From: Ruminococcus bromii
GTDB taxonomy: Bacteria; Bacillota; Clostridia; Oscillospirales; Acutalibacteraceae
DNA length: 64,000 nucleotides
Assembly (NCBI RefSeq): GCF_002834225.1
Contig: NZ_NNSR01000028.1
Location: 1 to 64,000 of the forward strand
Reading direction: 5' to 3'
Below, in pieces: positions 1 through 64,000 of this stretch; the stretch's first letter is position 1; every line of letters begins with the position of its first letter. A model generated the notes under the pieces. The model ran no database searches. It saw only the letters and a program-made list of their open reading frames with translations, and was not told the origin of the DNA. The translations under genes and the position numbers were made by a program.

Positions 1-720
1 CAACGGGTGGTTTGCTCTAGGGCTATAAGCCCATGCTACCGGCCAGCGTCTCAAGACGCTGGCTTTCACTTGGTTCAAGCCTATTGCCTTTGCCTCTTTC
101 GCCACCCCTTAAAGGGTGTTTGTATTACTCGCCACCCTTAAAAGGGTCTTCATATTCTCGTACACTTAATTTATCTAGTGCTATATCATGCTTTTCTTGG
201 TCTTCTATGTATTTCCTTATGGTTGCTTCATTTAGACCTACTGTACTCACATAATATCCTTCTGCCCAAAAGTGCCTATTTCCAAACTTATACTTCAGAT
301 TTGCGTGTTTCTCAAACATCATTAACGCACTTTTTCCTTTTAAATATCCCATAAAACTTGACACACTCATCTTCGGTGGTATACTTAAGAGCAAGTGTAC
401 ATGATCTATCATCATATGCCCCTCTAGTATCTCCACTCCTTTGTACTGACATAACAATCTTATTATGTCTTGCAAACTCTGTCGATACTGTGCTTATATT
501 ATTTTTCTTCTATACTTTGGCACAAACACTACATGGTATTTGCACATCCATTTTGTGTGGGATAAACTATTTGTTTTATTTGCCATTAAAATCACCTTTC
601 TTTTTTTACAATAGACTTGAACATTCTTATTGTAATACGATTGGTGATTTTTTTGTATAACTTTTTATGCACACCCGCATAGCGGGTGGTTGTTTGTGCC
701 ACGCAAGCGTGGCACTGGGT
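1..720 (-). mobile_element. IS200/IS605-family element, decayed
   Basis: A single transposase reading frame (see tnpA entry) is flanked by subterminal hairpins of the kind IS200/IS605 transposases recognise. On the downstream side there is a perfect 10-bp-arm hairpin at 42-63 and GGGCTATAAGCCC at 20-32. On the upstream side there are hairpins at 673-687 (ACCCGCATAGCGGGT) and 696-715 (GTGCCACGCAAGCGTGGCAC). Both ends contain the motif CGGGTGGTT. The exact ends cannot be fixed and the left end may lie outside the window. Confidence 0.6.
125..586 (-). pseudogene. tnpA: IS200-type transposase TnpA, nonsense-interrupted
   Basis: Y1 (HUH) single-strand transposase of the IS200/IS605 family. The frame starts at an ATG at 586 behind an AGGTG ribosome binding site and would encode 153 residues, but codon 31 (494-496) is TAA. 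The N-terminal part has the family signature around KYHVVFVPKYRRKII. The remainder has the HUH motif HVHLL and the catalytic tyrosine region (GYYVSTVG). An internal TTG at 475 would yield a 116-residue product lacking the first beta strand, so activity is unlikely. No TnpB or accessory gene accompanies it. The stop is read directly from the sequence; loss of function is inferred. Confidence 0.8.
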
Positions 721-736
721 AAACCCATTAATAAAA

Positions 737-771
737 CCCCGACACAGCATACACCGTGTCGGGATTTTTTG
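737..771. terminator. Bidirectional hairpin terminator
   Basis: CCCGACAC and GTGTCGGG arms enclose a short loop, with T-rich tracts on both sides. It lies between the IS200-like element and the DUF2974 gene and could stop transcription in either direction. Confidence 0.55.
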
Positions 772-867
772 TATATTATGAAAAATTTTCAAAGACTGAC
801 AATACAAATTTCAAAAGTGTCAATTGACAAAACGGGAATTTCGTCTTGACAAATGATTTTTTGCAAA

Positions 868-902
868 GAAAATGCTCCGACGCTAAAAAGTATCGGAGCA
901 TA
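868..902 (-). terminator. Hairpin downstream of the DUF2974 gene
   Basis: ATGCTCCGA and TCGGAGCAT form a 9-bp stem with a 12-nt loop just beyond the stop of the gene ending at 920. The following T tract is weak. Confidence 0.45.
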
Positions 903-919
903 TATGAGCTTTTTTATAA

Positions 920-2032
920 TTAACTGACGGTAATTTTGTTTTGACCGCCTGTTATGTCGGAAAAATTGTTTTTAGCACTTTTAACGAATGCGAAGATTGT
1001 TTTCAGAAGCATATTTCTTGTTTTGCTGTCAAGACCTGCAAAGGATTTTAGGATTGTTCCCGTGTTTTTAAGCGGATTTTTCAGCATCTCATTAAAGGTT
1101 GCGGTTTCGGTCAGCGACAAAAGGGCAAAAACCTCTTTTGTGAACTCCCGTCTTTGAGCAATTGTCAGCGATTCAACAAATTCTTTCAGCGTGTGGTCAA
1201 AGAAAACGCTGAAATTTGTAGTGCTTTTCAGCCTGATAAGACTGTTCTGCTCAATCTCCCATGAATAGATATCGTGCTGAAGAAAACCTTTTTGATTGCT
1301 CTTTACAATGGTGTAGCTCTCCTCATGCTCAAATATCATGCCGAAAATGCTTGACTGCGGAACAAAGGTGTAGATTCTGTCGTCAATTTCATAAAATCCG
1401 CTGTCCCTGATTTTGTCAAGAGAAAACCCCGGTCCGTCAAAATTGTAAATATAATCAATATGATTTCTTGAATTTTCATCGGTAAAAGCACCGGCATAAA
1501 CCGCAAGATTTCCGCCCTTTGAGTGACCGCCCAGAATAAATTTTCCGTTGAGCATACGGACTGCCTTTTCAAAATAATCAAGAGCCTTTTTCTGTGACGG
1601 CAACGGAAATGTGAAGAACATATTGAAGTCCTCCTGCCAGCCGACAAGAGAAAAGTCCGTTCCTCTGTATGAAATAAAATAATTCTTTTTGAGAAATTCA
1701 AAAGTGATTGCGGAAAACTGCATACTCACATCGGACTCAACCTCGTTTACATACCCCGAAACAAGAATTTTGCCGAATCTCTTGCTCTCTGCCGTTGCTT
1801 TCAAAAGGTCGGCGTCACCCTTCCACAATAGATTTTTCTCGTAATCATCGGTTGCAAACACACGCATTGCCGCCTGTTCAAGGGTAATTTCATCAAACAG
1901 ACAGGACGATACCGCACCGTCAAAAGGAAGATATGAAAGCCGTGAAAGCACAAGTGCGTCAAGCTCGTTAAAACCATCCTGCTCAAATGTCAAATCGCCG
2001 CGCCAGCTTATGTAATCAAATATGTCAGCCAT
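920..2032 (-). CDS. DUF2974 (Mbeg1-like) alpha/beta hydrolase-fold protein
   Basis: 370 residues. The central region has the lipase-like nucleophile motif GGHSKGGN (about residues 167-174) preceded by FISYRGTD, typical of DUF2974/Mbeg1-like proteins with a lipase-type fold. There is no signal peptide or membrane segment, so it is probably cytoplasmic. The start ATG at 2032 has a GGAGG ribosome binding site. A good sigma-A promoter lies directly upstream, so it appears monocistronic. Substrate and role are unknown; hydrolase activity is inferred only from the fold and motif. Confidence 0.8.
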   Translation of the reverse strand: MADIFDYISWRGDLTFEQDGFNELDALVLSRLSYLPFDGAVSSCLFDEITLEQAAMRVFATDDYEKNLLWKGDADLLKATAESKRFGKILVSGYVNEVESDVSMQFSAITFEFLKKNYFISYRGTDFSLVGWQEDFNMFFTFPLPSQKKALDYFEKAVRMLNGKFILGGHSKGGNLAVYAGAFTDENSRNHIDYIYNFDGPGFSLDKIRDSGFYEIDDRIYTFVPQSSIFGMIFEHEESYTIVKSNQKGFLQHDIYSWEIEQNSLIRLKSTTNFSVFFDHTLKEFVESLTIAQRREFTKEVFALLSLTETATFNEMLKNPLKNTGTILKSFAGLDSKTRNMLLKTIFAFVKSAKNNFSDITGGQNKITVS

Positions 2033-2066
2033 ACAAATGCCTCCAATCTGTTTTCTCTCCGTAACT

Positions 2067-2095
2067 ATTGTATCACTTTGTGCTAATTATTTCAA
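2067..2095 (-). promoter_or_regulatory. Sigma-A promoter of the DUF2974 gene
   Basis: On the minus strand TTGAAA is followed after 17 bp by TACAAT, about 35-60 bp before the start codon at 2032. Confidence 0.6.
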
Positions 2096-2116
2096 TACAA
2101 TTTCGATAATTGTAAA

Positions 2117-2148
2117 AGAAAAGGACAAACGGCTTGCGTTCATCCTTT
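2117..2148 (-). terminator. recQ terminator
   Basis: Minus-strand hairpin with AAAGGA and TCCTTT outer arms and AACG/CGTT inner arms, followed by a TCTTTT tract, just after the recQ stop. Confidence 0.55.
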
Positions 2149-2162
2149 AACAGTATATGAAG

Positions 2163-3968
2163 TTATCTGAATTTTGCGATTACTTCAAGAAATTCTTTTC
2201 CGAATTTTTCAAGCTTTGTTCTGCCCACACCTGAAACTTCAAGCATTTCATCGGGTGTTTCGGGGCATTTTTTGCACATATCAGTCAGCGTTGCATCGCT
2301 AAAAATAACATATGCGGGAACGCTCTTTTTGGACGCAATGCTTTTTCGCAAAGCCTTGAGTGCGTCAAGTAAATCGGCATCGACAGGCACTTCGGGGCGG
2401 TGCGTTTTGACAACCTTTTCGGAGTTTTCAACTTTCTTCATCACAAGCCGTTCCCGCCCGAAAAGCACATCTCTGCTCTTTGGCAAAAGTTTTAGAGCCT
2501 CGGTTTCATTGTCGGCTGAAATATACTCCTTTTCGGCAAGAAAGTCAATTGTGCCGAAAATATGCCTTGCCGTAACCTCTTTCATTATTCCGTAGGTTGA
2601 CTGACTGTTAAGCTCAGCTTTTAGAATTTTCTCGCTTTTACTGCCCTTTAACACATCACAAATCACGGTTTTGCCGTATCTTTGTCCTGTTCTTGCAATG
2701 CAGGACATAATTTTTTGAGCGTCAATTGTGACATCAACAAGCTTGTGAACGGAAAGACAGTTGGAGCATTTTCCGCAGTAAGCCTTTTTATCACCGCCAA
2801 AATACCGCAGAATAAATCCACGCAGACAATCGTTTGTTGTGCTGTAAAAGGTCATATGCTTTAAGCGTTCAAAATCACGCTCACGAATTTGCTCGTTTTC
2901 TTCAATTGTAAGCTCATCGTTGCCCTCGGAATTTTCAATCATAAAGCGGTTCAATCGGACATCCTTCGGACTGTAGAGCAGAATACAATCAGCCTCACCG
3001 CCGTCACGGCCTGCCCGTCCTGCCTCTTGATAGTAGCTTTCAATGTTTTTCGGCATATTGTAATGAATTACATATGTAACATTTGACTTGTCAATTCCCA
3101 TACCGAAAGCATTGGTTGCAACCATAATATTTTTTCGGTCAAAAACGAAATCCTCCTGATTTTTCCTGCGTTCGTATTCATCAAGTCCTGCGTGATATCT
3201 TGTAGCCCAAAAGCCGTTATCACAGAGCAATTCGCAGACAGATTCAACATTTTTTCGGGTTGCACAATAGACAATTCCCGACCTGTCGCCACGCTCTCGA
3301 ATGAGGTCAATAAGCTTTTCGTCCTTTGACGATGACTTTATTACACCGAAGAAAAGGTTGGGGCGGTCAAATCCCGTTGTAATTTCAAACGGATTTTCAA
3401 GCCTGAGAATTTTCTTTATGTCTTCTTTTACATCATTCGTAGCCGTTGCTGTGAATGCTCCGACAATCGGACGATTTTCAAGGCTTTTAATAAATGAAAC
3501 AATTTTGAGGTAACTCGGTCTGAAATCCTGTCCCCATTGTGAAACGCAATGAGCCTCGTCAACTGCAACCATTGAGATTTTTATCTTTTTGCAGGTGTCG
3601 AGAAATCCGTCAGTCAACAGCCTTTCGGGTGCAACATAGATGATTTTGTATTTTCCGTGTTCAGTATTTGAAAGTACTCGCAGAAATTGCGGATATGAAA
3701 GGGAGCTGTTTATGTATGCCGCAGGGACTCCCGACTGAACAAGCGAGCCGACCTGATCCTTCATAAGCGAAATGAGAGGTGACACAACAATTGTCACCCC
3801 GTCAAAAAGTAATGCGGGAATCTGATAACACATTGACTTGCCTGCACCTGTGGGCATAATGCAAAGTGCATCTCTGCCGTCAAGCAAAGCGTCAACTATC
3901 TGTTCCTGTCCGTCTCTGAAAGAATCGTGTCCGAAGTAATCTTTCAACACGCTTAATTTATCACTCAT
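2163..3968 (-). CDS. recQ: ATP-dependent DNA helicase RecQ
   Basis: 3'-to-5' superfamily 2 DNA helicase for recombination and fork repair. It has Walker A (MPTGAGKS), the DEAH box with the RecQ aromatic loop (DEAHCVSQWGQDFRPSY), helicase motifs IV-VI ending in QEAGRAGRDG, a zinc-binding RQC region (CLRGF, CGKCSNC) and a C-terminal HRDC domain (about 520-600). I chose the ATG at 3968 (MSDKLSVL, 601 residues): it has an AAGGG ribosome binding site and matches the usual RecQ N-terminus. An upstream ATG at 3989 overlaps the stop of the previous gene (ATGA) and would add seven residues. It is cotranscribed and probably translationally coupled with the DUF4186 gene. Confidence 0.95.
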   Translation of the reverse strand: MSDKLSVLKDYFGHDSFRDGQEQIVDALLDGRDALCIMPTGAGKSMCYQIPALLFDGVTIVVSPLISLMKDQVGSLVQSGVPAAYINSSLSYPQFLRVLSNTEHGKYKIIYVAPERLLTDGFLDTCKKIKISMVAVDEAHCVSQWGQDFRPSYLKIVSFIKSLENRPIVGAFTATATNDVKEDIKKILRLENPFEITTGFDRPNLFFGVIKSSSKDEKLIDLIRERGDRSGIVYCATRKNVESVCELLCDNGFWATRYHAGLDEYERRKNQEDFVFDRKNIMVATNAFGMGIDKSNVTYVIHYNMPKNIESYYQEAGRAGRDGGEADCILLYSPKDVRLNRFMIENSEGNDELTIEENEQIRERDFERLKHMTFYSTTNDCLRGFILRYFGGDKKAYCGKCSNCLSVHKLVDVTIDAQKIMSCIARTGQRYGKTVICDVLKGSKSEKILKAELNSQSTYGIMKEVTARHIFGTIDFLAEKEYISADNETEALKLLPKSRDVLFGRERLVMKKVENSEKVVKTHRPEVPVDADLLDALKALRKSIASKKSVPAYVIFSDATLTDMCKKCPETPDEMLEVSGVGRTKLEKFGKEFLEVIAKFR

Positions 3969-3985
3969 CTTTTTGCCCTTGTCTA

Positions 3986-4360
3986 TCATTCTTTATTGGA
4001 ATTATAATCATTGTATTCCCGTTCAATCCAAGCCATAAGCAGATTTACAATTTTCTGCTGTTCGACCTCGTTAAGCTGTTTATCCTTTGCAACTCTGTAC
4101 CACTTGTTAAGACACCCTCTGCAACAACAGGCACAGGCGTGCTGTGCGATAAAAACAGGGTGTCCCCTCATAGGCGTCTGCTTTCCGTCATTCGGAATAT
4201 ATTTTGGTGCAAGCCGTGTTCTGACAAAATCTTCTGCGTGGGAGCGGATTTTATCCATTCCCTTTTCATTTATGTAGTCGATGTCCTTTTGCTTTAAATG
4301 AAACCGACTGCGAAAATCCGACTTTTTCAGTTTATCAAGTGCCTCATCTATTGTTTGCAT
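3986..4360 (-). CDS. DUF4186 family protein
   Basis: 124 residues matching my memory of DUF4186: an FRSRFHL start, then NDGKQTPMRGHPVFIAQHA and a cysteine-rich CACCCRGCLNKWY segment that could bind metal. The family has no established function. It is first in a two-gene unit with recQ, and its TGA overlaps an upstream recQ ATG. The start has a GAAGG ribosome binding site. Confidence 0.8.
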   Translation of the reverse strand: MQTIDEALDKLKKSDFRSRFHLKQKDIDYINEKGMDKIRSHAEDFVRTRLAPKYIPNDGKQTPMRGHPVFIAQHACACCCRGCLNKWYRVAKDKQLNEVEQQKIVNLLMAWIEREYNDYNSNKE

Positions 4361-4451
4361 CGTTTATGCCTTCTTTTATTGTCATAACTTAATTATAAAC
4401 AATTACTACGGTAATGGCAAGAAAAAATGCGATAGTTTTCTGTTGCAAAAA

Positions 4452-4490
4452 AACAACCCCCTCGACTGTTTGACCGTGGGAGTTGTTTTC
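4452..4490 (-). terminator. Terminator after the 142-residue hypothetical gene
   Basis: Minus-strand stem AACAACTCCC / GGGGGTTGTT followed by seven T residues, about 30 bp past the stop at 4521. Confidence 0.65.
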
Positions 4491-4520
4491 ATAGGGTTGC
4501 TTTTCAATTATTTTTAGAGA

Positions 4521-4949
4521 TTAAACATCTTTGCAATATTTTTCAGCAAGAGCAAAGAACGCTTTTTCAAGCGAATCCAAGGTTTGTTCCGTCATACTGA
4601 CCGACATACTGTTTTTGTCGGAAAATATGATTTCAACGATTGTAACCGTGGCGTCATCGACTGTCAGTTCTTTGTTTTTCGGATTATATTTTTTCAGGAT
4701 TTCCAATGCGTCTTCGGCAGCGTCGCACAACAACTTCATATCAGTTTCGTTGATCAAAACATTTTCAAAAGCGATATAGCCGCATTTGCAGATAGCGTCA
4801 AAAAGGTAAATCGTGCCTTCTTTTCGCACATAAAAAGAACAGCAGTAGTCAAAATTTGAATGATTTTTTGAATAACTCACGGACACTATTTCTTTTTTTG
4901 CACGCATTTTTCGTTTGGAAATATTATGAAATAACGACCGTAAAGTCAT
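4521..4949 (-). CDS. Hypothetical protein, 142 residues
   Basis: Not recognised. It is a soluble, mixed alpha/beta-looking protein with two cysteine pairs early on (YCC and CKCGY) and an acidic helix-rich C-terminus. The start is uncertain: the ATG at 4949 lies 5 bp after the preceding stop, and an in-frame ATG at 4907 is also possible. Neither has a strong ribosome binding site, so coupling to the upstream gene is likely. A terminator follows, so it ends the transcript that begins with the zinc-ribbon repeat protein or earlier. Confidence 0.6.
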   Translation of the reverse strand: MTLRSLFHNISKRKMRAKKEIVSVSYSKNHSNFDYCCSFYVRKEGTIYLFDAICKCGYIAFENVLINETDMKLLCDAAEDALEILKKYNPKNKELTVDDATVTIVEIIFSDKNSMSVSMTEQTLDSLEKAFFALAEKYCKDV

Positions 4950-4954
4950 ATCGG

Positions 4955-6127
4955 TTATGTCATGGTCGTTCCGCAGAACGGACAGAATTTCGGAGGATTG
5001 CCGTCAGGCTTATAGCCGCAGGCAGGGCAAACAATCGCCGCAGAGTTTTGCGGATTAAACGGCTGTTGCGGCTGCTGATTTCCTGTGTTGCTCTGCACAG
5101 GCATTCCGTTCTGCTGATAACCTGTATTGTTCTGCATAGGCATTCCGTTCTGCTGATATCCCATATTGTTCTGCATCGGCATTCCGCTTTGCTGATAACC
5201 CATATTGTTCTGCATGGGCATTCCGTTCTGCTGATATCCCATATTATTCTGCATCGGCATTCCGTTCTGCTGATATCCCATATTATTCTGCATCGGCATT
5301 CCGTTCTGCTGATATCCCATATTATTTTGCATCGGCATTCCGTTCTGCTGATATCCCATATTGTTCTGCATGGGCATTCCGCTCTGCTGATAACCCATAT
5401 TGTTCTGCATACCGTTTCTAATTTGTTCGCATAATCTCATCAACTGCATTCCGTCATCAAACGCTCTCATAAGCTCATTTCTTACAGTACCGATTGACGA
5501 ATCAATATACATTGATATGTCGGTTATGAACGGATGATTTACGATGAATTTTGCTTTTAAAGAAGATATTCTTTGCGGTGATGACGATGTGTTTGTATCA
5601 CGAACATACGGCTGAAGCGCAAGAGGAACATCAAGCATACCGTTTTGCCCGGAAAATGAGTTTGTTGCACCAAACTGACTGCCAAAACCGCTGTTCATGC
5701 CCTGACGGTTATCATAGCGGTCGTACTCATCGGGGATTCCGTCACGGTCGGAATCCTGCAGGGTTGTATATCCGAGTTCAAGCCAAAAGTCCTGCAGCTG
5801 TGAAAAATCGAATATTTCAGGATTGCTGTTTTTGAAATCTCTGCCTATTGTGAAATAGAATTTTCTGTTATTAAAATCAACAACAAGCTTTTCATTTGTG
5901 CCGGCACTTGCCGACTGAACAAATACCGAATATTTCTGTCTGTTCTGTTCACGCTGTTCAAGATGAGTTTTAACATCAGCTATTGTTCTGTTTTTCCAAC
6001 CTGATGAAAGCGAACTTAATTTGTGCTTGCAGTCGCTGCAAAGATAGCCGTCTGAAAGCTTTTGCCTTGTGAGGGCATTTACCTTTTCCCCGCAAAGGTC
6101 ACAAAATTTCTTTTCAAATAGTCCCAT
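4955..6127 (-). CDS. DUF4428-type zinc-finger protein with Gln/Met/Asn repeats and C-terminal zinc ribbon
   Basis: 390 residues. The N-terminus has a DUF4428-like zinc finger (CDLCGE...CSDCKH, residues 9-33). A DSDRDGIPDEYD calcium-binding type thrombospondin-3-like motif follows near residue 125. Next come eight near-identical 13-residue repeats (NNMGYQQNGMPMQ, about 242-345) and a C-terminal zinc ribbon (CPACGY...CPFCG). No signal peptide or membrane segment is visible. The layout resembles cytoplasmic zinc-ribbon proteins with low-complexity linkers. Its cellular role is unknown; neighbours include a secreted dockerin protein and a DUF6935-like protein. Confidence 0.75.
   Translation of the reverse strand: MGLFEKKFCDLCGEKVNALTRQKLSDGYLCSDCKHKLSSLSSGWKNRTIADVKTHLEQREQNRQKYSVFVQSASAGTNEKLVVDFNNRKFYFTIGRDFKNSNPEIFDFSQLQDFWLELGYTTLQDSDRDGIPDEYDRYDNRQGMNSGFGSQFGATNSFSGQNGMLDVPLALQPYVRDTNTSSSPQRISSLKAKFIVNHPFITDISMYIDSSIGTVRNELMRAFDDGMQLMRLCEQIRNGMQNNMGYQQSGMPMQNNMGYQQNGMPMQNNMGYQQNGMPMQNNMGYQQNGMPMQNNMGYQQNGMPMQNNMGYQQSGMPMQNNMGYQQNGMPMQNNTGYQQNGMPVQSNTGNQQPQQPFNPQNSAAIVCPACGYKPDGNPPKFCPFCGTTMT
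5093..5404 (-). repeat. Eight 39-bp tandem coding repeats
   Basis: Eight in-frame 39-bp units encode NNMGYQQ[N/S]GMPMQ and are followed by a degenerate ninth (SNTGNQQ). Unit-to-unit differences are few and mostly third-position, which suggests recent expansion or homogenisation. The opposite strand is also open across the repeat, but only as a shadow. Confidence 0.95.
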
Positions 6128-6139
6128 AAGCGTTCTCCT

Positions 6140-7696
6140 TTACAAAAGACTAACGATTTTCTTTTGAATGTTTGTAGCGTCTACGACAGAAATTGTTCCG
6201 TCATTATCTGTGTCGGCGAGTTTTAATTGATAGGAATCAAATTCAACATTATGAACAACATGTTTTTGAACAAGTGTTGCGTCAATAACATTAACCACAC
6301 CGTCCATATTGACATCATACGGAACTGTAATGTTTACATCAAAACTAACATCGTCTTTATACAGATATATCTCATACACCCTTGTAACACACTGCGGTTT
6401 GCTTACAGTAATGACATATTTGCCTGGGAATGTTTCATAATACAAATATAAGGGTTCTGCATTACTGTTTTCCATTTCATGTTCAAAGCTGCCCTTATAA
6501 ACGCCGTCAAAAGTGTATTTATCCATCTTAACAGTAATAGTGTCCTTCGGTGAGCCGCCTGTTTTGAAGTTCATTATTATTTTGGCCTTAACCTCTTGCG
6601 TCACTTTAACCGATACACTGTAAATGACATCACCGTTTTCACCCGTGACAGCACACCTGAACTGAGTTTCATCAAAATCCGTATTCGGTCTGATGCTCAA
6701 AGCATTTGTTTTTGTACCCTTGAAGGAAAATTTGCTTGATGTGGATGAGTCGTCATCTATGTTTCGCCACACATATCTTGCTATACCGGTGCTTGTTCTT
6801 CTCCTTACTTTCATCTGCCACTGATAGCTTGCGGCATTGTTGGCAGTAACCGATATAGTTTTTTCTTTGCCTTTCATAATTTCTGCCTCAGTGGACTGAT
6901 GTGTAAATGATGGCGATTTATCTGCAACAACGTAATATGCCCAAATATAATATTGACCTGTGGTTTCATCCTGAAGAATTGTCGCCTGACCGTCGTCGTT
7001 GTACAAGCCACATACTGCGTTCTTGGCAACCGCATATCCTCTGTTCATATTAAAGTATAGCTGACAACAATACATACCGCTGTCAAAAGCTTCTCCGTCG
7101 TTGAGCTTTCTGCTAACTTTGTTGTTTTTGTACTCATACCACTCAATATAATCAAAACTGTAGTAAGTGCTGTTTATCGGAGTTGCCGTAGTTGAGGGGA
7201 TTTTCCGCTGTTCAGGTTTCTCCAAGCCTAAAAATCCAATTATAGGAATTTCTGTCTTCTCAAGAAGTCCCGGAAAGTTACATTTTCCCGAATAAAAAGT
7301 ACCGCTCTTTGAACCCGTTACTTTACATCTAAAGACAACATCTTTCCACCCTGAGTCAGGTCCTACAAGTTCTGCGTAGGTCTGAAATTTAAGATGGTCT
7401 GTAAAAACACCCGAAAATTTCGAGTTGGGTCTGTCGGTTTTATCGGAGAGGTTAACCCAGCTTAGGCTCGGATACTTTGCCTGCCATTGATAGGTAAAGG
7501 TTTCGTCTGTACTGCCGCCGTTTACTCCCACGATAATGTTAAGGACATCTCCTATGTAAACCTCGGTGTCGATATATTTGATATAAGCCTGAGCCGCCGC
7601 ATTTACGGTTACGGCTGTCATAGGAAGAGCCGTTAAAAGCATAAGCACACACAGGGCAACGCTCGAAATACGCTTTGCTTTTTTCTTGATTTTCAT
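6140..7696 (-). CDS. Secreted protein with C-terminal type I dockerin
   Basis: 518 residues from the ATG at 7696, which has an excellent AAGGAGGG ribosome binding site; longer upstream starts lack one. A signal peptide is clear (MKIKKKAKR then a hydrophobic stretch ending TVNAAA). The body has two Ig-like/Big-type segments with YQWQ and RCKVTG / FRCAVTGENG signatures. The C-terminus is a dockerin with two calcium-binding repeats (DVNMDGVVNVIDATLVQK and DTDNDGTISVVDATNIQK). Dockerins anchor proteins to cohesin scaffoldins, so this protein is probably exported and attached to a cohesin partner outside this window. No catalytic domain was recognised. Confidence 0.85.
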   Translation of the reverse strand: MKIKKKAKRISSVALCVLMLLTALPMTAVTVNAAAQAYIKYIDTEVYIGDVLNIIVGVNGGSTDETFTYQWQAKYPSLSWVNLSDKTDRPNSKFSGVFTDHLKFQTYAELVGPDSGWKDVVFRCKVTGSKSGTFYSGKCNFPGLLEKTEIPIIGFLGLEKPEQRKIPSTTATPINSTYYSFDYIEWYEYKNNKVSRKLNDGEAFDSGMYCCQLYFNMNRGYAVAKNAVCGLYNDDGQATILQDETTGQYYIWAYYVVADKSPSFTHQSTEAEIMKGKEKTISVTANNAASYQWQMKVRRRTSTGIARYVWRNIDDDSSTSSKFSFKGTKTNALSIRPNTDFDETQFRCAVTGENGDVIYSVSVKVTQEVKAKIIMNFKTGGSPKDTITVKMDKYTFDGVYKGSFEHEMENSNAEPLYLYYETFPGKYVITVSKPQCVTRVYEIYLYKDDVSFDVNITVPYDVNMDGVVNVIDATLVQKHVVHNVEFDSYQLKLADTDNDGTISVVDATNIQKKIVSLL

Positions 7697-7709
7697 AAAA
7701 ATCCCTCCT

Positions 7710-8294
7710 TTATGCCCAAGGGTCATCCGAAGCGGGAGTTCGTATGTCGGAGAGTGCAAGATTGCGCCACAAGAACCATTGATTGCCCTTTCTGCGAAGC
7801 TCAATCGGGCGAGGTGAGTCCGCTCCCGATGACTGAACCTGAACCTTTGCATAACCCTCGCTCTGATAGGTATATGCATACTCGGAAACGGTTATTTTGT
7901 ACGGAACATTCGGTGTATAATCGTTCTTCACGGATGAACCCTCAAAATACGAGCGAGGAATATATCCCCTGCCCTTGATTCTGTCACGCAAAAACTGAAT
8001 ATCCATCCCGTTCATCGGCTGAGGTCCTTTTAATACATTGAGCATTTCTATTGTGTTTTCCGGACTTTCATCATATTCAAGCAACACAAGCATTGCAAAT
8101 GCCGCTGTTGAAAGAGGTGACGAAAAGTCAAGCTCCGGCATTTTTTTGAGTTCATCTGCATTTTTCGGATAATCGGCAAATACAAATGTTTTGCTTTTGT
8201 ACCTTGCATTGTTTACTGCTCCCGAAACAGCCTTTGTAACATTGTTTTTTACAGCCTGATTTGTCATATTTTTTAAGCTGTCAAATATACCCAT
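7710..8294 (-). CDS. DUF6935-like protein
   Basis: 194 residues from the ATG at 8294, supported by a GGAGGTA ribosome binding site. It starts MGIFDSLKNMTNQAVKNN, then has a conserved-looking core around LRDRIKGRGYIPRSYFEG and a C-terminal IELRRKGNQWFLW segment. I recall this as the DUF6935 family, often seen near stress or tellurite-type genes, but the assignment is from memory. No signal peptide. It is followed at 13 bp by the dockerin protein gene and preceded by a receiver-domain gene, so the three may be one operon. Confidence 0.6.
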   Translation of the reverse strand: MGIFDSLKNMTNQAVKNNVTKAVSGAVNNARYKSKTFVFADYPKNADELKKMPELDFSSPLSTAAFAMLVLLEYDESPENTIEMLNVLKGPQPMNGMDIQFLRDRIKGRGYIPRSYFEGSSVKNDYTPNVPYKITVSEYAYTYQSEGYAKVQVQSSGADSPRPIELRRKGNQWFLWRNLALSDIRTPASDDPWA

Positions 8295-8310
8295 AAACAG
8301 TACCTCCTTT

Positions 8311-8697
8311 TTAAAGTGCGTCAAGTGCGGCAGCAAGATAATCTGCCGTTACGGATGAATAAAAAAACGAGCTTATTTTTCCGAATTGTTTTGCCTGTTT
8401 AACCCTGTCAGCAAGATCGGGGTATGACTGTTCATCACAAAGCAGAGCCGTTTTGCAGTTTGGCAAATGTTCTTTTATTTTCTCACAAAGCTCAAGCCGC
8501 TTCTCGACAGTTGAATTGGCAAGTCTTGTGACATCCATAAGCAAAACATCAACTCTTTGTGCAATGCACAAATCAAGAATTTCTCCGTCCTGATTTGGCG
8601 AAACATTTTCAATGCAGAATCTTCCCTTCCTGACAAGTGCATTTTGAATAGCCTCACTAAGCAAATTGTTCTGAACACTGAGCAAAATTTTCTTCAA
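8311..8697 (-). CDS. Stand-alone receiver-like (REC) domain protein
   Basis: 128 residues with the shape of a response-regulator receiver domain: KKILLSVQN at strand 1, a candidate phosphoacceptor aspartate in VLLMDVTR (about residue 55) and a lysine in FGKISSFFY. The usual acidic pair at the start is not conserved (SVQNN), so phosphorylation is uncertain. There is no output domain. It lies just upstream of the DUF6935-like gene, so it may act as a regulatory switch for that cluster. Confidence 0.6.
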   Translation of the reverse strand: MKKILLSVQNNLLSEAIQNALVRKGRFCIENVSPNQDGEILDLCIAQRVDVLLMDVTRLANSTVEKRLELCEKIKEHLPNCKTALLCDEQSYPDLADRVKQAKQFGKISSFFYSSVTADYLAAALDAL

Positions 8698-8799
8698 CGG
8701 ACATCACCCCTTTTCACCTATATCTTTCACTTATATTGTACAATTTTGCGGTACAAGATGAATGTGCCAAACGGCATATTTCACAACATAAACAAAAAA

Positions 8800-8832
8800 A
8801 CACAGCCGCCCGATTGCTCGGACAGCTGTGAA
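8800..8832 (-). terminator. Terminator of the membrane protein gene
   Basis: CACAGC and GCTGTG arms with an inner CCGA/TCGG stem, followed on the minus strand by TTTTTTTG; it lies about 60 bp beyond the stop at 8889. Confidence 0.6.
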
Positions 8833-8888
8833 CTTGTGCTAAAAATATCAATGGTGGGTAATTAAAAGGGGGGTAAATAATAAAATAA

Positions 8889-9290
8889 TTATGCTTTGTT
8901 CTTAACAGCACCGATAATGTAAAGTGCAGGAATAACAAGACCGCAGATAAGAGAGAACACATTAAACTGTGAGCCGCCTATCATACTGATAATTTCGCCT
9001 GCAACACACATAACCGCAACAATAACGCCCCATACAATACATGTGTTTGCCTTGTTCGGAAGTTTTGCATTGATAATGCCGATAATACCTGCAACAAACT
9101 CAGCAACCGCACTGATAAGTGCGAAAACGCCGCCGACATAAAGCATAGTCATATCGTATGTACCGTCGTTAAAAGCTGCAAGTGCGGCGATACCGAGAAC
9201 AGCGATGATTGACACGATCAATGCAATAGCACCGAATACAATCATAAGGATTCCCGTTACTTTAAGAAAAGTTGAACCTTTTGCCTCCAT
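8889..9290 (-). CDS. Small integral membrane protein
   Basis: 133 residues from the ATG at 9290 (MEAKGSTF), chosen because of its AGGAGG ribosome binding site. It has four hydrophobic segments (about 9-32, 48-70, 78-98 and 108-130), a short charged linker (KLPNKAN) and a lysine-rich tail. It resembles DUF4064-type small membrane proteins only in layout. It is a single gene with its own terminator; function unknown. Confidence 0.7.
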   Translation of the reverse strand: MEAKGSTFLKVTGILMIVFGAIALIVSIIAVLGIAALAAFNDGTYDMTMLYVGGVFALISAVAEFVAGIIGIINAKLPNKANTCIVWGVIVAVMCVAGEIISMIGGSQFNVFSLICGLVIPALYIIGAVKNKA

Positions 9291-9437
9291 AGTTTTTCCT
9301 CCTGTCATTAAATAATAAATTCTATGCGCCCTTGCCTTTAAATATTAACCTGACAAAGGGAGCATTTTGTACAAAAGATATCACCGTCCAAGCAGTTATA
9401 TCCTGTAATTGTATTATACTGTTTTAACAGCAAAAAA

Positions 9438-9462
9438 ATATGTGCCAAACGGCACATATTCA
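9438..9462 (-). terminator. Terminator of the sensor/regulator operon
   Basis: Perfect 9-bp stem ATATGTGCC / GGCACATAT with an AAAC loop and a seven-T tract on the minus strand, 12 bp after the response regulator stop. Confidence 0.75.
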
Positions 9463-9473
9463 GAAAAAAGTAT

Positions 9474-10112
9474 TTATTTGTCGTCATTTTTGTTATCAAG
9501 GATTACAATTCCCGCCTCTCTTGCCTTTACGGCAAGCTCTGTTCTCGACTTAAAGCCTGTTTTTTCAAGCATATACTGTATATAGTTTTTGACAGTACCG
9601 GGAGCAATGTAAAGCCTTTTTGCAATTTCCGTGTTTGTATCGCCGCTTGTCAGTTCACGCAAAACCTCAAGCTCTCTTTCCGTAAAATCCGTACTCATTG
9701 CATTGCCGAATCTGATTTCGGGAGTTGTGTCGGGGAACACACGCTCACCGTTCATTGTTCTGTCCATAAGCTCAATGATAGGTTCGGGACTTACCTCTTT
9801 GTACCAAAAGCTGTCAACTCCTGCCAGTCTTGCCCGCTTCAGGTAGGAATATTCAGGCATTGAGGTAACTATGATTATCTTGATTTTCGGGAACTTCTTT
9901 TTAATTCTTTCAGCCGCCTCAAGACCGCTTGCACCCATGGCCGTACAAATATCCATTAAAATCAAATCAACATCTGAATTTTCGCAATGATAATCCGCCA
10001 TATCGGCATTGCTGATTGAGCCTGCCAGCGTATAGCTTTCACTTTGATTTACATACATTTCAAATAAAGTTCTCGGCATTGACTGATCTTCAACTATCAG
10101 TACTCTTGTCAT
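9474..10112 (-). CDS. NarL/LuxR-family response regulator
   Basis: 212 residues from the ATG at 10112 (MTRVLIVEDQS) with a GAGGTG ribosome binding site. The receiver domain has the acidic pair (EDQ), phosphoacceptor Asp in LILMDICT (about residue 54), Thr in IIVTSMPE and Lys in FWYKEVS. The C-terminal LuxR/GerE helix-turn-helix starts at FTERELEVLRELTSGDTNTE. It is the last gene of a three-gene operon and overlaps the histidine kinase by 23 bp, so it is very likely that kinase's partner. Target genes are unknown; a lone receiver-domain gene and a membrane protein lie downstream. Confidence 0.9.
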   Translation of the reverse strand: MTRVLIVEDQSMPRTLFEMYVNQSESYTLAGSISNADMADYHCENSDVDLILMDICTAMGASGLEAAERIKKKFPKIKIIIVTSMPEYSYLKRARLAGVDSFWYKEVSPEPIIELMDRTMNGERVFPDTTPEIRFGNAMSTDFTERELEVLRELTSGDTNTEIAKRLYIAPGTVKNYIQYMLEKTGFKSRTELAVKAREAGIVILDNKNDDK

Positions 10113-11397
10113 ATTGAAGCACCTCACTTTTTGGAATTGTGATTTCAAGAACAAAAATTTCGGAAGTCGATATTTTCATGCTTCCGCCGATTTGCTCCGC
10201 TTTTTTTCTTACGGAAGAAAGTCCGCCGCCCTCGTTAATTTTTCGGGGAGGTTTTCTGCCGTTATTCTTGAATTTAAAGATATAATTTTCACCGTCGTCA
10301 AGACTTTCAAGAAGCATTTTATCCGCCTTGGCGTGTCTTGCGGCATTGTTAAGACATTGCAATGCTGCAAAGGTCAGCACCCGTGCAACCGCATTATTGT
10401 CTGTCGGAAGATTGCCGGCTATTTCAAGCGTTATGCCCACCAGCCTTGCGGCATTTTCAATATCCTTAGCAAAGTTTTCGTCTTTGCGGTCGTTCTCTGC
10501 GGTGTTTAAAACAGCAATATTGTTTCTCCACATTTCAAGCAATTCTTTATTATTTTCAGGCAGATTATTGTTTTCGAGATACTTTCTTGTTGCTATGAGA
10601 GTGCTTCCGAGCCTGTCATGAATTATCTCCTTTGTGCGGAGAATTTCTTCTTCTCTTGTCAGGTCACAGACCATTTCATTGTATTTTTTCAGATGAACAT
10701 TAACCTTTTTCAGCTCGCCTATCTCATATTCCAAAATTGAAGTCAGCTTCGTAAACTCTGTTATGTCGGTTGCGACAAGCTGAAAATATGACTTTGAAAA
10801 AATTTCCGTTTCCGACAACGAAAAGCTGAAAACTCTGCCGTCATTTAATCTGACTGTAAATGTTCCGTCATTTTCATATTGAGAAACCTCTTTTATCTTT
10901 TCTCTGAAAGGCGCTGCAATGTTAAGCGATTTACCCGTAAGCTCAAGGCATATACTCTCCATAAGGTTATTTTTCAGCACAACAAGTCCGTTTTTATCAA
11001 AATAGCAAAGTCCGGCAGGCAGACCGTCAAAGCTCTCCTTGATTGACATTGCGGAAATATTGTTGTTCCTGCAGCGGTGAAGCCTTGCCGTTATGTACAC
11101 AGACATTGCCGTGCAGTATGCCGTTATACCGACAGACAGAGCAAACGGCATTCTGCCGAAAAATTCAGCCATTATGTTAATTGAATTGTCATAGTAAATT
11201 TTACTCAGAATCTGAGTACTTACCAAAAACATTGCCGATGAAATCACCGCAATAGCAACAGCCGAAACCGACCTCCACAATTTGATTTTATACAGAAAAG
11301 ACACTGTTGCGTTGTGGATTGCCATACAGGTGACAACAAACTGTACGCTCATCAGTGCAACGCAAATGAATGAACGCATTTCAAACACGGGAGTCAT
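10090..11397 (-). CDS. Sensor histidine kinase (NarL-partner type)
   Basis: 435 residues. Three N-terminal hydrophobic segments (about 8-30, 41-65 and 80-103) precede a PAS-like region (GLCYFDKNGLVVLKNN). A phosphoacceptor motif follows (KEIIHDRLGSTLIATRKYL, His near residue 265) and a GHKL ATPase domain (LQCLNNAARHAKAD, FKNNGRK, GGGLSSVRKKAEQIGG). The HDRLG form of the H box is the DesK/LiaS-like class that pairs with LuxR-type regulators, which fits the overlapping downstream gene. Its start overlaps the upstream sensor's stop (ATGA). It probably sits in the cytoplasmic membrane; the signal is unknown. Confidence 0.85.
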   Translation of the reverse strand: MTPVFEMRSFICVALMSVQFVVTCMAIHNATVSFLYKIKLWRSVSAVAIAVISSAMFLVSTQILSKIYYDNSINIMAEFFGRMPFALSVGITAYCTAMSVYITARLHRCRNNNISAMSIKESFDGLPAGLCYFDKNGLVVLKNNLMESICLELTGKSLNIAAPFREKIKEVSQYENDGTFTVRLNDGRVFSFSLSETEIFSKSYFQLVATDITEFTKLTSILEYEIGELKKVNVHLKKYNEMVCDLTREEEILRTKEIIHDRLGSTLIATRKYLENNNLPENNKELLEMWRNNIAVLNTAENDRKDENFAKDIENAARLVGITLEIAGNLPTDNNAVARVLTFAALQCLNNAARHAKADKMLLESLDDGENYIFKFKNNGRKPPRKINEGGGLSSVRKKAEQIGGSMKISTSEIFVLEITIPKSEVLQYDKSTDS

Positions 11398-13061
11398 ATG
11401 CCGTCACCTCCGCTCTGCATACGAACAAACACAAACAGCGTGTCGGCGTCATATTCCGTGGTGACATTTCCGCCGAGTTTTGTAATATCGTCAAGTAAAT
11501 CATCGGGAATTTTCATTTCATTTTTGCTGTCACAATTGATTTTTAAATCAATAAATTTATTATCAGCCTTTAAATTAAACAGCAACGCATCTGTGCAATT
11601 CATTTTGAGTCTTATAAATTCTCCGATAAATTTGAAGATTGCAATTGACTTTTCAGCGGATATTTCTCCCGATACATTGCTGAAAAACGAACAGGAAATT
11701 CCGTAAACAGAAATGTACTCGGCAAGTTCTCGGATACTGTTTTCAAGCTCAAAAGCATTCAGCATTTTTCTGCTTTTTGCCATAATGAACAGATTGCTTA
11801 TTCTCTTGATGTAAACATTCACAACACAGGCACGGGCATAATTGACCGAAATATCTCCGCTGTTATTTTCAATGTTTTTGAGTATATTTTCAAGGTCGCA
11901 AAGCTGCGGGCGGATAAATTCGGTTATGTTGTCATAGAGCTTGTTCTGTTCGGTTACTGCCGCTCTGCGTTTTTTCAGCTCTGCCTCTGATTTCAAGATT
12001 ACATTGTATTCTGAAATCTGTTCCTTAATCTCCGAAAGCTCTCTGTTAATTCGGTTAATTGCCGATATGTCTTCCGTCCAAACTGCCTTACCGCCTTTTA
12101 TATTATGCTTTTTAAGAATTATATTTTCATCAATCACAACGCTGTTACCGTTTTTCAGAACAACATTTTTTGAAACATTTGCCGCATTTTTTGAGCGGTA
12201 TTTCATATTGCCCTCATTGTCAAATATGAGAGCGTTAAGATTTGACGCATTGAAAAAATTGCCGTAACCCGTATTTGACGGCACAAGACCTATCTGAATA
12301 AGGCTTTCCCATAAAGCAATTGATGCAAAACAGAACACCTCGGGAACATTGTAAATTCTGAGTCCCGAATATCCGTGATTCAGATTGTTCCAAACGGTAT
12401 AAATTATTGCGACAAGAATTATTACAATCGGAATCCACAGCTTTTTGCGTGTTGCGGAAATTCTGCATTGATTGATTGAAAGCACAATTGACGAAAGCAC
12501 AAGTATAAAAATCCACACTACAATTACATAGTAAACAGGACCGTAGCTGTATTGTTTGTTCCAATTGTGAAAATCGGGTTCAAATACAAAAGCAAGCTGA
12601 TGTAAATCGTTTGTCATAACAAGCAGCACAAGAACGGCGGCAGGTATAATCAAAAGATATTTTCGGTTATTTGTATTTTCAGGCTTGCCTATATTCAGCG
12701 TTGCAAAAAACATCATAAGCGGCAAAAACACCATTGCTATGTAATATGAATACCAAAGGTACCGTCCGTATGTGTTGATGTCGGCAGGGCTGTTGTATTT
12801 TATGGCACGAAGAGCCATCCACAAGAGCATAAGCGTTGCGGATATCACAAGGCAGATTCTTATATTCTTCTGAACAATGCGATATGAAACAGACACACCC
12901 CAGCCTATAATAAGCCCCGAAAAAATAATAACATCAAAATTTTCCATATAATTATCTACTGAGGAAGTAAGATGAGAAAAAATTCTCACCGCACCGCCAA
13001 ACAGGAATATAATTATCCCGATAACAGTCAGAAGTTTTGTTTTGTCTACTTTGCGAACCAT
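11394..13061 (-). CDS. Multi-pass membrane sensor with degenerate kinase-like C-terminus
   Basis: 555 residues. The N-terminal half has about eight hydrophobic segments and resembles the 7TM sensor domain of some clostridial histidine kinases. The middle is a PAS-like segment (ALIFDNEGNMKYRSKNA) followed by a long helical region (about 340-400). The C-terminal 150 residues resemble a kinase core in layout but show no clear H box, N box or GxG ATP lid, so it may be a non-catalytic signal input subunit. It is the first gene of the operon and overlaps the true kinase by 4 bp, which suggests a complex of two sensors. The start has a GGTGG ribosome binding site. Confidence 0.65.
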   Translation of the reverse strand: MVRKVDKTKLLTVIGIIIFLFGGAVRIFSHLTSSVDNYMENFDVIIFSGLIIGWGVSVSYRIVQKNIRICLVISATLMLLWMALRAIKYNSPADINTYGRYLWYSYYIAMVFLPLMMFFATLNIGKPENTNNRKYLLIIPAAVLVLLVMTNDLHQLAFVFEPDFHNWNKQYSYGPVYYVIVVWIFILVLSSIVLSINQCRISATRKKLWIPIVIILVAIIYTVWNNLNHGYSGLRIYNVPEVFCFASIALWESLIQIGLVPSNTGYGNFFNASNLNALIFDNEGNMKYRSKNAANVSKNVVLKNGNSVVIDENIILKKHNIKGGKAVWTEDISAINRINRELSEIKEQISEYNVILKSEAELKKRRAAVTEQNKLYDNITEFIRPQLCDLENILKNIENNSGDISVNYARACVVNVYIKRISNLFIMAKSRKMLNAFELENSIRELAEYISVYGISCSFFSNVSGEISAEKSIAIFKFIGEFIRLKMNCTDALLFNLKADNKFIDLKINCDSKNEMKIPDDLLDDITKLGGNVTTEYDADTLFVFVRMQSGGDGI

Positions 13062-13352
13062 ATGCCACCAACCGGTTAATTTTAAATAGATTTTATGTGA
13101 ATCGCCAAATTAAGATTGTATCACTTTATTACATAATAACACAAAGATATTGATTATACAATTGAATATCTTCTTAAAAAACAAAATTAGGGTTGATAAA
13201 TTCCGACTCTGTATCAATATCGGCACCGACAGACAAAGTCATACTTTCAGATAAAACACAAAGACCCCTTATGACAATTATTATGATATTGCCATAAGGG
13301 GGTTATCATTTATTCATTTTTACTGCTGTTCATAAAACAAATCTGCTCAGGT
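13062..13352. other. Intergenic region upstream of the sensor operon
   Basis: AT-rich. It contains a minus-strand TACAAT -10-like box near 13115 that may start the sensor operon, and the hairpin listed at 13264-13303. Nothing coding was seen. Confidence 0.5.
13264..13303 (-). terminator. Terminator after the Ig-like surface protein
   Basis: ACCCCTTATG and CATAAGGGGGT arms with a 19-nt loop; T-rich on the minus strand side. It lies downstream of the gene ending at 13353. Confidence 0.55.
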
Positions 13353-14099
13353 TTAAATTTTGTTTTTTCGTTTTTTCATATAGATTACAGCTGCGGCAGA
13401 AATTATCAGAGCAAACAAAATTGCTGTCAATATTATTCCGCCTGTTTGAACTGCGTCTGCGTTGTTGTTGATTTGAGTGCCGTTGCCTGAGGAGTCAAGC
13501 GGGGTTGTTTCAGATGCAGCCGAATCTGAAGAATCAATGGGTTTTGTTTCAGATGCAGCCGAATCCGATGGGTTCGGTACGGTCGGTTTGGTCGGGGTAA
13601 CAGCTGAATTGTCAACAATTACATTTGCGGTATCGGTAATACCGTTTGCCGCTGCAGTAATGACAGCTTTACCCTCCTTATGACCTGTAACAACACCAAA
13701 ATTATCAACCGTTGCTATGCTTTCATCAGATGAAGTGTATGTAATCTTACTGTTTATCTGTGAAGCAACTGGCTGAACAGTCTTGTCAAGTTTTTGAGAC
13801 TCATCAACCTTTACGGCAACATAAAAAAGTTGGTCGTCAGACGCTGTTGAACCACCGAAGTTATCAATTGCAATTGTGATTGAATCAACACCGGTAAAGT
13901 TAATTTTTTCTCTTGAACGGGCTGAAACGCAATTATTCTTACTGCTCCAGTTGTTATCGTATTCAAGCTTCATATCAGCACCGTCCGCTTTATATGCGTG
14001 ATTCTGACTGCCTGTACCTCTGTCCGTAGCGGTAGCAACATCAAGCTGTGAGGTGTCGATTATCTGAACTCCTCTTGTACCTGTGTTTGTGTCAACCAT
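13353..14099 (-). CDS. Big_2 domain surface protein, apparently 5'-truncated
   Basis: 248 residues from the ATG at 14099. The middle holds a bacterial Ig-like (Big_2) domain (ITYTSSDESIATVDNFGVVTG, then GKAVITAAANG). A Ser/Pro/Thr-rich stalk with two repeated blocks (SDSAASET) follows. The end is a hydrophobic segment and a positive tail (KKRKNKI), typical of a membrane-anchored surface protein. There is no signal peptide, although export is required by this layout. The frame stays open for about 22 codons upstream of the ATG without a start or ribosome binding site. I infer a remnant that has lost its 5' end. Confidence 0.6.
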   Translation of the reverse strand: MVDTNTGTRGVQIIDTSQLDVATATDRGTGSQNHAYKADGADMKLEYDNNWSSKNNCVSARSREKINFTGVDSITIAIDNFGGSTASDDQLFYVAVKVDESQKLDKTVQPVASQINSKITYTSSDESIATVDNFGVVTGHKEGKAVITAAANGITDTANVIVDNSAVTPTKPTVPNPSDSAASETKPIDSSDSAASETTPLDSSGNGTQINNNADAVQTGGIILTAILFALIISAAAVIYMKKRKNKI

Positions 14100-14243
14100 T
14101 GAAGATGAAACATATTCTTCCGAAGCCGTAAGAGTGGTTAGATGTCTTTCCTCATTATAAACAAGTTATCAATTACATTGCCGTAATTATTGTGCAGTTT
14201 TTGAAATAAAAGTTATTTTATAATAATCTTCACAAACAACAAA

Positions 14244-14271
14244 AAGCACCTTACATATTCGTAAAGTGCTT
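14244..14271 (-). terminator. Hairpin terminator
   Basis: AAGCAC-TTTAC and GTAAG-GTGCTT arms and a T-rich tail on the minus strand, overlapping the stop of the short gene tail at 14270. Confidence 0.5.
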
Positions 14272-14332
14272 AATCTGCTTCTTCTGTTTTAACCGTTCTT
14301 GCTCTCGGCTTTTTGGGAGCGTCAGACTTGAC
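14270..14332 (-). pseudogene. Possible 3' remnant of a gene
   Basis: Between two terminators an open frame reads EVKSDAPKKPRARTVKTEEA and Asp, then TAA. It has the lysine/proline-rich composition of a genuine protein C-terminus and a terminator directly after its stop, but no start or body upstream. I cannot name the parent gene; it may be coincidental. Confidence 0.25.
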
Positions 14333-14340
14333 CTCTAAAA

Positions 14341-14366
14341 AACCGCCCCTTTTACGGAGCGGTTAA
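14341..14366 (-). terminator. Terminator of the dnaX-ybaB-recR transcript
   Basis: AACCGCTCC / GGGGCGGTT stem with a GTAAAA loop, followed by TTTTTTA on the minus strand, about 150 bp beyond recR. Confidence 0.7.
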
Positions 14367-14369
14367 GAT

Positions 14370-14480
14370 TTATGCAGGAATATATTCCGATTTTCTCGGA
14401 ATTTTTAAAAAAGAATTAACAATAGGTAAATCAACATCATAAACGGCGGTTAATTTTCGCAGTAGCTTCCGCCTTTTCAC
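14370..14480 (-). CDS. Candidate 36-residue protein after recR
   Basis: A GTG at 14480, 9 bp after AGGG, opens a frame beginning MKRRKLLRKL and ending KSEYIPA at a TAA 4 bp before the terminator. It is in the same frame as recR, so the recR stop is followed by an unbroken 46-codon stretch. The basic N-terminus and position in the operon suggest a real small protein, but no family was recognised. Confidence 0.35.
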   Translation of the reverse strand: MKRRKLLRKLTAVYDVDLPIVNSFLKIPRKSEYIPA

Positions 14481-14513
14481 TGCTGTAAACCCTACTTTGG
14501 AAAGTGAGTGAAA

Positions 14514-15116
14514 TTAAATTTCATTCCTGCCCTCAAGAGCCTTTGCAAGGGTGTATTCATCGGCATATTCAAGATCGCCGCCAACGGGGATACCGTAGGC
14601 AAGCCTCGTCACCTTTACACCAAGTGGCTTTAAGAGCTTTGAAATATACAAAGCCGTTGCGTCACCCTCAACAGTCGGATTGGTTGCCATAATGACCTCT
14701 TCAACCGATTCCTCGTTAAGCCTTGAAAGCAGTTCTTTTATAGTAAGATTGTCGGGGCCGATACCGTTAAGCGGCGAAATTGAACCGTGGAGAACATGAT
14801 AAACGCCCTTAAATTCGTGGGTGTTTTCAATTGCCGTAGCATCTCTCGGAGTTTCAACAACGCAGATAACGGAATGATTCCTTGCGGGATTTGCACACAC
14901 GGGACAAAGGTCTTTGTCTGTAAGATTACAGCATTTACTGCAATAGTGAATCTTTGTGTGGGCATCCATCACCGCACCTGCAAGCTGTTCTGCTTCAGTC
15001 TTTGACAGATTGAGAACATAATACGCAAGCCTTTGAGCGGTTTTGTTGCCGATCCCCGGCATTCTTTCAAACTGCTCCACCAAATTTTCAAGCGGAGCAA
15101 CATTATATCCCGACAT
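14514..15116 (-). CDS. recR: Recombination protein RecR
   Basis: 200 residues, the usual length. RecR forms a DNA clamp and works with RecF/RecO to load RecA at gaps. It has the helix-hairpin-helix ([20 protein letters not shown]), a C4 zinc finger ([16 protein letters not shown]) and the Toprim domain ([12 protein letters not shown] ... [16 protein letters not shown]). It is third in the conserved dnaX-ybaB-recR order, 2 bp after ybaB. Confidence 0.97.
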
Positions 15117-15118
15117 AA

Positions 15119-15469
15119 TCAGAACATTCCCGGAATGTTAAGTCCGCCCGAGATTGTTTCCATTTTGCTCTCTTTTTCCTTGGCGGCTGCTCTGATTGCT
15201 TCATTTGCGGCTGCCATAACAAGGTCTGCGAGCATTTCTACATCTTCAGGGTCAACAACCTCGGGTGAAATTTCAACCTTTGTAAGTTCCATTTTGCCTG
15301 TCACGGTAACCTTTACCGCACCGCCGCCTGCTGCTGCCTCATACTCTTTTGCCTCAAGCTCCTTTGATGCTGCCTCCATATCGTCCTGAAGCTTCTGAGC
15401 CTGACGGGCAAGCTGCTGAATGTTGTTTGCTCCGCCGCTGCCGTAACCCTTTGGTAATCTTGCTTTCAT
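15119..15469 (-). CDS. ybaB: YbaB/EbfC nucleoid-associated protein
   Basis: 116 residues. Small dimeric DNA-binding protein of the YbaB/EbfC family. The signature is a glutamine-rich N-terminus, the helix [20 protein letters not shown], the strand [20 protein letters not shown] and the tail MFxL-like end GGLNIPGMF. It has a GAAAGGAAG ribosome binding site and lies between dnaX and recR, the standard neighbourhood. Confidence 0.95.
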
Positions 15470-15488
15470 AATTTTATCTTCCTTTCGG

Positions 15489-17222
15489 TTATTTTTGTGT
15501 TATTATTACATCGCTTCCCTGCAAGCTTTCAACAAGCCTGTCAACGGGATCGGTTTTGTCTTCCTGTTTTGCACTCGGTCTTTTGTACGGACCGAGGTTA
15601 TAGTGCTGACCTGTTGTTTCAAAAATAAGCTGACGGATTTCCTGCCGTCTTTCGTTATTTTTGAGAAGTTCAAAAGCCATTTCGTTATCTGTGTCAATCA
15701 GCATATATTTTCCGCTTGTGTAAGCAGAAGAATTTGCAAATGCCGCCGCAATTGCCCTTGAAACAGGTTTCATATTATTGACTACCTCCGCCCAATCGGG
15801 GAAGGGCTGTGCGTTGTTATAGATTGCGTCAAGGTCAACGCTCTGCCTTTGAACTGCTTTTTTAGGTGCGGAAGCTGTCAAAACAGGCTGTTCCTGTGCA
15901 GGCTGACCCTGAATTTTCGTTGTCGGAGCAACAGGCTCATCCTTTTCCGTTTCAACAACAGGCTTTACTTCCTGCACTTTTTCGGGTTCGGATTTTTGAA
16001 CCTCCGGTTTTGGAGGTTCACTCTGAACAGGCTGTGACACAGCTTGTACCTGTTCGGGAACACAGTTTACCCTTATTCCCTTTTTAACTGCCTTTTCAAG
16101 GGCGGTTACCCTTGCGGTCAAAGCCTCAACCGTTCCGTCAAGCTCTGCCGACGACAGCTTTACAACCGCCATTTCAAGCTCTGTTCTGTCGCCTGTTCCC
16201 CTACCCATATTCTGATATGCCCTTGAAAGCACATCCATATAATAAACAATGTCGGCAAGTGACAGATAATCCGACTGGACTTGAGCCTGCTCAAACTCAT
16301 CGTCAGCCATAATAATGATATCTCTCGGATTTTTCACCGACTTTATCAGCATAAGCGTTCTGAAATGCGAAAGCAGTTCATCGCAGAGCCTTGCCATATC
16401 CTTGGACTCACCGTAAAGCCTGTTGACAATTTCAAGAGCCTTTGCGGTATTCTTATTGATAACGCAGTTAGCAAGCTCAAAAAGATAGGTCTTTCTTGCA
16501 AGTCCTGCGGCACTGCGAACAACATCTTCATCAATGTCTGAGCTGATTGCAATACATCTGTCAAGAAGAGAAAGAGCATCCCGCAACGCACCGTCGGCAA
16601 CAGATGCGGCAAGCAACGCTGCACCATCGCTCAGCGTCACTCCCTCCTGACTTGCAACATAGAGCAGTCTGTCTGCTATTGCACGGGGTGGGATTCTGTG
16701 AAAATCAAAACGCTGGCATCGTGACAGAATTGTCTGCGGAAGCTTGTGAACCTCGGTAGTTGCCAAAATAAAAATTGCGTGCTCGGGAGGTTCTTCAAGC
16801 GTTTTGAGCAAGGCATTAAAAGCCTCGGTTGTGAGCATATGAACCTCGTCGATAATGTAAACCCTGTATTTGCACTTTGACGGCTTAAACTGAACCTCGT
16901 CAATAATCTGGCGAATATCGTCAATTTTTCTGTTGGAGGCGGCATCCATTTCGGTAACATCAAGAATACCGCCGCTGTCGATGCCCTTGCATATTTCACA
17001 TTCACCGCAGGGATTTCCGTTTACGGGATGAAGACAATTGACCGCCTTTGCAAGAATTTTTGCGCAGGTAGTTTTGCCGGTACCCCTTGAACCCGTAAAA
17101 AGATACGCATGGTTAAGACGGTTGGTGCTAAGCTCATTTAAAAGAGTTGTGGTTATATGCTCCTGTCCCGAAACATCGGAAAAGGTTTTAGGTCGCCATT
17201 TTCTGTAAAGTACCTGATACAA
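15489..17222 (-). CDS. dnaX: DNA polymerase III subunits gamma/tau
   Basis: About 577 residues. Clamp-loader ATPase subunit. It has Walker A (GSRGTGKT), the zinc module (CLHPVNGNPCGECEICKG), DEVHML Walker B, sensor 1 TTEVHKLPQTILSRCQ and a Pro/Glu/Gln-rich linker (about 385-470) before the tau-type C-terminus. I favour the TTG at 17222 (reads MYQVLYRKWRP) because AGGGGTG sits 6-7 bp upstream and it matches the family N-terminus; a TTG at 17237 is the alternative. It is first in the operon, directly after the SRP RNA gene. I saw no obvious slippery site for a short gamma form. Confidence 0.95.
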   Translation of the reverse strand: MYQVLYRKWRPKTFSDVSGQEHITTTLLNELSTNRLNHAYLFTGSRGTGKTTCAKILAKAVNCLHPVNGNPCGECEICKGIDSGGILDVTEMDAASNRKIDDIRQIIDEVQFKPSKCKYRVYIIDEVHMLTTEAFNALLKTLEEPPEHAIFILATTEVHKLPQTILSRCQRFDFHRIPPRAIADRLLYVASQEGVTLSDGAALLAASVADGALRDALSLLDRCIAISSDIDEDVVRSAAGLARKTYLFELANCVINKNTAKALEIVNRLYGESKDMARLCDELLSHFRTLMLIKSVKNPRDIIIMADDEFEQAQVQSDYLSLADIVYYMDVLSRAYQNMGRGTGDRTELEMAVVKLSSAELDGTVEALTARVTALEKAVKKGIRVNCVPEQVQAVSQPVQSEPPKPEVQKSEPEKVQEVKPVVETEKDEPVAPTTKIQGQPAQEQPVLTASAPKKAVQRQSVDLDAIYNNAQPFPDWAEVVNNMKPVSRAIAAAFANSSAYTSGKYMLIDTDNEMAFELLKNNERRQEIRQLIFETTGQHYNLGPYKRPSAKQEDKTDPVDRLVESLQGSDVIITQK

Positions 17223-17239
17223 AAATTCACCCCTCAATC

Positions 17240-17276
17240 AACAAAAAATGCAAGCCGTCAGCCGAAACAACGGCAA
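17240..17276 (-). terminator. Weak hairpin between SRP RNA and dnaX
   Basis: GCCGT / ACGGC arms followed by TTGCATTTTTTG on the minus strand. It may end the SRP RNA while letting part of transcription continue into dnaX. Confidence 0.4.
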
Positions 17277-17287
17277 TCGTACAAATG

Positions 17288-17395
17288 AGTGAACGACAGA
17301 CTTACTGCATCGCATCGGCAATACTGCTTAATGCTGCTCGGTTCCCCGCCTGACATGATTCACAGACCCCAATCGCACAGGGCCTGTCGCTCACT
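17288..17395 (-). ncRNA. ffs: Small signal recognition particle RNA (4.5S-like)
   Basis: The minus-strand transcript shows the conserved helix 8 core, TGTCAGG then GGGGAACC (GGAA-type tetraloop) and GAGCAGCATTAAG, which binds Ffh. The 5' GAGCGACAG pairs with 3' CTGTCGTTC, closing a hairpin of about 105 nt. Position immediately before dnaX is typical for Firmicutes. No Alu-domain sequence was recognised upstream, so this is the small form. Ends are approximate. Confidence 0.85.
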
Positions 17396-17529
17396 TAATT
17401 GCACGCTTTTTGACTTCTTGCAATTCTGAACTGAATTATTCATTTCTTTGTTCGTAAAAAGAAATATATTGTACAAAAGAACACCATTGCAAGACAAGCT
17501 GATTGTTCAGTCTGCTTTACAACGAACTT

Positions 17530-17558
17530 ATTATACCATAACCGATTGATAAAATCAA
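17530..17558 (-). promoter_or_regulatory. Sigma-A promoter of SRP RNA / dnaX operon
   Basis: TTGATT, 17 bp, TATAAT on the minus strand, about 130 bp upstream of the mature SRP RNA 5' end. The arms also fold as CATAACC / GGTTATG, which looks like a terminator at first sight. Confidence 0.65.
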
Positions 17559-17608
17559 TAGGTTATGGTTATTTTTATTGTTTGCAGTCACAGAAAGATA
17601 TCGTCTGT

Positions 17609-17641
17609 TTTGCAGCGGCAAACCTTGTTCACCGCTGCAAA
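17609..17641. other. Perfect 10-bp-arm hairpin
   Basis: TTTGCAGCGG and CCGCTGCAAA separated by 13 nt, in the gap between the SRP RNA promoter and the FAD dehydrogenase. Neither strand has a T tract, so terminator function is doubtful. The rest of 17404-17830 holds only the leader of the SRP transcript and the dispersed repeat. Confidence 0.45.
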
Positions 17642-17700
17642 TGAATACACATTTTTGATTAAATCATAAGTTATGTGAATAAACAAAATGTTACATCAAT

Positions 17701-17823
17701 GCGGGCGTCCAATGAACGCCCCCACAGCATAGACTGCATAAACACTTGCAATTTTGCACTCGGGCATAATATGCTGTTTATTATGCAATCTATCTTCACG
17801 AATTGGGAACGGCGGCTCGCCGT
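17701..17823 (+). repeat. Dispersed intergenic repeat, copy 1 (modules B-A)
   Basis: Module B (17701-17722, GCGGGCGTCCAATGAACG) is followed by module A (17759-17823), which starts CTCGGGCATAATATGC and ends ATTGGGAACGGCGGCTCGCC plus GT. Both modules recur at 27395-27483 in the opposite order. Each has hairpin potential (GGGCGT/ACGCCC and CGGCG/CGCCG). Confidence 0.8.
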
Positions 17824-17829
17824 CAATTT

Positions 17830-19212
17830 TTAATTTGCTAAGATTTCCCTTGCAACGAATACACCGCCGGCGCTGGCATGAGAAAGTGAATGTGTAACGC
17901 CGCTGCCGTCACCGATGATATAAAGTCCCTTGTGGGGCGACTCGAGATGCTCGTCAACATCAACTTCCATATTATAGAACTTGACCTCAACACCGTAGAG
18001 AAGTGTGTCATCGTTGGCTGTGCCGGGGGCAATTTTGTCAAGAGCATAAATCATTTCTATGATACCGTCAAGGATTCTCTTTGGAAGCACAAGACTCAAA
18101 TCGCCCGGTGTTGCATCAAGAGTCGGAACAACAAGTCCTTCTTTGATTCTGCTCGGATTGCTTCGGCGACCTCGAATCAAATCACCGAAACGCTGAACAA
18201 TTACACCTCCGCCCAGCATATTGCTAAGACGGGCAATGCTTTCACCATAACCGTTGCTGTCCTTGAAAGGCTCTGAAAAATGCTTGCTGACGAGGAGTGC
18301 AAAGTTTGTGTTCTCTGTCTGCTTTGCCTTGTCCTCATAGCTGTGACCGTTTACTGTGATAATGCCGTTTGTGTTTTCGTTTACAACGCAACCCTTCGGA
18401 TTCATGCAGAATGTACGCACATTGTCCTCGAACTGTTCTGTGCGGTAAACAATCTTGCTTTCGTAAAGTTCGTCTGTGAGATGTGAAAAGATTGCGGCAG
18501 GGAGCTCCACACGAACACCGATGTCAACACGGTTCGACTTTGTGGGAATATTAAGGTTATGACAAACATGTTCCATCCACTTGCTGCCGCTTCTGCCGAC
18601 CGAAACAATGCACTTTTTGCACTCATAATTTTCATCAGCTGTGTCAACAAGGTATCCTTCCTTATCATTGCCGTTCTTGAGTTCAACATTTTCAACAGGT
18701 GTATCAAAGTAGAAATCAACCTTGTTTTCAAGGTAATCATAAAGATTTTTAAGCACAATGTAGTTGATATCCGTACCGAGATGACGGACTGATGCGTCAA
18801 GAAGATTAAGCTTATTCTGTAAGCAAAGCTTCTTAAAGCTTGTGCCTGCTGTGGAATAAAGCTTTGTACCCTCTCCGCCGAACTTCATATTGATTTTGTC
18901 AACATATTCCATAAGCTCAATAGCTTTTTTCTTGCCGATATGTTCGTAGAGCGTGCCTCCGAAATCGTTTGTTATGTTGTACTTGCCGTCCGAAAACGCA
19001 CCCGCACCGCCGAAACCGCTCATAATGGAACAGGTTTTGCATGAAATGCAATTTTTAACTTTGTCACCGTCAATCGGACATTTTCTCTTTTCAAGAAGAT
19101 GACCTTTTTCAAATACGGCAACCTTTATTTCAGAATTGTTTGTTACAAGCTCATATGCAGAAAAAATTCCGCCCGGACCTGCTCCTACAATAATAACATC
19201 GTACTTTTTCAT
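17830..19212 (-). CDS. FAD-dependent dehydrogenase (COG2509-like)
   Basis: 460 residues from the ATG at 19212 (MKKYDVIIVGAGPGGIFSAY). An ATG two codons earlier is too close to the AGGAG ribosome binding site. The N-terminal Rossmann GxGxxG binds FAD. A cysteine cluster (CPIDGDKVKNCISCKTCSIM) and SGFGGAGAFSDGKYN follow, and the C-terminal GDGSGVTHSLSHASAGG closes the FAD site. This is the pattern of COG2509 dehydrogenases, whose substrate is not established. It is a single gene, downstream of a guanine-type purine riboswitch, which is an unusual pairing and hints at a link to purine metabolism. Confidence 0.8.
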   Translation of the reverse strand: MKKYDVIIVGAGPGGIFSAYELVTNNSEIKVAVFEKGHLLEKRKCPIDGDKVKNCISCKTCSIMSGFGGAGAFSDGKYNITNDFGGTLYEHIGKKKAIELMEYVDKINMKFGGEGTKLYSTAGTSFKKLCLQNKLNLLDASVRHLGTDINYIVLKNLYDYLENKVDFYFDTPVENVELKNGNDKEGYLVDTADENYECKKCIVSVGRSGSKWMEHVCHNLNIPTKSNRVDIGVRVELPAAIFSHLTDELYESKIVYRTEQFEDNVRTFCMNPKGCVVNENTNGIITVNGHSYEDKAKQTENTNFALLVSKHFSEPFKDSNGYGESIARLSNMLGGGVIVQRFGDLIRGRRSNPSRIKEGLVVPTLDATPGDLSLVLPKRILDGIIEMIYALDKIAPGTANDDTLLYGVEVKFYNMEVDVDEHLESPHKGLYIIGDGSGVTHSLSHASAGGVFVAREILAN

Positions 19213-19296
19213 TATCATTTTCTCCTTTATTTGTTGTGGGTAACATTTAAGGGCAATAAAAAAACCGCCAAAACATAATACTACGCCCCTTAACGG

Positions 19297-19366
19297 GGAT
19301 TATAGTAAACTGTTTAAGGCAGTTTGTAGAAACACCCGTCCGTATTACGGGCTTATACAATCCAAC
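19297..19366 (-). promoter_or_regulatory. Purine riboswitch, guanine-type
   Basis: The minus strand shows the purine aptamer: P1 arms GGATT / AATCC, the first loop region near TATAAGCCCG, the junction GTTTCTAC, P3 with TGCCTTAAACA, and the closing ACTATAATCC. The residue equivalent to position 74 is C, which in this class specifies guanine or hypoxanthine rather than adenine. GC-rich stem CCCC/GGGG and a T7 tract (about 19257-19264) downstream could form the expression platform, although I could not fix a single terminator fold. Confidence 0.85.
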
Positions 19367-19417
19367 TTCTGCACACGGCAGAAAATTGTTCTGATAAAAG
19401 TCATCAAAACCTTGGTT

Positions 19418-19446
19418 ATTGTAACAAATAACATCACAATTGTCAA
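19418..19446 (-). promoter_or_regulatory. Sigma-A promoter of the riboswitch transcript
   Basis: TTGACA, 17 bp, TACAAT on the minus strand, about 50 bp upstream of the purine aptamer. Confidence 0.7.
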
Positions 19447-19536
19447 CAAAATAACGCAAAAATTTAAAATCTGTTATTTTTCCTTTATCGCATAAAAACT
19501 ACACAATAATTATGCTTGCCGACAAATGCATAAATA

Positions 19537-20211
19537 TTATTCAAGCTTTTCGGCAACCTCGCCAAGACGCTTGTAGATGCTGTTTTCGGGAACATAACCT
19601 CTTACAAACGAAAGCGGATAGATGTTGGTGTTTCTGCCGATTACCGAACCGGGGTTAAGAACGCTGTTGCAGCCTACCTCTACATGGTCACCGAGCATTG
19701 CACCGAACTTTTTAACATTTGTGTCAACCTTTTCGCCATCGCAAAGAACGGTTACAAGGCTCTTGTCACTCTTAAGGTTTGATGTGATTACACCTGCGCC
19801 TGTGTGTGACTTGTAGCCGAGAATACTGTCACCGATGTAGTTATAATGCGGAGTCTGAACACCGTCAAAAAGAATTGAATTTTTAAGCTCTGTTGAGTTG
19901 CCTACAACTGCACCTTTTCCGACAATTGCGTTGCCTCTGATAAAGGCGCACTGTCTGACCTCGGCATCTTCGCAGATAATGAGCGGTCCGCCGAGATATG
20001 CGGAGTCAAAAACCTTTGCACTCTTTGCAACCCACACATTTTCTTCCCTCTGTTCGTAGATTTCGGGATCAAGAGTTTTTCCGAGTTCAATGATAAATTC
20101 GCTTATTTTCGGAAGAGCCTCCCACGGATAATCAACGGTTTCAAGCAAGGGCTTTGCAATAGTCCTGCTGTAATCAAACAAATTTTTTGCCAGTAATTTT
20201 TCGTTTTCCAT
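19537..20211 (-). CDS. Left-handed beta-helix (hexapeptide) nucleotidyltransferase-like protein
   Basis: 224 residues. From about residue 55 on, it is built of hexapeptide turns (VWVAKSAKVFDSAYLGG, AFIRGNAIVGKGAVVGNS, AMLGDHVEVGCNSVLNPGSVIG). This is the C-terminal beta-helix of GlmU/sugar-1-phosphate nucleotidyltransferases without the N-terminal nucleotidyltransferase domain. Clostridial homologues are often labelled UDP-N-acetylglucosamine pyrophosphorylase, but the catalytic pyrophosphorylase domain is absent. Acyltransferase activity on a sugar or amino sugar is the safer inference. Confidence 0.7.
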   Translation of the reverse strand: MENEKLLAKNLFDYSRTIAKPLLETVDYPWEALPKISEFIIELGKTLDPEIYEQREENVWVAKSAKVFDSAYLGGPLIICEDAEVRQCAFIRGNAIVGKGAVVGNSTELKNSILFDGVQTPHYNYIGDSILGYKSHTGAGVITSNLKSDKSLVTVLCDGEKVDTNVKKFGAMLGDHVEVGCNSVLNPGSVIGRNTNIYPLSFVRGYVPENSIYKRLGEVAEKLE

Positions 20212-20262
20212 TTTTAAAATTTACTCCCAATATATATTATTCTTTCAAAGAATTTTACGGTT

Positions 20263-20484
20263 TTATACCTCAACAAAGAACAGCCAGTAACCGCTTGCGT
20301 CCTTTCCTGCAACGAACTCAACTCCTCCGCTTATGTACTTTGAAAATACATAGCTTTTGCCGTTCTGAGGATTTGTCACGGTGGCACAACTGCCCTCGTG
20401 AACCCAACGCTCGTTGAAAACATTTATTCCCTTGATGAGAAATTCTTCTTTTGAGGTTTTGCCGACAAATCTGTAATTTTTCAT
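20263..20484 (-). CDS. Small hypothetical protein, 73 residues
   Basis: Starts at the ATG at 20484 (MKNYRFVGKTSKEEF) with an AAGG ribosome binding site, 4 bp after the PAP2 stop. Compact, beta-rich, aromatic C-terminus (GYWLFFVEV). It is not recognised. The layout suggests cotranscription with the PAP2 phosphatase. Confidence 0.6.
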   Translation of the reverse strand: MKNYRFVGKTSKEEFLIKGINVFNERWVHEGSCATVTNPQNGKSYVFSKYISGGVEFVAGKDASGYWLFFVEV

Positions 20485-20488
20485 AAAA

Positions 20489-21094
20489 TCAGCCTTCTTT
20501 AACCTTTTGCGGTGACAGCCTGTTGTCAAGACCTGTCTTTTTAAACACAAGCACAACGACAACGGCACAAATCACACCGAGTAACATTCCGCAGAGAACA
20601 TCTGACGGATAATGAACATAGTTATAAAGTCTTGAGAACACAATCAAAAGTGCAATCACAAGTGCCGGTATTCCGAACCGTTTGTCCTTGATAAGCATAA
20701 CGGTTGCCGCCGCAAGCGACGAACAGCTGTGTCCCGACGGAAAACTGCTGCCTGACGGAATGGCTATGTTAAGCCCAGAGCCGGGATTCAACTCAGACGG
20801 TCTTGTTGAATAATCGATATTCACCATAAACGGCCGTGGTCGGTTTATAAGATTTTTTATTCCGATTTCGCCGATAAGAAAGCCGATTGCCATTGCAACA
20901 AGCATCATAACTCCCATTGAGCGAGTTTTTTTGAAAATTATAAACACAATGCCGACTGCAATCCAGAAAAGTCCCATTTCACCCATATAGCTGAAAAAAG
21001 CCATAATCGGATCAAGGAAAGAGCATTTAAATGTGTTCTGAATAAATTCAAGAACCGAGGTGTCAAATGATTGAATCATATCAAAGAATGACAT
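20489..21094 (-). CDS. PAP2-family membrane phosphatase
   Basis: 201 residues. Type 2 phosphatidic acid phosphatase fold with its three motifs: INRPRPF (KxxxxxxRP), PSGHS, and SRLYNYVHYPSDVL (SR-x5-H-x3-D). About five transmembrane segments. Members dephosphorylate lipid phosphates or undecaprenyl pyrophosphate on the outer membrane face; the substrate here is not determined. It probably shares a transcript with the small protein downstream. Confidence 0.9.
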   Translation of the reverse strand: MSFFDMIQSFDTSVLEFIQNTFKCSFLDPIMAFFSYMGEMGLFWIAVGIVFIIFKKTRSMGVMMLVAMAIGFLIGEIGIKNLINRPRPFMVNIDYSTRPSELNPGSGLNIAIPSGSSFPSGHSCSSLAAATVMLIKDKRFGIPALVIALLIVFSRLYNYVHYPSDVLCGMLLGVICAVVVVLVFKKTGLDNRLSPQKVKEG

Positions 21095-21160
21095 ATCATT
21101 TTCCTTTCACAATAATTATAACAACCAAAAAACAGAATGTCAAATTAAATAAATTTTAAG

Positions 21161-22411
21161 TTATTCACATTCATATTTTGCAAGTTTAGCATAAAGTGCT
21201 TCGTCAACAACAGCCTCAACCGAAAGTCCTTCGGCAACATATTCTTCATAAATGAGAGTGCCTTTGTTGCGGATTTCATTTGCAAGACCTGCCTGTGCAA
21301 ACGGCAGAAGAATTTTTACTCTTTTCATTCTGACGGGAAGATTGTTCTCAATTGCATTAAGAAGTTCGTCTATGCCCGTGCCGTTCTTTGCACTTATGCG
21401 AACACAGGCTTTAAAGTCCTGTGCAAGCATTGTTTCGTCAAGCAAATCGCACTTGTTGAGAACGGTTATAATCGGTGTGTCACCGCAGCCGAGGGATTCA
21501 AGCAGGTCGGTTGTAACCTGCATATGTGTTCTCGCCTCGTCACTTGATGCGTCGCATACATTTAGAATAATATCCGACTGTGCCGCCTCTTCAAGGGTTG
21601 AGCGGAACGCTTCAACAAGGTGGTGCGGAAGTCTGCGAACAAGTCCTACCGTGTCAATCATCATAACGGTTACACCGCTCGGAAGCTTCAACGCTCTTGA
21701 TGTGGGGTCAAGCGTTGCAAAAAGCTTGTCCTGTGCAAGCACGCCTGCGTCAGTAAGGCAGTTCATAAGAGTTGACTTGCCTGCGTTTGTGTAACCGACA
21801 ATCGCACAGGTTATTACACCGTCCTTTTTTCTGCGTGAACGCAACATTTGACGATGCTTTTCAAGGTCTGAAAGTTCTTCTTTCAGGCTTTCAATTCTTC
21901 TGCGGATGTGTCGTCTGTCGGTTTCAAGCTTTGTTTCACCCGGACCTCTTGTGCCGATACCGCCGCCGAGTCTTGACATTGCGATACCTTTGCCCGTAAG
22001 TCTTGGGAGCATATATTTAAGCTGTGCAAGCTCAACCTGAAGCTTGCCCTCTTTTGACCTTGCTCTCTGGGCAAAAATATCGAGAATAAGCGTTGTTCGG
22101 TCAATTACTCTGACATCTGTTTCAGCCTCGATATTTTTAATCTGTGTCGGAGAAAGCTCGCTGTCGAACACAAGCAAATCTATCTCCTGTGATTCGCAGA
22201 TTTCGGCAATCTCGGCAAGCTTGCCTGTGCCGACAAAAGTACCCTTTTCAATTTTTTGCAGATTCTGCGTTACCGACAAAACGGGATCTGCTCCCGCACT
22301 TTTTACAAGTTCAAAAAGTTCGTCAAGTGACGCCTGTGCGTCATATTCGCCCGTGTCAACACTGACGAGCAATGCACGGGTAATTTTTTCTTCGTTACTT
22401 TTAAGCTCCAT
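21161..22411 (-). CDS. hflX: GTPase HflX
   Basis: 416 residues. Ribosome-associated GTPase that rescues or splits stalled ribosomes under stress. The N-terminal HflX domain has the glycine-rich GGGIGTRGPGETKLETDRR segment and a coiled coil (residues 160-195). The G domain has G1 GYTNAGKST, G3 DTVG and G4 NKCD. Downstream of it come the PAP2 and beta-helix genes on the same strand. Confidence 0.95.
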   Translation of the reverse strand: MELKSNEEKITRALLVSVDTGEYDAQASLDELFELVKSAGADPVLSVTQNLQKIEKGTFVGTGKLAEIAEICESQEIDLLVFDSELSPTQIKNIEAETDVRVIDRTTLILDIFAQRARSKEGKLQVELAQLKYMLPRLTGKGIAMSRLGGGIGTRGPGETKLETDRRHIRRRIESLKEELSDLEKHRQMLRSRRKKDGVITCAIVGYTNAGKSTLMNCLTDAGVLAQDKLFATLDPTSRALKLPSGVTVMMIDTVGLVRRLPHHLVEAFRSTLEEAAQSDIILNVCDASSDEARTHMQVTTDLLESLGCGDTPIITVLNKCDLLDETMLAQDFKACVRISAKNGTGIDELLNAIENNLPVRMKRVKILLPFAQAGLANEIRNKGTLIYEEYVAEGLSVEAVVDEALYAKLAKYECE

Positions 22412-22428
22412 AAAATCCTCACTTGAAG

Positions 22429-23028
22429 TTATTTATTCATACTTTTGTCAAAACAGGTTTTCATATCCTCGTCCGTGATTTTTCGGATAGGCTTGCACGG
22501 ATTCCCCACGGCTACGCAGTCGGACGGAATATCCTTTACAACAACGCTTCCGCCGCCGATTACAACATTACTTCCGATTGTGACTCCCGGCATAACCTGA
22601 ACTCCTCCGCCAATCCACACATTGTCGCCGACGGTAATCGGATAGGCATATTCAAAGCCTGCGTTTCTTCTCGGATAATCAACAGGATGACCTGCCGTGT
22701 AAAATCCGCAGTTTGGTGCAACAAAAACATTGTCGCCGAATTTCACCTTTGCACAGTCGAGAATCACCATATTGTGGTTTGAATAGAAATTCTCACCGAG
22801 TTCGATATTGTAGCCGTAGTCGCACCAGAACGGAGCGGTAATGTAGAAATTTTCCTTTGTACTGCCGACAATTTTCTTTATAAGAATTTTTTGAGTCTCT
22901 TCATCTTCAAACGGAAGATTGTTGTACTCTCTGCAAAGATTTTTAACCGAACAGCGTTCGTTACGAAGCTGTTTCTCACCCATTGCGTTATACATCTGTG
23001 AATTAAGCATTTTTTCTTTTTCAGTCAT
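22429..23028 (-). CDS. Maltose/galactoside-type O-acetyltransferase
   Basis: 199 residues from the ATG at 23028 (MTEKEKMLNSQMYNA) with GGAG ribosome binding site. It has the Mac N-terminal domain, the catalytic loop with FYTAGHPVD (His is the catalytic base) and hexapeptide strands ending GGGSVVVKDIPSDCVAVGNP. The family acetylates hydroxyls of sugars using acetyl-CoA. It lies 18 bp upstream of hflX and may be cotranscribed with it. Confidence 0.9.
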   Translation of the reverse strand: MTEKEKMLNSQMYNAMGEKQLRNERCSVKNLCREYNNLPFEDEETQKILIKKIVGSTKENFYITAPFWCDYGYNIELGENFYSNHNMVILDCAKVKFGDNVFVAPNCGFYTAGHPVDYPRRNAGFEYAYPITVGDNVWIGGGVQVMPGVTIGSNVVIGGGSVVVKDIPSDCVAVGNPCKPIRKITDEDMKTCFDKSMNK

Positions 23029-23284
23029 AGTTTTCTCCGTTAATAAATCACATAACAAAATTTACATAACAATGCTTATTATATTATAATTTCACCTTCA
23101 ATACAAGTAAATTCGAAACAATTTCACTTTTCAGCTGTCAACAAAATCTATATTTTCAGAATCATAGGGAGGATAATGGGACAGCAGGCTTTTGTATAAT
23201 ATAGTTACATTGAAAATATCAATGTAATTTGCAGGAAAACAATGAAATTATTAAATGCAGTTTTGTTTTTGAGGAGGAATTTTT

Positions 23285-23479
23285 ATGGAAAAAAAGAAGA
23301 AAACTTTCACATCAACCGAAGTAAAACGCAGATATAACGAAAAGGTTTACAGCCAGATTTCATTTTCTGCACCGAAAGACCTTGTTGAAGAATTCAGAGA
23401 GATATGCAGAAATATCGGAATTTCACAGGCAAGCGTTTTCAAAAGGTTTATCGCCGATTTTGTTGAAAAGTACAGATAA
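23285..23479 (+). CDS. Small ribbon-helix-helix-like protein
   Basis: 64 residues with a strong GAGGAGG ribosome binding site. The pattern QISFSAPKDLVEEFREICRNIGISQASVFKRFIADFVEKY fits a ribbon-helix-helix DNA-binding fold (one beta strand then two helices), as in Arc/CopG-like repressors. The lysine-rich N-terminus would suit DNA contact. It is monocistronic, with a TATAAT box near 23197 and its own terminator. No toxin partner adjoins it. Confidence 0.6.
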   Translation: MEKKKKTFTSTEVKRRYNEKVYSQISFSAPKDLVEEFREICRNIGISQASVFKRFIADFVEKYR

Positions 23480-23486
23480 TCAAAAA

Positions 23487-23515
23487 GCGGGTGAAGCAAC
23501 ACTTCATCCGCCTTG
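23487..23515. terminator. Bidirectional terminator
   Basis: GCGGGTGAAG / CTTCATCCGC stem with T-rich tracts on both sides; it serves the ribbon-helix-helix gene and the converging acetyltransferase gene. Confidence 0.7.
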
Positions 23516-23528
23516 TTTTGTCAGTTTG

Positions 23529-23945
23529 TTAAAGATTTTTAATCATCTTAATGTGTGGGCAATGCTCATCAAAATAGGTTTCACCCACCGACACATAGCC
23601 CTGCTTTTTATAAAAATTTTCAGCCTGAACCTGAGCCGAAACCGTAACGGCAGTACCGCCGATTTTTTTGATTTCGACCTCGCAGGCTTTCAAAATTTCA
23701 GCTCCGAGATTTTTGCCACGGTACTCTTTTTTTACGGCAACCCGTCCGACAATATATTCGCCCTCGTTTTCTGACAAGAAGAATCTTCCCACAGCAACGG
23801 GATTGTCACCGTCAAACATAACAATGTGCGTTGCAATCTCGTCAATGCTGTCAAATTCATCCTTGAATCCCTGTTCTTCAACAAAAACAAGCGTTCTGAT
23901 TTTGACAGCCTCATCAGGCAATTTGTCAAAACATTTTATCGTCAT
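23529..23945 (-). CDS. GNAT-family N-acetyltransferase (YjcF/ElaA-like)
   Basis: 138 residues. GNAT fold with the acetyl-CoA loop VKKEYRGKNLGAEIL (R/Q-x-x-G-x-G/A type) and the FYKKQGYVSVGETYFDEHCPHIKM ending typical of the YjcF/ElaA group. The N-terminal IRTLVFVEEQGFKDEFD matches too. Substrate unknown; cytoplasmic. Confidence 0.85.
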   Translation of the reverse strand: MTIKCFDKLPDEAVKIRTLVFVEEQGFKDEFDSIDEIATHIVMFDGDNPVAVGRFFLSENEGEYIVGRVAVKKEYRGKNLGAEILKACEVEIKKIGGTAVTVSAQVQAENFYKKQGYVSVGETYFDEHCPHIKMIKNL

Positions 23946-24132
23946 AAGAGCACCTCCGAAAAATCAATATTACCATTATAAATTTCTCCGCACTGAAAGT
24001 CAATAAACGACACGACTCAATTATCTTTATCAACAAAACAATCAGAAAATAATTGTACAGTTTGCTAATATAATTGAAAATTAAAATGCCGTATAATATT
24101 GATATACTTCTATTGATTGTAGGTTGATATGT

Positions 24133-24576
24133 ATGTGGAAAGAACTTCGTACACAGCATGAAATTGACAATTTCATGAAAGAAATTATCGGATTTCACGA
24201 CAGTTGCATAAAAGAAATGAAATATTCAAGCGGGGCATATGTTGATAAAAACCTGTCAATGCTTCCCACAAATACAAAACGAACACTAACTGTTCTTATT
24301 CAGCGACAATTTGATGATATTTCCGCACTTGAACTTGAGTTTTCAGAACTTGAGTATATAAGAATGTACCCTGTAAATCCGGATTTCACCTGTGAAATAT
24401 TGGACGCATCATTTTTCATAAAAGACGGTCTTATTTATTGGTGCGATAACGGTGATGTAAAAGATGATAATATAAACAATTATAAAGGTACAGTTATATG
24501 TTCAAAAAAAGTTCGTTGGAGAAATGCAAGCGAACTTATCGGTGAAAATGAATTTTATAGAAGTACAAATGAATAA
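24133..24576 (+). CDS. Hypothetical protein, about 147 residues
   Basis: Not recognised. Start ATG at 24133 (MWKELRTQHEID) or the in-frame TTG at 24124; neither has a strong ribosome binding site. A TATAAT box lies at 24092. The protein is acidic and soluble, with an IGFHDSCIKEM motif early and a likely beta-sandwich middle (LTVLIQRQFDDISALELEFSEL). Homologues I recall in gut clostridia are unannotated and some sit beside contact-dependent toxin loci, but nothing here supports that. Confidence 0.55.
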   Translation: MWKELRTQHEIDNFMKEIIGFHDSCIKEMKYSSGAYVDKNLSMLPTNTKRTLTVLIQRQFDDISALELEFSELEYIRMYPVNPDFTCEILDASFFIKDGLIYWCDNGDVKDDNINNYKGTVICSKKVRWRNASELIGENEFYRSTNE

Positions 24577-24595
24577 TACCAAATAACAGTTTAAA

Positions 24596-24627
24596 AGCAA
24601 CGAAGTTTCCGCTCCGTTGCTTTTTTG
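24596..24627. terminator. Terminator shared by converging genes
   Basis: AGCAACG / CGTTGCT stem followed by TTTTTT on the plus strand and a shorter T tract on the minus strand. Confidence 0.7.
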
Positions 24628-24849
24628 TCAACCTATAAAATCGGTAAAAGATTTTTGTGCTATATCCGATACGATTCTCTGCATTTCACAACGGGAATTT
24701 GCGTTTCTCGCCCTGTCAATGCATCTGTCACGGTACTTTTTCGGCATACTTGCCAAGGCAAGCATTGCGTCGGAATTTTCACCGAGAGCCATTGTAAATC
24801 CGAGCGGCAAGTCCCATTTTTCACCGAGTTTTTCTGCATTTCTGTTCAC
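24628..24849 (-). CDS. Small conserved clostridial protein, 73 residues
   Basis: I favour the GTG at 24849 (MNRNAEKLGEKW), with AGGGGTG 6 bp upstream; a GTG three codons earlier is the alternative. The pattern LPLGFTMALGENSDAMLALASMP, then EMQRIVSDI resembles a short, unnamed family common in clostridia. Mostly helical, no known function. Confidence 0.55.
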   Translation of the reverse strand: MNRNAEKLGEKWDLPLGFTMALGENSDAMLALASMPKKYRDRCIDRARNANSRCEMQRIVSDIAQKSFTDFIG

Positions 24850-24931
24850 CGTAATCACCCCTGTTTTAGTTTTTGCTCAGGGATTTGAGATACAACAGAA
24901 AATAATCGGAAATCATAAACCGAAAATAAAA

Positions 24932-25264
24932 TTACTTCTGCTCTGCAACAACTGCAAAGAACACAAGGTCAGAGTCGCTGTCATTAATAAGGCTGTGTGT
25001 ATGACCTATCGGGCAATAGTGGCACATGCCTGCCTCAACCCTTTCATACTCGCCGTCCATAAGCACCTTGCCTGTTCCCTCGATGATGTAGAACATTTCG
25101 CAGTTGCCCTCGTGAGTGTGAAGTCCGATTGACGCACCGCTTTCAAGGCGACCGTGCATAATCATATTTCTGTCATCCGTGAATTTCTTTACGGCATACG
25201 ACTTTTCTCCGCCTTTAAAATTCGGCAAAATCTGTTCTTCCATATGTTTAAAATCAATAATCAT
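24932..25264 (-). CDS. Cupin domain protein
   Basis: 110 residues forming a single cupin_2 barrel. Metal ligands of motif 1 appear as GLHTHEGNCEMFYIIEG and motif 2 as CHYCPIGHTHSLIN. Such small cupins act as isomerases, dioxygenases or sugar-binding sensors; this one cannot be assigned. Confidence 0.85.
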   Translation of the reverse strand: MIIDFKHMEEQILPNFKGGEKSYAVKKFTDDRNMIMHGRLESGASIGLHTHEGNCEMFYIIEGTGKVLMDGEYERVEAGMCHYCPIGHTHSLINDSDSDLVFFAVVAEQK

Positions 25265-25294
25265 ATCTCGTGTCCTCCTGATTAAATTGAAATT

Positions 25295-25783
25295 TTAAAG
25301 TTCTTTATAATAAGGACAGATGTCCTCATAGTGACCGTCTTTCATCAAAAAGCCTTTCGGAATAACTCCGAGTTTTACAAAGCCAAGGCTTTCATAAAGT
25401 TTTCTTGCAGGTTTGTTGGTTTTTACAACAGCGTTAAACTGCAAAATTTTGAAACCGTATTTTTTAGCACGCTCAAGGCAATCCGACACAAGCTTTCTGC
25501 CGACACCTTTTCCCCTTGCAGAAGAAGAAACTGCATAGCTTGCGTTGCAGATATGACCGCATCTGCCGATATTATTTGGATGAAGAATATACATTCCGAG
25601 AACTTCACAGTTTTCATCGACTGCAACTGCGCAACAGCTTTGCTCTGCAAAAAACTTTTTACCGCTTTCAAAATCAAGTTCTTCAGTCTGCGGAAAGGCA
25701 ACTCCGTCCCTTACAACTTCATTCCATACGGAAATCATACCCTTAATATCATTTTCCCCGTATTCTCTCACGGTAATACTCAT
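25295..25783 (-). CDS. GNAT-family N-acetyltransferase
   Basis: 162 residues. Clear GNAT motif A, VSSSARGKGVGRKLV, and the terminal ARKLYESLGFVKLGVIPKGF, resembling the phosphinothricin/L-methionine sulfoximine acetyltransferase-like group. GAGGTG ribosome binding site. It lies 30 bp upstream of the cupin gene and may be cotranscribed. The substrate is unknown. Confidence 0.85.
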   Translation of the reverse strand: MSITVREYGENDIKGMISVWNEVVRDGVAFPQTEELDFESGKKFFAEQSCCAVAVDENCEVLGMYILHPNNIGRCGHICNASYAVSSSARGKGVGRKLVSDCLERAKKYGFKILQFNAVVKTNKPARKLYESLGFVKLGVIPKGFLMKDGHYEDICPYYKEL

Positions 25784-25885
25784 TTGCAGTCACCTCGGGT
25801 TAATTTTAGCACTATAAGTTAAAATTTTCAATCCAAACGGCTGAAATATTTACTATTTTTACCTTTTTAAAATTGCAAATTAATC

Positions 25886-25914
25886 TTGAAATTTGTCGAA
25901 AGATACTGTATAAT
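25886..25914 (+). promoter_or_regulatory. Sigma-A promoter of metK
   Basis: TTGAAA, 17 bp, TATAAT, giving a start near 25921, 20 bp before the SAM aptamer. Confidence 0.8.
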
Positions 25915-25940
25915 CTATTTATAGAATTGAATAAGAATGA

Positions 25941-26035
25941 TCTTATCAAGAGTGACTGAGGGGACAGGCCCTATGAAGTCCGGCAACCTGCGTATGCAAG
26001 GTGCCAAATCCTGCGGTATTTACCGAAAGATGAGT
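25941..26035 (+). promoter_or_regulatory. SAM-I riboswitch (S-box)
   Basis: Shows the S-box consensus: TCTTATCAAGAG at the 5' side, GGGACAGGCCC, TGAAGTCCGGCAACC and the closing GAAAGATGAG that pairs with CTTATC. It binds S-adenosylmethionine and turns off metK when SAM is abundant, through the terminator at 26042. Confidence 0.95.
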
Positions 26036-26041
26036 AAACAC

Positions 26042-26075
26042 AGCACCTTTCGGAAGAACGGTGCTTATTTTTTTG
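26042..26075 (+). terminator. SAM riboswitch terminator
   Basis: AGCACC / GGTGCT stem then ATTTTTTT, between aptamer and metK. Its 5' arm follows the P1 3' strand, as expected for SAM-controlled attenuation. Confidence 0.85.
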
Positions 26076-26090
26076 GAAGGAGTTTTCTAA

Positions 26091-27272
26091 ATGGCTAAAC
26101 ATTTATTTACATCCGAGTCTGTAACGGAAGGTCATCCCGACAAAGTGTGTGACCAGATTTCCGACGCAGTTCTTGACGAAATCCTCTCTCAGGATAAAAA
26201 CGCCCATGTTGCCTGTGAGGTTACGGCTACAACAGGCATGATTCATGTTATGGGTGAAATTTCAACCGACTGCTATGTTGACATCGCAGATGTTGCAAGA
26301 AAGGTTGTAAACAACATAGGTTACAACGATCCGAAGTGCGGTTTTGACGGCAACACCTGTGCGGTTCTCACATCAATTGACGCACAGTCACCCGACATTG
26401 CAATGGGCGTAAACGAAAGCCTTGAGCTTAAAGACGGCGAAAGCGATACCGACAATCAGATTGGTGCAGGTGATCAGGGCATGATGTTCGGTTATGCGTG
26501 TGATGAAACACCCGAACTTATGCCGATGCCTATTTCTCTTGCCCACAAGCTTGCAAAACAGCTTACAAAGGTAAGAAAAGACGGCACTCTTTCATATCTC
26601 CGTCCCGACGGCAAGACTCAGGTTACTGTTGAATATGACGATGACAAGATTGTCGGCATTGACACGGTTGTAATTTCAACACAGCATGATGAAGATGTTA
26701 CACTTGAGCAGATTAGAAAAGACATTATCGAGTATGTTATCAAACCGATTATCCCTGCTGAGCTTATGAACGAGAACACAAAGATTTTCGTAAACCCGAC
26801 AGGCAGATTTGTAATCGGCGGCCCGGTCGGCGACTCAGGTCTTACAGGCAGAAAGATTATTGTTGATACCTACGGCGGATTTTCTCGTCACGGCGGCGGT
26901 GCATTCAGCGGTAAAGATCCGACAAAGGTTGACCGCAGTGCCGCTTACTACTCAAGATATATTGCAAAGAATATTGTTGCCGCTAAGCTTGCCAAGAAGT
27001 GCGAAATTCAGCTTGCATATGCAATCGGTGTTGCAAAGCCTGTTTCAATAATGGTTGACACATTCGGCACATCAAAATATTCAAACGAAGAACTGGCAAA
27101 CGCTGTTGAAAAGGTATTTGACTGCCGTCCGCAGTCTATCATCAGACAGCTCAAGCTCACGGAAACAAAGTATCTCCCGCTTGCCGCTTACGGTCATATG
27201 GGCAGAGAAGAACTCGGTGTTGAATGGGAAAAGACAAATAAGGTTGACGAGCTTTTAAAGGCTGTCGGCTAA
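26091..27272 (+). CDS. metK: S-adenosylmethionine synthetase
   Basis: 393 residues, normal length. Makes SAM from methionine and ATP. Signature motifs [12 protein letters not shown] and [19 protein letters not shown] are intact, as is the N-terminal [28 protein letters not shown] ribosome binding site. It is a single-gene unit controlled by the SAM-I riboswitch just upstream. Confidence 0.98.
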
Positions 27273-27295
27273 TAGAATTAAATTGTTCGATAATT

Positions 27296-27346
27296 TCGGG
27301 AATAAGGTTTGTGCACAAACGCAAATTCTTGTTCCCGATTTTTTTA
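27296..27346 (+). terminator. metK terminator
   Basis: TCGGGAATAAG / CTTGTTCCCGA stem followed by TTTTTTTA; the loop itself contains the palindrome GTTTGTGCACAAAC. Confidence 0.8.
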
Positions 27347-27394
27347 TTTTAAAAAATATTGTTGATAAATTGTACAAACAATTACAATGCTACG

Positions 27395-27483
27395 CTCGGG
27401 CATGATATGCTTTGTGGGCATTACAAACTATCTGCACAAATTGGGTACGGCGGCTCGCCGTGCGGGCGTCCAATGAACGACCC
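27395..27483 (+). repeat. Dispersed intergenic repeat, copy 2 (modules A-B)
   Basis: Module A (27395-27461) is followed directly by module B (27462-27483), the reverse order of the copy at 17701-17823. Shared stretches include CTATCT-CAC-AATTGGG and CGGCGGCTCGCCGT and GCGGGCGTCCAATGAACG. The rest of the 318-bp gap between metK and ridA holds only the two terminators. Confidence 0.8.
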
Positions 27484-27515
27484 TACCGGATTGTGGTATT
27501 CATAATTAACACAAA

Positions 27516-27549
27516 AATCCCGATTAACTTTTTACGGTTAATCGGGATT
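27516..27549 (-). terminator. Terminator of the ilvA-ridA operon
   Basis: ATCCCGATTAAC / GGTTAATCGGGAT stem followed by TTTTTG on the minus strand, about 45 bp beyond ridA. Confidence 0.75.
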
Positions 27550-27590
27550 GTGATTTTTTATGTAGATATTGTTTTAATTCTTAACCAGAA

Positions 27591-27962
27591 TTAAACTTCT
27601 GCAATAACCTCAACTTCAACAAGGACATCCTTTGGAAGCTGTTTTACTGCAACACAGCTTCTTGCCGGCTTTGATGTGAAATACTTGCCGTAAACCTCAT
27701 TGAAAGCACCGAAATCTTCCATATTTTTTAAGAAACAAACTGTCTTAACAGCTTTTTCAAGTGAACTGCCTGATGCCTCAAGAACATTTTTAAGGTTTGT
27801 GCAAACCTGTTCTGTCTGAGCCTCAATTGTTGCAGCCTCAACATTGCCTGTTGCAGGGTTAATTGCAATCTGACCAGATGTAAAAACAAGACCGTTTACC
27901 TTTACAGCCTGTGAATACGGACCGATAGCATCGGGAGCATTTTTAGTATAAACCTTTTCCAT
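27591..27962 (-). CDS. ridA: RidA-family enamine/imine deaminase
   Basis: 123 residues. YjgF/YER057c/UK114 family, hydrolysing reactive 2-aminoacrylate-type enamines to ketoacids. Family marks are IGPYSQAVKVNGLVFTSGQI, the glycine-rich middle and SKPARSCVAVKQLPKDVLVEVE, where the Arg binds the carboxylate. It lies 37 bp after the threonine deaminase gene, whose enamine product is a RidA substrate, so the pairing makes biochemical sense. Confidence 0.95.
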   Translation of the reverse strand: MEKVYTKNAPDAIGPYSQAVKVNGLVFTSGQIAINPATGNVEAATIEAQTEQVCTNLKNVLEASGSSLEKAVKTVCFLKNMEDFGAFNEVYGKYFTSKPARSCVAVKQLPKDVLVEVEVIAEV

Positions 27963-27999
27963 TATAATGACCTCCTGTCAATATATTAAAAATTACTGA

Positions 28000-29193
28000 T
28001 TAAACAAGCTTAAAGCCTGCGTCAACAAGTGCGTCGTGAATTTCTTTAATCTGAGCAAAATCTCTTGTTTCAAGAACAACACGGAGGTAACAACCGTTTA
28101 CATCCGTACCCTCTCCGCCTCTTTCGTGGTGGATAGAAATTACATTTGCACCCTTTTCTGCAATAATATTTGAAACGGCAACAAGCTGACCGGGCTTATC
28201 CTGAAGTTCAACGCAAACAGTCTGCTGTCTGCCTGTCATAAGAAGTCCACGCTTGATAACTCTTGAAAGGATTGTAACATCAATGTTACCGCCTGATACA
28301 ACGCAAACAACCTTCTTGCCCTTAACGGGGAGCTTGTTGAACATTACAGCAGCCAAAGGAGCTGCGCCTGCGCCCTCGGCAATCATCTTCTGTGACTCAA
28401 TAAGCTTGAGAATTGCAGATGAGATTTCGTCATCACTTACCGTTACGATATCGTCAACATACTTCTTAACATATTCAAATGTATGCTCACCCGGTTCTTT
28501 AACCTGAATACCGTCGGCAATTGTAGAAACGCTGTCAAGATGAACAGGCTCGCCGTTCTTGATTGACTCAACCATTGAAGGAGCGCCCTCAGCCTGAACA
28601 CCGTAAACCTTAATGTTAGGATTAAGGCTCTTGATTGCACAGGCAACACCCGAAATAAGTCCGCCGCCGCCGATTGCACATACAACAGCGTCAACATCGG
28701 GCATTTCGTTCATAATTTCGATACCGATTGTACCCTGACCTGCAATAACATTTTCATCGTCAAACGGATGGATAAATGTGTAGTTCTTTTCATCACGAAG
28801 TCTTAAAGCCTCGTTATAAGCATCATCATAAACACCCGGAACCATACAAACCTCGGCTCCGTAGTTCTTAGTAGCCTCAACCTTTGAAATAGGTGCACCG
28901 TCAGGCAGACAGATAAGCGACTTGATACCGTACTTTGTAGCGGCAAGTGCAACACCCTGAGCGTGGTTGCCTGCAGAACAGGCAATAACACCTCTTGCCT
29001 TTTCTTCTTCGGTAAGCTGAGAAATCTTGTAACCTGAACCTCTTACCTTGAATGAACCTGTAATCTGAAGATTTTCGGGTTTGAGATAAATATCACAATC
29101 ATCACAAATACCCCTTGCCTGAACGATATTAGTCTGTCTGATAACATCCTTCAAAACATATGATGCGTGATAGATTTTGTCTAATGTAAGCAT
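28000..29193 (-). CDS. ilvA: Threonine ammonia-lyase with ACT domain
   Basis: 397 residues. PLP enzyme converting threonine to 2-oxobutyrate and ammonia. The PLP lysine is in GSFKVRGS, the phosphate-binding loop is CAIGGGGLISG, and SAGNHAQGVA is intact. The C-terminal ACT domain (about 325-397, QDKPGQLVAVSNIIAEKGANV) is the short TdcB-like single-ACT form. It is cotranscribed with ridA. It could feed isoleucine synthesis or threonine catabolism; the sequence does not decide. Confidence 0.93.
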   Translation of the reverse strand: MLTLDKIYHASYVLKDVIRQTNIVQARGICDDCDIYLKPENLQITGSFKVRGSGYKISQLTEEEKARGVIACSAGNHAQGVALAATKYGIKSLICLPDGAPISKVEATKNYGAEVCMVPGVYDDAYNEALRLRDEKNYTFIHPFDDENVIAGQGTIGIEIMNEMPDVDAVVCAIGGGGLISGVACAIKSLNPNIKVYGVQAEGAPSMVESIKNGEPVHLDSVSTIADGIQVKEPGEHTFEYVKKYVDDIVTVSDDEISSAILKLIESQKMIAEGAGAAPLAAVMFNKLPVKGKKVVCVVSGGNIDVTILSRVIKRGLLMTGRQQTVCVELQDKPGQLVAVSNIIAEKGANVISIHHERGGEGTDVNGCYLRVVLETRDFAQIKEIHDALVDAGFKLV

Positions 29194-29357
29194 ACCAATT
29201 ACTTCCTTTTCTATATGTATCCATTGCTTATTTTAATACAACAAGGCTTTAAAATCAAGTTTTTTTGGAATAAACAAAGGGAATTTTTGCAGGATTTTTT
29301 AAAGTCTTATTCATAATTCGCAAGCAGAATAAAAATAATAATAACGAACAAATAAAA

Positions 29358-29378
29358 ACACCTGCTTACAGGTGTAAA
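29358..29378 (-). terminator. Terminator of the flavodoxin operon
   Basis: ACACCTG / CAGGTGT stem, CTTA loop, then TTTTTATTTG on the minus strand. Confidence 0.7.
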
Positions 29379-29437
29379 CAGGCGTTTCTATGAAATTATG
29401 AAATTGGTATTAACTAATTGAATACTTACAGCCTAAG

Positions 29438-29860
29438 TTAAGCGAGTGATGCGCCAAGCTTTTTGCAAGCCTCAAGGGCGTCGTCATCGGGAGCATCGTT
29501 ACAGATAACGCTTTCGCAAACAAGGTTTGCACCGTCACCCTTACAGGTGTCTTCCCAGTTTCTCATCCATTCGCCGTCACCCCAGCCGTATGAACCGAAG
29601 AGGGCAATGCTTTTGCCGTTTAATGCACTTTCACATTCATTGAAAACAGGCTCAAACTCGCTATCCTCAAGAACCTCCGCCCCCATTGCAGGACAACCGA
29701 ATGCAATGCCGTCAAAATCGGCGACCGATGAAGAATCAAAATCGTTTACATTTGCAAGAGTAACTTCTGCGCCAGCGGACTTTGCACCCTCGGCAACGGC
29801 TTCTGCCATCTGCTCTGTGTTGCCTGTACCGCTCCAGAATACTACTGCTACTTTACTCAT
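29438..29860 (-). CDS. Flavodoxin
   Basis: 140 residues from the ATG at 29860 (MSKVAVVFWSGTGNTEQMAEAV) with AAAGGTGAG ribosome binding site. Short-chain flavodoxin with FMN phosphate loop SGTGNT, and the two FMN-flanking loops GCPAMGAEVL and FGSYGWGDG. It carries electrons in place of ferredoxin, typically when iron is scarce. It follows a DUF3793 gene whose promoter carries the same operator as the feo genes, so iron control is likely. Confidence 0.93.
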   Translation of the reverse strand: MSKVAVVFWSGTGNTEQMAEAVAEGAKSAGAEVTLANVNDFDSSSVADFDGIAFGCPAMGAEVLEDSEFEPVFNECESALNGKSIALFGSYGWGDGEWMRNWEDTCKGDGANLVCESVICNDAPDDDALEACKKLGASLA

Positions 29861-29905
29861 ATTTCTGTACTCACCTTTCAGTTTAATAGTTAATTGCACC
29901 TTAAA

Positions 29906-30460
29906 TCAGTTACACGCAACCGTCAGCTTTTGGATAGGTGTGCCTTGTAACCACTTAGAGTAATAGATGTCAGAACATTTTTTGAATTTGGCAAATTCTT
30001 TGACTGCTTTTTCTTCATTACCGTAAACCTTCCAGCAGCCTGAACATTTACAGCAATTTCCTTTATGAAGAATAAAGCCGCGGACATCTTCGGGAGGATA
30101 ACCGAGGAACAATCCGATTTCGTGCGGGAACTCAGTTGAGTCTTTAAGACGGTGTCGAAGCTCCCTTATACAGCGTGCGGCATCATGTGAATGATACCCC
30201 TGCGATTTAAGCAGCTTACACGCATATTTATCGGACAAATCAACAGCAAGCTTGGACGGGCGAAAAATATAGATTAAAGCCTTTCCGTTGCTGAATTTCA
30301 GTGGCAAAACTTTTATTCCCTTTTTGCAGAACATTTTATTCAGCCTTCTTACATCACATTCGCACTCAAGCCGTGACGAGTACGGACAGTTGAAAAGATT
30401 AGCCGTTTTTATTCCTGCAAGCGTTGGGGAACAATGCTTGATAATTAAATCCTCTGACAT
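29906..30460 (-). CDS. DUF3793 family protein
   Basis: 184 residues from the ATG at 30460 (MSEDLIIKHCSPTLAGIKTANLF) with GAGGAAAAG ribosome binding site. DUF3793 features: CSPTLAGIKTANLF near the start, a cysteine-containing HEIGLFLGYPPEDVRGF, and KCSGCWKVYG. The family is poorly characterised and often lies beside flavodoxin, as here. An operator at 30546-30563 suggests regulation by the iron repressor. Confidence 0.85.
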   Translation of the reverse strand: MSEDLIIKHCSPTLAGIKTANLFNCPYSSRLECECDVRRLNKMFCKKGIKVLPLKFSNGKALIYIFRPSKLAVDLSDKYACKLLKSQGYHSHDAARCIRELRHRLKDSTEFPHEIGLFLGYPPEDVRGFILHKGNCCKCSGCWKVYGNEEKAVKEFAKFKKCSDIYYSKWLQGTPIQKLTVACN

Positions 30461-30545
30461 CTTTTCCTCTAAAAATTGAATGAATGATTTGAATAGAGTT
30501 GAATTGAATAAATACACCACAGTGATTATCCGATAACTGTTTTAT

Positions 30546-30563
30546 AGTTAGCTTTTGCTAACT
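30546..30563. promoter_or_regulatory. Iron-regulator operator (site 1)
   Basis: Palindrome AGTTAGCTTTTGCTAACT about 85 bp upstream of the DUF3793-flavodoxin operon, with a TATAAA box adjoining on the minus strand. The same TTAGC-N4-GCTAA core occurs at 35105, 35743 and, with one change, 35710. Confidence 0.7.
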
Positions 30564-30699
30564 TGATTCCATAAGCAAGACTTGTTTGTTGTCTTTATCT
30601 TACAGTTAAAATATACCATCAATCAATGTTGTTATCGGCTCTCAAAAGGTTTTCTACGCTCCAAACGGACAAACAATTTCAGCAAAGATTTAGGGACAG

Positions 30700-30800
30700 C
30701 AAACGCTGTCCCTGAAAGGAGAAGAGATATTATGAATAATTACCCGGCAAAGTAATCATCAAATACTCTGCGGATATTTCCGCAGTCTGTCAGAAAAGAA
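30700..30800 (+). other. Hairpin and 7-codon open frame
   Basis: The 30564-30882 gap has no normal gene. It holds a perfect hairpin AGGGACAG/CTGTCCCT (about 30691-30712), then AGGAGAAG and an ATG opening MNNYPAK (30732-30755), then CTGCGG/CCGCAG. It may be the leftover start of a lost gene or a short leader. Confidence 0.35.
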
Positions 30801-30882
30801 TATAGGCGTATCTTTTCGACAATGTTATTATAGCACTTTACAAAGTCTTTTTACTGCTCTTTACGGACATATAAGGCTCTGT

Positions 30883-31839
30883 TCAGACGAGAGATTTTCT
30901 GTACTCATTCGGTGACTTGTTCATCACCCTTCTGAAAGCACCCGCAAACTTACTGCCGTTGTTGTAGCCGACAATTCCTGCAATTTCAAGCACACTTTTG
31001 TCGGTGTTTTTCAAAAGCGAGGCGGCCTTTTGCATTTTACAGTTCGTTATGTAGCCGTTAATCGTGTCGCCGTAGACACCCTTAAAGCAAATTTTAAGAG
31101 AAGTTGAAGAGATGCCGAGCATATCGGCAAGCTCCGTAATTGTTATATGCTCGTCAAGGTGAGCAAGCAGATATTTTTTTGCCTCTTTTGCGGCGGTAAC
31201 CTGTGAGCGTGAAAAATATCGTCTTTCCTCACTCTCTCCCTTGTAATCAAGACCGCTCAAAAACAAAAGAAGTTCAAGCACCTTAACCTTGTGATAGCCC
31301 TTTCGGATATTTTCGGGAACGGAATAGAGTTCCGAAAAAATATGCTCAATGCTGATATTTTCACGCATAATTGAGTACGGCTTTTCGGAACAGAATTTCA
31401 TTTCAAGCTCTTCGGGGCTGACAAAAACATCGTCAAGAATACACGAAAAACACCTTGGCACACGGTTCATATCAATTGCAACCGACACACCGTGGTAGTG
31501 GCTCAGCGGACAATATCTGTGTCGGATGTTCTCCGTGTTCTTCTGTATCGACAAATCTCCTGACGCAAGGTAAAGATATTCGCCGTTTTTGTATTCAAAC
31601 TCAATTCTACCCTCCTGACAATGCGTGATGATGAGCATTTCTCTTCCCTTTGCAAGATTAATGTCACAACTTTGCATATGTACATCGTAATACACAAGCT
31701 CAATGCCTGAAAACACAGGGTATACGGTGATTTCACAATCGCCCGTGCTGTCCTGTGAACGGTATATACTGAACGATTCGCCGTGTTCAACGGTCTGTAT
31801 CATACCGTACGGATTATCAATTTTCTGCAATACTGCCAT
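30883..31839 (-). CDS. AraC-family transcriptional regulator
   Basis: 318 residues. C-terminal AraC double helix-turn-helix (ITITELADMLGISSTSLKICFKGVYG ... SVLEIAGIVGYNNGSKFAGAFRRVMNKSPNEYRK). The N-terminal part has a cupin-like ligand region. The layout resembles PchR/siderophore-type AraC regulators. It is last in the run of genes after feoB, 28 bp beyond the heavy-metal-associated protein, which suggests a role in metal or siderophore response, but that is inference. Confidence 0.88.
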   Translation of the reverse strand: MAVLQKIDNPYGMIQTVEHGESFSIYRSQDSTGDCEITVYPVFSGIELVYYDVHMQSCDINLAKGREMLIITHCQEGRIEFEYKNGEYLYLASGDLSIQKNTENIRHRYCPLSHYHGVSVAIDMNRVPRCFSCILDDVFVSPEELEMKFCSEKPYSIMRENISIEHIFSELYSVPENIRKGYHKVKVLELLLFLSGLDYKGESEERRYFSRSQVTAAKEAKKYLLAHLDEHITITELADMLGISSTSLKICFKGVYGDTINGYITNCKMQKAASLLKNTDKSVLEIAGIVGYNNGSKFAGAFRRVMNKSPNEYRKSLV

Positions 31840-31867
31840 AAGGTCGCCTCTCTTCTCCTAAAAAGCC

Positions 31868-32239
31868 TTACTCCACCTTCATAACGGTGTATGCGCCTAT
31901 ACCGTTTACTGTCTTTTTGAGGACTTTATCCTCAATTTCTCTTTTCATTCTGACCGTAACCCTGCCGGAAGAAACATCGGCTTCCGCCCACACACCGTCA
32001 ATTGAATTAAGTGAGTTTTCTACTCTTGCGGAACAGTTTTTACAGACCATTCCGTCAACAACAAGAGTTTTTTCATAGAGATAATGCGACTTATCCTTAT
32101 CGGCAACCTTGTTTTTCTTAACGCTTTCGTCACTTGCACCGCAACATCCGCTTGCAAGCTTTTTCTTGTAACTTCTGATTACGAGAACCACAAACGCAAT
32201 GAATGCCACGGCAAGCAATCCGTAAAAAACATACTCCAT
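31868..32239 (-). CDS. Membrane-anchored heavy-metal-associated (HMA) protein
   Basis: 123 residues. One N-terminal transmembrane segment (about 4-22), a GCCG cysteine pair, and a C-terminal HMA domain (VDGMVCKNCSARVENSLNSIDGVWAEADVSSGRVTV) with the metal-binding CxxC. Probably a copper- or iron-handling membrane protein. It follows the FeoB-associated protein on the same strand after a terminator. Confidence 0.8.
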   Translation of the reverse strand: MEYVFYGLLAVAFIAFVVLVIRSYKKKLASGCCGASDESVKKNKVADKDKSHYLYEKTLVVDGMVCKNCSARVENSLNSIDGVWAEADVSSGRVTVRMKREIEDKVLKKTVNGIGAYTVMKVE

Positions 32240-32347
32240 ATTTATCCCTCCTTTTATTTTTTACGATTCAGAATATAGTTCTGAATACACTTTACACCGT
32301 AAAATTTCTTCAACACCAAATTCATAATTTCAATAACAAACAAAAAA

Positions 32348-32374
32348 GGGTGCAGCTTTTTGGACTGCACCCCT
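32348..32374 (-). terminator. Terminator of the feo operon
   Basis: GGGTGCAG / CTGCACCC stem followed by TTTTTTTG on the minus strand, just after the FeoB-associated protein gene. Confidence 0.75.
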
Positions 32375-32383
32375 ACAAAACAT

Positions 32384-32557
32384 TTACCTATGATTATGGC
32401 AGTCACCGCGGTACGCACAGTGCGCACAGTTTGCACCGCAGGAGGATTTGCCCTCTTTTTTGTCTTTTACCATACGGGCAACCACAAAAGCAATCACGGC
32501 AATAACAATTAATGCAACAATGATTGTGCCGATATTAGCCGCTAACCATTCAAACAT
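32384..32557 (-). CDS. FeoB-associated Cys-rich membrane protein
   Basis: 57 residues from the ATG at 32557 (MFEWLAANIG) with GGGAGG ribosome binding site. One transmembrane helix then a cysteine-rich tail (CGANCAHCAYRGDCH). This matches the small FeoB-associated family found behind feoB in Firmicutes; it may hand iron to or from the FeoB channel. It lies 33 bp after feoB. Confidence 0.88.
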   Translation of the reverse strand: MFEWLAANIGTIIVALIVIAVIAFVVARMVKDKKEGKSSCGANCAHCAYRGDCHNHR

Positions 32558-32590
32558 TTTTATTCCTCCCATTGTTAATCAATAAATTTA

Positions 32591-35083
32591 TTACTTCTTA
32601 GCCGGCTTAACCTTAAGAGTTGTAGCCTCTTTGTAAGGTCTTACAAGCATATAAATCATAAATGCAAATACTGCAACGGCAAAGATAAGACCGATTACAT
32701 TAAGACCGCCTGCAAAGATTGAGCCGAACTGGAATACCATAAATGCAATTGCATAAGCAAATACACACTGATAACCAACTGCGAACCAGAACCACTTGAT
32801 GTTGTTCATCTCTCTCTTGATAGCACCCATAGCGGCAAAGCAAGGAGCACAGAGGAGGTTGAAGAGAAGGAACGAGAAACCGCTGAGGCCTGTAAACGCA
32901 GTGCCGATTTCCGTCCATCCGCCCTGATAAAGGATACCCATTGTACCAACGATGTTTTCCTTAGCAACAAGACCTGTGATGGATGCAACGGTTGCCTGCC
33001 AGTTGCCCCAACCGAGCGGTGCAAAAATCCATGCAAGACCGTTACCGATTGCGGCAAGAATTGAGTTTCCGATTTCGTCCTCACCGAGCATACGGAATGT
33101 ACCGTCAACAAATCCGAAGTATGTTGTGAACCAAACAAGGATTGTTGAAAGGAGAATGATTGTACCTGCCTTCTTGATGAATGACCAGCCACGCTCCCAC
33201 ATTGAACGGAGAAGGTTGCCTACTGTCGGAAGGTGATAAGCCGGAAGCTCCATTACAAACGGAGCGGGATCGCCTGAGAACATCTTTGTCTTTTTAAGCA
33301 TAATACCTGAAACTACGATTGCAGCCATACCGATGAAGTAAGCCGATGTTGCAATCCACGGTGAACCGCCGAAGACAGCGCCTGCAATCATAGCGATAAA
33401 CGGCTGTTTAGCACCGCAGGGAATGAATGTTGTTGTCATAATAGTCATACGGCGGTCACGCTCATTCTCGATTGTACGGGATGCCATGATACCCGGAACA
33501 CCGCAGCCTGTGCCTACAAGCATTGGGATAAACGACTTACCCGAAAGACCGAACTTACGGAAGATACGGTCGAGTACGAATGCGATACGAGCCATATAAC
33601 CGCAGCTTTCGAGGAAAGCAAGGAAAAGGAAGAGTACAAGCATCTGCGGAACAAAGCCGAGAACCGCACCTACACCGGCTACGACACCGTCAAGGATAAG
33701 ACCGTTGAGCCAGTCTGCACAGTTGATTGCATCAAGACCGTTGCCGATAAGAACAGGAATACCGGGAACCCAGACTCCGTATGTTGCGGCATCGGGAGCA
33801 CCGTAACCCTCTTTATAATCTGTGTTGAGGTAGTTTGAAACAGCCTTTTCAAGAGCAGATTTCTTAGTGTCGGGAGTTTCTGTAATTTCAAGAGTTTCTT
33901 CATCCTGAACAGAATATGTAACACTTGCGTCTGAAGGTGTGAGATTTACGAGTTCTGCAAGAGCAGCCTTAGCGGCATCTTCGGAATAATTTTCAGATTC
34001 AAGGTCAACAGCTTCGGCAATGTCGTCATTTCCGTACTTAGCATTGAATGCCTCGATAATTGCATCTGAATCGCCGTAGGTTTCTTCAGCCTCGGCAGCC
34101 TGTGATGAACCTATACCGAAAAGGTGCCAACCGTCACCGAAAAGACCGTCATTTGCCCAGTCAGTTGCGGCAGTACCTACTGTCTGCATTGAGATGTAGT
34201 AAACAAGGAACATAATAACCGCAAAAATCGGAAGGCCGAGCCAACGATTGGTTACAACCTTATCAATCTTGTCCGATGTTGTAAGCCTACCCTTGTTTTT
34301 CTTCTTATAACAGCTCTTGATGATTGAGGCAATGTAGATGTATCTCTCATTAGTGATGATACTCTCTGCGTCATCATCAAGCTCTTTTTCAGCCGCCTGA
34401 ATATCTTTTTCAATGTGGTCAATAACATTCTGCGGAATGTCAAGCTTTGCAAGAACCTTGTCATCACGCTCAAAAATTTTGATAGCGTACCAACGCTGCT
34501 GTTCCTCGGGCATATCGTGAACCGCAGCCTCTTCAATGTGAGCGATTGCGTGTTCAACTACACCGTTAAAGCTGTGCATGGGGATTGTCTTTGCTGAGCC
34601 TGCAGCTTTGATTGCGGCCTCGGCAGCTTCCATAATGCCTGTGCCTTTAAGAGCCGAAATTTCAACAACCTTACAACCAAGCTGTCTTGAAAGCTCATCA
34701 ATGTTGATTGAATCGCCGTTCTTCTTAACAAGATCAATCATATTGATTGCCACAACAACAGGGATACCGAGTTCTGTAAGCTGTGTTGTGAGGTAAAGGT
34801 TTCTTTCAAGGTTTGTACCGTCAATAAGGTTGAGAATCGCATCGGGGCGTTCACCGACAAGATAGTTACGGGCAACAACCTCTTCAAGAGTATAAGGTGA
34901 AAGTGAATAGATACCGGGCAAGTCCATGATTGTAACATCCTTGTGCTTTTTGAGCTTACCCTCTTTTTTCTCAACAGTTACGCCGGGCCAGTTACCGACA
35001 AACTGATTGGAACCCGTGAGTGCGTTAAACAAAGTTGTCTTACCGCAGTTAGGGTTACCTGCAAGAGCAATTTTAATTTCCAT
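32591..35083 (-). CDS. feoB: Ferrous iron transporter FeoB
   Basis: 830 residues, long for FeoB. The N-terminal G domain has G1 GNPNCGKTT, G3 DLPG and G4 NMID. Two Gate motifs and CGAK (PCGAKQPF) lie in the membrane half. Roughly residues 335-455 are an extra acidic segment between the first membrane helix and the next, predicted outside the membrane. An iron-type operator (35105-35120) lies in the 88-bp gap between feoA and feoB. It takes up Fe(II), using GTP hydrolysis to gate the channel. Confidence 0.97.
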   Translation of the reverse strand: MEIKIALAGNPNCGKTTLFNALTGSNQFVGNWPGVTVEKKEGKLKKHKDVTIMDLPGIYSLSPYTLEEVVARNYLVGERPDAILNLIDGTNLERNLYLTTQLTELGIPVVVAINMIDLVKKNGDSINIDELSRQLGCKVVEISALKGTGIMEAAEAAIKAAGSAKTIPMHSFNGVVEHAIAHIEEAAVHDMPEEQQRWYAIKIFERDDKVLAKLDIPQNVIDHIEKDIQAAEKELDDDAESIITNERYIYIASIIKSCYKKKNKGRLTTSDKIDKVVTNRWLGLPIFAVIMFLVYYISMQTVGTAATDWANDGLFGDGWHLFGIGSSQAAEAEETYGDSDAIIEAFNAKYGNDDIAEAVDLESENYSEDAAKAALAELVNLTPSDASVTYSVQDEETLEITETPDTKKSALEKAVSNYLNTDYKEGYGAPDAATYGVWVPGIPVLIGNGLDAINCADWLNGLILDGVVAGVGAVLGFVPQMLVLFLFLAFLESCGYMARIAFVLDRIFRKFGLSGKSFIPMLVGTGCGVPGIMASRTIENERDRRMTIMTTTFIPCGAKQPFIAMIAGAVFGGSPWIATSAYFIGMAAIVVSGIMLKKTKMFSGDPAPFVMELPAYHLPTVGNLLRSMWERGWSFIKKAGTIILLSTILVWFTTYFGFVDGTFRMLGEDEIGNSILAAIGNGLAWIFAPLGWGNWQATVASITGLVAKENIVGTMGILYQGGWTEIGTAFTGLSGFSFLLFNLLCAPCFAAMGAIKREMNNIKWFWFAVGYQCVFAYAIAFMVFQFGSIFAGGLNVIGLIFAVAVFAFMIYMLVRPYKEATTLKVKPAKK

Positions 35084-35104
35084 ATATCAGTTATCCTCTC
35101 TTAG

Positions 35105-35120
35105 ATTAGCAAAAGCTAAC
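35105..35120. promoter_or_regulatory. Iron-regulator operator (site 2)
   Basis: ATTAGCAAAAGCTAAC between feoA and feoB. It matches the TTAGC-N4-GCTAA core. Confidence 0.6.
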
Positions 35121-35171
35121 CGTAATGTTATAAAAATACGGGATTTCTCCCGTAGGATTTATAAGTATAAA

Positions 35172-35393
35172 TTACTCAACTTCAATCATTTCAGCATCGG
35201 CTTTTCTGAGCGAAAGTTCATAATTTCTTACAGTAATTTCAATCGGATCTCCGAGCGGAGCAACTTTTCTGATGTAAATTTCAGCACCCTTTGTGATGCC
35301 CATATCCATAATTCTGCGTTTGACAGCGCCTTCACCGTGAAGCTTAACAACCTTTACGGTTTCACCTACTTTTGCCTGTTTTAAAGTTTTCAT
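35172..35393 (-). CDS. feoA: FeoA-family protein (second copy)
   Basis: 73 residues from the ATG at 35393 (MKTLKQAKVGETVKVV) with GGAGG ribosome binding site. SH3-like FeoA fold (KRRIMDMGITKGAEIYIRKVAPLGDPIEI). FeoA binds the cytoplasmic side of FeoB and modulates it. It is the copy adjoining feoB. Confidence 0.93.
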   Translation of the reverse strand: MKTLKQAKVGETVKVVKLHGEGAVKRRIMDMGITKGAEIYIRKVAPLGDPIEITVRNYELSLRKADAEMIEVE

Positions 35394-35478
35394 AACAGTT
35401 TCCTCCATCTAAAATTGAGCATAAAGCCGTATAAAAACACCTCTCGGAACAACTCCGCCGTGTGTTTGTTACATAGAA

Positions 35479-35691
35479 TCAAATCATAATTTTACGAGCC
35501 ATTTCTTCGCTGATTGCAACCCGTGTTTCCTTTACATTAACAATAACATTTCCGCCGAGTGACGAAATAACGGTAACCTCTCCGCCGGCAACAAAGCCGA
35601 GATTTTCAAGGTGCTTTTTAACCTCGGGAGAACCTCCGACTTTCTTTATAATATTGGTTTCACCTGTGTTAGCAAACATCAAAGGCATCAT
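35479..35691 (-). CDS. FeoA-family protein (first copy)
   Basis: 70 residues from the ATG at 35691 (MMPLMFANTGETNIIKKVGG) with AAAGGAG ribosome binding site. FeoA domain (VKKHLENLGFVAGGEVTVISSLGGNVIVNVKETRVAI). It is first in the feoA-feoA-feoB run and follows two copies of the iron operator. Two unlike FeoA proteins are common in clostridia. Confidence 0.9.
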   Translation of the reverse strand: MMPLMFANTGETNIIKKVGGSPEVKKHLENLGFVAGGEVTVISSLGGNVIVNVKETRVAISEEMARKIMI

Positions 35692-35709
35692 AAAATCAAT
35701 CTCCTTTAA

Positions 35710-35725
35710 GTTAGCAGATACTAAC
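35710..35725. promoter_or_regulatory. Iron-regulator operator (site 3)
   Basis: GTTAGCAGATACTAAC, in the leader just upstream of the first feoA. One arm has a mismatch to the TTAGC-N4-GCTAA core. Confidence 0.6.
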
Positions 35726-35742
35726 AATATTCGTTAATCAAA

Positions 35743-35760
35743 GGTTAGCTCTCGCTAACC
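35743..35760. promoter_or_regulatory. Iron-regulator operator (site 4) at the feo promoter
   Basis: Palindrome GGTTAGCTCTCGCTAACC directly after a minus-strand TATAAT box (35762-35767), so it covers the likely start of feo transcription. A bound repressor here would block initiation. Confidence 0.7.
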
Positions 35761-35940
35761 GATTATATGGTACTATAAAACTCGAAATATGTCAATAGGC
35801 TTGCGAAAAAAATTTATTTTATTTTGAATTTTGGCAAATTGAATATTTCACATCTGTAATTCAGATATTATTTTTGTTGATTTCGGTAAATCATTTTTTC
35901 ATAATTATTGAAAGCGTAATTTATTTTATTGATTTTTTGT

Positions 35941-35956
35941 TCATATCATGATATGA
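35941..35956. promoter_or_regulatory. Perfect 16-bp palindrome before the DtxR-type gene
   Basis: TCATATCATGATATGA, 27 bp upstream of the first ATG of the repressor gene. It is unlike the TTAGC operator and may be an autoregulatory or second-regulator site. Confidence 0.45.
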
Positions 35957-35982
35957 TTAGACAATGTAAAGGAGTGCAGACT

Positions 35983-36006
35983 ATGCAATTAAAAGAATCA
36001 GGTTAA
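35983..36006 (+). other. Seven-codon frame before the repressor (in-frame stop)
   Basis: An ATG with a well-spaced AAAGGAG ribosome binding site reads MQLKESG then TAA, immediately followed by ATG of the next open frame in the same reading frame. It equals the expected first residues of a DtxR-type protein with one codon (usually Glu) changed to TAA. Confidence 0.8.
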
Positions 36007-36354
36007 ATGTACCTTGAAACAATATATGTTCTTTCAAAAAAGAGCAATTATATAAGATCAATTGATGTATGTGAAGAAATGGGATATTCAAAGCCGAGCG
36101 TCAGCCGTGCCGTTGGTCTTCTCAAAGAGGGCGGTTATCTTAAAGTCGGCGATGACGGCTCGCTTATTCTCACCGACCTCGGCAGGGAAATTGCAGAAAA
36201 AACATATGAAAGACACACCGTTCTTTCAAAGCTCTTTGTTAAGCTCGGAGTTAATCCCGAAACTGCCGCCGCAGATGCCTGCAAAATGGAACACATTATC
36301 AGCGACGAAACCTTTGCCGCATTGAAAAATCACCTTGAAAATCATATGCAGTAA
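36007..36354 (+). CDS. DtxR/MntR-family iron-dependent repressor, early nonsense with likely restart
   Basis: 115 residues from the ATG that directly follows the TAA at 36004-36006; with the upstream codons the original protein would be about 123. The winged helix (SIDVCEEMGYSKPSVSRAVGLLKEGGYL) binds DNA. The metal site shows the iron-type residues: Met at the Met10 position of DtxR (here the restart Met itself) and CKMEH, matching Cys102/Glu105/His106. The ancillary-site residues are not conserved and the SH3 domain is absent. It is divergent from feo and probably controls the TTAGC operators. Activity depends on restart after the stop. Confidence 0.8.
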   Translation: MYLETIYVLSKKSNYIRSIDVCEEMGYSKPSVSRAVGLLKEGGYLKVGDDGSLILTDLGREIAEKTYERHTVLSKLFVKLGVNPETAAADACKMEHIISDETFAALKNHLENHMQ

Positions 36355-36385
36355 AAGGCTGAATAATTACCGAATATTACACACA

Positions 36386-36420
36386 AAAGGCTGACGAGAA
36401 ATCGTCAGCCTTTGTTTTTA
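36386..36420 (+). terminator. Terminator of the repressor gene
   Basis: AAAGGCTGACGA / TCGTCAGCCTTT stem with a short loop, then TGTTTTT. Confidence 0.8.
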
Positions 36421-36461
36421 CTCAACTGCTTTCAATAAGGCGATACACTTTTTCGATTGAT

Positions 36462-36533
36462 TCAACAATTCGACACGCTTAAATAAAACGCAAAAATAAC
36501 AATAGTACAAATTATTGCAACCGCCTTTTTCAT
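36462..36533 (-). CDS. Candidate 23-residue hydrophobic peptide
   Basis: ATG at 36533 behind GAGGTG opens MKKAVAIICTIVIFAFYLSV plus SNC and a TGA. Positively charged start and a single hydrophobic stretch give it the look of a small membrane peptide or a truncated lipoprotein signal. No antisense RNA promoter was identified. It lies between the repressor gene and a hydrolase gene. Confidence 0.35.
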   Translation of the reverse strand: MKKAVAIICTIVIFAFYLSVSNC

Positions 36534-36560
36534 AAGCACACCTCGTCATTGTAAATAACA

Positions 36561-37160
36561 TCAAATGAACTTTGTTAGCCAATTATCCAAGAATTTCACC
36601 TGTTCAGCTGTATGAAACCAATGTTCACCGCCATTCATAACAGTAAGGTCAGCGTTTATCTTCTCTGCAAATTTATTGATTATATCAAATGATGTAAGGT
36701 TATCATTTTCACCGTATAAAATTGAGGTGGGAACATTCCAAAAAATTTGGTTTTCACGAACATAGCAAAGATATTCCCAAGATAAAGTTTCACCAAATTC
36801 AGTAGAGATTGTTTTCTTATCACGAAGTTCATTCTCTGTTATATTCGCCCATTTCATCATATTGGTAATGAGGTTTTCCATATCTACAACAGGCGAAATA
36901 AACATAGCTTTGTCAATCTGTTTATCTGAAAAGGCATTCATAGAATAAAATGCACCTATGCTATTCGCAATCAGAACTATATAATCATAATTTTTGCAAT
37001 AATTATCGAACAGATTTGTAAATTCCTGTTTTGCATCCCACGGTGTTTCTGATTTATAGTCAAAGCCTATAACATCATATTCAGGTAGCAAAGGCTTGTA
37101 ATGCTCCGATTCTGTAGCATTACCACCCTTTCCGTGTACATATACAGCCAGTTTACGCAT
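36561..37160 (-). CDS. Alpha/beta hydrolase
   Basis: 199 residues. Short alpha/beta hydrolase: VYVHGKGGNA oxyanion-side start, nucleophile in VLIANSIGAF (Ser), an acid in LYGENDNLT and a C-terminal GGEHWFHT His. The motif departs slightly from GxSxG. It lacks a signal peptide. Substrate is unknown. Confidence 0.8.
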   Translation of the reverse strand: MRKLAVYVHGKGGNATESEHYKPLLPEYDVIGFDYKSETPWDAKQEFTNLFDNYCKNYDYIVLIANSIGAFYSMNAFSDKQIDKAMFISPVVDMENLITNMMKWANITENELRDKKTISTEFGETLSWEYLCYVRENQIFWNVPTSILYGENDNLTSFDIINKFAEKINADLTVMNGGEHWFHTAEQVKFLDNWLTKFI

Positions 37161-37255
37161 TTAAAATTCTCCTTTTGCGGAACAATATCAACGGTTGCGG
37201 AATAATGCAAAGGTGATTTGCGGAACAATAGAACTGTCTTTTTGCTTTATTCGCA

Positions 37256-39403
37256 TTAAAATTTCATTGTGAGAGAAATTCTGTTCTTTTCGGGATCAAC
37301 TGAAAGAACCTTTACATTTACAACATCACCGACTTTGAGAACCTCGGCAGGATGCTTGATGTACTTATCGCAAATCTGCGAAATATGAACAAGTCCGTCC
37401 TGATGAACACCGATATCGACAAATGCGCCGAAGTCGATTACATTTCTGACCGTGCCTTTAAGCTCCATTCCCTCTTTCAAATCCTTGATGTCGAGAATAT
37501 CGCTTCTAAGCATTGGCGCAGGCAGTTCATCACGGGGATCTCTGCCCGGTTTGGAAAGTTCTTTTACAATATCATCAAGGGTCGGAAGTCCGATTCCGAG
37601 AACATCGGCAAGTGACTTTGTTCCCTTTGCCTTTACTCTCTGCTGAATATCGGAGAAGTTGCCTGATTTTATTTCTTTGTCAGAATATTCAAGAAGTCCT
37701 AAAAGTTCTTTTGCACTCTTGTAGCTTTCGGGGTGAACGCCTGTGTTATCAAGCGGATTTCTGCTTTCGGGAACACGCAAAAATCCTGCACACTGCTCAA
37801 ACGCTTTAGGCCCGAGTTTCGGAACTTTCTTGAGTTCTGCTCTTGATGAGAACGCACCGTTTTCTTCACGGTAAGCAACAATATTCTTGCACACGGTTGC
37901 GTTAAGTCCAGACACTCTCGATAAAAGTGCAGGCGATGCCGTATTAAGATCTGCACCAACCGAGTTTACGCAGTCCTCTACAACACCGTCAAGTGTTTCA
38001 CCGAGTTTTTTCTGCGGCATATCGTGCTGATACTGACCGACACCGATTGCCTTAGGCTCAATCTTAACAAGCTCTGCAAGAGGATCCTGAAGTCGTCTTG
38101 CAATTGACACGGCACTTCTGAGTGTGAGGTCAAGGTCGGGAAGTTCTGTTGCGGCAAGCTTTGATGCCGAATAAACCGACGCACCTGCCTCGCTGACTAC
38201 CATATAATAAACGGGGTGGTCAGCCTCTTTGATTGTTTCGGCTGTGAACATCTCGGTTTCCTTGCTTGCAGTACCGTTGCCGATTGAAATAATATCAACA
38301 TGATGCTTTTTGATAAGGCGGAGCAAGGTCTGCTTTGATTCCTGAATTTTTTTGTCTGAATGTGTAGGATAAATTACGGTTGTATCAAGCACCTTGCCTG
38401 TGCTGTCAACAACGGCAGTCTTGCAGCCTGTGCGATATCCCGGATCAAGTGCAAGCACGGTTTTGCCCTTTACAGGCGGCTGCATAAGCAGCTGCTTGAG
38501 GTTTACGGCAAAAACCTTCATAGCATTTTCGGAGGCGGTATCTGTAAGGTCGTTTCTGACCTCACGCTCAATTGAGGGATAAATAAGCCGCTGATAAGCG
38601 TCTGTGCAAGCCTCACGGATAATGTCTGAACAAAGCTGATTTTTGTCTGTAATCATTGCTCTGAAAATTGAATTAAGCGGTTTTTCGCTGTCGGTTTCAA
38701 CGCTGACTTTGAGAAATCCCTCTTTTTCACCACGATTCACGGCAAGCACTCTGTGACCTGCAATCTTTTTAACAGGCTCTTTGTAGTCATAATAATTTTT
38801 GTAAACGCTGTCCTTTTCTTCATCTGTTGCAACAGACACAAGCACACCGTTTGCGTTTGTAAGATTTCTGATTCTCTTACGGATTTCCGCATTATCCGAC
38901 ACAAGCTCTGCAATGATATCCATTGCGCCCTGAATTGCATCTTCAACGGAGGTAACTCCCTTTTCTTCATCAATATAATCAACTGCCGACTTTGACGGAT
39001 CAAAACCTTTTTCCTGCTTTAAAATATCGTTAGCAAGCGGTTCAAGTCCCTTTTCCTTTGCAATTGACGCCCTTGTCTTTCTCTTTGGACGGTACGGGCG
39101 GTAAATATCCTCAAGTTCGCTTAGTGTGGCAGCCTTGTCAAGTGCAAGGTTGATTTCATCCGTGAGCTTTTCCTGTGCGTCAATGAGTGAACGGATTTCA
39201 TCTCTGCGCTTGTCAAGTCCTCTTAAATATTCAAGCTTTTCGGCAAATTCACGAATCAACTGGTCATCCATTGAACCGTGCATTTCCTTTCTGTATCGTG
39301 CAATAAAAGGAATAGTGTTGCCGTCATCAAGCAATGTGATGATGTTTTTGGCATACTCCTCTTTAATATTAAACTGCTGTGAAAGAATCTGTGAATAATC
39401 CAT
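37256..39403 (-). CDS. tex: Tex-family RNA-binding transcription accessory protein
   Basis: 715 residues from the ATG at 39403 (MDYSQILSQQF) with GGAGG ribosome binding site; longer upstream starts are not supported. Domains in order: Tex N-terminal helical region, YqgF-like domain (VLALDPGYRTGCKTAVVD), tandem helix-hairpin-helix (NTASPALLSRVSGLN, FSSRAELKKVPKLGPKAFEQCAGFLR) and C-terminal S1 RNA-binding domain (GMELKGTVRNVIDFGAFVDIGVHQDGLVH). Tex influences transcription and stress survival in bacteria. Confidence 0.95.
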   Translation of the reverse strand: MDYSQILSQQFNIKEEYAKNIITLLDDGNTIPFIARYRKEMHGSMDDQLIREFAEKLEYLRGLDKRRDEIRSLIDAQEKLTDEINLALDKAATLSELEDIYRPYRPKRKTRASIAKEKGLEPLANDILKQEKGFDPSKSAVDYIDEEKGVTSVEDAIQGAMDIIAELVSDNAEIRKRIRNLTNANGVLVSVATDEEKDSVYKNYYDYKEPVKKIAGHRVLAVNRGEKEGFLKVSVETDSEKPLNSIFRAMITDKNQLCSDIIREACTDAYQRLIYPSIEREVRNDLTDTASENAMKVFAVNLKQLLMQPPVKGKTVLALDPGYRTGCKTAVVDSTGKVLDTTVIYPTHSDKKIQESKQTLLRLIKKHHVDIISIGNGTASKETEMFTAETIKEADHPVYYMVVSEAGASVYSASKLAATELPDLDLTLRSAVSIARRLQDPLAELVKIEPKAIGVGQYQHDMPQKKLGETLDGVVEDCVNSVGADLNTASPALLSRVSGLNATVCKNIVAYREENGAFSSRAELKKVPKLGPKAFEQCAGFLRVPESRNPLDNTGVHPESYKSAKELLGLLEYSDKEIKSGNFSDIQQRVKAKGTKSLADVLGIGLPTLDDIVKELSKPGRDPRDELPAPMLRSDILDIKDLKEGMELKGTVRNVIDFGAFVDIGVHQDGLVHISQICDKYIKHPAEVLKVGDVVNVKVLSVDPEKNRISLTMKF

Positions 39404-39473
39404 TATATCCTCCATTTTTGTTTTGTAAGGCTTATTATAACATACTTTTAAATAATTTGCACTAAAAAGAAAA

Positions 39474-39496
39474 AGAGCAGTCAAAACGACTGCTCT
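39474..39496 (-). terminator. Terminator of the formate/nitrite channel gene
   Basis: AGAGCAGTC / GACTGCTCT stem, AAAAC loop, and TTTTTCTTTTT on the minus strand. Confidence 0.75.
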
Positions 39497-39521
39497 CATG
39501 AATTATTTATGTTTATGTATT

Positions 39522-40364
39522 TTAAGCACTTTTCTTTTTGCGAATATAGGCAAAATAGAGCGGAAGTCCTACAAAAATCATACCGCCGATTATGTTGCCG
39601 ATTGTAACGAACAGCAGAGATTCACAACCCGAAAGATTTGCAAGGCTCTGACATTGCTGTGCCGTAATGCCGTAAAGCTCCTGAGCTTTTGCAACATATT
39701 CGGGATTCATTGCCGCCATAACACCTGTCGGAATATAGAACATATTTGCAACGCAGTGTTCAAATCCGCAGACTACGAATGCACAAATCGGGAAAAATAC
39801 ACCGAAAATCTTACCTATTGCATCTGTTGCGCCTGTTGCCATAACGATTGCAAGGCATACGAGAATGTTACAAAGTATGCCGCTGATAATTGCCGTTGCA
39901 GGATTGATTGTTGTTTTTGCAAGTGCAACCTTGATTGTAAAAGCACCGAGTCCGCCGTTTGAATAATTGAGCTGTCCCGAAAAAAATATCAGCAAATCAA
40001 TAATCATTGCGCCGACAAAGTTTGAAATATAAACAACTACAAGATTCCTTAACATTGAAGCGACTTTAATTTTCTTTTCAAGTGTCGGAATAATCATAAG
40101 GCAGTTGCCTGTAAAAAGTTCACTGCCTGTGAACACAACGAGCATAAGTCCTACAGGGAAGATTACGCCTGCAACCACTCTTGCAAGCCCCACATCGGCA
40201 ACTCCGTGCATTGCAACATCACTTGCCGCACCGCCGAATGCGATAAATGCGCCTGCCATAAGTCCGAGCAAAATCATTTTCGGCAGAGAAAGCATTGATT
40301 TTGTTACACCTGATTTTGACACCAGCGACGCAATTTCAGCCGGTGAATTAAATCTGCTGTCCAT
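39522..40364 (-). CDS. Formate/nitrite transporter (FNT family)
   Basis: 280 residues from the ATG at 40364 (MDSRFNSPAEIASLV), which has AAGAAGG upstream; the ATG at 40415 lacks a site. Six transmembrane segments with the FNT pattern (GLMAGAFIAFGG, SELFTGNCLMI, GILCNILVCLA, GFEHCVANMF, GNIIGGMIFV). FocA-like channels pass formate or nitrite; the pore residues alone do not settle which. It is a single gene. Confidence 0.9.
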   Translation of the reverse strand: MDSRFNSPAEIASLVSKSGVTKSMLSLPKMILLGLMAGAFIAFGGAASDVAMHGVADVGLARVVAGVIFPVGLMLVVFTGSELFTGNCLMIIPTLEKKIKVASMLRNLVVVYISNFVGAMIIDLLIFFSGQLNYSNGGLGAFTIKVALAKTTINPATAIISGILCNILVCLAIVMATGATDAIGKIFGVFFPICAFVVCGFEHCVANMFYIPTGVMAAMNPEYVAKAQELYGITAQQCQSLANLSGCESLLFVTIGNIIGGMIFVGLPLYFAYIRKKKSA

Positions 40365-40513
40365 TAAAAAACCTTCTTCAATTAGTTTATCAATTGTTGC
40401 AAAATTTACTGCCATTCGGCAATAAACCGCAAAATCACAGATTACATATTAGCACAAAAGCAAAGTGTTTGTCAATTAATATGCGATTATCTGTAACATT
40501 GCACACAAAAGAC

Positions 40514-40542
40514 TTTACAAATTGTCAAATACAGTTTATAAT
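40514..40542 (+). promoter_or_regulatory. Sigma-A promoter of thiT
   Basis: TTTACA, 17 bp, TATAAT, about 60 bp upstream of the TPP aptamer. Confidence 0.75.
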
Positions 40543-40603
40543 TATACTGTAGATATTACACAACCTAAAGATGTGTAATATTCGTAATCAGAGTGAGAAT
40601 AAT

Positions 40604-40692
40604 CACATACAAAACGGGAGCTGTTACCGGCTGAGAGGAAATTCGATTTCGACCGTCAACCTGATTTGGATAATGCCAACGAAGGGACATAT
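40604..40692 (+). promoter_or_regulatory. TPP riboswitch (THI element)
   Basis: Contains ACGGGAGCTGT, GGCTGAGAGG, ACCGTCAACCTGATTTGGAT and TAATGCCAACGAAGGGA, the conserved pyrimidine- and pyrophosphate-binding parts of the TPP aptamer. It shuts off thiT when thiamine pyrophosphate is plentiful. Confidence 0.95.
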
Positions 40693-40714
40693 CAAGCTTG
40701 AAGTGTACGCACTT

Positions 40715-40747
40715 GGAGTATGTCTTTTTGGCATACTCTTTTTTTGT
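40715..40747 (+). terminator. TPP riboswitch terminator
   Basis: GAGTATG / CATACTC stem followed by TTTTTTT, between the aptamer and thiT. Confidence 0.85.
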
Positions 40748-40791
40748 TGTGTTTTTTCTCCGAGAGAATTTTATTTTAAGGAGTAGTTTTC

Positions 40792-41625
40792 ATGAAAACG
40801 AACGGTAAGAAAAATGCACTTATTATGTGCGAATGTGCAATTATGATTGCACTTGCGGCAGTTTTAAGCTTTGTAAAAATCCTTGAACTTCCCTACGGCG
40901 GCAGTGTTACCGCATTCAGCATTGTTCCGATTGTAATTATCTCATATCGCCACGGTGTAAAATGGGGATTGCTTTCGGGATTTGTATTCAGCATTATTCA
41001 GCTTATTCAAACTGCGTCAACCCTCTCATACGCAACATCATTTTTGGCAGCCGTAACAATCATTCTCTTCGACTATGTAATTGCATTCACGGTTATCGGC
41101 CTTGCAGGCTTTCTCAGAAACAAGGTCAGCAATCCGTCTGCCGCTGCCGTAACAGGCACGGTAGGAGTTTGTGCTTTGAGATATATCTGTCATGTAATTT
41201 CGGGCTGTACCGTATGGGCAGGTGTTTCAATCCCCTCAACCGACGGACTTCTCTATTCACTCAGCTACAACGCTACATATATGATTCCCGAAACAATAAT
41301 CAATGCGGCGGCTGTATTCTGGCTTTTCGGCTGTCTTAACTTCAGAAGTGAAAAAATCAGCGTTGCAAAGAAAATTGAAAAGAACCTTACGGAAACAGTT
41401 TCGGCATCAATTTCAATTCTTTCACTTATGGTTGCCGTAATTATTGACGCTGTTGCAGTTTTTGCATCACTTCAGAATCCCGACAGCGGTGTGCTTGATT
41501 TTTCACTCATTTCAAACACAAACTTCACTCTTGTAGGCATCGTTTCGGCAATCGGAATTGTGCTTTGCGTAGTTTTTGCGATCATTGCAAAGGTTACTTC
41601 AAATTCTGCCAAAAAGGTTAATTAA
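40792..41625 (+). CDS. thiT: Energy-coupled thiamine transporter ThiT
   Basis: 277 residues. S component of an ECF transporter, with the ThiT pattern PYGGSVTAFSIVPIVIISYRHG and GVKWGLLSGFVFSIIQL and VCALRYICHVISGCTVWAG, plus YNATYMIPETIIN. About six transmembrane segments in the first 190 residues. A C-terminal extension with two further segments (about 205-270) is unusual; typical ThiT is about 190 residues. TPP riboswitch control supports thiamine uptake. The ECF energising module is not in this window. Confidence 0.93.
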   Translation: MKTNGKKNALIMCECAIMIALAAVLSFVKILELPYGGSVTAFSIVPIVIISYRHGVKWGLLSGFVFSIIQLIQTASTLSYATSFLAAVTIILFDYVIAFTVIGLAGFLRNKVSNPSAAAVTGTVGVCALRYICHVISGCTVWAGVSIPSTDGLLYSLSYNATYMIPETIINAAAVFWLFGCLNFRSEKISVAKKIEKNLTETVSASISILSLMVAVIIDAVAVFASLQNPDSGVLDFSLISNTNFTLVGIVSAIGIVLCVVFAIIAKVTSNSAKKVN

Positions 41626-41659
41626 CATTTAATCGGATATTCACGGTAAAACATCTCTA

Positions 41660-41697
41660 ACAGGGCTGACGGCATTGCTGTCGGCTCTGTTTTTTTA
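41660..41697 (+). terminator. thiT terminator
   Basis: ACAGGGCTGAC / GTCGGCTCTGT stem followed by TTTTTTT. Confidence 0.75.
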
Positions 41698-41721
41698 TTA
41701 TGTAAACACAAGTTTGAAACG

Positions 41722-41731
41722 GGCATATTAT
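41722..41731 (+). promoter_or_regulatory. Candidate mother-cell sigma -10 box for cotJ
   Basis: GGCATATTAT, similar to the CATA-type -10 of sigma E/sigma K promoters, about 50 bp before cotJA. The cotJ operon of Bacillus is sigma E-dependent. The identical 10-mer precedes the recombinase gene (51326-51335). The -35 match is poor. Confidence 0.5.
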
Positions 41732-41779
41732 GAGAATGAACAGCAATGTTCATAAGTTTGAACAAAAAGGAGAATTAAA

Positions 41780-41980
41780 TTGGATATTAAAGAAATTATT
41801 TCTCAGCAGTACGGAATACCGAGTCTGCCAAAGAGAACGAGTGAGGCTATGGCATATGTTCCCTTTCAGCAGTTCGACTCCCCAACCTACAGCCCGTTGC
41901 AGGGACTTGAGTCGGGTACAATGTTTCCCGTTCTCAACAAACCATTCTACGGAAAGAAATGCGGTGAGGGACTTGACTGA
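41780..41980 (+). CDS. cotJA: Spore coat-associated protein CotJA
   Basis: 66 residues, starting at a TTG with AAGGAG 7 bp upstream. CotJA family: short, with FVPFQQF-like AYVPFQQFDSPTYSPLQGLESGTMFPVLNKPF. It is a component of the spore coat made in the mother cell. It overlaps cotJB by 17 bp. Confidence 0.92.
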   Translation: MDIKEIISQQYGIPSLPKRTSEAMAYVPFQQFDSPTYSPLQGLESGTMFPVLNKPFYGKKCGEGLD

Positions 41981-42227
41981 AAGAGAAATTCTTTTAAAGA
42001 AAATTTCAACCTACGAATTTGCCGCACTTGACCTTCAGATTTATCTTGACACTCATCCGCACGATACGGCAATGATACAAAAAATGAACGGTTTCAAAGA
42101 AAAATTGAAACCGCTTGTTGAAGAATATGAAGAAAAATTCGGTCCTTTGAAAAAGAGTATGACAAGCACCAATATGTGGTGCTGGATAAAGGGACCGTGG
42201 CCGTGGGAAAACGAGGAGGATTGCTGA
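41964..42227 (+). CDS. cotJB: Spore coat protein CotJB
   Basis: 87 residues. Start GTG at 41964 (GGAAAG upstream), overlapping cotJA; an in-frame TTG at 41976 is possible. CotJB pattern: EREILLKKISTYEFAALDLQIYLDTHPHDTAMI ... CWIKGPWPWENE. Its stop overlaps the cotJC ATG (TGATG), so the three genes are translationally coupled. Confidence 0.92.
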   Translation: MRDLTEREILLKKISTYEFAALDLQIYLDTHPHDTAMIQKMNGFKEKLKPLVEEYEEKFGPLKKSMTSTNMWCWIKGPWPWENEEDC

Positions 42228-42325
42228 TGTTCGTCTATGAAAAAAAGTTACAGTACCCCGTCAATATCAAAAAACCGAACGCAAAGCTTGCCAAGATTAT
42301 CATAACGCAATACGGCGGTGCGTAA
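42227..42325 (+). CDS. cotJC: cotJC 5' segment (split by the inserted element)
   Basis: ATG at 42227 with AGGAGG ribosome binding site. Codons 1-31 read MFVYEKKLQYPVNIKKPNAK then LAKIIITQYGG, the normal N-terminus of CotJC, a manganese-catalase-like spore coat protein. After the recombination core two element-derived codons follow (GCG, TAA), so the frame stops at 32 residues. Joined to the 3' segment at 52594 it becomes a 210-codon gene. See the element and finding entries. Confidence 0.92.
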   Translation: MFVYEKKLQYPVNIKKPNAKLAKIIITQYGGA

Positions 42326-42335
42326 GGCAAAATGT
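42310..42335 (+). other. attL of the cotJC element
   Basis: Core ATACGGCGGT (42310-42319), also present at 52584-52593. To its right the element-side arm CGTAAGGCAAAATGT (42321-42335) is the inverted partner of the arm at the other end. Confidence 0.85.
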
Positions 42336-42343
42336 GATACTTT

Positions 42344-43231
42344 TTATTTTCGTATAACATCCCGATAAAAATCAATAAACGCATTAAGTGCAGGAGATTT
42401 CCACTTGTTTTTGTGGATAAGCAACTGCGTCCACACCGAAACATCACAATCGTTGACGGGAAGATGTTTTATCTCTCCCGAATTGTAGTAATCCTCCGTG
42501 ATGAAATCAGGCAAGAACGAGATCATTTTGCTGTTTTTGATTAGAGAACAAATTTGTAGAGGGTTTCCTATTTCCAAAACAGGGTGAATTTCAATCGATT
42601 GTGCGGCAAGTTCATTGTTGAGCAATTTTCTGTAGCTCATATTACTTTCGGTCAGTACAAAATCCTCGGTGCATAATTCTTTTAGCGAAATATTTTCTTT
42701 ATTCAAAAGTGGATTGTCAACTGATGCAAAGAAGTGAACCTTTTCCTCATGCTCTGCACAAATTATAAATTCCGAATCATAAATGTGGCTGTCAAGAGTA
42801 AAAATCAAATCAACCTCATTTTTGCGTAACATATCAAACATCTGCTCTGTACCGCTTTCGACAACGACAAGGTGAATATTAGGAAAATGCTTTCTGAACT
42901 CAAGAAAATCATCTTTAAAAAACCGGTTGCAGACAGAACTTGACATTGCAAGGCGAATGTTGCCCTCAATTGTTTCGGGGGTACGCAAATCTTCAAGCAT
43001 CTTTTCGTGAGATTCAAGAATTTCTCTTGCGTGTTGCAGAACCGTTATGCCGTCGGAAGTCAGGCTGATTCTGTGGTAAAAGCGGTCAAAAAGCACCGTG
43101 TTAAGCTCGCTTTCCAACTGTTTTATCTGTGATGAAACGGTTGACTGGGTATAGCCGAGCTTTTCCGCTGCAGCAGAAAATCCCGAATATTCGCACACAG
43201 CTACAAAGGTTTTAAGCACATTGGTATCCAT
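42344..43231 (-). CDS. LysR-family transcriptional regulator
   Basis: 295 residues from the ATG at 43231 (MDTNVLKTFVAVCEYSGFSAAAEKL) with AGAGGAT ribosome binding site. N-terminal LysR helix-turn-helix (LGYTQSTVSSQIKQLESEL) and a substrate-binding domain. It is divergent from the NSS transporter, with overlapping promoters, the usual LysR-target arrangement. Its stop lies 18 bp from the left att arm, so it is the first element gene. Confidence 0.92.
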   Translation of the reverse strand: MDTNVLKTFVAVCEYSGFSAAAEKLGYTQSTVSSQIKQLESELNTVLFDRFYHRISLTSDGITVLQHAREILESHEKMLEDLRTPETIEGNIRLAMSSSVCNRFFKDDFLEFRKHFPNIHLVVVESGTEQMFDMLRKNEVDLIFTLDSHIYDSEFIICAEHEEKVHFFASVDNPLLNKENISLKELCTEDFVLTESNMSYRKLLNNELAAQSIEIHPVLEIGNPLQICSLIKNSKMISFLPDFITEDYYNSGEIKHLPVNDCDVSVWTQLLIHKNKWKSPALNAFIDFYRDVIRK

Positions 43232-43267
43232 AACTAAATCCTCTTTTATACGAACGATATCTTCGTT

Positions 43268-43318
43268 ATTATAGCACAGCTTTATCAATTTTACAAATGG
43301 TATTTTATTTGCTATACT
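43268..43318. promoter_or_regulatory. Divergent promoters of lysR and the NSS transporter
   Basis: Plus strand TTTACA, 17 bp, TATACT (43290-43318) for the transporter. Minus strand TTGTAA, 17 bp, TATAAT (about 43268-43296) for lysR. The -35 regions overlap, which suits joint LysR control. Confidence 0.65.
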
Positions 43319-43356
43319 ACTCTTTGTATTGCAAAATAAACAAAGGAGCAGTATTT

Positions 43357-43413
43357 ATGACGAAAAAATATTGTGTAGATAAAATAAATTCGGCAGGAGG
43401 ACTTGTGTTGTGA
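43357..43413 (+). CDS. Upstream 18-codon frame coupled to the NSS transporter
   Basis: ATG with AAAGGAG reads MTKKYCVDKINSAGGLVL and TGA. Its stop (TGA at 43411) overlaps the GTG start of the transporter (43410), and it contains that gene's AGGAGG site. It may be a coupling leader peptide. Confidence 0.4.
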   Translation: MTKKYCVDKINSAGGLVL

Positions 43414-44744
43414 ATCGTGAAAAATTAGGAAGCCGACTCGGATTTATAATGCTTTCGGCAGGCTGTGCAATCGGTTGCGGAAATGTGTGGAAGTTTCCGT
43501 GGATGTGCGGACAATACGGTGGCGGAAGTTTTATGCTTGTGTACATCATCTGTCTTATTGTTTTGGGAATTCCGTGTTTGATAATGGAATTTTCGGTGGG
43601 CAGAGCGGCACAGACAAGTCCGATTAAAATGTACCGCAAACTTGAAAAGCCAAAGCAAAAATGGGGCGGTTTCGGTTGGGCATGCCTTGTGGGCAACCTT
43701 GCAATTATGGCTTTTTACACAGTTGTTTGCGGTTGGATAATTTACTACTTCATAAATTTTCTGACGGGTAACAACCGTGACCTCGGATTTACCACAATGA
43801 TTGCAAATCCGTCAGTCAATGTTATTTTTATGATGATAACGGTTGTTATCGCCTTTGTTATACTCTCGTTCAACATTCAGGGCGGACTTGAGAGGATAAC
43901 AAAATATATGATGATTGCTTTGCTTGCACTTATGATTGTGCTTGCAATCCACAGTCTGTTTTTGAGCGGTTCGGGTGAGGGTATGACATTTTACCTCAAA
44001 CCCGACTTTTCAAAAATCAACGGTGATGTTGTTGTGGGTGCGATGAATCAGGCATTTTTCTCGCTGTCAACAGGTATGGGCGGTATGGCTATTTTCGGAA
44101 GTTATATCGGCAAAGACCATTCACTTATGGGCGAGGCAATCAATGTTATCTCTCTTGACACACTCGTAGCTCTGCTTGCAGGCATAATCATTTTCCCTGC
44201 CTGCTTTACTTACAACCTTGAAGTTAATTCAGGTCCGAACCTTTTGTTTGACACAATGGCAACCGTGTTCAACAATATGCCCGGCGGAAGAATATGGGGT
44301 TCGCTCTTCTTCCTGTTTATGGTGTTTGCGGCAATGTCAACCGTTTTGGGTGTTTGCGAAAATATTCTTGCAATGATTCGTGATTTGACAGGCTGGTCAA
44401 GAATAAAAGGCAGTCTTATTTGCGGAATTGTAGTGTTTGTGCTTGCACTCACAACGGCTCTCGGATTCAGCGTTCTTCATTTTCAGCCGTTTGCAGAGGG
44501 TACAACATGGCTTGATTTTTGGGACTTCATTGTTTCCACAAATGTTCTTCCTCTCGGTTCTCTTGTGCTTGCTCTGTTCTGTTGCAACAAGTTCGGCTGG
44601 GGTTGGGATAACTTCATTAAAGAAGCCAACATGGGCATCGGTATGAAAGTGCGTTCGTGGATGAAACCGATTTTCAAATATGTAGTTCCTACAGCTATCG
44701 CATTTATCTATGTTTACGGACTCGTCACCTTTAAATGGCAATAA
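43410..44744 (+). CDS. Sodium-dependent amino-acid/neurotransmitter symporter family (NSS)
   Basis: 444 residues, GTG start with AGGAGG. Eleven to twelve transmembrane segments. NSS signature in helix 1: GFIMLSAGCAIGCGNVWKFPW, with the unwound substrate/sodium site, and FSLSTGMGGMAIFGSYI in helix 6. Bacterial members take up amino acids such as tryptophan, tyrosine, methionine or alanine; the substrate here is not clear. Divergent from a LysR gene. Confidence 0.93.
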   Translation: MNREKLGSRLGFIMLSAGCAIGCGNVWKFPWMCGQYGGGSFMLVYIICLIVLGIPCLIMEFSVGRAAQTSPIKMYRKLEKPKQKWGGFGWACLVGNLAIMAFYTVVCGWIIYYFINFLTGNNRDLGFTTMIANPSVNVIFMMITVVIAFVILSFNIQGGLERITKYMMIALLALMIVLAIHSLFLSGSGEGMTFYLKPDFSKINGDVVVGAMNQAFFSLSTGMGGMAIFGSYIGKDHSLMGEAINVISLDTLVALLAGIIIFPACFTYNLEVNSGPNLLFDTMATVFNNMPGGRIWGSLFFLFMVFAAMSTVLGVCENILAMIRDLTGWSRIKGSLICGIVVFVLALTTALGFSVLHFQPFAEGTTWLDFWDFIVSTNVLPLGSLVLALFCCNKFGWGWDNFIKEANMGIGMKVRSWMKPIFKYVVPTAIAFIYVYGLVTFKWQ

Positions 44745-44766
44745 ATAAAATTTGATACACAAAATA

Positions 44767-44802
44767 AAATCCGTATGGAGCAATCTTCATACGGATTTTT
44801 TC
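44767..44802. terminator. Terminator after the NSS transporter
   Basis: AAATCCGTATG / CATACGGATTT stem followed by TTTTT on the plus strand; it also faces the converging acetyltransferase remnant. Confidence 0.75.
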
Positions 44803-44805
44803 GGT

Positions 44806-45090
44806 TTAAATATTCATTTCCTTGTATTCTCTGTAGGTTTTGAATCCTACGGAATCGTAAAACTTCATTGCACCCTCGTTAAATTCCCACACATCAAGTT
44901 CCAGCCTGTCAAAGCCTCTGTCCTTAGCCTCTTGTTTGCAGAAATTTATCAGCTTGGTTGCAACACCCATTCTGCGGAAGTTTTCATCAACTCCGAATTC
45001 TGCAATCTGATAGAATTTTCTCTGCAAACCGTACGGAGATTTCTCCTTGACTATGTATTCAACAGTTGCAAATCCGCATTCAATTTTCCA
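44806..45090 (-). pseudogene. GNAT acetyltransferase remnant, 5'-truncated
   Basis: The open frame begins after a TAA at 45091-45093 and has no start codon until an internal TTG. It reads WKIECGFATVEYIVKEKSPY, then FGVDENFRRMGVATKLINFC with the acetyl-CoA loop, ending FYDSVGFKTYREYKEMNI. This is the C-terminal two-thirds of a GNAT protein. The N-terminal part is missing, and cysE begins just beyond. Confidence 0.75.
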
Positions 45091-45103
45091 TTAAAGCGTA
45101 AGC

Positions 45104-46033
45104 TTAAATCATCCAATACCAATACTTGTCCTGATTGTTTTCCGAAAGGTCGGGGCTGAACTGGAGTTCGGGGTTTTTAATGCTTACTTTCATACCCTCG
45201 GTAATTGAGTTCACAATAAAGGCATTACCGCCGATTGTTGCACCCTTGCCGATTACGGTTTCACCGCCGAGAATAGTTGTACCCGAATAGATTGTAACAT
45301 TATCACGGATAGTAGGATGTCTTTTAACACCTTTAAGCTGCTGACCTTTTCTTGTTGACAACGCACCGAGGGTTACACCCTGATAGATTTTTACATTCTC
45401 GCCTATCTCGGTAGTTTCACCGATTACGATGCCTGTACCGTGGTCGATGAAAAAATACTTGCCGATTGTCGCACCCGGGTGAATATCAATTCCCGTAAGT
45501 CCGTGTGCATACTCCGAAAGCACTCTCGGAATCATCGGGATTTTAAGCTTCCACAATTCATGTGCCACTCTGTAAACCGTGATTGCAAAAAATCCGGGAT
45601 AGCAAAGAATGATTTCATCCGTACTGTATGCGGCAGGATCGCCGTTAAAGGCCGCAACAACATCTGTTGCAAGGTAATCGCGGATTGACGGAATCTTTGA
45701 GAGAAACTCATAAACCAACTTTTCTGACTTTTCCATAACCTCATCATATGAAAGGTCGTTGCACTTTTCGCAGCCCTTTAAAGCCTTTGCAATCTGTTTT
45801 TTAAGGTTGTACTGAATAAATTCTATTCTGTCGCCTACAATATAGCCGATGTATTCTTCTCTTACTCTGTTCTTGTCAAAGTAGCCCGGAAACAACAGCT
45901 TGCGGATTTCTTCAAGCACATGAATAAGCACAGATTTGTTGATAATGTTATCCTCCGAAAGTCTGCAAGTCTGTTCATGCTTTGAATAGCTTTCGAGAAT
46001 TTCATTGACTGTTTTATTTATATTATCATTCAT
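45104..46033 (-). CDS. cysE: Serine O-acetyltransferase (EpsC/CysE type)
   Basis: 309 residues. Makes O-acetylserine for cysteine synthesis from serine and acetyl-CoA. The N-terminal 170 residues are the long helical extension of the EpsC group. The hexapeptide domain has [44 protein letters not shown], with the catalytic His/Asp pair, and [15 protein letters not shown]. Its start overlaps maf by 8 bp. Location inside an excisable element is odd for such an enzyme. Confidence 0.95.
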
Positions 46034-46589
46034 ATGAATACTCCTTTTTCAAAATCCTGTTTAATTCACTTACGGGAAGTCCGACAACATTAAAATAGTC
46101 GCCGTCAATCTTCTTTACAAGCAGAGAACCTTTGCCCTGTATTCCGTATGCACCTGCCTTGTCAAAAGGCTCGCCCGTTGCAATGTACTCCTCAATTTCC
46201 GAATCGGAAAGTTCAAAAAATTCAACAAGCGTTACATTGGAAAATGATTTTGCAACACCGTTTTTGACGGTACAACAACCCGTGATAACCTTGTGCTGTC
46301 TGCCCGAAAGCAGCTTTAACATATTCTCGGCATCTTCCCTGTTCTTAGGTTTGCCGAGCATTTTTCCGTCAACAAAAACTCCCGTGTCACAACCGATTAC
46401 AATATCTTTTTCATAGCCGTTTTTTGAAATATACAATGCCTTTTTGACGGCAAGATATTCGGGACGCTTTTCAAGCGGAACATTGTTCTCAACCGTTTCG
46501 TCAATGTCTGCGGGAACAATTTTAAAATCGGTTGTTATAAAACTTAAAAGCTCTTTTCTTCGTGGTGAAGCAGATGCAAGTACAATCAT
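46026..46589 (-). CDS. maf: Maf-family nucleotide pyrophosphatase
   Basis: 187 residues. Maf/YhdE nucleoside triphosphate pyrophosphatase. Signature: [12 protein letters not shown] at the N-terminus, [17 protein letters not shown] and [25 protein letters not shown]. Removes non-canonical nucleotides. Overlaps cysE by 8 bp, so the two are cotranscribed. Confidence 0.95.
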
Positions 46590-46720
46590 AATCTATCTCC
46601 GTAAAATTACTTTTGACTATTGTAACATAAAACCGAAATAAATAAAAGATGATTATACAAAAAACACAAAATGTACAGCAATAATCAGCTATTCGGATTG
46701 ACCGCACTCCGCACTTTGTA

Positions 46721-46749
46721 TTGACAATAATTTTGCAAAGTGCTATATT
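46721..46749 (+). promoter_or_regulatory. Sigma-A promoter of the CobW GTPase
   Basis: TTGACA, 17 bp, TATATT, about 60 bp upstream of the ATG at 46808. Confidence 0.75.
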
Positions 46750-46807
46750 TAAGGACAGCGGTAATCCGCATAAAATAAGCACAATTCAACGAAGGGAAAT
46801 GAAATAT

Positions 46808-48091
46808 ATGGCTAACATTAAGCTTCCTGTTCCCGTAACGCTTCTTACAGGTTATCTCGGTGCAGGCAAAACTACTCTTATCAACCATGTCCTCGGCAAT
46901 CAGGAGGGCTACAAATGTGCCGTTATCGTAAACGATATCGGTGAAGTAAACATTGACGCAGAGCTTATTCAAAAGGCAGGCGTTGTTACTCAGAAAGATA
47001 CAAACCTTGTTCCGCTTACAAACGGCTGTATCTGCTGTACTTTGAGCGTTGACCTTATCAACCAGATTACAGACCTTGTAAAGTCAGGCAAGTTTGACTA
47101 CATTCTCATTGAGGCAAGCGGTATTTGCGAACCCCTTCCGATTGCACAGTCAATCTCAGTTCTTGAGGGCGATAAGGAAAACAATATACCGGAGCTTGTC
47201 CGTCTTGACAACATTGTTACAGTTGTTGACGCACTCCGTATGGCAACGGAATTTGGCTGCGGTGATGATCTCCTCAAGGAAGATGTTGACGAAGAGGATG
47301 TTGAAAGTCTTCTTATCCAGCAGATTGAGTTCTGTTCAACAATCATCCTCAACAAGGTTGACAAGGTAACAGAGGAACAGCTCAAGAGAGTTAAGGCTAT
47401 GATTAAGACACTTCAGCCAAAGGCACGAATTATTGAATCACAGTTCGGCAAGGTTGAAGTTAAGGATATTCTCGATACAAAGTGCTTTAATTTTGAAGAA
47501 ACAGCCGCATCCGCAGGTTGGGCTCAGATTTATGATAAGGATGAAGATGACGAGGATACAGACCGTCACGGTCATCATCACCACCATCACCACCACGATG
47601 AAGACCATGACGAACATGAGCATCACGATCATGACAATGATGAGGACGGTCTTGACCACTCTCATTGCGACCACGAACACGGTCATTGCTGTCACCACGA
47701 CCACGATCATGAGGACGGCGAAGAAGAATACGGCATCGGTTCATTTGTTTACCACCGCATTCGTCCTTTCAATCAGGACAAGCTCCAGCAGTTTGTTGAG
47801 AACTGGCCAAAGAGCGTAGTCCGTGCAAAAGGTGTTCTCTGGTTTGATGACAAGAGAGAAGATGTTTATGTATTCGAGCAGGCAGGCGTTCAGATTACTG
47901 CTACGGAACAGGGCAAGTGGCTTGCCGCATTCCCAAAGAAACAGCAGAAGCTCTATCTTGCAGAGTATCCCGATATGGCTGAAAAGTGGGACGAAAAATA
48001 CGGTGACAGAGAAATCAAGCTTGTATTCATCGGTCAGCATATGGACAGGCACGCAATTGTTGACGCACTTGACGAGTGTCTTTCAGACTGA
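46808..48091 (+). CDS. CobW-family GTPase with His-rich metal loop
   Basis: 427 residues from the ATG at 46808 (MANIKLPVPVTLLTGYLGAGK), with AAGGG upstream. COG0523/CobW G domain: Walker A GYLGAGKTT, the metal-binding GCICC motif (NGCICCTLS), LIEASGICEP and NKVD. A histidine/aspartate-rich stretch (about 255-310) follows, then the CobW C-terminal domain (GVLWFDDKREDVYVFEQAG). Such proteins are zinc or other metal chaperones. No Zur site was confirmed at its promoter. Confidence 0.93.
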   Translation: MANIKLPVPVTLLTGYLGAGKTTLINHVLGNQEGYKCAVIVNDIGEVNIDAELIQKAGVVTQKDTNLVPLTNGCICCTLSVDLINQITDLVKSGKFDYILIEASGICEPLPIAQSISVLEGDKENNIPELVRLDNIVTVVDALRMATEFGCGDDLLKEDVDEEDVESLLIQQIEFCSTIILNKVDKVTEEQLKRVKAMIKTLQPKARIIESQFGKVEVKDILDTKCFNFEETAASAGWAQIYDKDEDDEDTDRHGHHHHHHHHDEDHDEHEHHDHDNDEDGLDHSHCDHEHGHCCHHDHDHEDGEEEYGIGSFVYHRIRPFNQDKLQQFVENWPKSVVRAKGVLWFDDKREDVYVFEQAGVQITATEQGKWLAAFPKKQQKLYLAEYPDMAEKWDEKYGDREIKLVFIGQHMDRHAIVDALDECLSD

Positions 48092-48111
48092 TAAAATCTT
48101 ATAAAAATTGA

Positions 48112-48142
48112 GGGCAACGGAATCCGCTGCCCTTGTTTTTTT
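48112..48142 (+). terminator. Terminator of the CobW gene
   Basis: GGGCAACGG / CCGCTGCCC stem followed by TTGTTTTTTT. Confidence 0.7.
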
Positions 48143-48158
48143 GTTGGATATACAAAAA

Positions 48159-48183
48159 CGGCAGTCCGATTTGGACTGCCGAA
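48159..48183 (-). terminator. Terminator of the lipoprotein gene
   Basis: CGGCAGTCC / GGACTGCCG stem followed by TTTTTG on the minus strand. Confidence 0.7.
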
Positions 48184-48205
48184 ATTTTTGCACCGTTAAG
48201 TTTTA

Positions 48206-48595
48206 TTACTTTGATGACTCTGTTGTTGATGCCTCAGGCTTGAAGTTAGCGTCAAATGTGAAAACGAGCTTTGTACCATCTTTTTCCATTGTAATAACAC
48301 CGTCTTTGAGTGTGTATGGAATGCTCTCGCCGTCTGCTGTAAAGTTCTTGTCATCGTATGTGAGCTCCTGCTCCTGACCGGCTGCAGAAAGCTTAGCCTT
48401 GCCGTCTTCTTTAAGAAGAATGTAGCCTTTGTCCATACCGACAGCGGCAAGAGTACTGCTGTCAAAGCTCATACCGCTTGCTTCTGCACTTGTAAGCTTG
48501 TAATAGCCGAGTGTTGAATTACCGCAAGCTGTAAGTGAAAGCACCATAAGAAGTGCCATAACAGCCGCAACGCTGATTGTGAAAATTCTTTTCAT
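48206..48595 (-). CDS. Small lipoprotein
   Basis: 129 residues. Signal peptide with lipobox (LSLTACGN, Cys at about residue 24), so exported and lipid-anchored. The mature part is beta-rich (GYYKLTSAEASGM, AKLSAAGQEQELTYDDKNF, DGVITMEKDGTKLVFTF), like small clostridial DUF-type lipoproteins. Single gene with its own terminator; function unknown. Confidence 0.8.
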   Translation of the reverse strand: MKRIFTISVAAVMALLMVLSLTACGNSTLGYYKLTSAEASGMSFDSSTLAAVGMDKGYILLKEDGKAKLSAAGQEQELTYDDKNFTADGESIPYTLKDGVITMEKDGTKLVFTFDANFKPEASTTESSK

Positions 48596-48766
48596 TTGTT
48601 TTTCCTCCGTTTTCCTTATCGGGATTTCTCATTTTTTCAGGCTTTGTGCCTTTGTCAGTGAATGACACGATTATTATAGCACAATGGCATAAACTTTTCA
48701 AGGTTATTTGTAAAAATATGTAAAAAAGCACCCTTTCGAGTGCTTTCCTAACCTAATATTCAGTTA

Positions 48767-49564
48767 TCAGTTGAACCTTGACAAAAATACCTGGGTTCTT
48801 GGATTTTGCGGATTGTTGATTACCTGTTCGGGAGTGCCTTCTTCGGCGATTACACCGTCAGCCATAAAAATGATCTTGTCGGCAACATCTCTTGCAAACT
48901 CAATTTCGTGAGTTACAACAATCATTGTGCTGTCGGAGGTTTTAAGACTGCGGATAACATTAAGCACCTCACCCGTGAGTTCGGGATCAAGTGCGGAGGT
49001 AGGCTCGTCAAAGCAGAGCACATCGGGATTGAGTGCAAGCGCTCTTGCAATTGCAACACGCTGTTGCTGACCGCCGCTGAGATTACAAGGATATGACTCG
49101 CTCTTTTCGGAAAGTCCTACCCTTTCAAGCAAAGACTTCGCATTGTTCTTGATAATTTCAAGTGCCTCTTTATAGCTTTTTGCGCCCATATATTCGCCTG
49201 TCTGCTTTATCTGCTCTTTTGCGGCAAGCTTTGGAGCAAGCATAATATTCTCGATAACCGTATATTGCGGAAACAGGTTAAATGACTGGAACACAAGTCC
49301 GAAGTGAAGCCGTCTTTTTCTGATTTCGCTGTCGCTCTTTGCAGAGCTGTCATTGCTGTCAAAAAGCACCTTGTCATTGACGGAAATCTTGCCGTTGCCC
49401 GGAGTTTCAAGAAAATTAAGACACCTTAACAGCGTAGTCTTGCCAGATCCCGATGAGCCGATAATCGCAAGCACCTCACCCTTTTTAAGAGAAAAGCTGA
49501 TATCTTTCAAAACCTCTGTTTTGCCGTAGCTTTTGCGGATGTTTTCAACATTTAACAAAGACAT
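48767..49564 (-). CDS. Polar amino-acid ABC transporter, ATP-binding protein
   Basis: 265 residues. Walker A GSSGSGKTT, signature LSGGQQQRVAIARALAL, Walker B VLCFDEPTSALDPE. Typical GlnQ/TcyC-type ATPase of the polar amino-acid uptake family. It is last in a three-gene operon behind the permease (12 bp gap). Confidence 0.95.
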   Translation of the reverse strand: MSLLNVENIRKSYGKTEVLKDISFSLKKGEVLAIIGSSGSGKTTLLRCLNFLETPGNGKISVNDKVLFDSNDSSAKSDSEIRKRRLHFGLVFQSFNLFPQYTVIENIMLAPKLAAKEQIKQTGEYMGAKSYKEALEIIKNNAKSLLERVGLSEKSESYPCNLSGGQQQRVAIARALALNPDVLCFDEPTSALDPELTGEVLNVIRSLKTSDSTMIVVTHEIEFARDVADKIIFMADGVIAEEGTPEQVINNPQNPRTQVFLSRFN

Positions 49565-49576
49565 AACCTTTCCCCC

Positions 49577-50227
49577 TTAACCCTTGTAGTAATCAAGCTT
49601 TTTCTCGATAAATGAGAAAAGCAAGGTAAGAATTCCGCAGAATGCGAGGAAGAATACTGCCGAATAGAAAAGCGGCCAGATGAGTCCCTGCATTGAGAAG
49701 TCCTTTGCTCTCATAAGAATTTCCGGAATTGCGATAACGCTTGAAAGCGAAGTATCCTTTACAAGAGTAATAATTTCGTTGCCCATGGGTGCAGTAATTT
49801 TCTTTACAACCTGCAAAAGAACAACCTTAAAGAAAATCTGACCCTTTGTCATGCCGAGCACCTGACCTGCCTCGTACTGTCCCTTTGGAACAGACTCGAT
49901 ACCGCCACGGAAGATTTCAGAAAAATATGCGGCATAATTGATTATAAATGCGATAAGTGCGGCATTCATTCGTGCAAATGTCACACTGCCGTTTGACACA
50001 AGCGGCGGAACATAGAACACTACGAAAAGCTGGAGCATCAGCGGAGTACCTCTGATTATCCACACAAATGTTTTTGTCAGCCATTTTAACGGCTTGAATT
50101 TTGACATTGAACCCATTGAGATAATAAGTCCGAGCGGAATTGCCGCAAGCAGGGTTACAATGAAAATTATACAGTTTTCTCCGAATCCCTCAAGCAACTG
50201 ACCGCTTACATTAAAAAATTGATCCAT
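49577..50227 (-). CDS. Polar amino-acid ABC transporter, permease
   Basis: 216 residues from the ATG at 50227 (MDQFFNVSGQLLEGFG); a TTG at 50248 would add seven residues. HisM/GlnP-type permease with about five transmembrane segments and the EAA motif (GQYEAGQVLGMTKGQIFFKVVLLQVVKK). It is followed at 12 bp by its ATPase and preceded by a terminator hairpin after the binding protein gene, which suits lower permease expression. Confidence 0.93.
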   Translation of the reverse strand: MDQFFNVSGQLLEGFGENCIIFIVTLLAAIPLGLIISMGSMSKFKPLKWLTKTFVWIIRGTPLMLQLFVVFYVPPLVSNGSVTFARMNAALIAFIINYAAYFSEIFRGGIESVPKGQYEAGQVLGMTKGQIFFKVVLLQVVKKITAPMGNEIITLVKDTSLSSVIAIPEILMRAKDFSMQGLIWPLFYSAVFFLAFCGILTLLFSFIEKKLDYYKG

Positions 50228-50319
50228 TTTATATACCACTCTATCCAAGTATTTTCAGTTTTGAATATATCAAAAGGCTTACAAATTTGAACCTGTAAAT
50301 TTATAATCAATAAAAAGCA

Positions 50320-50345
50320 CAACGGGCGAACATAGTCCGCCCTGT
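50320..50345 (-). terminator. Intra-operon hairpin between binding protein and permease
   Basis: ACAGGGCGGAC / GTTCGCCCGT stem with a short loop and a GCTTTTTATT tract on the minus strand. It would reduce transcription into the permease and ATPase genes. Confidence 0.6.
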
Positions 50346-50369
50346 ATGTACAAGCTTATTTTAATTAAA

Positions 50370-51182
50370 TTATTTCTTTTTTACAAGAAGAAGATCCTGA
50401 AGGCTGTACTTCTCTGCAATCTTATCAAGTGTGCCGTCATCGGCAACTGCCTGAATAGCATCGTTAAGCTTTTTGAGTGTTTCGGGGCTGTCCTTACGAA
50501 GTGCAATACCGTACTGCTCAGGTGAAAAGTCCTTGCCGTCAACAACCTTGAGGTCAGAATAATCCGAACCGCTCTTGAGTGTACCGATTGACATTACATA
50601 GTCGATAACCGCAACATCTGCTGTGCCTGACTTAACCTCGAGAAGGGCCTTAGCCTGTGCGTCAACTGAAACATACTTTGCACTTGAGAAGAACTCGTCT
50701 GTCTGAGCAACAGTTTCACCTGCTGACTTCTTCTCTGCAACTACTGTCTTATCCTTGAGGTCATCTGCTGACTTGATTTTGTCTGCAACATCAGATTTTG
50801 CAACCATAACCTGCTTGTTTTCCATATAAGGAGTTGAAATATCCATTGTTGACTTTCTGTCGTCATCAATTGTAAGACCGTTCCAGATGCAGTCGATTGT
50901 CTTTGAGTTAAGCTCAACTTCTTTTGAATCCCAGTCAATTTTCTGGAACTTTGGAGTAACGCCCATTTTCTCGCAAACTGCCTCTGCAAACTCAGTTTCA
51001 AAACCTGTAAGCTTGCCGTCTGCATCGAGGTAGTTCATCGGCTCAAAATATGTAACACCGATAACAAGCTCTCCCTTGTTTGAGATATAATCCCAGTCCG
51101 TTGCAGAAGAACCGCAACCTACAAAAATTGACGCTGACATTGCACCTGCAAGAAGTACAGAAAGTAACTTTTTCTTTTTCAT
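50370..51182 (-). CDS. Polar amino-acid ABC transporter, substrate-binding lipoprotein
   Basis: 270 residues. Lipoprotein signal peptide (GAMSASIFVGCGSS). Bacterial periplasmic binding fold type II with GELVIGVTYFEPMNYLDADGKLTGFETEFAEAVCEKMG and DCIWNGLTIDDDRKSTMDISTPYMEN. Substrate is a polar amino acid. The nearness of cysE invites a cystine/cysteine assignment, but that is only inference. Promoter at 51255-51283. Confidence 0.92.
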   Translation of the reverse strand: MKKKKLLSVLLAGAMSASIFVGCGSSATDWDYISNKGELVIGVTYFEPMNYLDADGKLTGFETEFAEAVCEKMGVTPKFQKIDWDSKEVELNSKTIDCIWNGLTIDDDRKSTMDISTPYMENKQVMVAKSDVADKIKSADDLKDKTVVAEKKSAGETVAQTDEFFSSAKYVSVDAQAKALLEVKSGTADVAVIDYVMSIGTLKSGSDYSDLKVVDGKDFSPEQYGIALRKDSPETLKKLNDAIQAVADDGTLDKIAEKYSLQDLLLVKKK

Positions 51183-51254
51183 AATTATTCCTCCGTAATC
51201 TGATATACTCTCTACCTATGTTCTGCAAATCACCTTGCAAAACAACCTCTGTAT

Positions 51255-51283
51255 ATTATACATTAGTGCGTTAGCAAAGTAAA
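51255..51283 (-). promoter_or_regulatory. Sigma-A promoter of the ABC transporter operon
   Basis: TTTACT, 17 bp, TATAAT on the minus strand. Confidence 0.7.
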
Positions 51284-51306
51284 GTGTTTTCGAGAAATTT
51301 GCCGAA

Positions 51307-51335
51307 GAATTTTCTTCCAATCGCAGGCATATTAT
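51307..51335 (+). promoter_or_regulatory. Candidate mother-cell promoter of the recombinase
   Basis: GAATTTT, 14 bp, CATATTAT resembles a sigma E promoter (ATATT-type -35, CATA-type -10). The -10 region GGCATATTAT is identical to the one before cotJA. No good sigma-A promoter was seen for the recombinase. Confidence 0.45.
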
Positions 51336-51371
51336 TGCATAAAAGAATTATTACTGCAAGAGGTGGCTAAT

Positions 51372-52574
51372 TTGTCTGATTATTACAACCAAAATCACTA
51401 TGCGGCGGCATACATAAGGGTGTCAACCGAAAATCAAACGGAGCTTTCACCGTCAAGCCAGCTGAAAATCATCAGAAAATTTGCAGATGAAAAAGGCTAT
51501 CTGATTGATGAGGATTTCATTTTTCGTGACAACGGAATTTCGGGAAGATATGCCGACAAGCGACCCGAATTTAACCGAATGATAAGCCTTGCAAAGCAAA
51601 AGCCTCCCATGTTTTCAGCTGTACTTGTCTGGAAATTTTCACGATTCGCCCGCAATCAGGAGGAAAGCATTTTCTATAAATCGCTGTTGAGAAAAAACGG
51701 TATTGAAGTCATCAGCGTGTCCGAACCCGTTGATGACGGACCTTTCGGCAAGCTGATTGAACGCATTATCGAATGGTCGGACGAATACTATTCGATTCGG
51801 CTTTCGGGTGAGGTAAGGCGAGGAATGACCGAAAAAGCCGAGCGTGGCGGCATCGTCAGCATTGCACCCTTTGGCTATAAAGTGACAGGCGGAAGGCTTG
51901 TGGTTGACGCTGAAAAAGCCCGGATCGTCAGTAAAATTTTTGCCGATTTTTTGAATAATAAAGATATAAATATGATTTGTGACAACTTGAACTCAGCAAA
52001 AATTAAAACTTCCAAAGGCAATAATTGGGATTGCCGTGCCGTTGAATACATTTTGCAAAATCCCGTTTATGTCGGCAAAATCAGGTGGAATCCAATCTGC
52101 AAAACGGGCAGAGATTTCTATAACGAAAATTTGATAATTTCAAACGGCATTCACGAACCGATTGTTGATGAAGTAATTTTTGAACAAACAAGGCAAATAT
52201 TATTCTTGCAAAGAATAATAGGCAAAGAACATTCCCATAAACAAACTGAAATCAGACACCTTATTCAAAATCTTGTCAAGTGTTCAAACTGTAATTCAAC
52301 CCTCGTTCCGATTAAAAATAATTTTCTCCAATGCTCCGCCTACATTCACGGCAACTGCCATTCATCGCACAGCGTAAGAATTGAAAAGATTGAAAAAGTT
52401 GTAATTAAAGCAATCAATATTCTTATAAAGAATAATTTAATCAATGATGCTTTCACGATTAAAGAAACTTATCCCTTAAAAACGCAAAACGACTTACTAT
52501 CCATAATTATAAAAAGAATAATATTTGACCGCAAAGCCTCCCACCTCAACATATTTCTCAGTCAAAATAAGTAA
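51372..52574 (+). CDS. Serine site-specific recombinase of the cotJC element
   Basis: 400 residues. I prefer the TTG at 51372 (MSDYYNQNHYAAAYIRVST), because AGAGGTGG lies 6 bp upstream; a GTG at 51363 is the alternative. Resolvase catalytic domain with the nucleophile Ser in YIRVSTENQ, and the conserved AVLVWKFSRFARN. The recombinase domain (GGIVSIAPFGYKVTGG ... YILQNPVYVGKIRW) and a zinc ribbon (CSNCNSTL ... CSAYIHGNCHSSH) follow. It is shorter than phage large serine integrases; the coiled coil is reduced. Its TAA is 9 bp from the right core site. Presumed to excise the element, like SpoIVCA in skin. Confidence 0.92.
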   Translation: MSDYYNQNHYAAAYIRVSTENQTELSPSSQLKIIRKFADEKGYLIDEDFIFRDNGISGRYADKRPEFNRMISLAKQKPPMFSAVLVWKFSRFARNQEESIFYKSLLRKNGIEVISVSEPVDDGPFGKLIERIIEWSDEYYSIRLSGEVRRGMTEKAERGGIVSIAPFGYKVTGGRLVVDAEKARIVSKIFADFLNNKDINMICDNLNSAKIKTSKGNNWDCRAVEYILQNPVYVGKIRWNPICKTGRDFYNENLIISNGIHEPIVDEVIFEQTRQILFLQRIIGKEHSHKQTEIRHLIQNLVKCSNCNSTLVPIKNNFLQCSAYIHGNCHSSHSVRIEKIEKVVIKAINILIKNNLINDAFTIKETYPLKTQNDLLSIIIKRIIFDRKASHLNIFLSQNK

Positions 52575-52593
52575 CATTCTGCCATACGGCGGT
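52574..52593 (+). other. attR of the cotJC element
   Basis: Element-side arm ACATTCTGCCATACG (52574-52588) and core ATACGGCGGT (52584-52593). The arm matches the inverted left arm at 13 of 15 positions, centred on GCGGTG in the joined attP. Confidence 0.85.
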
Positions 52594-53133
52594 CCGGACG
52601 GTGAGTTGGGTGCATCATTACGATATCTGAGTCAACGATTTGCAATGCCATTGCCAGAACTCAAAGGCACTCTCACCGACATAGGCACAGAAGAACTTAA
52701 TCATCTTGAAATGATCGGTGCAATAGTATATCAGCTGACGAAAGACCTCACCGAGGATGAAATCAAGGAACAGGGATTCGGTGACTATTTTGTTGACCAC
52801 ACAACCGGAATTTTCCCACAGGCGGCAGCAGGTTTTCCCTATACAGCTGCATCAATGCAGGTTAAAGGCGATCCGATAACCGATCTGCACGAAAGTATGG
52901 CGGCTGAGCAAAAAGCCCGAACAACCTACGATAACATCCTCAGATTCTGCGATGACTACGATGTAAAAGATCCGATTCGCTTTCTGCGTGCCCGTGAGGT
53001 TGTCCACTATCAACGCTTCGGCGAAAACCTCCGCCTCTTGACCGATAAACTCAACGAAAAGAACTTCTACGCCTTCAACCCCTCATTCGATAAAAAATGC
53101 TTTAAAAATGAATTGAAAAAGAAGAAAAAGTAA
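52585..53133 (+). CDS. cotJC: cotJC 3' segment
   Basis: The frame reads YGG then PDGELGASLRYLSQRFAMPL and on to a TAA at 53133, 183 codons with no internal stop or frameshift. It holds the ferritin-like manganese-catalase residues in TEELNHLEMIGAIVYQLTKD and the ending AREVVHYQRFGENLRLL. It has no start of its own; the apparent frame opened earlier at 52525 runs through the recombinase's end by chance. The first 31 codons are at 42227-42319. An intact sequence without a start argues for selection on the rejoined gene. Confidence 0.93.
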   Translation, partial: YGGPDGELGASLRYLSQRFAMPLPELKGTLTDIGTEELNHLEMIGAIVYQLTKDLTEDEIKEQGFGDYFVDHTTGIFPQAAAGFPYTAASMQVKGDPITDLHESMAAEQKARTTYDNILRFCDDYDVKDPIRFLRAREVVHYQRFGENLRLLTDKLNEKNFYAFNPSFDKKCFKNELKKKKK

Positions 53134-53138
53134 AAAAT

Positions 53139-53174
53139 ATGCACAAGTCCAAGTATTTATGGGCTTGTGCATTT
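53139..53174. terminator. Bidirectional terminator between cotJC and licD
   Basis: ATGCACAAGTCC / GGGCTTGTGCAT stem; serves the reconstituted cotJ operon and the converging polysaccharide cluster. Confidence 0.7.
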
Positions 53175-54164
53175 CAATAAGCTTACGAATTCAACCATTT
53201 TACAAAATTTATCTGCGGCTTTTTTACTGGTCCATGAATTTTTGTCTAATAAATAAACTTGCATTTCTCCCTTTTTATATTTAGATATAGTCACCCATTG
53301 TAAAACCGACCTTATATTTTTTTCATTTTGATCATACTTTTCTGACAATTCTTTTTTGTATTCGCTATAATCCTTATGCAAATCAAAAATAATATTTCCT
53401 AATTCATCGGTATGTCCACCTCTTTTATTCTCAGGAGGTGGCGTCATATAATCACCATACACATTTTTTAAATACAAATCATAATCATCAAATGTATTAA
53501 AATATTCATCTTCAAATTTTATCTTTGTGAATTTTTCAAGAATTTTTTTTGGCTGTATTACCGAAATCTCCATTGAATACCATACAGCAGCCCATTGATT
53601 ATATTTCATCGGATCGAGCATAATTCTATGTTCGTTGATTTTACAAATCATTCTTCTTATACACCTTGGAATGGCATAAATTAGCTTGAGTTTATAATTC
53701 ATCGGTTCATTAACAGCTTTGGCATAGGCATCATGAAGTAACAATCTGTTCAAACTCAAAGCCTTTTTTTGTTTTAATTTCTTTTTTGGAGCATCACTTA
53801 CTCCCACTGCCGGAAAAATATCCATACACATACCATAATGAATATCAAATTTGTAAGCCTTAACAGGCATAGATGTAGTTCCGTTTGCTCTTATCTGAGT
53901 CCACATTTCAGAATAATTCTTATCTGTTTTGTAGTTTTGGACAAAATACTTTTCGCCCAACTCACGCTGTGCTATTTTCAAAAACTTTTTATAATCCGAA
54001 AGTGGCATATATATATCTGTATCGTCATCCCACGGAATGAATCCACCGTGTCTGACAGCACCAAGTAAAGTACCAGATGAAATCATATATTTAATATTAT
54101 TATTATCACATACCCTTACAACATCTTTCAGTATTTGTAAATCAAATAATTGTACTTCCCTCAA
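53157..54164 (-). CDS. LicD-family phosphotransferase, nonsense codon at codon 3 of longer frame
   Basis: 335 residues from the TTG at 54164. LicD nucleotidyl/phosphotransferase with [28 protein letters not shown], the metal-binding DDDTD. LicD proteins transfer phosphocholine or similar groups onto surface polysaccharides. An in-frame ATG at 54173 has the best ribosome binding site (GAAAGGAG) but is followed by CCT and TAG; the TTG lies directly after that stop. It ends the polysaccharide cluster. Translation therefore needs restart or suppression. Confidence 0.85.
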
Positions 54165-54173
54165 CTAAGGCAT
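54165..54173 (-). other. ATG-CCT-TAG leader before licD
   Basis: Start with AAAGGAG, one proline codon, then TAG, in frame with licD. It suggests a point mutation (for example CAG or AAG to TAG) near the start, with restart at the TTG. Confidence 0.6.
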
Positions 54174-54315
54174 TATTATTCTCCTTTCGAATTATGAATT
54201 AAAACTTTGTACAGTTTAACAAAATATAATTACCTGCTTTGACGCTTTTACAAGTCAACATAAAAATTTTTTATAGATTTACTTGGATAGTATAAAAACA
54301 TTCTATTTAAATCAT

Positions 54316-55554
54316 TTAATCCCTCATAAAAATATCTCTGGTATACACTTTATCTTTAACATCATCAAGAATTTGGCTATATCTGTTAGCAACAATTGCG
54401 TCACTTTTAGCTTTAAATTCTTCTAAATTATTGACAACACGGCTTCTGAAAAAAGATTCCCCATCATTCAATGTTGGTTCATAAATAATAACTTCTGCAC
54501 CTTTTGCTTTAATTCTTTTCATGATACCTTGTATTGAACTCTGTCTGAAATTATCACTATTACTCTTCATCGTTAATCTAAAAACGCCGATTGTAACCTT
54601 TTTTTCTTTTGAGGCATCGTACTGACTTTCACTATCATAATCGTAGTATCCTGCCATTTTCAGAACTTGACTTGCTATAAAGTCTTTTCTTGTCCTATTA
54701 GATTCAACGATTGCAGAAATCATATTTTGGGGAACATCGTTATAATTTGCCAAAAGCTGCTTTGTATCTTTAGGCAAACAATATCCACCATATCCGAAAC
54801 TTGGATTATTATAGTGGCTACCGATTCGTGGGTCAAGACATACGCCGTCAATGATTGCCTTAGTATCAAGATTTTTCATTTCGGCATAAGTATCTAATTC
54901 ATTAAAGTAGGACACTCTAAGAGCCAGATATGTATTTGCAAATAGTTTAACCGCCTCTGCCTCTGTAGAACCCATAATCAGTATATTTACTTTATCAGCA
55001 ATAGAACCTTGTTTCAATAATTTGGCAAATAAATTTGCTGCTTCAACAACTTTTTTGTCCGATAAATCCGTACCGACAATAATTCGAGAAGGATATAGAT
55101 TATCGTATAATGCCTTTGATTCACGCAAAAACTCAGGACTGAAAATTATATTATCAAAATCAAACTCTTCTCTTATATGCTTAGTATAACCTACCGGTAC
55201 CGTTGATTTAATAACGATGATAGCTTTGGAATTGATTTTTATTACTTGTTTTATAACATCTTCAACAGCAGATGTATCAAAATAGTTTTTCTTTGGATCA
55301 TAGTTTGTTGGTGTAGCTATTACAACAAAATCTGCATCTTTGTACGCTTTTTCACAATCTAAGGTAGCATACAGATTTAGATTTTTTCCCTTGAAATATT
55401 TTTCGATATATTCATCTTTTATCGGCGGTATTCTGTCGTTAATCAGTTTTACCTTTTCGGGAATGATGTCAACAGCAATAACTTCGTTGTGCTGAGACAG
55501 CAAAGTAGCGATAGACAAGCCAACATACCCTGTTCCGGCCACAGCTATTTTCAT
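54316..55554 (-). CDS. UDP-glucose 6-dehydrogenase
   Basis: 412 residues. NAD-binding GTGYVGLS at the N-terminus, catalytic-loop cysteine in [12 protein letters not shown] and the Lys in [14 protein letters not shown]. Oxidises UDP-glucose to UDP-glucuronate, or a related nucleotide sugar. It supplies a uronic acid for the surface polysaccharide made by the neighbouring genes. ugd/tuaD-like. Confidence 0.93.
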
Positions 55555-55561
55555 TTTTTAT

Positions 55562-57097
55562 TCACGCCTTTCGCTTTTTTAATTTATTCATCAGGTTTCT
55601 AATTGGCACACGAATAGCATCCTTCTCATAATCATTCATAGAGAAAAACCAACTGCCAATTGAGTATAATAACGCATATATCAAAACAGCAAACAAAAAT
55701 GCACTCCATGAATAAAAGCTTATAAAATTTGACACAACAAATGTCATCACACACAATAAGGCCGGAATCCATGACATACATAAAATATTTTTCCAAAACA
55801 AAGGAATATTGATTTTAGTAACCTTATAATAATATATATTCATTATTATTCCCTGACCTAATACATAGGATACACAAGAGCACAGTGCTGCTCCAAAACC
55901 ACCCCAATAAGGAACTATAAAATATGTGGATACTGCATTTAAAATAGCTATTGCTAAATAAACCAAAGAACGGAATTTATGCTTATTTTGTGCTATAACA
56001 ATTGTTAATCCTGTGTTTTGAATATACGGAATTACCAGAGGAATCATTGTTAATAGAGCTATATAATAAGATTCGCCATAACTTTCACCCGCCCACATAA
56101 TTAAAAAGGGGTGACCAAAAGCTATAAAACCCGAAACTACTAATGCCAACAAAAGATACTGTAATCTTCCGATTCTGATAAACACTTCCGACAAAGCCTC
56201 AGTATTATCACCGTCCAAAGTAACCATTGAATTGATTTTAGGACCAATTACGCCAGATACAGCTTGCGATAACTGCATCAATATATTATTAAATGTTGAA
56301 CCGACATTATAAATAGCAACAACTACAGTTCCCACCAATGCACCTAAAATGACCTTGTCCGTCGCCCAAAACAGCATATCTACCAAAGTTCCTATAAATA
56401 TGTACACTGAAAATACAAGCAGTTCTTTAATAAAAGCACTTTCAAACCGTACAAACTTTGGCGTTATTTTTAAAACTTTAAAACAATAATATATATTGAT
56501 AGGGCATGCAATAAAATTAAGTAACAAGCCTGAAAAGGTCATACCAATTGAGCCGAATCCAAAGTATAGCAGTACAATGTTAGCAACAGGAGCTAATACT
56601 GTAGAAAAAATGTCAACAACTCTTCTAAATACAAATCTTTCGTATGCAGTGATAATTGATGAAAAAACACTGATTGGGAATGCAATGGCTGTGTTAAACG
56701 CCATCATAATAATCAATATTTTTAACTTATCAACTTCCTGTGGGGTCAATCCTTTAGAAAAACACGCATCTGTACATAACATTAAAACAAATCCGCCAAT
56801 AATTACCAAAGCAGATACTATTCCATATATGAGCAGAAAAAGCCCGAATACACTTCTTACCTGTTCTTTTTTTCCTTCTGCTCTATATTTACATATGTAT
56901 CTGATGATGGTACTGCCGAATCCAAAGTTCAGCAATGACAAATACCCAACTATGGAGTTTGACAAGCTGTACAAACCATACTCAGCCTGTCCAAGCATTC
57001 TTAACATAATAGGGGTATATATCATAGGTATAATACTACCTATTGCAAGATTAACATATGATAGTAATGTACCCGCACGAAGTTGATTAACTTTCAT
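55562..57097 (-). CDS. Polysaccharide flippase (Wzx-like, MATE/MOP superfamily)
   Basis: 511 residues with 12-14 transmembrane segments. Pattern of oligosaccharide flippases: TLLSYVNLAIGSIIPMIYTPIMLRMLGQAEYGLYSLSNSIVGYL at the N-terminus. It moves lipid-linked repeat units across the membrane. Overlaps the upstream iron-sulfur protein gene by 11 bp, so they are cotranscribed. Confidence 0.9.
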   Translation of the reverse strand: MKVNQLRAGTLLSYVNLAIGSIIPMIYTPIMLRMLGQAEYGLYSLSNSIVGYLSLLNFGFGSTIIRYICKYRAEGKKEQVRSVFGLFLLIYGIVSALVIIGGFVLMLCTDACFSKGLTPQEVDKLKILIIMMAFNTAIAFPISVFSSIITAYERFVFRRVVDIFSTVLAPVANIVLLYFGFGSIGMTFSGLLLNFIACPINIYYCFKVLKITPKFVRFESAFIKELLVFSVYIFIGTLVDMLFWATDKVILGALVGTVVVAIYNVGSTFNNILMQLSQAVSGVIGPKINSMVTLDGDNTEALSEVFIRIGRLQYLLLALVVSGFIAFGHPFLIMWAGESYGESYYIALLTMIPLVIPYIQNTGLTIVIAQNKHKFRSLVYLAIAILNAVSTYFIVPYWGGFGAALCSCVSYVLGQGIIMNIYYYKVTKINIPLFWKNILCMSWIPALLCVMTFVVSNFISFYSWSAFLFAVLIYALLYSIGSWFFSMNDYEKDAIRVPIRNLMNKLKKRKA

Positions 57098-58370
57098 TAT
57101 GCAATCTCCTTAATAATGCACAAAATATTCTCTTTAATTGATTAGTTTTTCTGCCACTTTTCTGTATTTGCTTAATAAGCTTCTTACGATTCAGTGGATA
57201 TATTTCACCATAATGTAAATTTCTTAATACTGTTTTATATTCGGAAGCAGCATTTGAATTATGCTCATAATCCATAACTGAATTGAGCTGAAAGTTATCA
57301 TTCAACTCGGAATTTTTTAATAAAGAAAATTCATAATTTTTCTTTCTGCCATCAAAATATTGAGCAACACAAATTTTATCAACATCAATACGCTCGTAGT
57401 CGATTGTCTCTGAAATAAGTTTAAATATTTTCTCACCTAAATTCGTCCTTATAATAACGGAATTGCTTCCTAAAGAAGACGAATTTTGATCTGTATAATT
57501 GTCGCCTAAAGAAATATCAGCAAAAACATTTAACTTATCAACACAATAAACACATCTTTCAGGTTTAAAATAGTCTTTAATTTTAACTCGTTCTGATTTA
57601 TTTTTAAAAACACATTTCCCGTCAGAAAAATAAAATTTCATATTTCCCGGCCAACCGCCACTATCTTTGTTTTTAAAATTAAATTCGGATATATCTCCGT
57701 AATTATCAAATAACATATCGCTGTAATATTCCCAGCAATTGTAATTATATACCTGATCACAAAATAAGCCCAACAACAGATAATTATTTCTGTTAAGCTT
57801 AAACTTATCTATAACATTCAATATTCCACGCACAGCACACGAAGTGGCAATTATTATTACCTTACTATCACTGTTATTCATGATAAAATCAACTAAATTT
57901 TCATGTGATACAGGTATATACCTTGATTTAGTATATTTTTGTGTGCTTATATCATTTAAGTTATATGAGTGTTTGTCATACTTATTTGTTTTTACCTGAG
58001 AATGGTAATTGTATGTATCCACAGAAAAAACATAATCATAATAATCGTGTGATAACAGATACTCGACAATTGTAGTTATCACACCGCCGGAAGCGCTAAA
58101 ATGACGAATATCACTGTCTTTACTCCAAGCGTTTATTGCAAATTTTAAATTTCCAACCATAGCTTGGTGCAAGTTGTTTTTTTCATAACTATGCTGTACA
58201 GACGGACATACCTTATAACATTTTCCACACGATACACAGACATCGGAAATTTCAGGAACAAACATTCCGTTTTCTCTTATGTATTTTATAGCATTTGCAG
58301 GGCAAACATTTTTGCAAATACCACAAGAACAGCATAAATTATTATCTCGTATTTCAGCAACAGATTTCAT
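57087..58370 (-). CDS. Iron-sulfur F420 hydrogenase/dehydrogenase beta-subunit-like protein
   Basis: 427 residues. Two N-terminal 4Fe-4S clusters (CCSCGICKNVCP, CVSCGKCYKVCP), then FrhB-type N- and C-terminal domains with CVYCVDKLNVFADISLGDN. Such proteins are common in surface-polysaccharide clusters next to pyruvyl transferases, as here, and may reduce a sugar or flavin-linked step. It lies directly after the pyruvyl transferase gene with no gap. Confidence 0.88.
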   Translation of the reverse strand: MKSVAEIRDNNLCCSCGICKNVCPANAIKYIRENGMFVPEISDVCVSCGKCYKVCPSVQHSYEKNNLHQAMVGNLKFAINAWSKDSDIRHFSASGGVITTIVEYLLSHDYYDYVFSVDTYNYHSQVKTNKYDKHSYNLNDISTQKYTKSRYIPVSHENLVDFIMNNSDSKVIIIATSCAVRGILNVIDKFKLNRNNYLLLGLFCDQVYNYNCWEYYSDMLFDNYGDISEFNFKNKDSGGWPGNMKFYFSDGKCVFKNKSERVKIKDYFKPERCVYCVDKLNVFADISLGDNYTDQNSSSLGSNSVIIRTNLGEKIFKLISETIDYERIDVDKICVAQYFDGRKKNYEFSLLKNSELNDNFQLNSVMDYEHNSNAASEYKTVLRNLHYGEIYPLNRKKLIKQIQKSGRKTNQLKRIFCALLRRLHNES

Positions 58371-59549
58371 TTAGTTCTCCAAATTTATATCATCAAATAT
58401 GTTGTGTTTTTGTACTTGATTTAATTCTTTAGAAATAATTTCCGATTGATTTGAATGATTATTCAGCAAATCTTCCGCAGCACTTAATAATTTTGATATA
58501 TCAAAATTATTTCTCACATCAAAGCAGTATTTTTCTTGATGAAAGAGTTTGTGAAGCTCTAAATACTTCACTGCCCAACCCATTGTTAGGCACGGAACCG
58601 CATTCTTATATGAATGTACAACAGAGTGAAAACGGGATGCGACTACAAAATCAAATTTATTTACAATATTGCTAAATTCAACACATGATAATTCCTGTTC
58701 AATCAAAAAGACATTGTTATTATGGAACATTTTAAAGATTTTGTCACAAATATCAATATCACTATTGGAATGTCTTAAAATATATACATTCTTACCGTAT
58801 ACTATAAATTTATCTATTAACGATTTGTATGCCTCAAGCAAAATTTTTTCAGAGCATACTACTGAGTTCCTAACATTTGGGATTATTGCGATACTATTTG
58901 TTTTTACATTAAAGTCACACGACATCGGAATATTTTTGTATACGGAGTTCAAATCAACACTCTTATTATTCAGTACAAGGTCATAAGATATTTTAACATT
59001 TTTTAGTTTAAATTTCTCTATCAATAAGTCGTATCCCTGTCGCTCTCTTGCGTATATTGTGCTTGCATACTCAAGTGCCTTTTTAGTTCTTTTTAACAAA
59101 GACTTATCAAATGTTTTAAAAGGTCCAAACGATTGGGGCATAAGATACACTTTTATGCCAAAATACTTTGCACACTCAATTCTATATAAATAATGTTCAA
59201 TTTCGTACTTGTTCCAAGCATCACCAAGTCCGTAACCGCTAATATCAATCATCAAATCAACATCACGAAAAAATTCATTCTGTTTCTCGTTTTCTTTCTT
59301 GTCATAACCTTTTATCATATAATATATTTTTTGTTTAAGGTTATTTTTTCTAATAACATCTACAACCGTACCGAATGTTCTTATGTTAAAACAAAAAATT
59401 TTTTCCTGTTTAGAATCTGTATAGAAATCTGAAATTACAAAAATCTCGTGATTTGGAAACCTTTTGTGCAGTTCGGAAACACAAATAAATACCATAGATT
59501 GAGCTCCTTTGTTTTGAAGCTCTCCACCTGTAATAACAATTTTTCTCAT
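58371..59549 (-). CDS. Polysaccharide pyruvyl transferase family protein
   Basis: 392 residues. CsaB/WcaK-like fold: GGELQNKGAQSMVFICVSEL, YLMPQSFGPFKTFDKSLLKR, and ASRFHSVVHSYKNAVPCLTMGWAVKY. Adds ketal-linked pyruvate to sugars from phosphoenolpyruvate. Adjacent to the F420-hydrogenase-like gene. Confidence 0.85.
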   Translation of the reverse strand: MRKIVITGGELQNKGAQSMVFICVSELHKRFPNHEIFVISDFYTDSKQEKIFCFNIRTFGTVVDVIRKNNLKQKIYYMIKGYDKKENEKQNEFFRDVDLMIDISGYGLGDAWNKYEIEHYLYRIECAKYFGIKVYLMPQSFGPFKTFDKSLLKRTKKALEYASTIYARERQGYDLLIEKFKLKNVKISYDLVLNNKSVDLNSVYKNIPMSCDFNVKTNSIAIIPNVRNSVVCSEKILLEAYKSLIDKFIVYGKNVYILRHSNSDIDICDKIFKMFHNNNVFLIEQELSCVEFSNIVNKFDFVVASRFHSVVHSYKNAVPCLTMGWAVKYLELHKLFHQEKYCFDVRNNFDISKLLSAAEDLLNNHSNQSEIISKELNQVQKHNIFDDINLEN

Positions 59550-59567
59550 ATATTCTCACTCTACATA

Positions 59568-60497
59568 TTATTTTCTTAATTTATGTACTTTGGCACACAT
59601 ACTAATTAAAAATTTAGGTGCATGCAAATATTCAGCAATTTTCTCGATTGGCAGTCTATCTGAAAAATCGCAATAAAAAGTATAATACATTTTTAACTTT
59701 TTAATAAAAGAATAATGCAAAAACTTTGCTTTTTCATAATGCGTAAGAAAATGACCTTGCGGATTGTTTAAAAATCTATTATTTGCGCCTTTGACGGTAA
59801 GTCCATCGTCAAGATACTCCCATATCCAAATAATATCCTCAAAAACTCTTATTTTAAAACCATCGTGAGCCATTCTGTTCCATGGAATACAGGGAGTAAT
59901 GAAATTTTCACCATCAAACTCAGGATAAGGATATTTTTTAAATATATCCGTCCAAAATACTTCTGCTCTCTCTCCGTCAATCGGATATTTTGTCGTTTCA
60001 GGATAACGCTCCAAAAATGTTGCATCTCTATACGGTTTATTATACCAAGGAGATTTTGGATCATCACGCCAGGTGGTATTCCTTGTTTCTGTAGGCGATT
60101 GTCCACGATTGGCAACTATACCGCAGTAATCAGGAAGATTTCTTATAGATTCCATCCAGTCATTTATTTTTTCACAGGCATCATCAGTCAAGTAATCATC
60201 CGAATCTATTGTAAAGAAAATTTCGCCTTGAGCAACCTCTAATGCACGATTAGTGGCTCTGCATTTACCTCCGTTTTTTCCTTTCATATATATAATGGGG
60301 AAATCATTATTTTCTGACTTCCAAATATTTACAAGGCTTTCGGTATCATCAGTTGAACCATCATCAAATATGATCCATTCAAAATCCCTGAATGTTTGTC
60401 TTTTTATTGATTCATATAATCTACTTATAATGTATCCCCTGTTATATGTTGGGGTAAACAATGTAATCTTATATTTATGCTTCATATTTTTCATCAC
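59568..60497 (-). CDS. Family 2 glycosyltransferase
   Basis: 309 residues. GT-A fold: FTPTYNRGYIISRLYESIKRQTFRDFEWIIFDDGSTDDT, and the DxD-type TIDSDDYL. Start is ambiguous among GTG 60497, ATG 60494 and ATG 60485. Transfers an unknown sugar. Confidence 0.9.
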   Translation of the reverse strand: MMKNMKHKYKITLFTPTYNRGYIISRLYESIKRQTFRDFEWIIFDDGSTDDTESLVNIWKSENNDFPIIYMKGKNGGKCRATNRALEVAQGEIFFTIDSDDYLTDDACEKINDWMESIRNLPDYCGIVANRGQSPTETRNTTWRDDPKSPWYNKPYRDATFLERYPETTKYPIDGERAEVFWTDIFKKYPYPEFDGENFITPCIPWNRMAHDGFKIRVFEDIIWIWEYLDDGLTVKGANNRFLNNPQGHFLTHYEKAKFLHYSFIKKLKMYYTFYCDFSDRLPIEKIAEYLHAPKFLISMCAKVHKLRK

Positions 60498-60505
60498 GCC
60501 TCAAA

Positions 60506-60838
60506 TTAAAGATATCCAAATTTATCCTCTAGTTCTTTTCTCATTTGTTCTTTTTCTTCAGCTGAAGCGTTAGGCCAATCATACCATCTATATTTTCTAA
60601 ATATAGGGTGAGATATCTGGTTATTCTTATGTTTTTCTGAAAACTCATCAAAACGGCAAATATATTCCGCGGGATTTCCGGCATAAACACTGTTACTGGG
60701 TATATCATGAGTTACAACGCTACTTGCACCAATAACAACATTATCACCTATCACAGCACCTAATTCACGATAGTAATTTGAATCCATTTTTACATTACTA
60801 TATCCTATAACTTTCTTAATCAATTCTTTAATACTCAT
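60506..60838 (-). CDS. Hexapeptide acyltransferase, internally shortened
   Basis: 110 residues, where relatives have about 180-220. The N-terminus (MSIKELIKKVIGYSNVKMDS) joins directly to the last beta-helix coil (GDNVVIGASSVVTHDIPSNSVYAGNPAEYI) and the usual C-terminal tail. The middle coils with the catalytic His are missing without a frameshift, so an in-frame deletion is likely and activity is doubtful. Confidence 0.65.
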   Translation of the reverse strand: MSIKELIKKVIGYSNVKMDSNYYRELGAVIGDNVVIGASSVVTHDIPSNSVYAGNPAEYICRFDEFSEKHKNNQISHPIFRKYRWYDWPNASAEEKEQMRKELEDKFGYL

Positions 60839-60841
60839 AAT

Positions 60842-61933
60842 TTATTTCTCCAATATATCAGCAATTCTTTTACACGCAAAGCCATCACCGTATGGATTTG
60901 ACGCTTTGCTCATTTTTTCGTATTCTTCACTGTCTGTGAGCAATTTTTTAAACTCGTTGTAAATTATGGTTTCATCCGTACCGACTAATTTCAGAGTGCC
61001 CGCTTTTATGCCCTCCGGTCTTTCTGTTGTATCACGCATAACAAGAACAGGTTTACCGAGGGAAGGAGCTTCCTCTTGGATACCGCCGCTGTCTGTCAAT
61101 ATAAGATAACTTCTTGAAAGAAAATTATGAAAGTCAAGTACATCAAGAGGTTCTATGATATGTATTCTGTCATCATTCCCAAGTTCCTCATCGGCAGCTT
61201 TTCTGACAACCGGATTCATATGAATCGGATAAATAACCTTTACATCAGAAGTTTCATCAACAATTCTTCTGATTGCTCTGAACATATTATGCATCGGTAC
61301 ACCAAGATTTTCTCGTCTGTGAGCAGTCAACATAATCAATCTGCTGTCAGATGCCCATTCGAGTTCAGGGTGTATATAATCAGATCTTACTGTGGTTTTC
61401 AAGGCATCAATCGCAGTATTACCTGTTACAAATATATTGTCGGGATTCTTGCCCTCGTTAATTAAATTGTTCTTTGACATTTCTGTAGGAGCAAAATTAT
61501 AGCTTGCCACTATGCCGACAGCCTGTCTGTTAAATTCCTCGGGATACGGTGAATATATGTTATATGTTCTGAGTCCTGCCTCAACATGACCGACAGGAAT
61601 CTGCATATAAAAACACGCAAGAGCCGTAACAAATGTTGTTGATGTATCACCGTGAACCAACACAACATCAGGTTTTTCAATCTCAAGTACTTCCTTGATT
61701 TTATTTAAAATATTTGTTGTTATATCAAACAATGTCTGCTTGTCTTTCATTATGGACAAATCATAATCCGGCACAACATTGAAGATTTCAAGCACCTGAT
61801 CAAGCATCTGTCTGTGCTGTCCTGTTACGCAAACTTTTGTTACTATATTTTTTCTGCTTTTCAGCTCATTTACTAACGGACACATTTTTATTGCTTCAGG
61901 TCGTGTACCAAACACTAACATTACTTTTTTCAT
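60842..61933 (-). CDS. wecB: UDP-N-acetylglucosamine 2-epimerase (non-hydrolysing)
   Basis: 363 residues. Interconverts UDP-GlcNAc and UDP-ManNAc. MLVFGTRPEAIKMCPLV, GHVEAGLRTYNIYSPYPEEFNRQ and ILTDSGGIQEEAPSLGKPVLVMRDTTERPE are all present. Provides ManNAc-type precursor for the cluster. Starts 2 bp after the upstream glycosyltransferase gene's stop. Confidence 0.95.
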   Translation of the reverse strand: MKKVMLVFGTRPEAIKMCPLVNELKSRKNIVTKVCVTGQHRQMLDQVLEIFNVVPDYDLSIMKDKQTLFDITTNILNKIKEVLEIEKPDVVLVHGDTSTTFVTALACFYMQIPVGHVEAGLRTYNIYSPYPEEFNRQAVGIVASYNFAPTEMSKNNLINEGKNPDNIFVTGNTAIDALKTTVRSDYIHPELEWASDSRLIMLTAHRRENLGVPMHNMFRAIRRIVDETSDVKVIYPIHMNPVVRKAADEELGNDDRIHIIEPLDVLDFHNFLSRSYLILTDSGGIQEEAPSLGKPVLVMRDTTERPEGIKAGTLKLVGTDETIIYNEFKKLLTDSEEYEKMSKASNPYGDGFACKRIADILEK

Positions 61934-61934
61934 A

Positions 61935-62903
61935 CTACACCCCTACATTTAAGCAATTTCTTAATAAGCAAGTTAATTTTGGAAACGCAAAATACAACTT
62001 CATCCAAACAGCCTGTTTTCCTTTAACATAATTAAAAATATTACCTTTGTTTTTATATTTTAAATTTTCCTTTATATTATCAATGATATATTTTTCCGCT
62101 TTTGAATGCAAAGCACATTGCATCTGATACATACAAGTTCCCATATAAATGCTGATAGCAGTATCATAATATGCAGGAAAATACCTTTTTACATAATCGC
62201 ATCTTTGGCGATTTGCCTCTAAAACATCAAGCCTTTTTTCAGAAAAGCCACAACCCATAATACTGTTATCTCGCTGTACATAATAGTAAAACGAATCAAC
62301 AATAACAGAAGTTTTTCTTGCTTTACCGAACACTTGATAAGACCAAAATACATCTTCGTGATATTTGCCTTTTTCAAATAAAATATCTTGAATCAATTCT
62401 GTTTTATACATTTTATTCCAGACATGCTGCTTAAGTTTACCATCAATTATAATTTCAAGCATTGCTTCGTTTGTGTCTAATATTTCATTCTTGTCAACTG
62501 TAGGTTCAGATATTACCTCACCATTTTCGTCAACCCATTTAACACCGCAAGAAACAACATCGCTGTCATCTTTCAGCATAACATCATACATTTTAGCTAT
62601 CATATTGCAATCAACGTAATCATCGGAGTCAACAAACACAATGCACTCTCCGGAAGCAATTTTCATACCTGAATTTCTTGCATCAGACAGACCGCCGTTT
62701 TTCTTATGTACAACCCTTATACGAGAATCCTTTTTAGCAAAGTCATCACACATTTTGGGACAGTTATCAGGCGAACCGTCATCAACAAGAATTATTTCAA
62801 GATTTCTATATGTCTGATTTACAATGCTGTCAACACAGCGTTCAAGATATTTCTCAACATTATAAATTGGAACAATCACACTTATCAGCGATTTACTATC
62901 CAT
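61935..62903 (-). CDS. Family 2 glycosyltransferase
   Basis: 322 residues. SVIVPIYNVEKYLERCVDSIVNQTYRNLEIILVDDGSPDNCP and FVDSDDYV identify a GT-A glycosyltransferase of the EpsJ/WaaE-like group. The sugar is not determinable. Confidence 0.93.
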   Translation of the reverse strand: MDSKSLISVIVPIYNVEKYLERCVDSIVNQTYRNLEIILVDDGSPDNCPKMCDDFAKKDSRIRVVHKKNGGLSDARNSGMKIASGECIVFVDSDDYVDCNMIAKMYDVMLKDDSDVVSCGVKWVDENGEVISEPTVDKNEILDTNEAMLEIIIDGKLKQHVWNKMYKTELIQDILFEKGKYHEDVFWSYQVFGKARKTSVIVDSFYYYVQRDNSIMGCGFSEKRLDVLEANRQRCDYVKRYFPAYYDTAISIYMGTCMYQMQCALHSKAEKYIIDNIKENLKYKNKGNIFNYVKGKQAVWMKLYFAFPKLTCLLRNCLNVGV

Positions 62904-62906
62904 ATA

Positions 62907-64000
62907 CTAACCTTCAAGAACTTTCATAATTGTTTTAGCCGGATTAAATTCATCAATCGGCTCATTTTTTACATTACCAAAATCATTGTTCTCTATTAGC
63001 TTAATTGCACGTTCAATATCCTCAACTGTATTTTCACAGAATATATATCTGTTAAATTGTTCAAAATATGATTTTAACACTTTCTTGTCTTCGTCTGTAC
63101 CATCAAGAATAAACAGAATAGTTTTATAGGTTGCGGAATATTGATATATTTTTCCCGGAATTTGTCCGCCCTTTCTGTTACACAAAAAAACAAGCACATT
63201 AGTTTTATCTTCAATAGGCTTAAGCTCATTTAATTGCAACCTTGGATAAATTGTGATTTTATCTGTTTGAGCAAACAGATTGCTGGGATTACCACAAATG
63301 TTCACATTAATATCTATATTTTTAGCAGCCGCATAAAACGGTGCTAAATCTCTACTTACAGGAGCATAATCGCCAAAATAGCCATAATTATTATATTTAT
63401 TCACCGTTGAACCTTGTTCATCATTTTTATAATAAAACGGCAAAGGCGCCCAATACATTTTGTGAGCAGACTCAGAATATAGTTTTTTCTGGTTTTCCAA
63501 CGTCAACGGACTGACATAACAGATATGTTCTGCCAAGGACAATAATCTTCTTTCCTCATTTTCTATTTTTTTAGAACCACTAAAACCGTATACATCAGAA
63601 GTCCACGGATCCTCCCAAATCTGAATCCATTTTTTATACCTAATATGTTTATTATGAATCAACTTATAGGCAAGTAAATGACTTGATGCCGGTGTTGAAA
63701 TGGAGAGAACATAGTCATAAACTTCAGTTGATTTAAATTGCTTTGCTTTATTAACAAATTTTTTATAAATACCGTGAACACCATAAAGTGACAAAACAAA
63801 ATGTTTGGCAGAATCTATAAGCTTTGATTTAAAACTCACTTTGCTTTTATTTGTGTAATAATCGACTCGCGCAAAGGGGGCAACTTTTCTCTTGTTTTTG
63901 CTTATTGACATTTTTTCATAAATGGTTGTACCATAATAGTATATACACTTAACCGAAGAGGGAATTATCATTGATTTGTCAACATCGTATTCCTTTGAAT
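62907..64000 (-). CDS. Glycosyltransferase (GT4-like), partial at window edge
   Basis: The frame runs off the right edge: codons upstream of the ATG at 63971 remain open (SKEYDVDKSMIIPS), so the true start lies beyond 64000. GT-B-like features: EDPWTSDVYG, ICYVSPLTLENQKKLYSESAHKMYWAPLPF, GYFGDYAPVSRDLAPFYAAA and QIPGKIYQYSATYKTILFILDG. The assignment to GT4 is from layout. Confidence 0.7.
   Translation of the reverse strand, partial: SKEYDVDKSMIIPSSVKCIYYYGTTIYEKMSISKNKRKVAPFARVDYYTNKSKVSFKSKLIDSAKHFVLSLYGVHGIYKKFVNKAKQFKSTEVYDYVLSISTPASSHLLAYKLIHNKHIRYKKWIQIWEDPWTSDVYGFSGSKKIENEERRLLSLAEHICYVSPLTLENQKKLYSESAHKMYWAPLPFYYKNDEQGSTVNKYNNYGYFGDYAPVSRDLAPFYAAAKNIDINVNICGNPSNLFAQTDKITIYPRLQLNELKPIEDKTNVLVFLCNRKGGQIPGKIYQYSATYKTILFILDGTDEDKKVLKSYFEQFNRYIFCENTVEDIERAIKLIENNDFGNVKNEPIDEFNPAKTIMKVLEG

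Follow-up and report, generated by a model that had tools for sequence, protein, structure and literature searches.

A recombinase-bearing element that splits cotJC in Ruminococcus bromii and probably behaves as a sporulation-gene intervening element

Introduction

The rebuilding of a sporulation gene through excision by a serine recombinase has been described for skin in sigK and for SPbeta in spsM (available portions of PMC5025042 and PMC4191935). With gin, found in gerE of Bacillus cereus ATCC10987, the sporulation gene is split at a short shared sequence, CATCTCAAA, the element encodes serine recombinase but no phage genes, and it is removed during sporulation (PMC5595907, as far as its accessible text goes). 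Elements of this kind also include yin, a recombinase-encoding insertion in yabG of Clostridium botulinum that carries a putative small directionality factor (RDF), and vfbin in spoVFB, which is named in the same source (PMC10747680, partial text). An element-encoded directionality factor has been reported for SPbeta, the skin element of C. difficile and gin, and is common rather than defining, at least within the accessible part of PMC5595907. In Clostridioides difficile R20291, the attachment site of the phi027 prophage neighbours a gene of the CotJC type (excerpts of PMC11222575 and PMC12122855). No description of a cotJC intervening element was found in the open-access literature, and the main text of PMC10747680 contains no mention of cotJ. 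The locus described here shares with skin, SPbeta, gin and yin the recombinase and the sporulation gene as target.

The Split cotJC Gene

Within the window, i.e., the whole stretch of 64,000 nucleotides of R. bromii DNA that was analysed, 10,274 bp separate two in-register copies of ATACGGCGGT, and cotJC is broken after codon 31. The features at and around the joint are as follows.

41723-41731, forward strand: GCATATTAT, a CATAnnAT box approximately 50 bp 5′ of cotJA that may be of the sigma-E type, and a possible −10 of a mother-cell promoter; many relatives have similar boxes 5′ of cotJA (by eye)
41780-41980, forward strand: cotJA, TTG start (translation; named from its sequence)
41964-42227, forward strand: cotJB, 87 aa, GTG start assigned by hand, an ORF of equal length preceding cotJC in locus L139 (named from its sequence)
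42227-42319, forward strand: cotJC 5′ part, codons 1-31 (translation)
42310-42319, forward strand: left crossover core ATACGGCGGT (in-register repeat)
51363-52574, forward strand: large serine recombinase (LSR), 403 aa, apparently lacking the coiled-coil segment (alignment, Pfam)
52584-52593, forward strand: right crossover core ATACGGCGGT (in-register repeat)
52594-53133, forward strand: cotJC 3′ part, codons 32-210 and stop, with no start codon of its own (translation, selection)

When joined, codons 1-31 (42227-42319) and 52594-53133 translate as a single 210-aa protein free of internal stops, which Pfam recognises as a Mn-catalase/CotJC protein (PF05067, E 1.4e-49); the gene both encodes the Mn_catalase domain and lies in a cotJA-cotJB-cotJC operon. 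The first-pass annotation had divided the gene into 31 and 179 codons with these same cores, had proposed that a crossover would restore one reading frame, had described the 3′ part as lacking a start but free of stops and frameshifts, and had placed a serine recombinase gene beside the right site. All of this was borne out, the LSR gene ending 9 bp before the right core. The architecture of skin and spsM/SPbeta, to which the locus had been likened, is supported by the split gene, by an identical short sequence at both element ends inside the coding frame, and by the element-encoded serine recombinase.

As a 10-mer alone, ATACGGCGGT is weak evidence: with three copies in the window and 17 in the genome, significance by itself was rejected. 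The copy at 33447 falls within a gene that by eye is feoB-like, and it was rejected as a third recombination site. What exceeds chance is the position of the repeat: both copies sit at the same codon and in the same register, and no out-of-frame match is longer than 3 nt. At E ≤ 0.001, CotJC has just two matches in the R. bromii genome (G000), and since these are the two halves, no back-up copy of cotJC was found.

The 10,274-bp segment is probably (roughly 0.8) a cotJC intervening element that is excised in the sporulating mother cell to restore the gene, joining by mother-cell excision, as for skin, gin and yin, being the most likely course. The element would have integrated by site-specific recombination at the Y-G-G codons 29-31 and would be retained in the germ line. 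We infer that, in the sporulating mother cell, the LSR would then recombine the two ATACGGCGGT-centred sites, releasing a circle and restoring cotJC for the coat; because the mother cell dies, loss of the circle would be harmless. Against this reading, the predicted circle junction and the joined junction each had 0 matches in the viral contigs searched. Regarding the capacity to sporulate, spoIVA of this genome is full length and scores above its model's cut-off, sigE/sigK-type genes were found below the cut-off of the sigK model, and R. bromii L2-63 is described as a spore former in the available part of PMC5814915.

Contents of the Element

Besides the LSR gene, the element carries the following cargo.

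42344-43288, reverse strand: LysR-type regulator (PF03466, PF00126)
43410-44744, forward strand: sodium:neurotransmitter symporter family transporter (PF00209)
44806-45027, reverse strand: GNAT acetyltransferase remnant, 73 aa, its counterpart in R. bromii 5AMG (L135:1490-1966) having 158 aa (PF00583, phrog_3810)
45104-46033, reverse strand: serine O-acetyltransferase cysE (Hexapep; SATase_N slightly below cut-off)
46026-46589, reverse strand: maf (PF02545, E 1.1e-60)
46721-48091, forward strand: CobW-type GTPase (PF02492, PF07683)
48206-48595, reverse strand: small lipoprotein (by eye; no Pfam family)
48767-49564, reverse strand: ABC transporter ATPase (PF00005)
49577-50248, reverse strand: ABC transporter permease (PF00528)
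50370-51182, reverse strand: solute-binding protein family 3 (PF00497)

Among the 11 element ORFs, no phage structural, lysis or replication gene was recognised with PHROGs and Pfam. Only the LSR falls within a phage category of PHROGs (integration and excision), the remaining ORFs having no match or matching families of unknown function, acetyltransferases or ABC transporters, and the Pfam domains of the cargo are metabolic. The maf and cysE genes are the sole matches of their kind in the genome (E ≤ 1e-15 and E ≤ 1e-40, respectively), and the GC content of the element is 0.412, with 0.418 and 0.319 in the left and right flanks. Judged by its genes, none of which was recognised as phage and some of which, including maf and cysE, are of host type, the R. 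bromii element is not prophage-like.

These contents bear on the alternative of ordinary reversible integration, by which low-frequency excision in growing cells would provide joined cotJC in part of the population with no developmental control. Related elements do include phage-like ones, a cotJC fragment lying beside an LSR in 21 of the 80 best IMG/VR contigs and genes for an endolysin, helicase, ssDNA-annealing protein and exonuclease being found near related LSRs; moreover, the excised form of yin was reported at all time points (PMC10747680, text available in part). In contrast, neither phage genes nor an RDF-like gene were recognised in the R. bromii element, and its maf is the only one of the genome, so that growing cells that lost the element freely would forfeit host genes. 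While not decisive, these features render reversible integration unlikely.

Breaks in Relatives and at Other Sites

The isolate R. bromii 5AMG, in which both halves lie on one contig with the cores 12,222 bp apart, has the same cotJC junctions; so do G033 and G066, the latter with its right end truncated where the contig stops. Given the identical split in an isolate, mis-assembly of a MAG was rejected as its cause, and codon-31 breaks whose two pieces share a contig and a strand in five further strains, viz. Anaeromassilibacillus senegalensis An867, Mobilitalea sibirica DSM 26468, Pseudoflavonifractor gallinarum DSM 107456, P. phocaeensis An569 and Acutalibacter 1XD8-36, also argue against it. 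A tally of 72 same-genus genomes gave 26 with an interrupted cotJC, 35 with an uninterrupted gene and 8 with no CotJC match of the required quality; hence, sporulation does not require the element. The first-pass annotation had proposed to look in relatives for uninterrupted cotJC genes with the same core; among 27 uninterrupted loci at which the site was located, exact ATACGGCGGT is present at 2 and variants of it at the rest.

Insertions into cotJC were found at no fewer than three sites, at codons ~31, ~63 and ~136 (sites A, B and C), each with an LSR family of its own, and a fourth break at codon ~176 is probable, both ends being present in locus L195 only. The codon-31 family is nearly dedicated to cotJC, which is broken at that codon within 2.5 kb in 71 of the 80 best genome loci. 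LSRs of the site-B type (≥57% identity) are accompanied by the matching break in 16 of 16 genomes, and those of the site-C type (≥46% identity) in 10 of 12. Among pairs on one contig (two-contig pairs were left out, and G022 and L214 were missed by the filter), the in-register core exceeded any out-of-frame match in 11 of 11 pairs at site A, 9 of 10 at site B and 2 of 4 at site C.

In some genomes (G009, G099 and G105), cotJC is in three pieces owing to two breaks at once, which bears on whether the DNA need be joined at all. The 3′ part might instead be translated off the LSR transcript and pair with the 31-residue N-terminal piece; the LSR gene does lie directly 5′ on the same strand, and an ORF spanning 52525-53133 (TTG at 52525) is present. 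However, breaks at three unrelated places, including these double ones, would require proteins assembled from three pieces, both copies of the core have stayed in register, and 31 N-terminal residues are presumably too short for folding alone, making such a two-polypeptide CotJC very improbable.

Selection on the Split Gene

Between G000 and G033, the 3′ part differs by 33 synonymous changes and 1 non-synonymous change (p 2e-21 vs equal rates), and between G000 and R. bromii 5AMG by 8 and 1, respectively (p 3e-5 vs equal rates), while the four cotJC 5′ parts have synonymous differences only. The decayed 3′ segment or recombinase in related split strains that would have spoken against the first-pass annotation was not found, dN/dS among the split genomes being 0.006-0.032 for the 3′ part and 0.096-0.14 for the LSR. 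Because a single insertion is common to all four split genomes of the R. bromii clade, their selection data represent one lineage. With such strong purifying selection on a 3′ part that has no start, cotJC is almost certainly still made whole. That the insertion killed the gene and left remains still undecayed is nearly refuted by these 33:1 and 8:1 ratios while split and by the conserved LSR, even though B. subtilis mutants lacking this coat protein are said to show no apparent defect (PMC12122855, partial text) and 8 of the 72 same-genus genomes have no CotJC match.

Recombinase and Directionality

The LSR comprises the Resolvase, Recombinase and Zn-ribbon domains (Pfam) of large serine integrases, and its S21, which we take to be the catalytic nucleophile, is invariant across 11 aligned LSRs. 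From the zinc domain to the terminal motif, it has 47 residues, compared to 118-139 in 156 of 162 site-A LSRs (full ORFs only; by alignment). The R. bromii enzyme thus appears to lack the directionality-controlling coiled coil, a usual feature of large serine integrases. Deletion of the coiled coil abolished the activity of phiC31 integrase and left LI integrase only weakly active (PMC10754689), which counts against excision by the R. bromii enzyme.

The LSR gene is also preceded by a box.

51327-51335, forward strand: GCATATTAT, its letters identical to the box 5′ of cotJA; the surrounding stretch is largely conserved across four genomes, one of which has A as the first letter

Its occurrence upstream of both genes is no more than a hint, RCATATTAT being found 6 times in the window vs 1.75 expected; a sigma-E-like regular-expression search returned nothing useful.

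An RDF-like gene is present in the elements of close relatives, four of the 12 near-clade finds (L143, L145, L146 and L147) being seeds of the profile. It is absent from the R. bromii element, where a search that recognises relatives of one small-ORF family gave nothing better than E 2.9. Outside the element, a divergent RDF-like gene (G000:C69:61034-61222) encodes 63 aa. Of 116 genomes, 3 have it, and these are the ones with the LSR without a coiled coil and the element without an RDF-like gene; the A2 profile used for the search includes rows from several genomes it then matched. Pairwise, this gene shows 3-8 synonymous differences vs 2-7 non-synonymous codons, which suggests weak constraint at best. 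The RDF role of all these ORFs is putative, based on position, size and co-occurrence, and their 38 public homologues bear no telling name. Overall, the RDF-like ORF occurs at 62 of 169 loci (≤6 kb upstream searched; a shorter stretch for many), and a family-wide coupling of the coiled coil with the RDF was rejected, as the ORF is present at just 35 of 91 genome loci. A second small-ORF family, found at 7 loci, may serve other LSRs as RDF.

Since the LSR seems to have no coiled coil and the element no RDF-like gene, excision may proceed without an RDF; alternatively, it may use the 63-aa protein encoded outside. Combined with the host genes inside and the lack of recognised phage genes, this makes the R. 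bromii-clade element seem domesticated. A broader proposal, put forward tentatively and at somewhat less than even odds, is that DNA splicing of cotJC recurs among gut Clostridia, with at least three recombinase families each specialised on one conserved motif and with one, two or perhaps more excisable introns. The R. bromii-clade intron would have been captured by its host, its phage genes gone, maf held as germ-line-only DNA, its recombinase stripped of the excision-blocking coiled coil and the directionality factor either lost or relocated to a chromosomal gene outside the intron, thereby placing the excision enzyme under host developmental control.

Implications

R. bromii is a main starch degrader of the human colon, and excision in this organism would mean that named metabolic genes are lost from the mother-cell genome during development. 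The multiple cotJC insertion sites with their own LSR families, the non-prophage-like element and the unusual LSR are new beyond the first-pass annotation. Separate recombinase families target one coat gene at no fewer than three positions in Ruminococcus, Oscillospiraceae, Acutalibacteraceae and Lachnospiraceae, and with cotJC split across these bacteria, annotations of it as broken or missing may be wrong. The cotJC elements provide a testable case for why integrating elements pick mother-cell-only genes, and LSRs that have lost the coiled coil along with the RDF-like gene provide a natural experiment on directionality.

Comparison with Known Systems

Unlike the cotJC element, gin is 28.6 kb long, encodes three recombinases and the known RDF GirX, and was called exogenous with a GC content below that of its genome (PMC5595907, accessible text). 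The R. bromii element instead has a single recombinase apparently without a coiled coil, no RDF-like gene, host-like GC content and host-type genes that include the only maf of the genome. In the available text of PMC10747680, yin is described as prophage-like and unique. With phi027, the CotJC homologue lies downstream of attR, and the portions of PMC11222575 and PMC12122855 at hand neither report it as split nor claim developmental joining. Finally, skin and SPbeta are prophages or prophage-like and target a sigma-factor gene and a spore-polysaccharide gene, whereas the target here is a coat gene that can be entered at three sites or more, with as many as two proven interruptions at the same time, and that is affected in many genera.

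Structure of the interrupted gene

Within the window, cotJC is divided after codon 31, and the features concerned are arranged as follows:

41780-41980, cotJA
41964-42227, cotJB
42227-42319, cotJC codons 1-31
From 52594, after 10,274 bp of other genes, cotJC codons 32-210

With the common ATACGGCGGT as the join point, the two parts give a single intact 210-aa Mn-catalase/CotJC protein, and a large serine recombinase (LSR) occupies the right end of the intervening element; both the in-frame split by 10,274 bp and the recombinase at the right site, as claimed in the first-pass annotation, were borne out. These halves are the only CotJC matches at E<=0.001 in the window's genome (2.15 Mb, 74 contigs). 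The remaining cargo comprises a LysR regulator, a sodium:neurotransmitter symporter, an acetyltransferase remnant, cysE, maf, a CobW GTPase, a lipoprotein, and an ABC transporter set. When 11 element ORFs were compared with PHROGs, integration and excision was the only phage category hit, by the LSR; the other ORFs gave no match or matched families of unknown function or acetyltransferase/ABC-transporter families. The GC content is 0.412 for the element, 0.418 for the left flank and 0.319 for the right flank. Elsewhere in the window, an ORF at 4955-6127 appears by eye to contain numerous tandem repeats of NNMGYQQNGMPMQ type, lying between pairs of cysteines that resemble zinc ribbons.

Conservation of the split gene

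The same split occurs in the R. bromii isolate 5AMG and in two compared genomes of the R. bromii clade, G033 and G066. An assembly artefact is ruled out by 5AMG, in which both halves lie on one contig with collinear flanks and with the cores (the short sequence common to both element ends) 12,222 bp apart; its LSR, 96% identical to that of the window, is the closest named match among the best 80 of 573 places. The junctions of G033 are identical to those of the window; in G066 the left junction is the same and the contig stops 5 bp beyond the right core. Cargo differs within the clade, parts of the left cargo being absent from G066 and approximately 2 kb being extra in 5AMG.

A dead cotJC is made very unlikely by the substitutions within the split genes. 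The 3' part of the window's genome (G000) differs from that of G033 by 33 synonymous and 1 non-synonymous changes (dN/dS 0.006) and from that of 5AMG by 8 and 1 (0.032), while 5AMG and G033 differ by 33 and 2 (0.013); differences among the 5' parts of the four clade genomes are all synonymous. With LSR dN/dS values of 0.096-0.14 (six pairs), the test for decay of the 3' segment or the recombinase in these related split strains found none. Since the 3' part is so strongly constrained and yet has no start codon, cotJC must, to judge from its sequence, be produced in complete form at some stage. Across a broader sample, nearest-pair dN/dS had a median of 0.083 for 24 split and 0.059 for 26 intact genomes and a maximum of 0.162 in both groups; some of the split values (e.g., that of G022) are too high owing to misaligned ends. 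Two contigs begin or end at or near a cotJC break (L070:9886-9900 in G066:C73; L128:31 in G005:C103); such ends are expected if the sequenced population contained both joined and split DNA, and they may also have arisen by chance.

Sites of interruption

CotJC was sought in 118 genomes, and most partial matches were then inspected as sequence. Among the 72 same-genus genomes (the window's included), cotJC is uninterrupted in 35, providing the intact relatives with which the first-pass annotation had proposed comparison, interrupted at one or two sites in 26, and ambiguous in 3 (G048, G050, G064; contig ends or unlisted); 8 gave no CotJC match at search quality (E<=0.001). A control search of these genomes for spoIVA gave full-length matches in 64, partial ones in 6 and none in 2. 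In G072 spoIVA lies in two parts on separate contigs, residues 1-411 (C36:3656-4888) and 408-492 (C15:30072-30326), with a serine recombinase near the second (C15:28515-29501), and is possibly another interrupted sporulation gene.

The breaks fall at codons ~31 (site A; 8/72 genomes), ~63 (site B) and ~136 (site C), assigned in many genomes from a contig covering one element end only. Where both members of a pair share a contig, the core in register is longer than every out-of-frame match in 11/11 cases at A, 9/10 at B and 2/4 at C, the two remaining site-C pairs being ties. When a single contig includes both element ends, the element spans 2.2 to 16.7 kb; in strain An867 (G119) the two cotJC pieces lie ~53 kb apart. 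G009 is broken at A and B, its 5' piece not being found within 32 kb upstream, and G099 and G105, from other families, have B and C breaks on one contig and therefore cotJC in three pieces. A fourth site at codon ~176 is probable from the sequence of 13 loci (L195, L077, L114, L170, L176, L181, L192, L201, L210, L230, L246, L284 and L300; L192 and L300 represent one genome), where a good CotJC match breaks off within codons 175-183, in most of them at the QRFGE motif. In L195, one cotJC piece lies at 11615-12058 and the tail that it lacks (codons 172-207) follows after 8 kb, at 20065-20172; no tail was found within the sequence examined at the other 12. G105, one of this set, may have cotJC in four pieces.

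Extra copies of the last piece (codons ~134-208) were also observed: one, with a shorter scrap, beside the uninterrupted gene of G032 (L083, G032:C1), and two, ~5 kb apart, in G018 (L084, G018:C97), as if elements had repeatedly arrived or departed. Pseudoflavonifractor phocaeensis An569 (G122:C1; L304, L307, L318) has three cotJC pieces, the last on the opposite strand, and plain excision could therefore not join the assembled order.

Recombinase families

Scanning genomes with the alignment of site-A LSRs yielded 573 confirmed places, the best 80 of which were analysed. In 71 of these 80, the LSR lies <=2.5 kb from a piece of cotJC broken at codon 31, and looser rules reveal such a piece in two of the remaining nine (L150, L197); the 3' part is near the LSR in 42 of the 80 and the 5' part in 32. 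Among IMG/VR contigs, from which host DNA is often trimmed, 21 of the best 80 with a site-A-type LSR have a cotJC piece broken in this way at that distance. Long site-A-type LSRs (at least 44% identity) occur in 12/118 genomes, G045 additionally having a 143-residue fragment, and an A break adjoins them in 9/12 (not demonstrated in G043, G049, G087). All 16 genomes with a site-B-type LSR (at least 57%) have a B break, and 10 of 12 with a site-C-type LSR (at least 46%) have a C break, which is absent in G097 and G002 (partial LSR). These associations indicate that each cotJC site is served by one LSR family.

Of the 162 site-A LSRs whose ORF is full, 156 space the zinc domain from the terminal motif by 118-139 residues; the spacing is 73 in L213 and 47 in the LSRs of the window, 5AMG, G033, G066 and L139. 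The segment absent from the short LSRs corresponds, in an alignment of L143, to the end of the sequence of the A118 integrase structure, presumably its coiled coil; the short enzymes are thus predicted to be without the coiled coil, the direction switch. A tree of 40 LSRs requires three changes for the short form (bootstrap not fully converged); in it, L143 is the sister of L139, and L138 and L147 group with the R. bromii clade, while L138, L143 and L147 are all full length. Upstream of the LSR, an opposite-strand ORF of ~65-115 aa is present in 12 of the 13 named coiled-coil loci from this region of the tree (L136-L149 without L139; the exception, L141, is covered by 2.9 kb of sequence); from its size, place and co-occurrence it is taken for a putative recombination directionality factor (RDF). 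This ORF is absent from all five elements with short LSRs, and was mostly not found outside this part of the tree. A divergent 63-aa homologue (33% over 57 residues) lies outside the element at G000:C69:61034-61222; present in 3/116 genomes (G000, G033, G066) and in 5AMG, it is confined to one clade and therefore counts as one evolutionary event, and codon changes suggest constraint that is weak at best. In the available portions of one study, the coiled coil of LI integrase, a close relative of that of A118, normally blocks attL x attR recombination, which proceeded weakly (2.2%) without either coiled coil or RDF, and phiC31 integrase without its coiled coil was dead (PMC10754689).

Cargo and proposed function

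The R. bromii-clade element seems domesticated. maf (E<=1e-15) is present in 99/116 genomes, its sole copy lying inside the element in G000, G033 and G066; cysE (E<=1e-40), present in 36/116, is in these three likewise only inside the element. Phage-type genes occur near the LSRs of relatives, namely a helicase and ssDNA-annealing protein (L136), an exonuclease (L162) and an endolysin (viral contig L216), and the 2.2-kb element of L139 keeps a tail-fibre-like relic. In the related genome G029, the element side of the cotJC break, upstream of the LSR and as far as the contig end (G029:C67; L073, L401), carries pnp, an rRNA methyltransferase gene and dockerin-bearing genes of amylosome type, and the cotJC 5' half is not on this 31-kb contig; this may reflect an element of very large size or a chromosomal rearrangement.

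The cotJ genes of B. subtilis are mother-cell genes. In the simplest account, the LSR would be produced in the mother cell and would then join cotJC, releasing a circle whose maf, cysE and transporters would be lost along with that cell. An identical GCATATTAT box upstream of cotJA (41723-41731) and of the LSR gene (51327-51335) gives a hint, no more, of shared control. As described in the accessible part of one report, R. bromii L2-63 forms spores resistant to heat and air, and 3 of its 73 sporulation genes are absent from 5AMG (PMC5814915).

Comparison with known elements

A search of the open-access literature, as far as its texts were accessible and with subscription papers and preprints outside its scope, found no description of an element within cotJC among the papers listed. 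Genes interrupted by published elements include, in the parts of the sources available, sigK, spsM, spoVFB, gerE and yabG (PMC5595907, PMC10747680). The phi027 prophage of C. difficile is reported, in the portions available, beside a CotJC-type gene and not within it (PMC11222575, PMC12122855), whereas the element of the window lies within cotJC itself.
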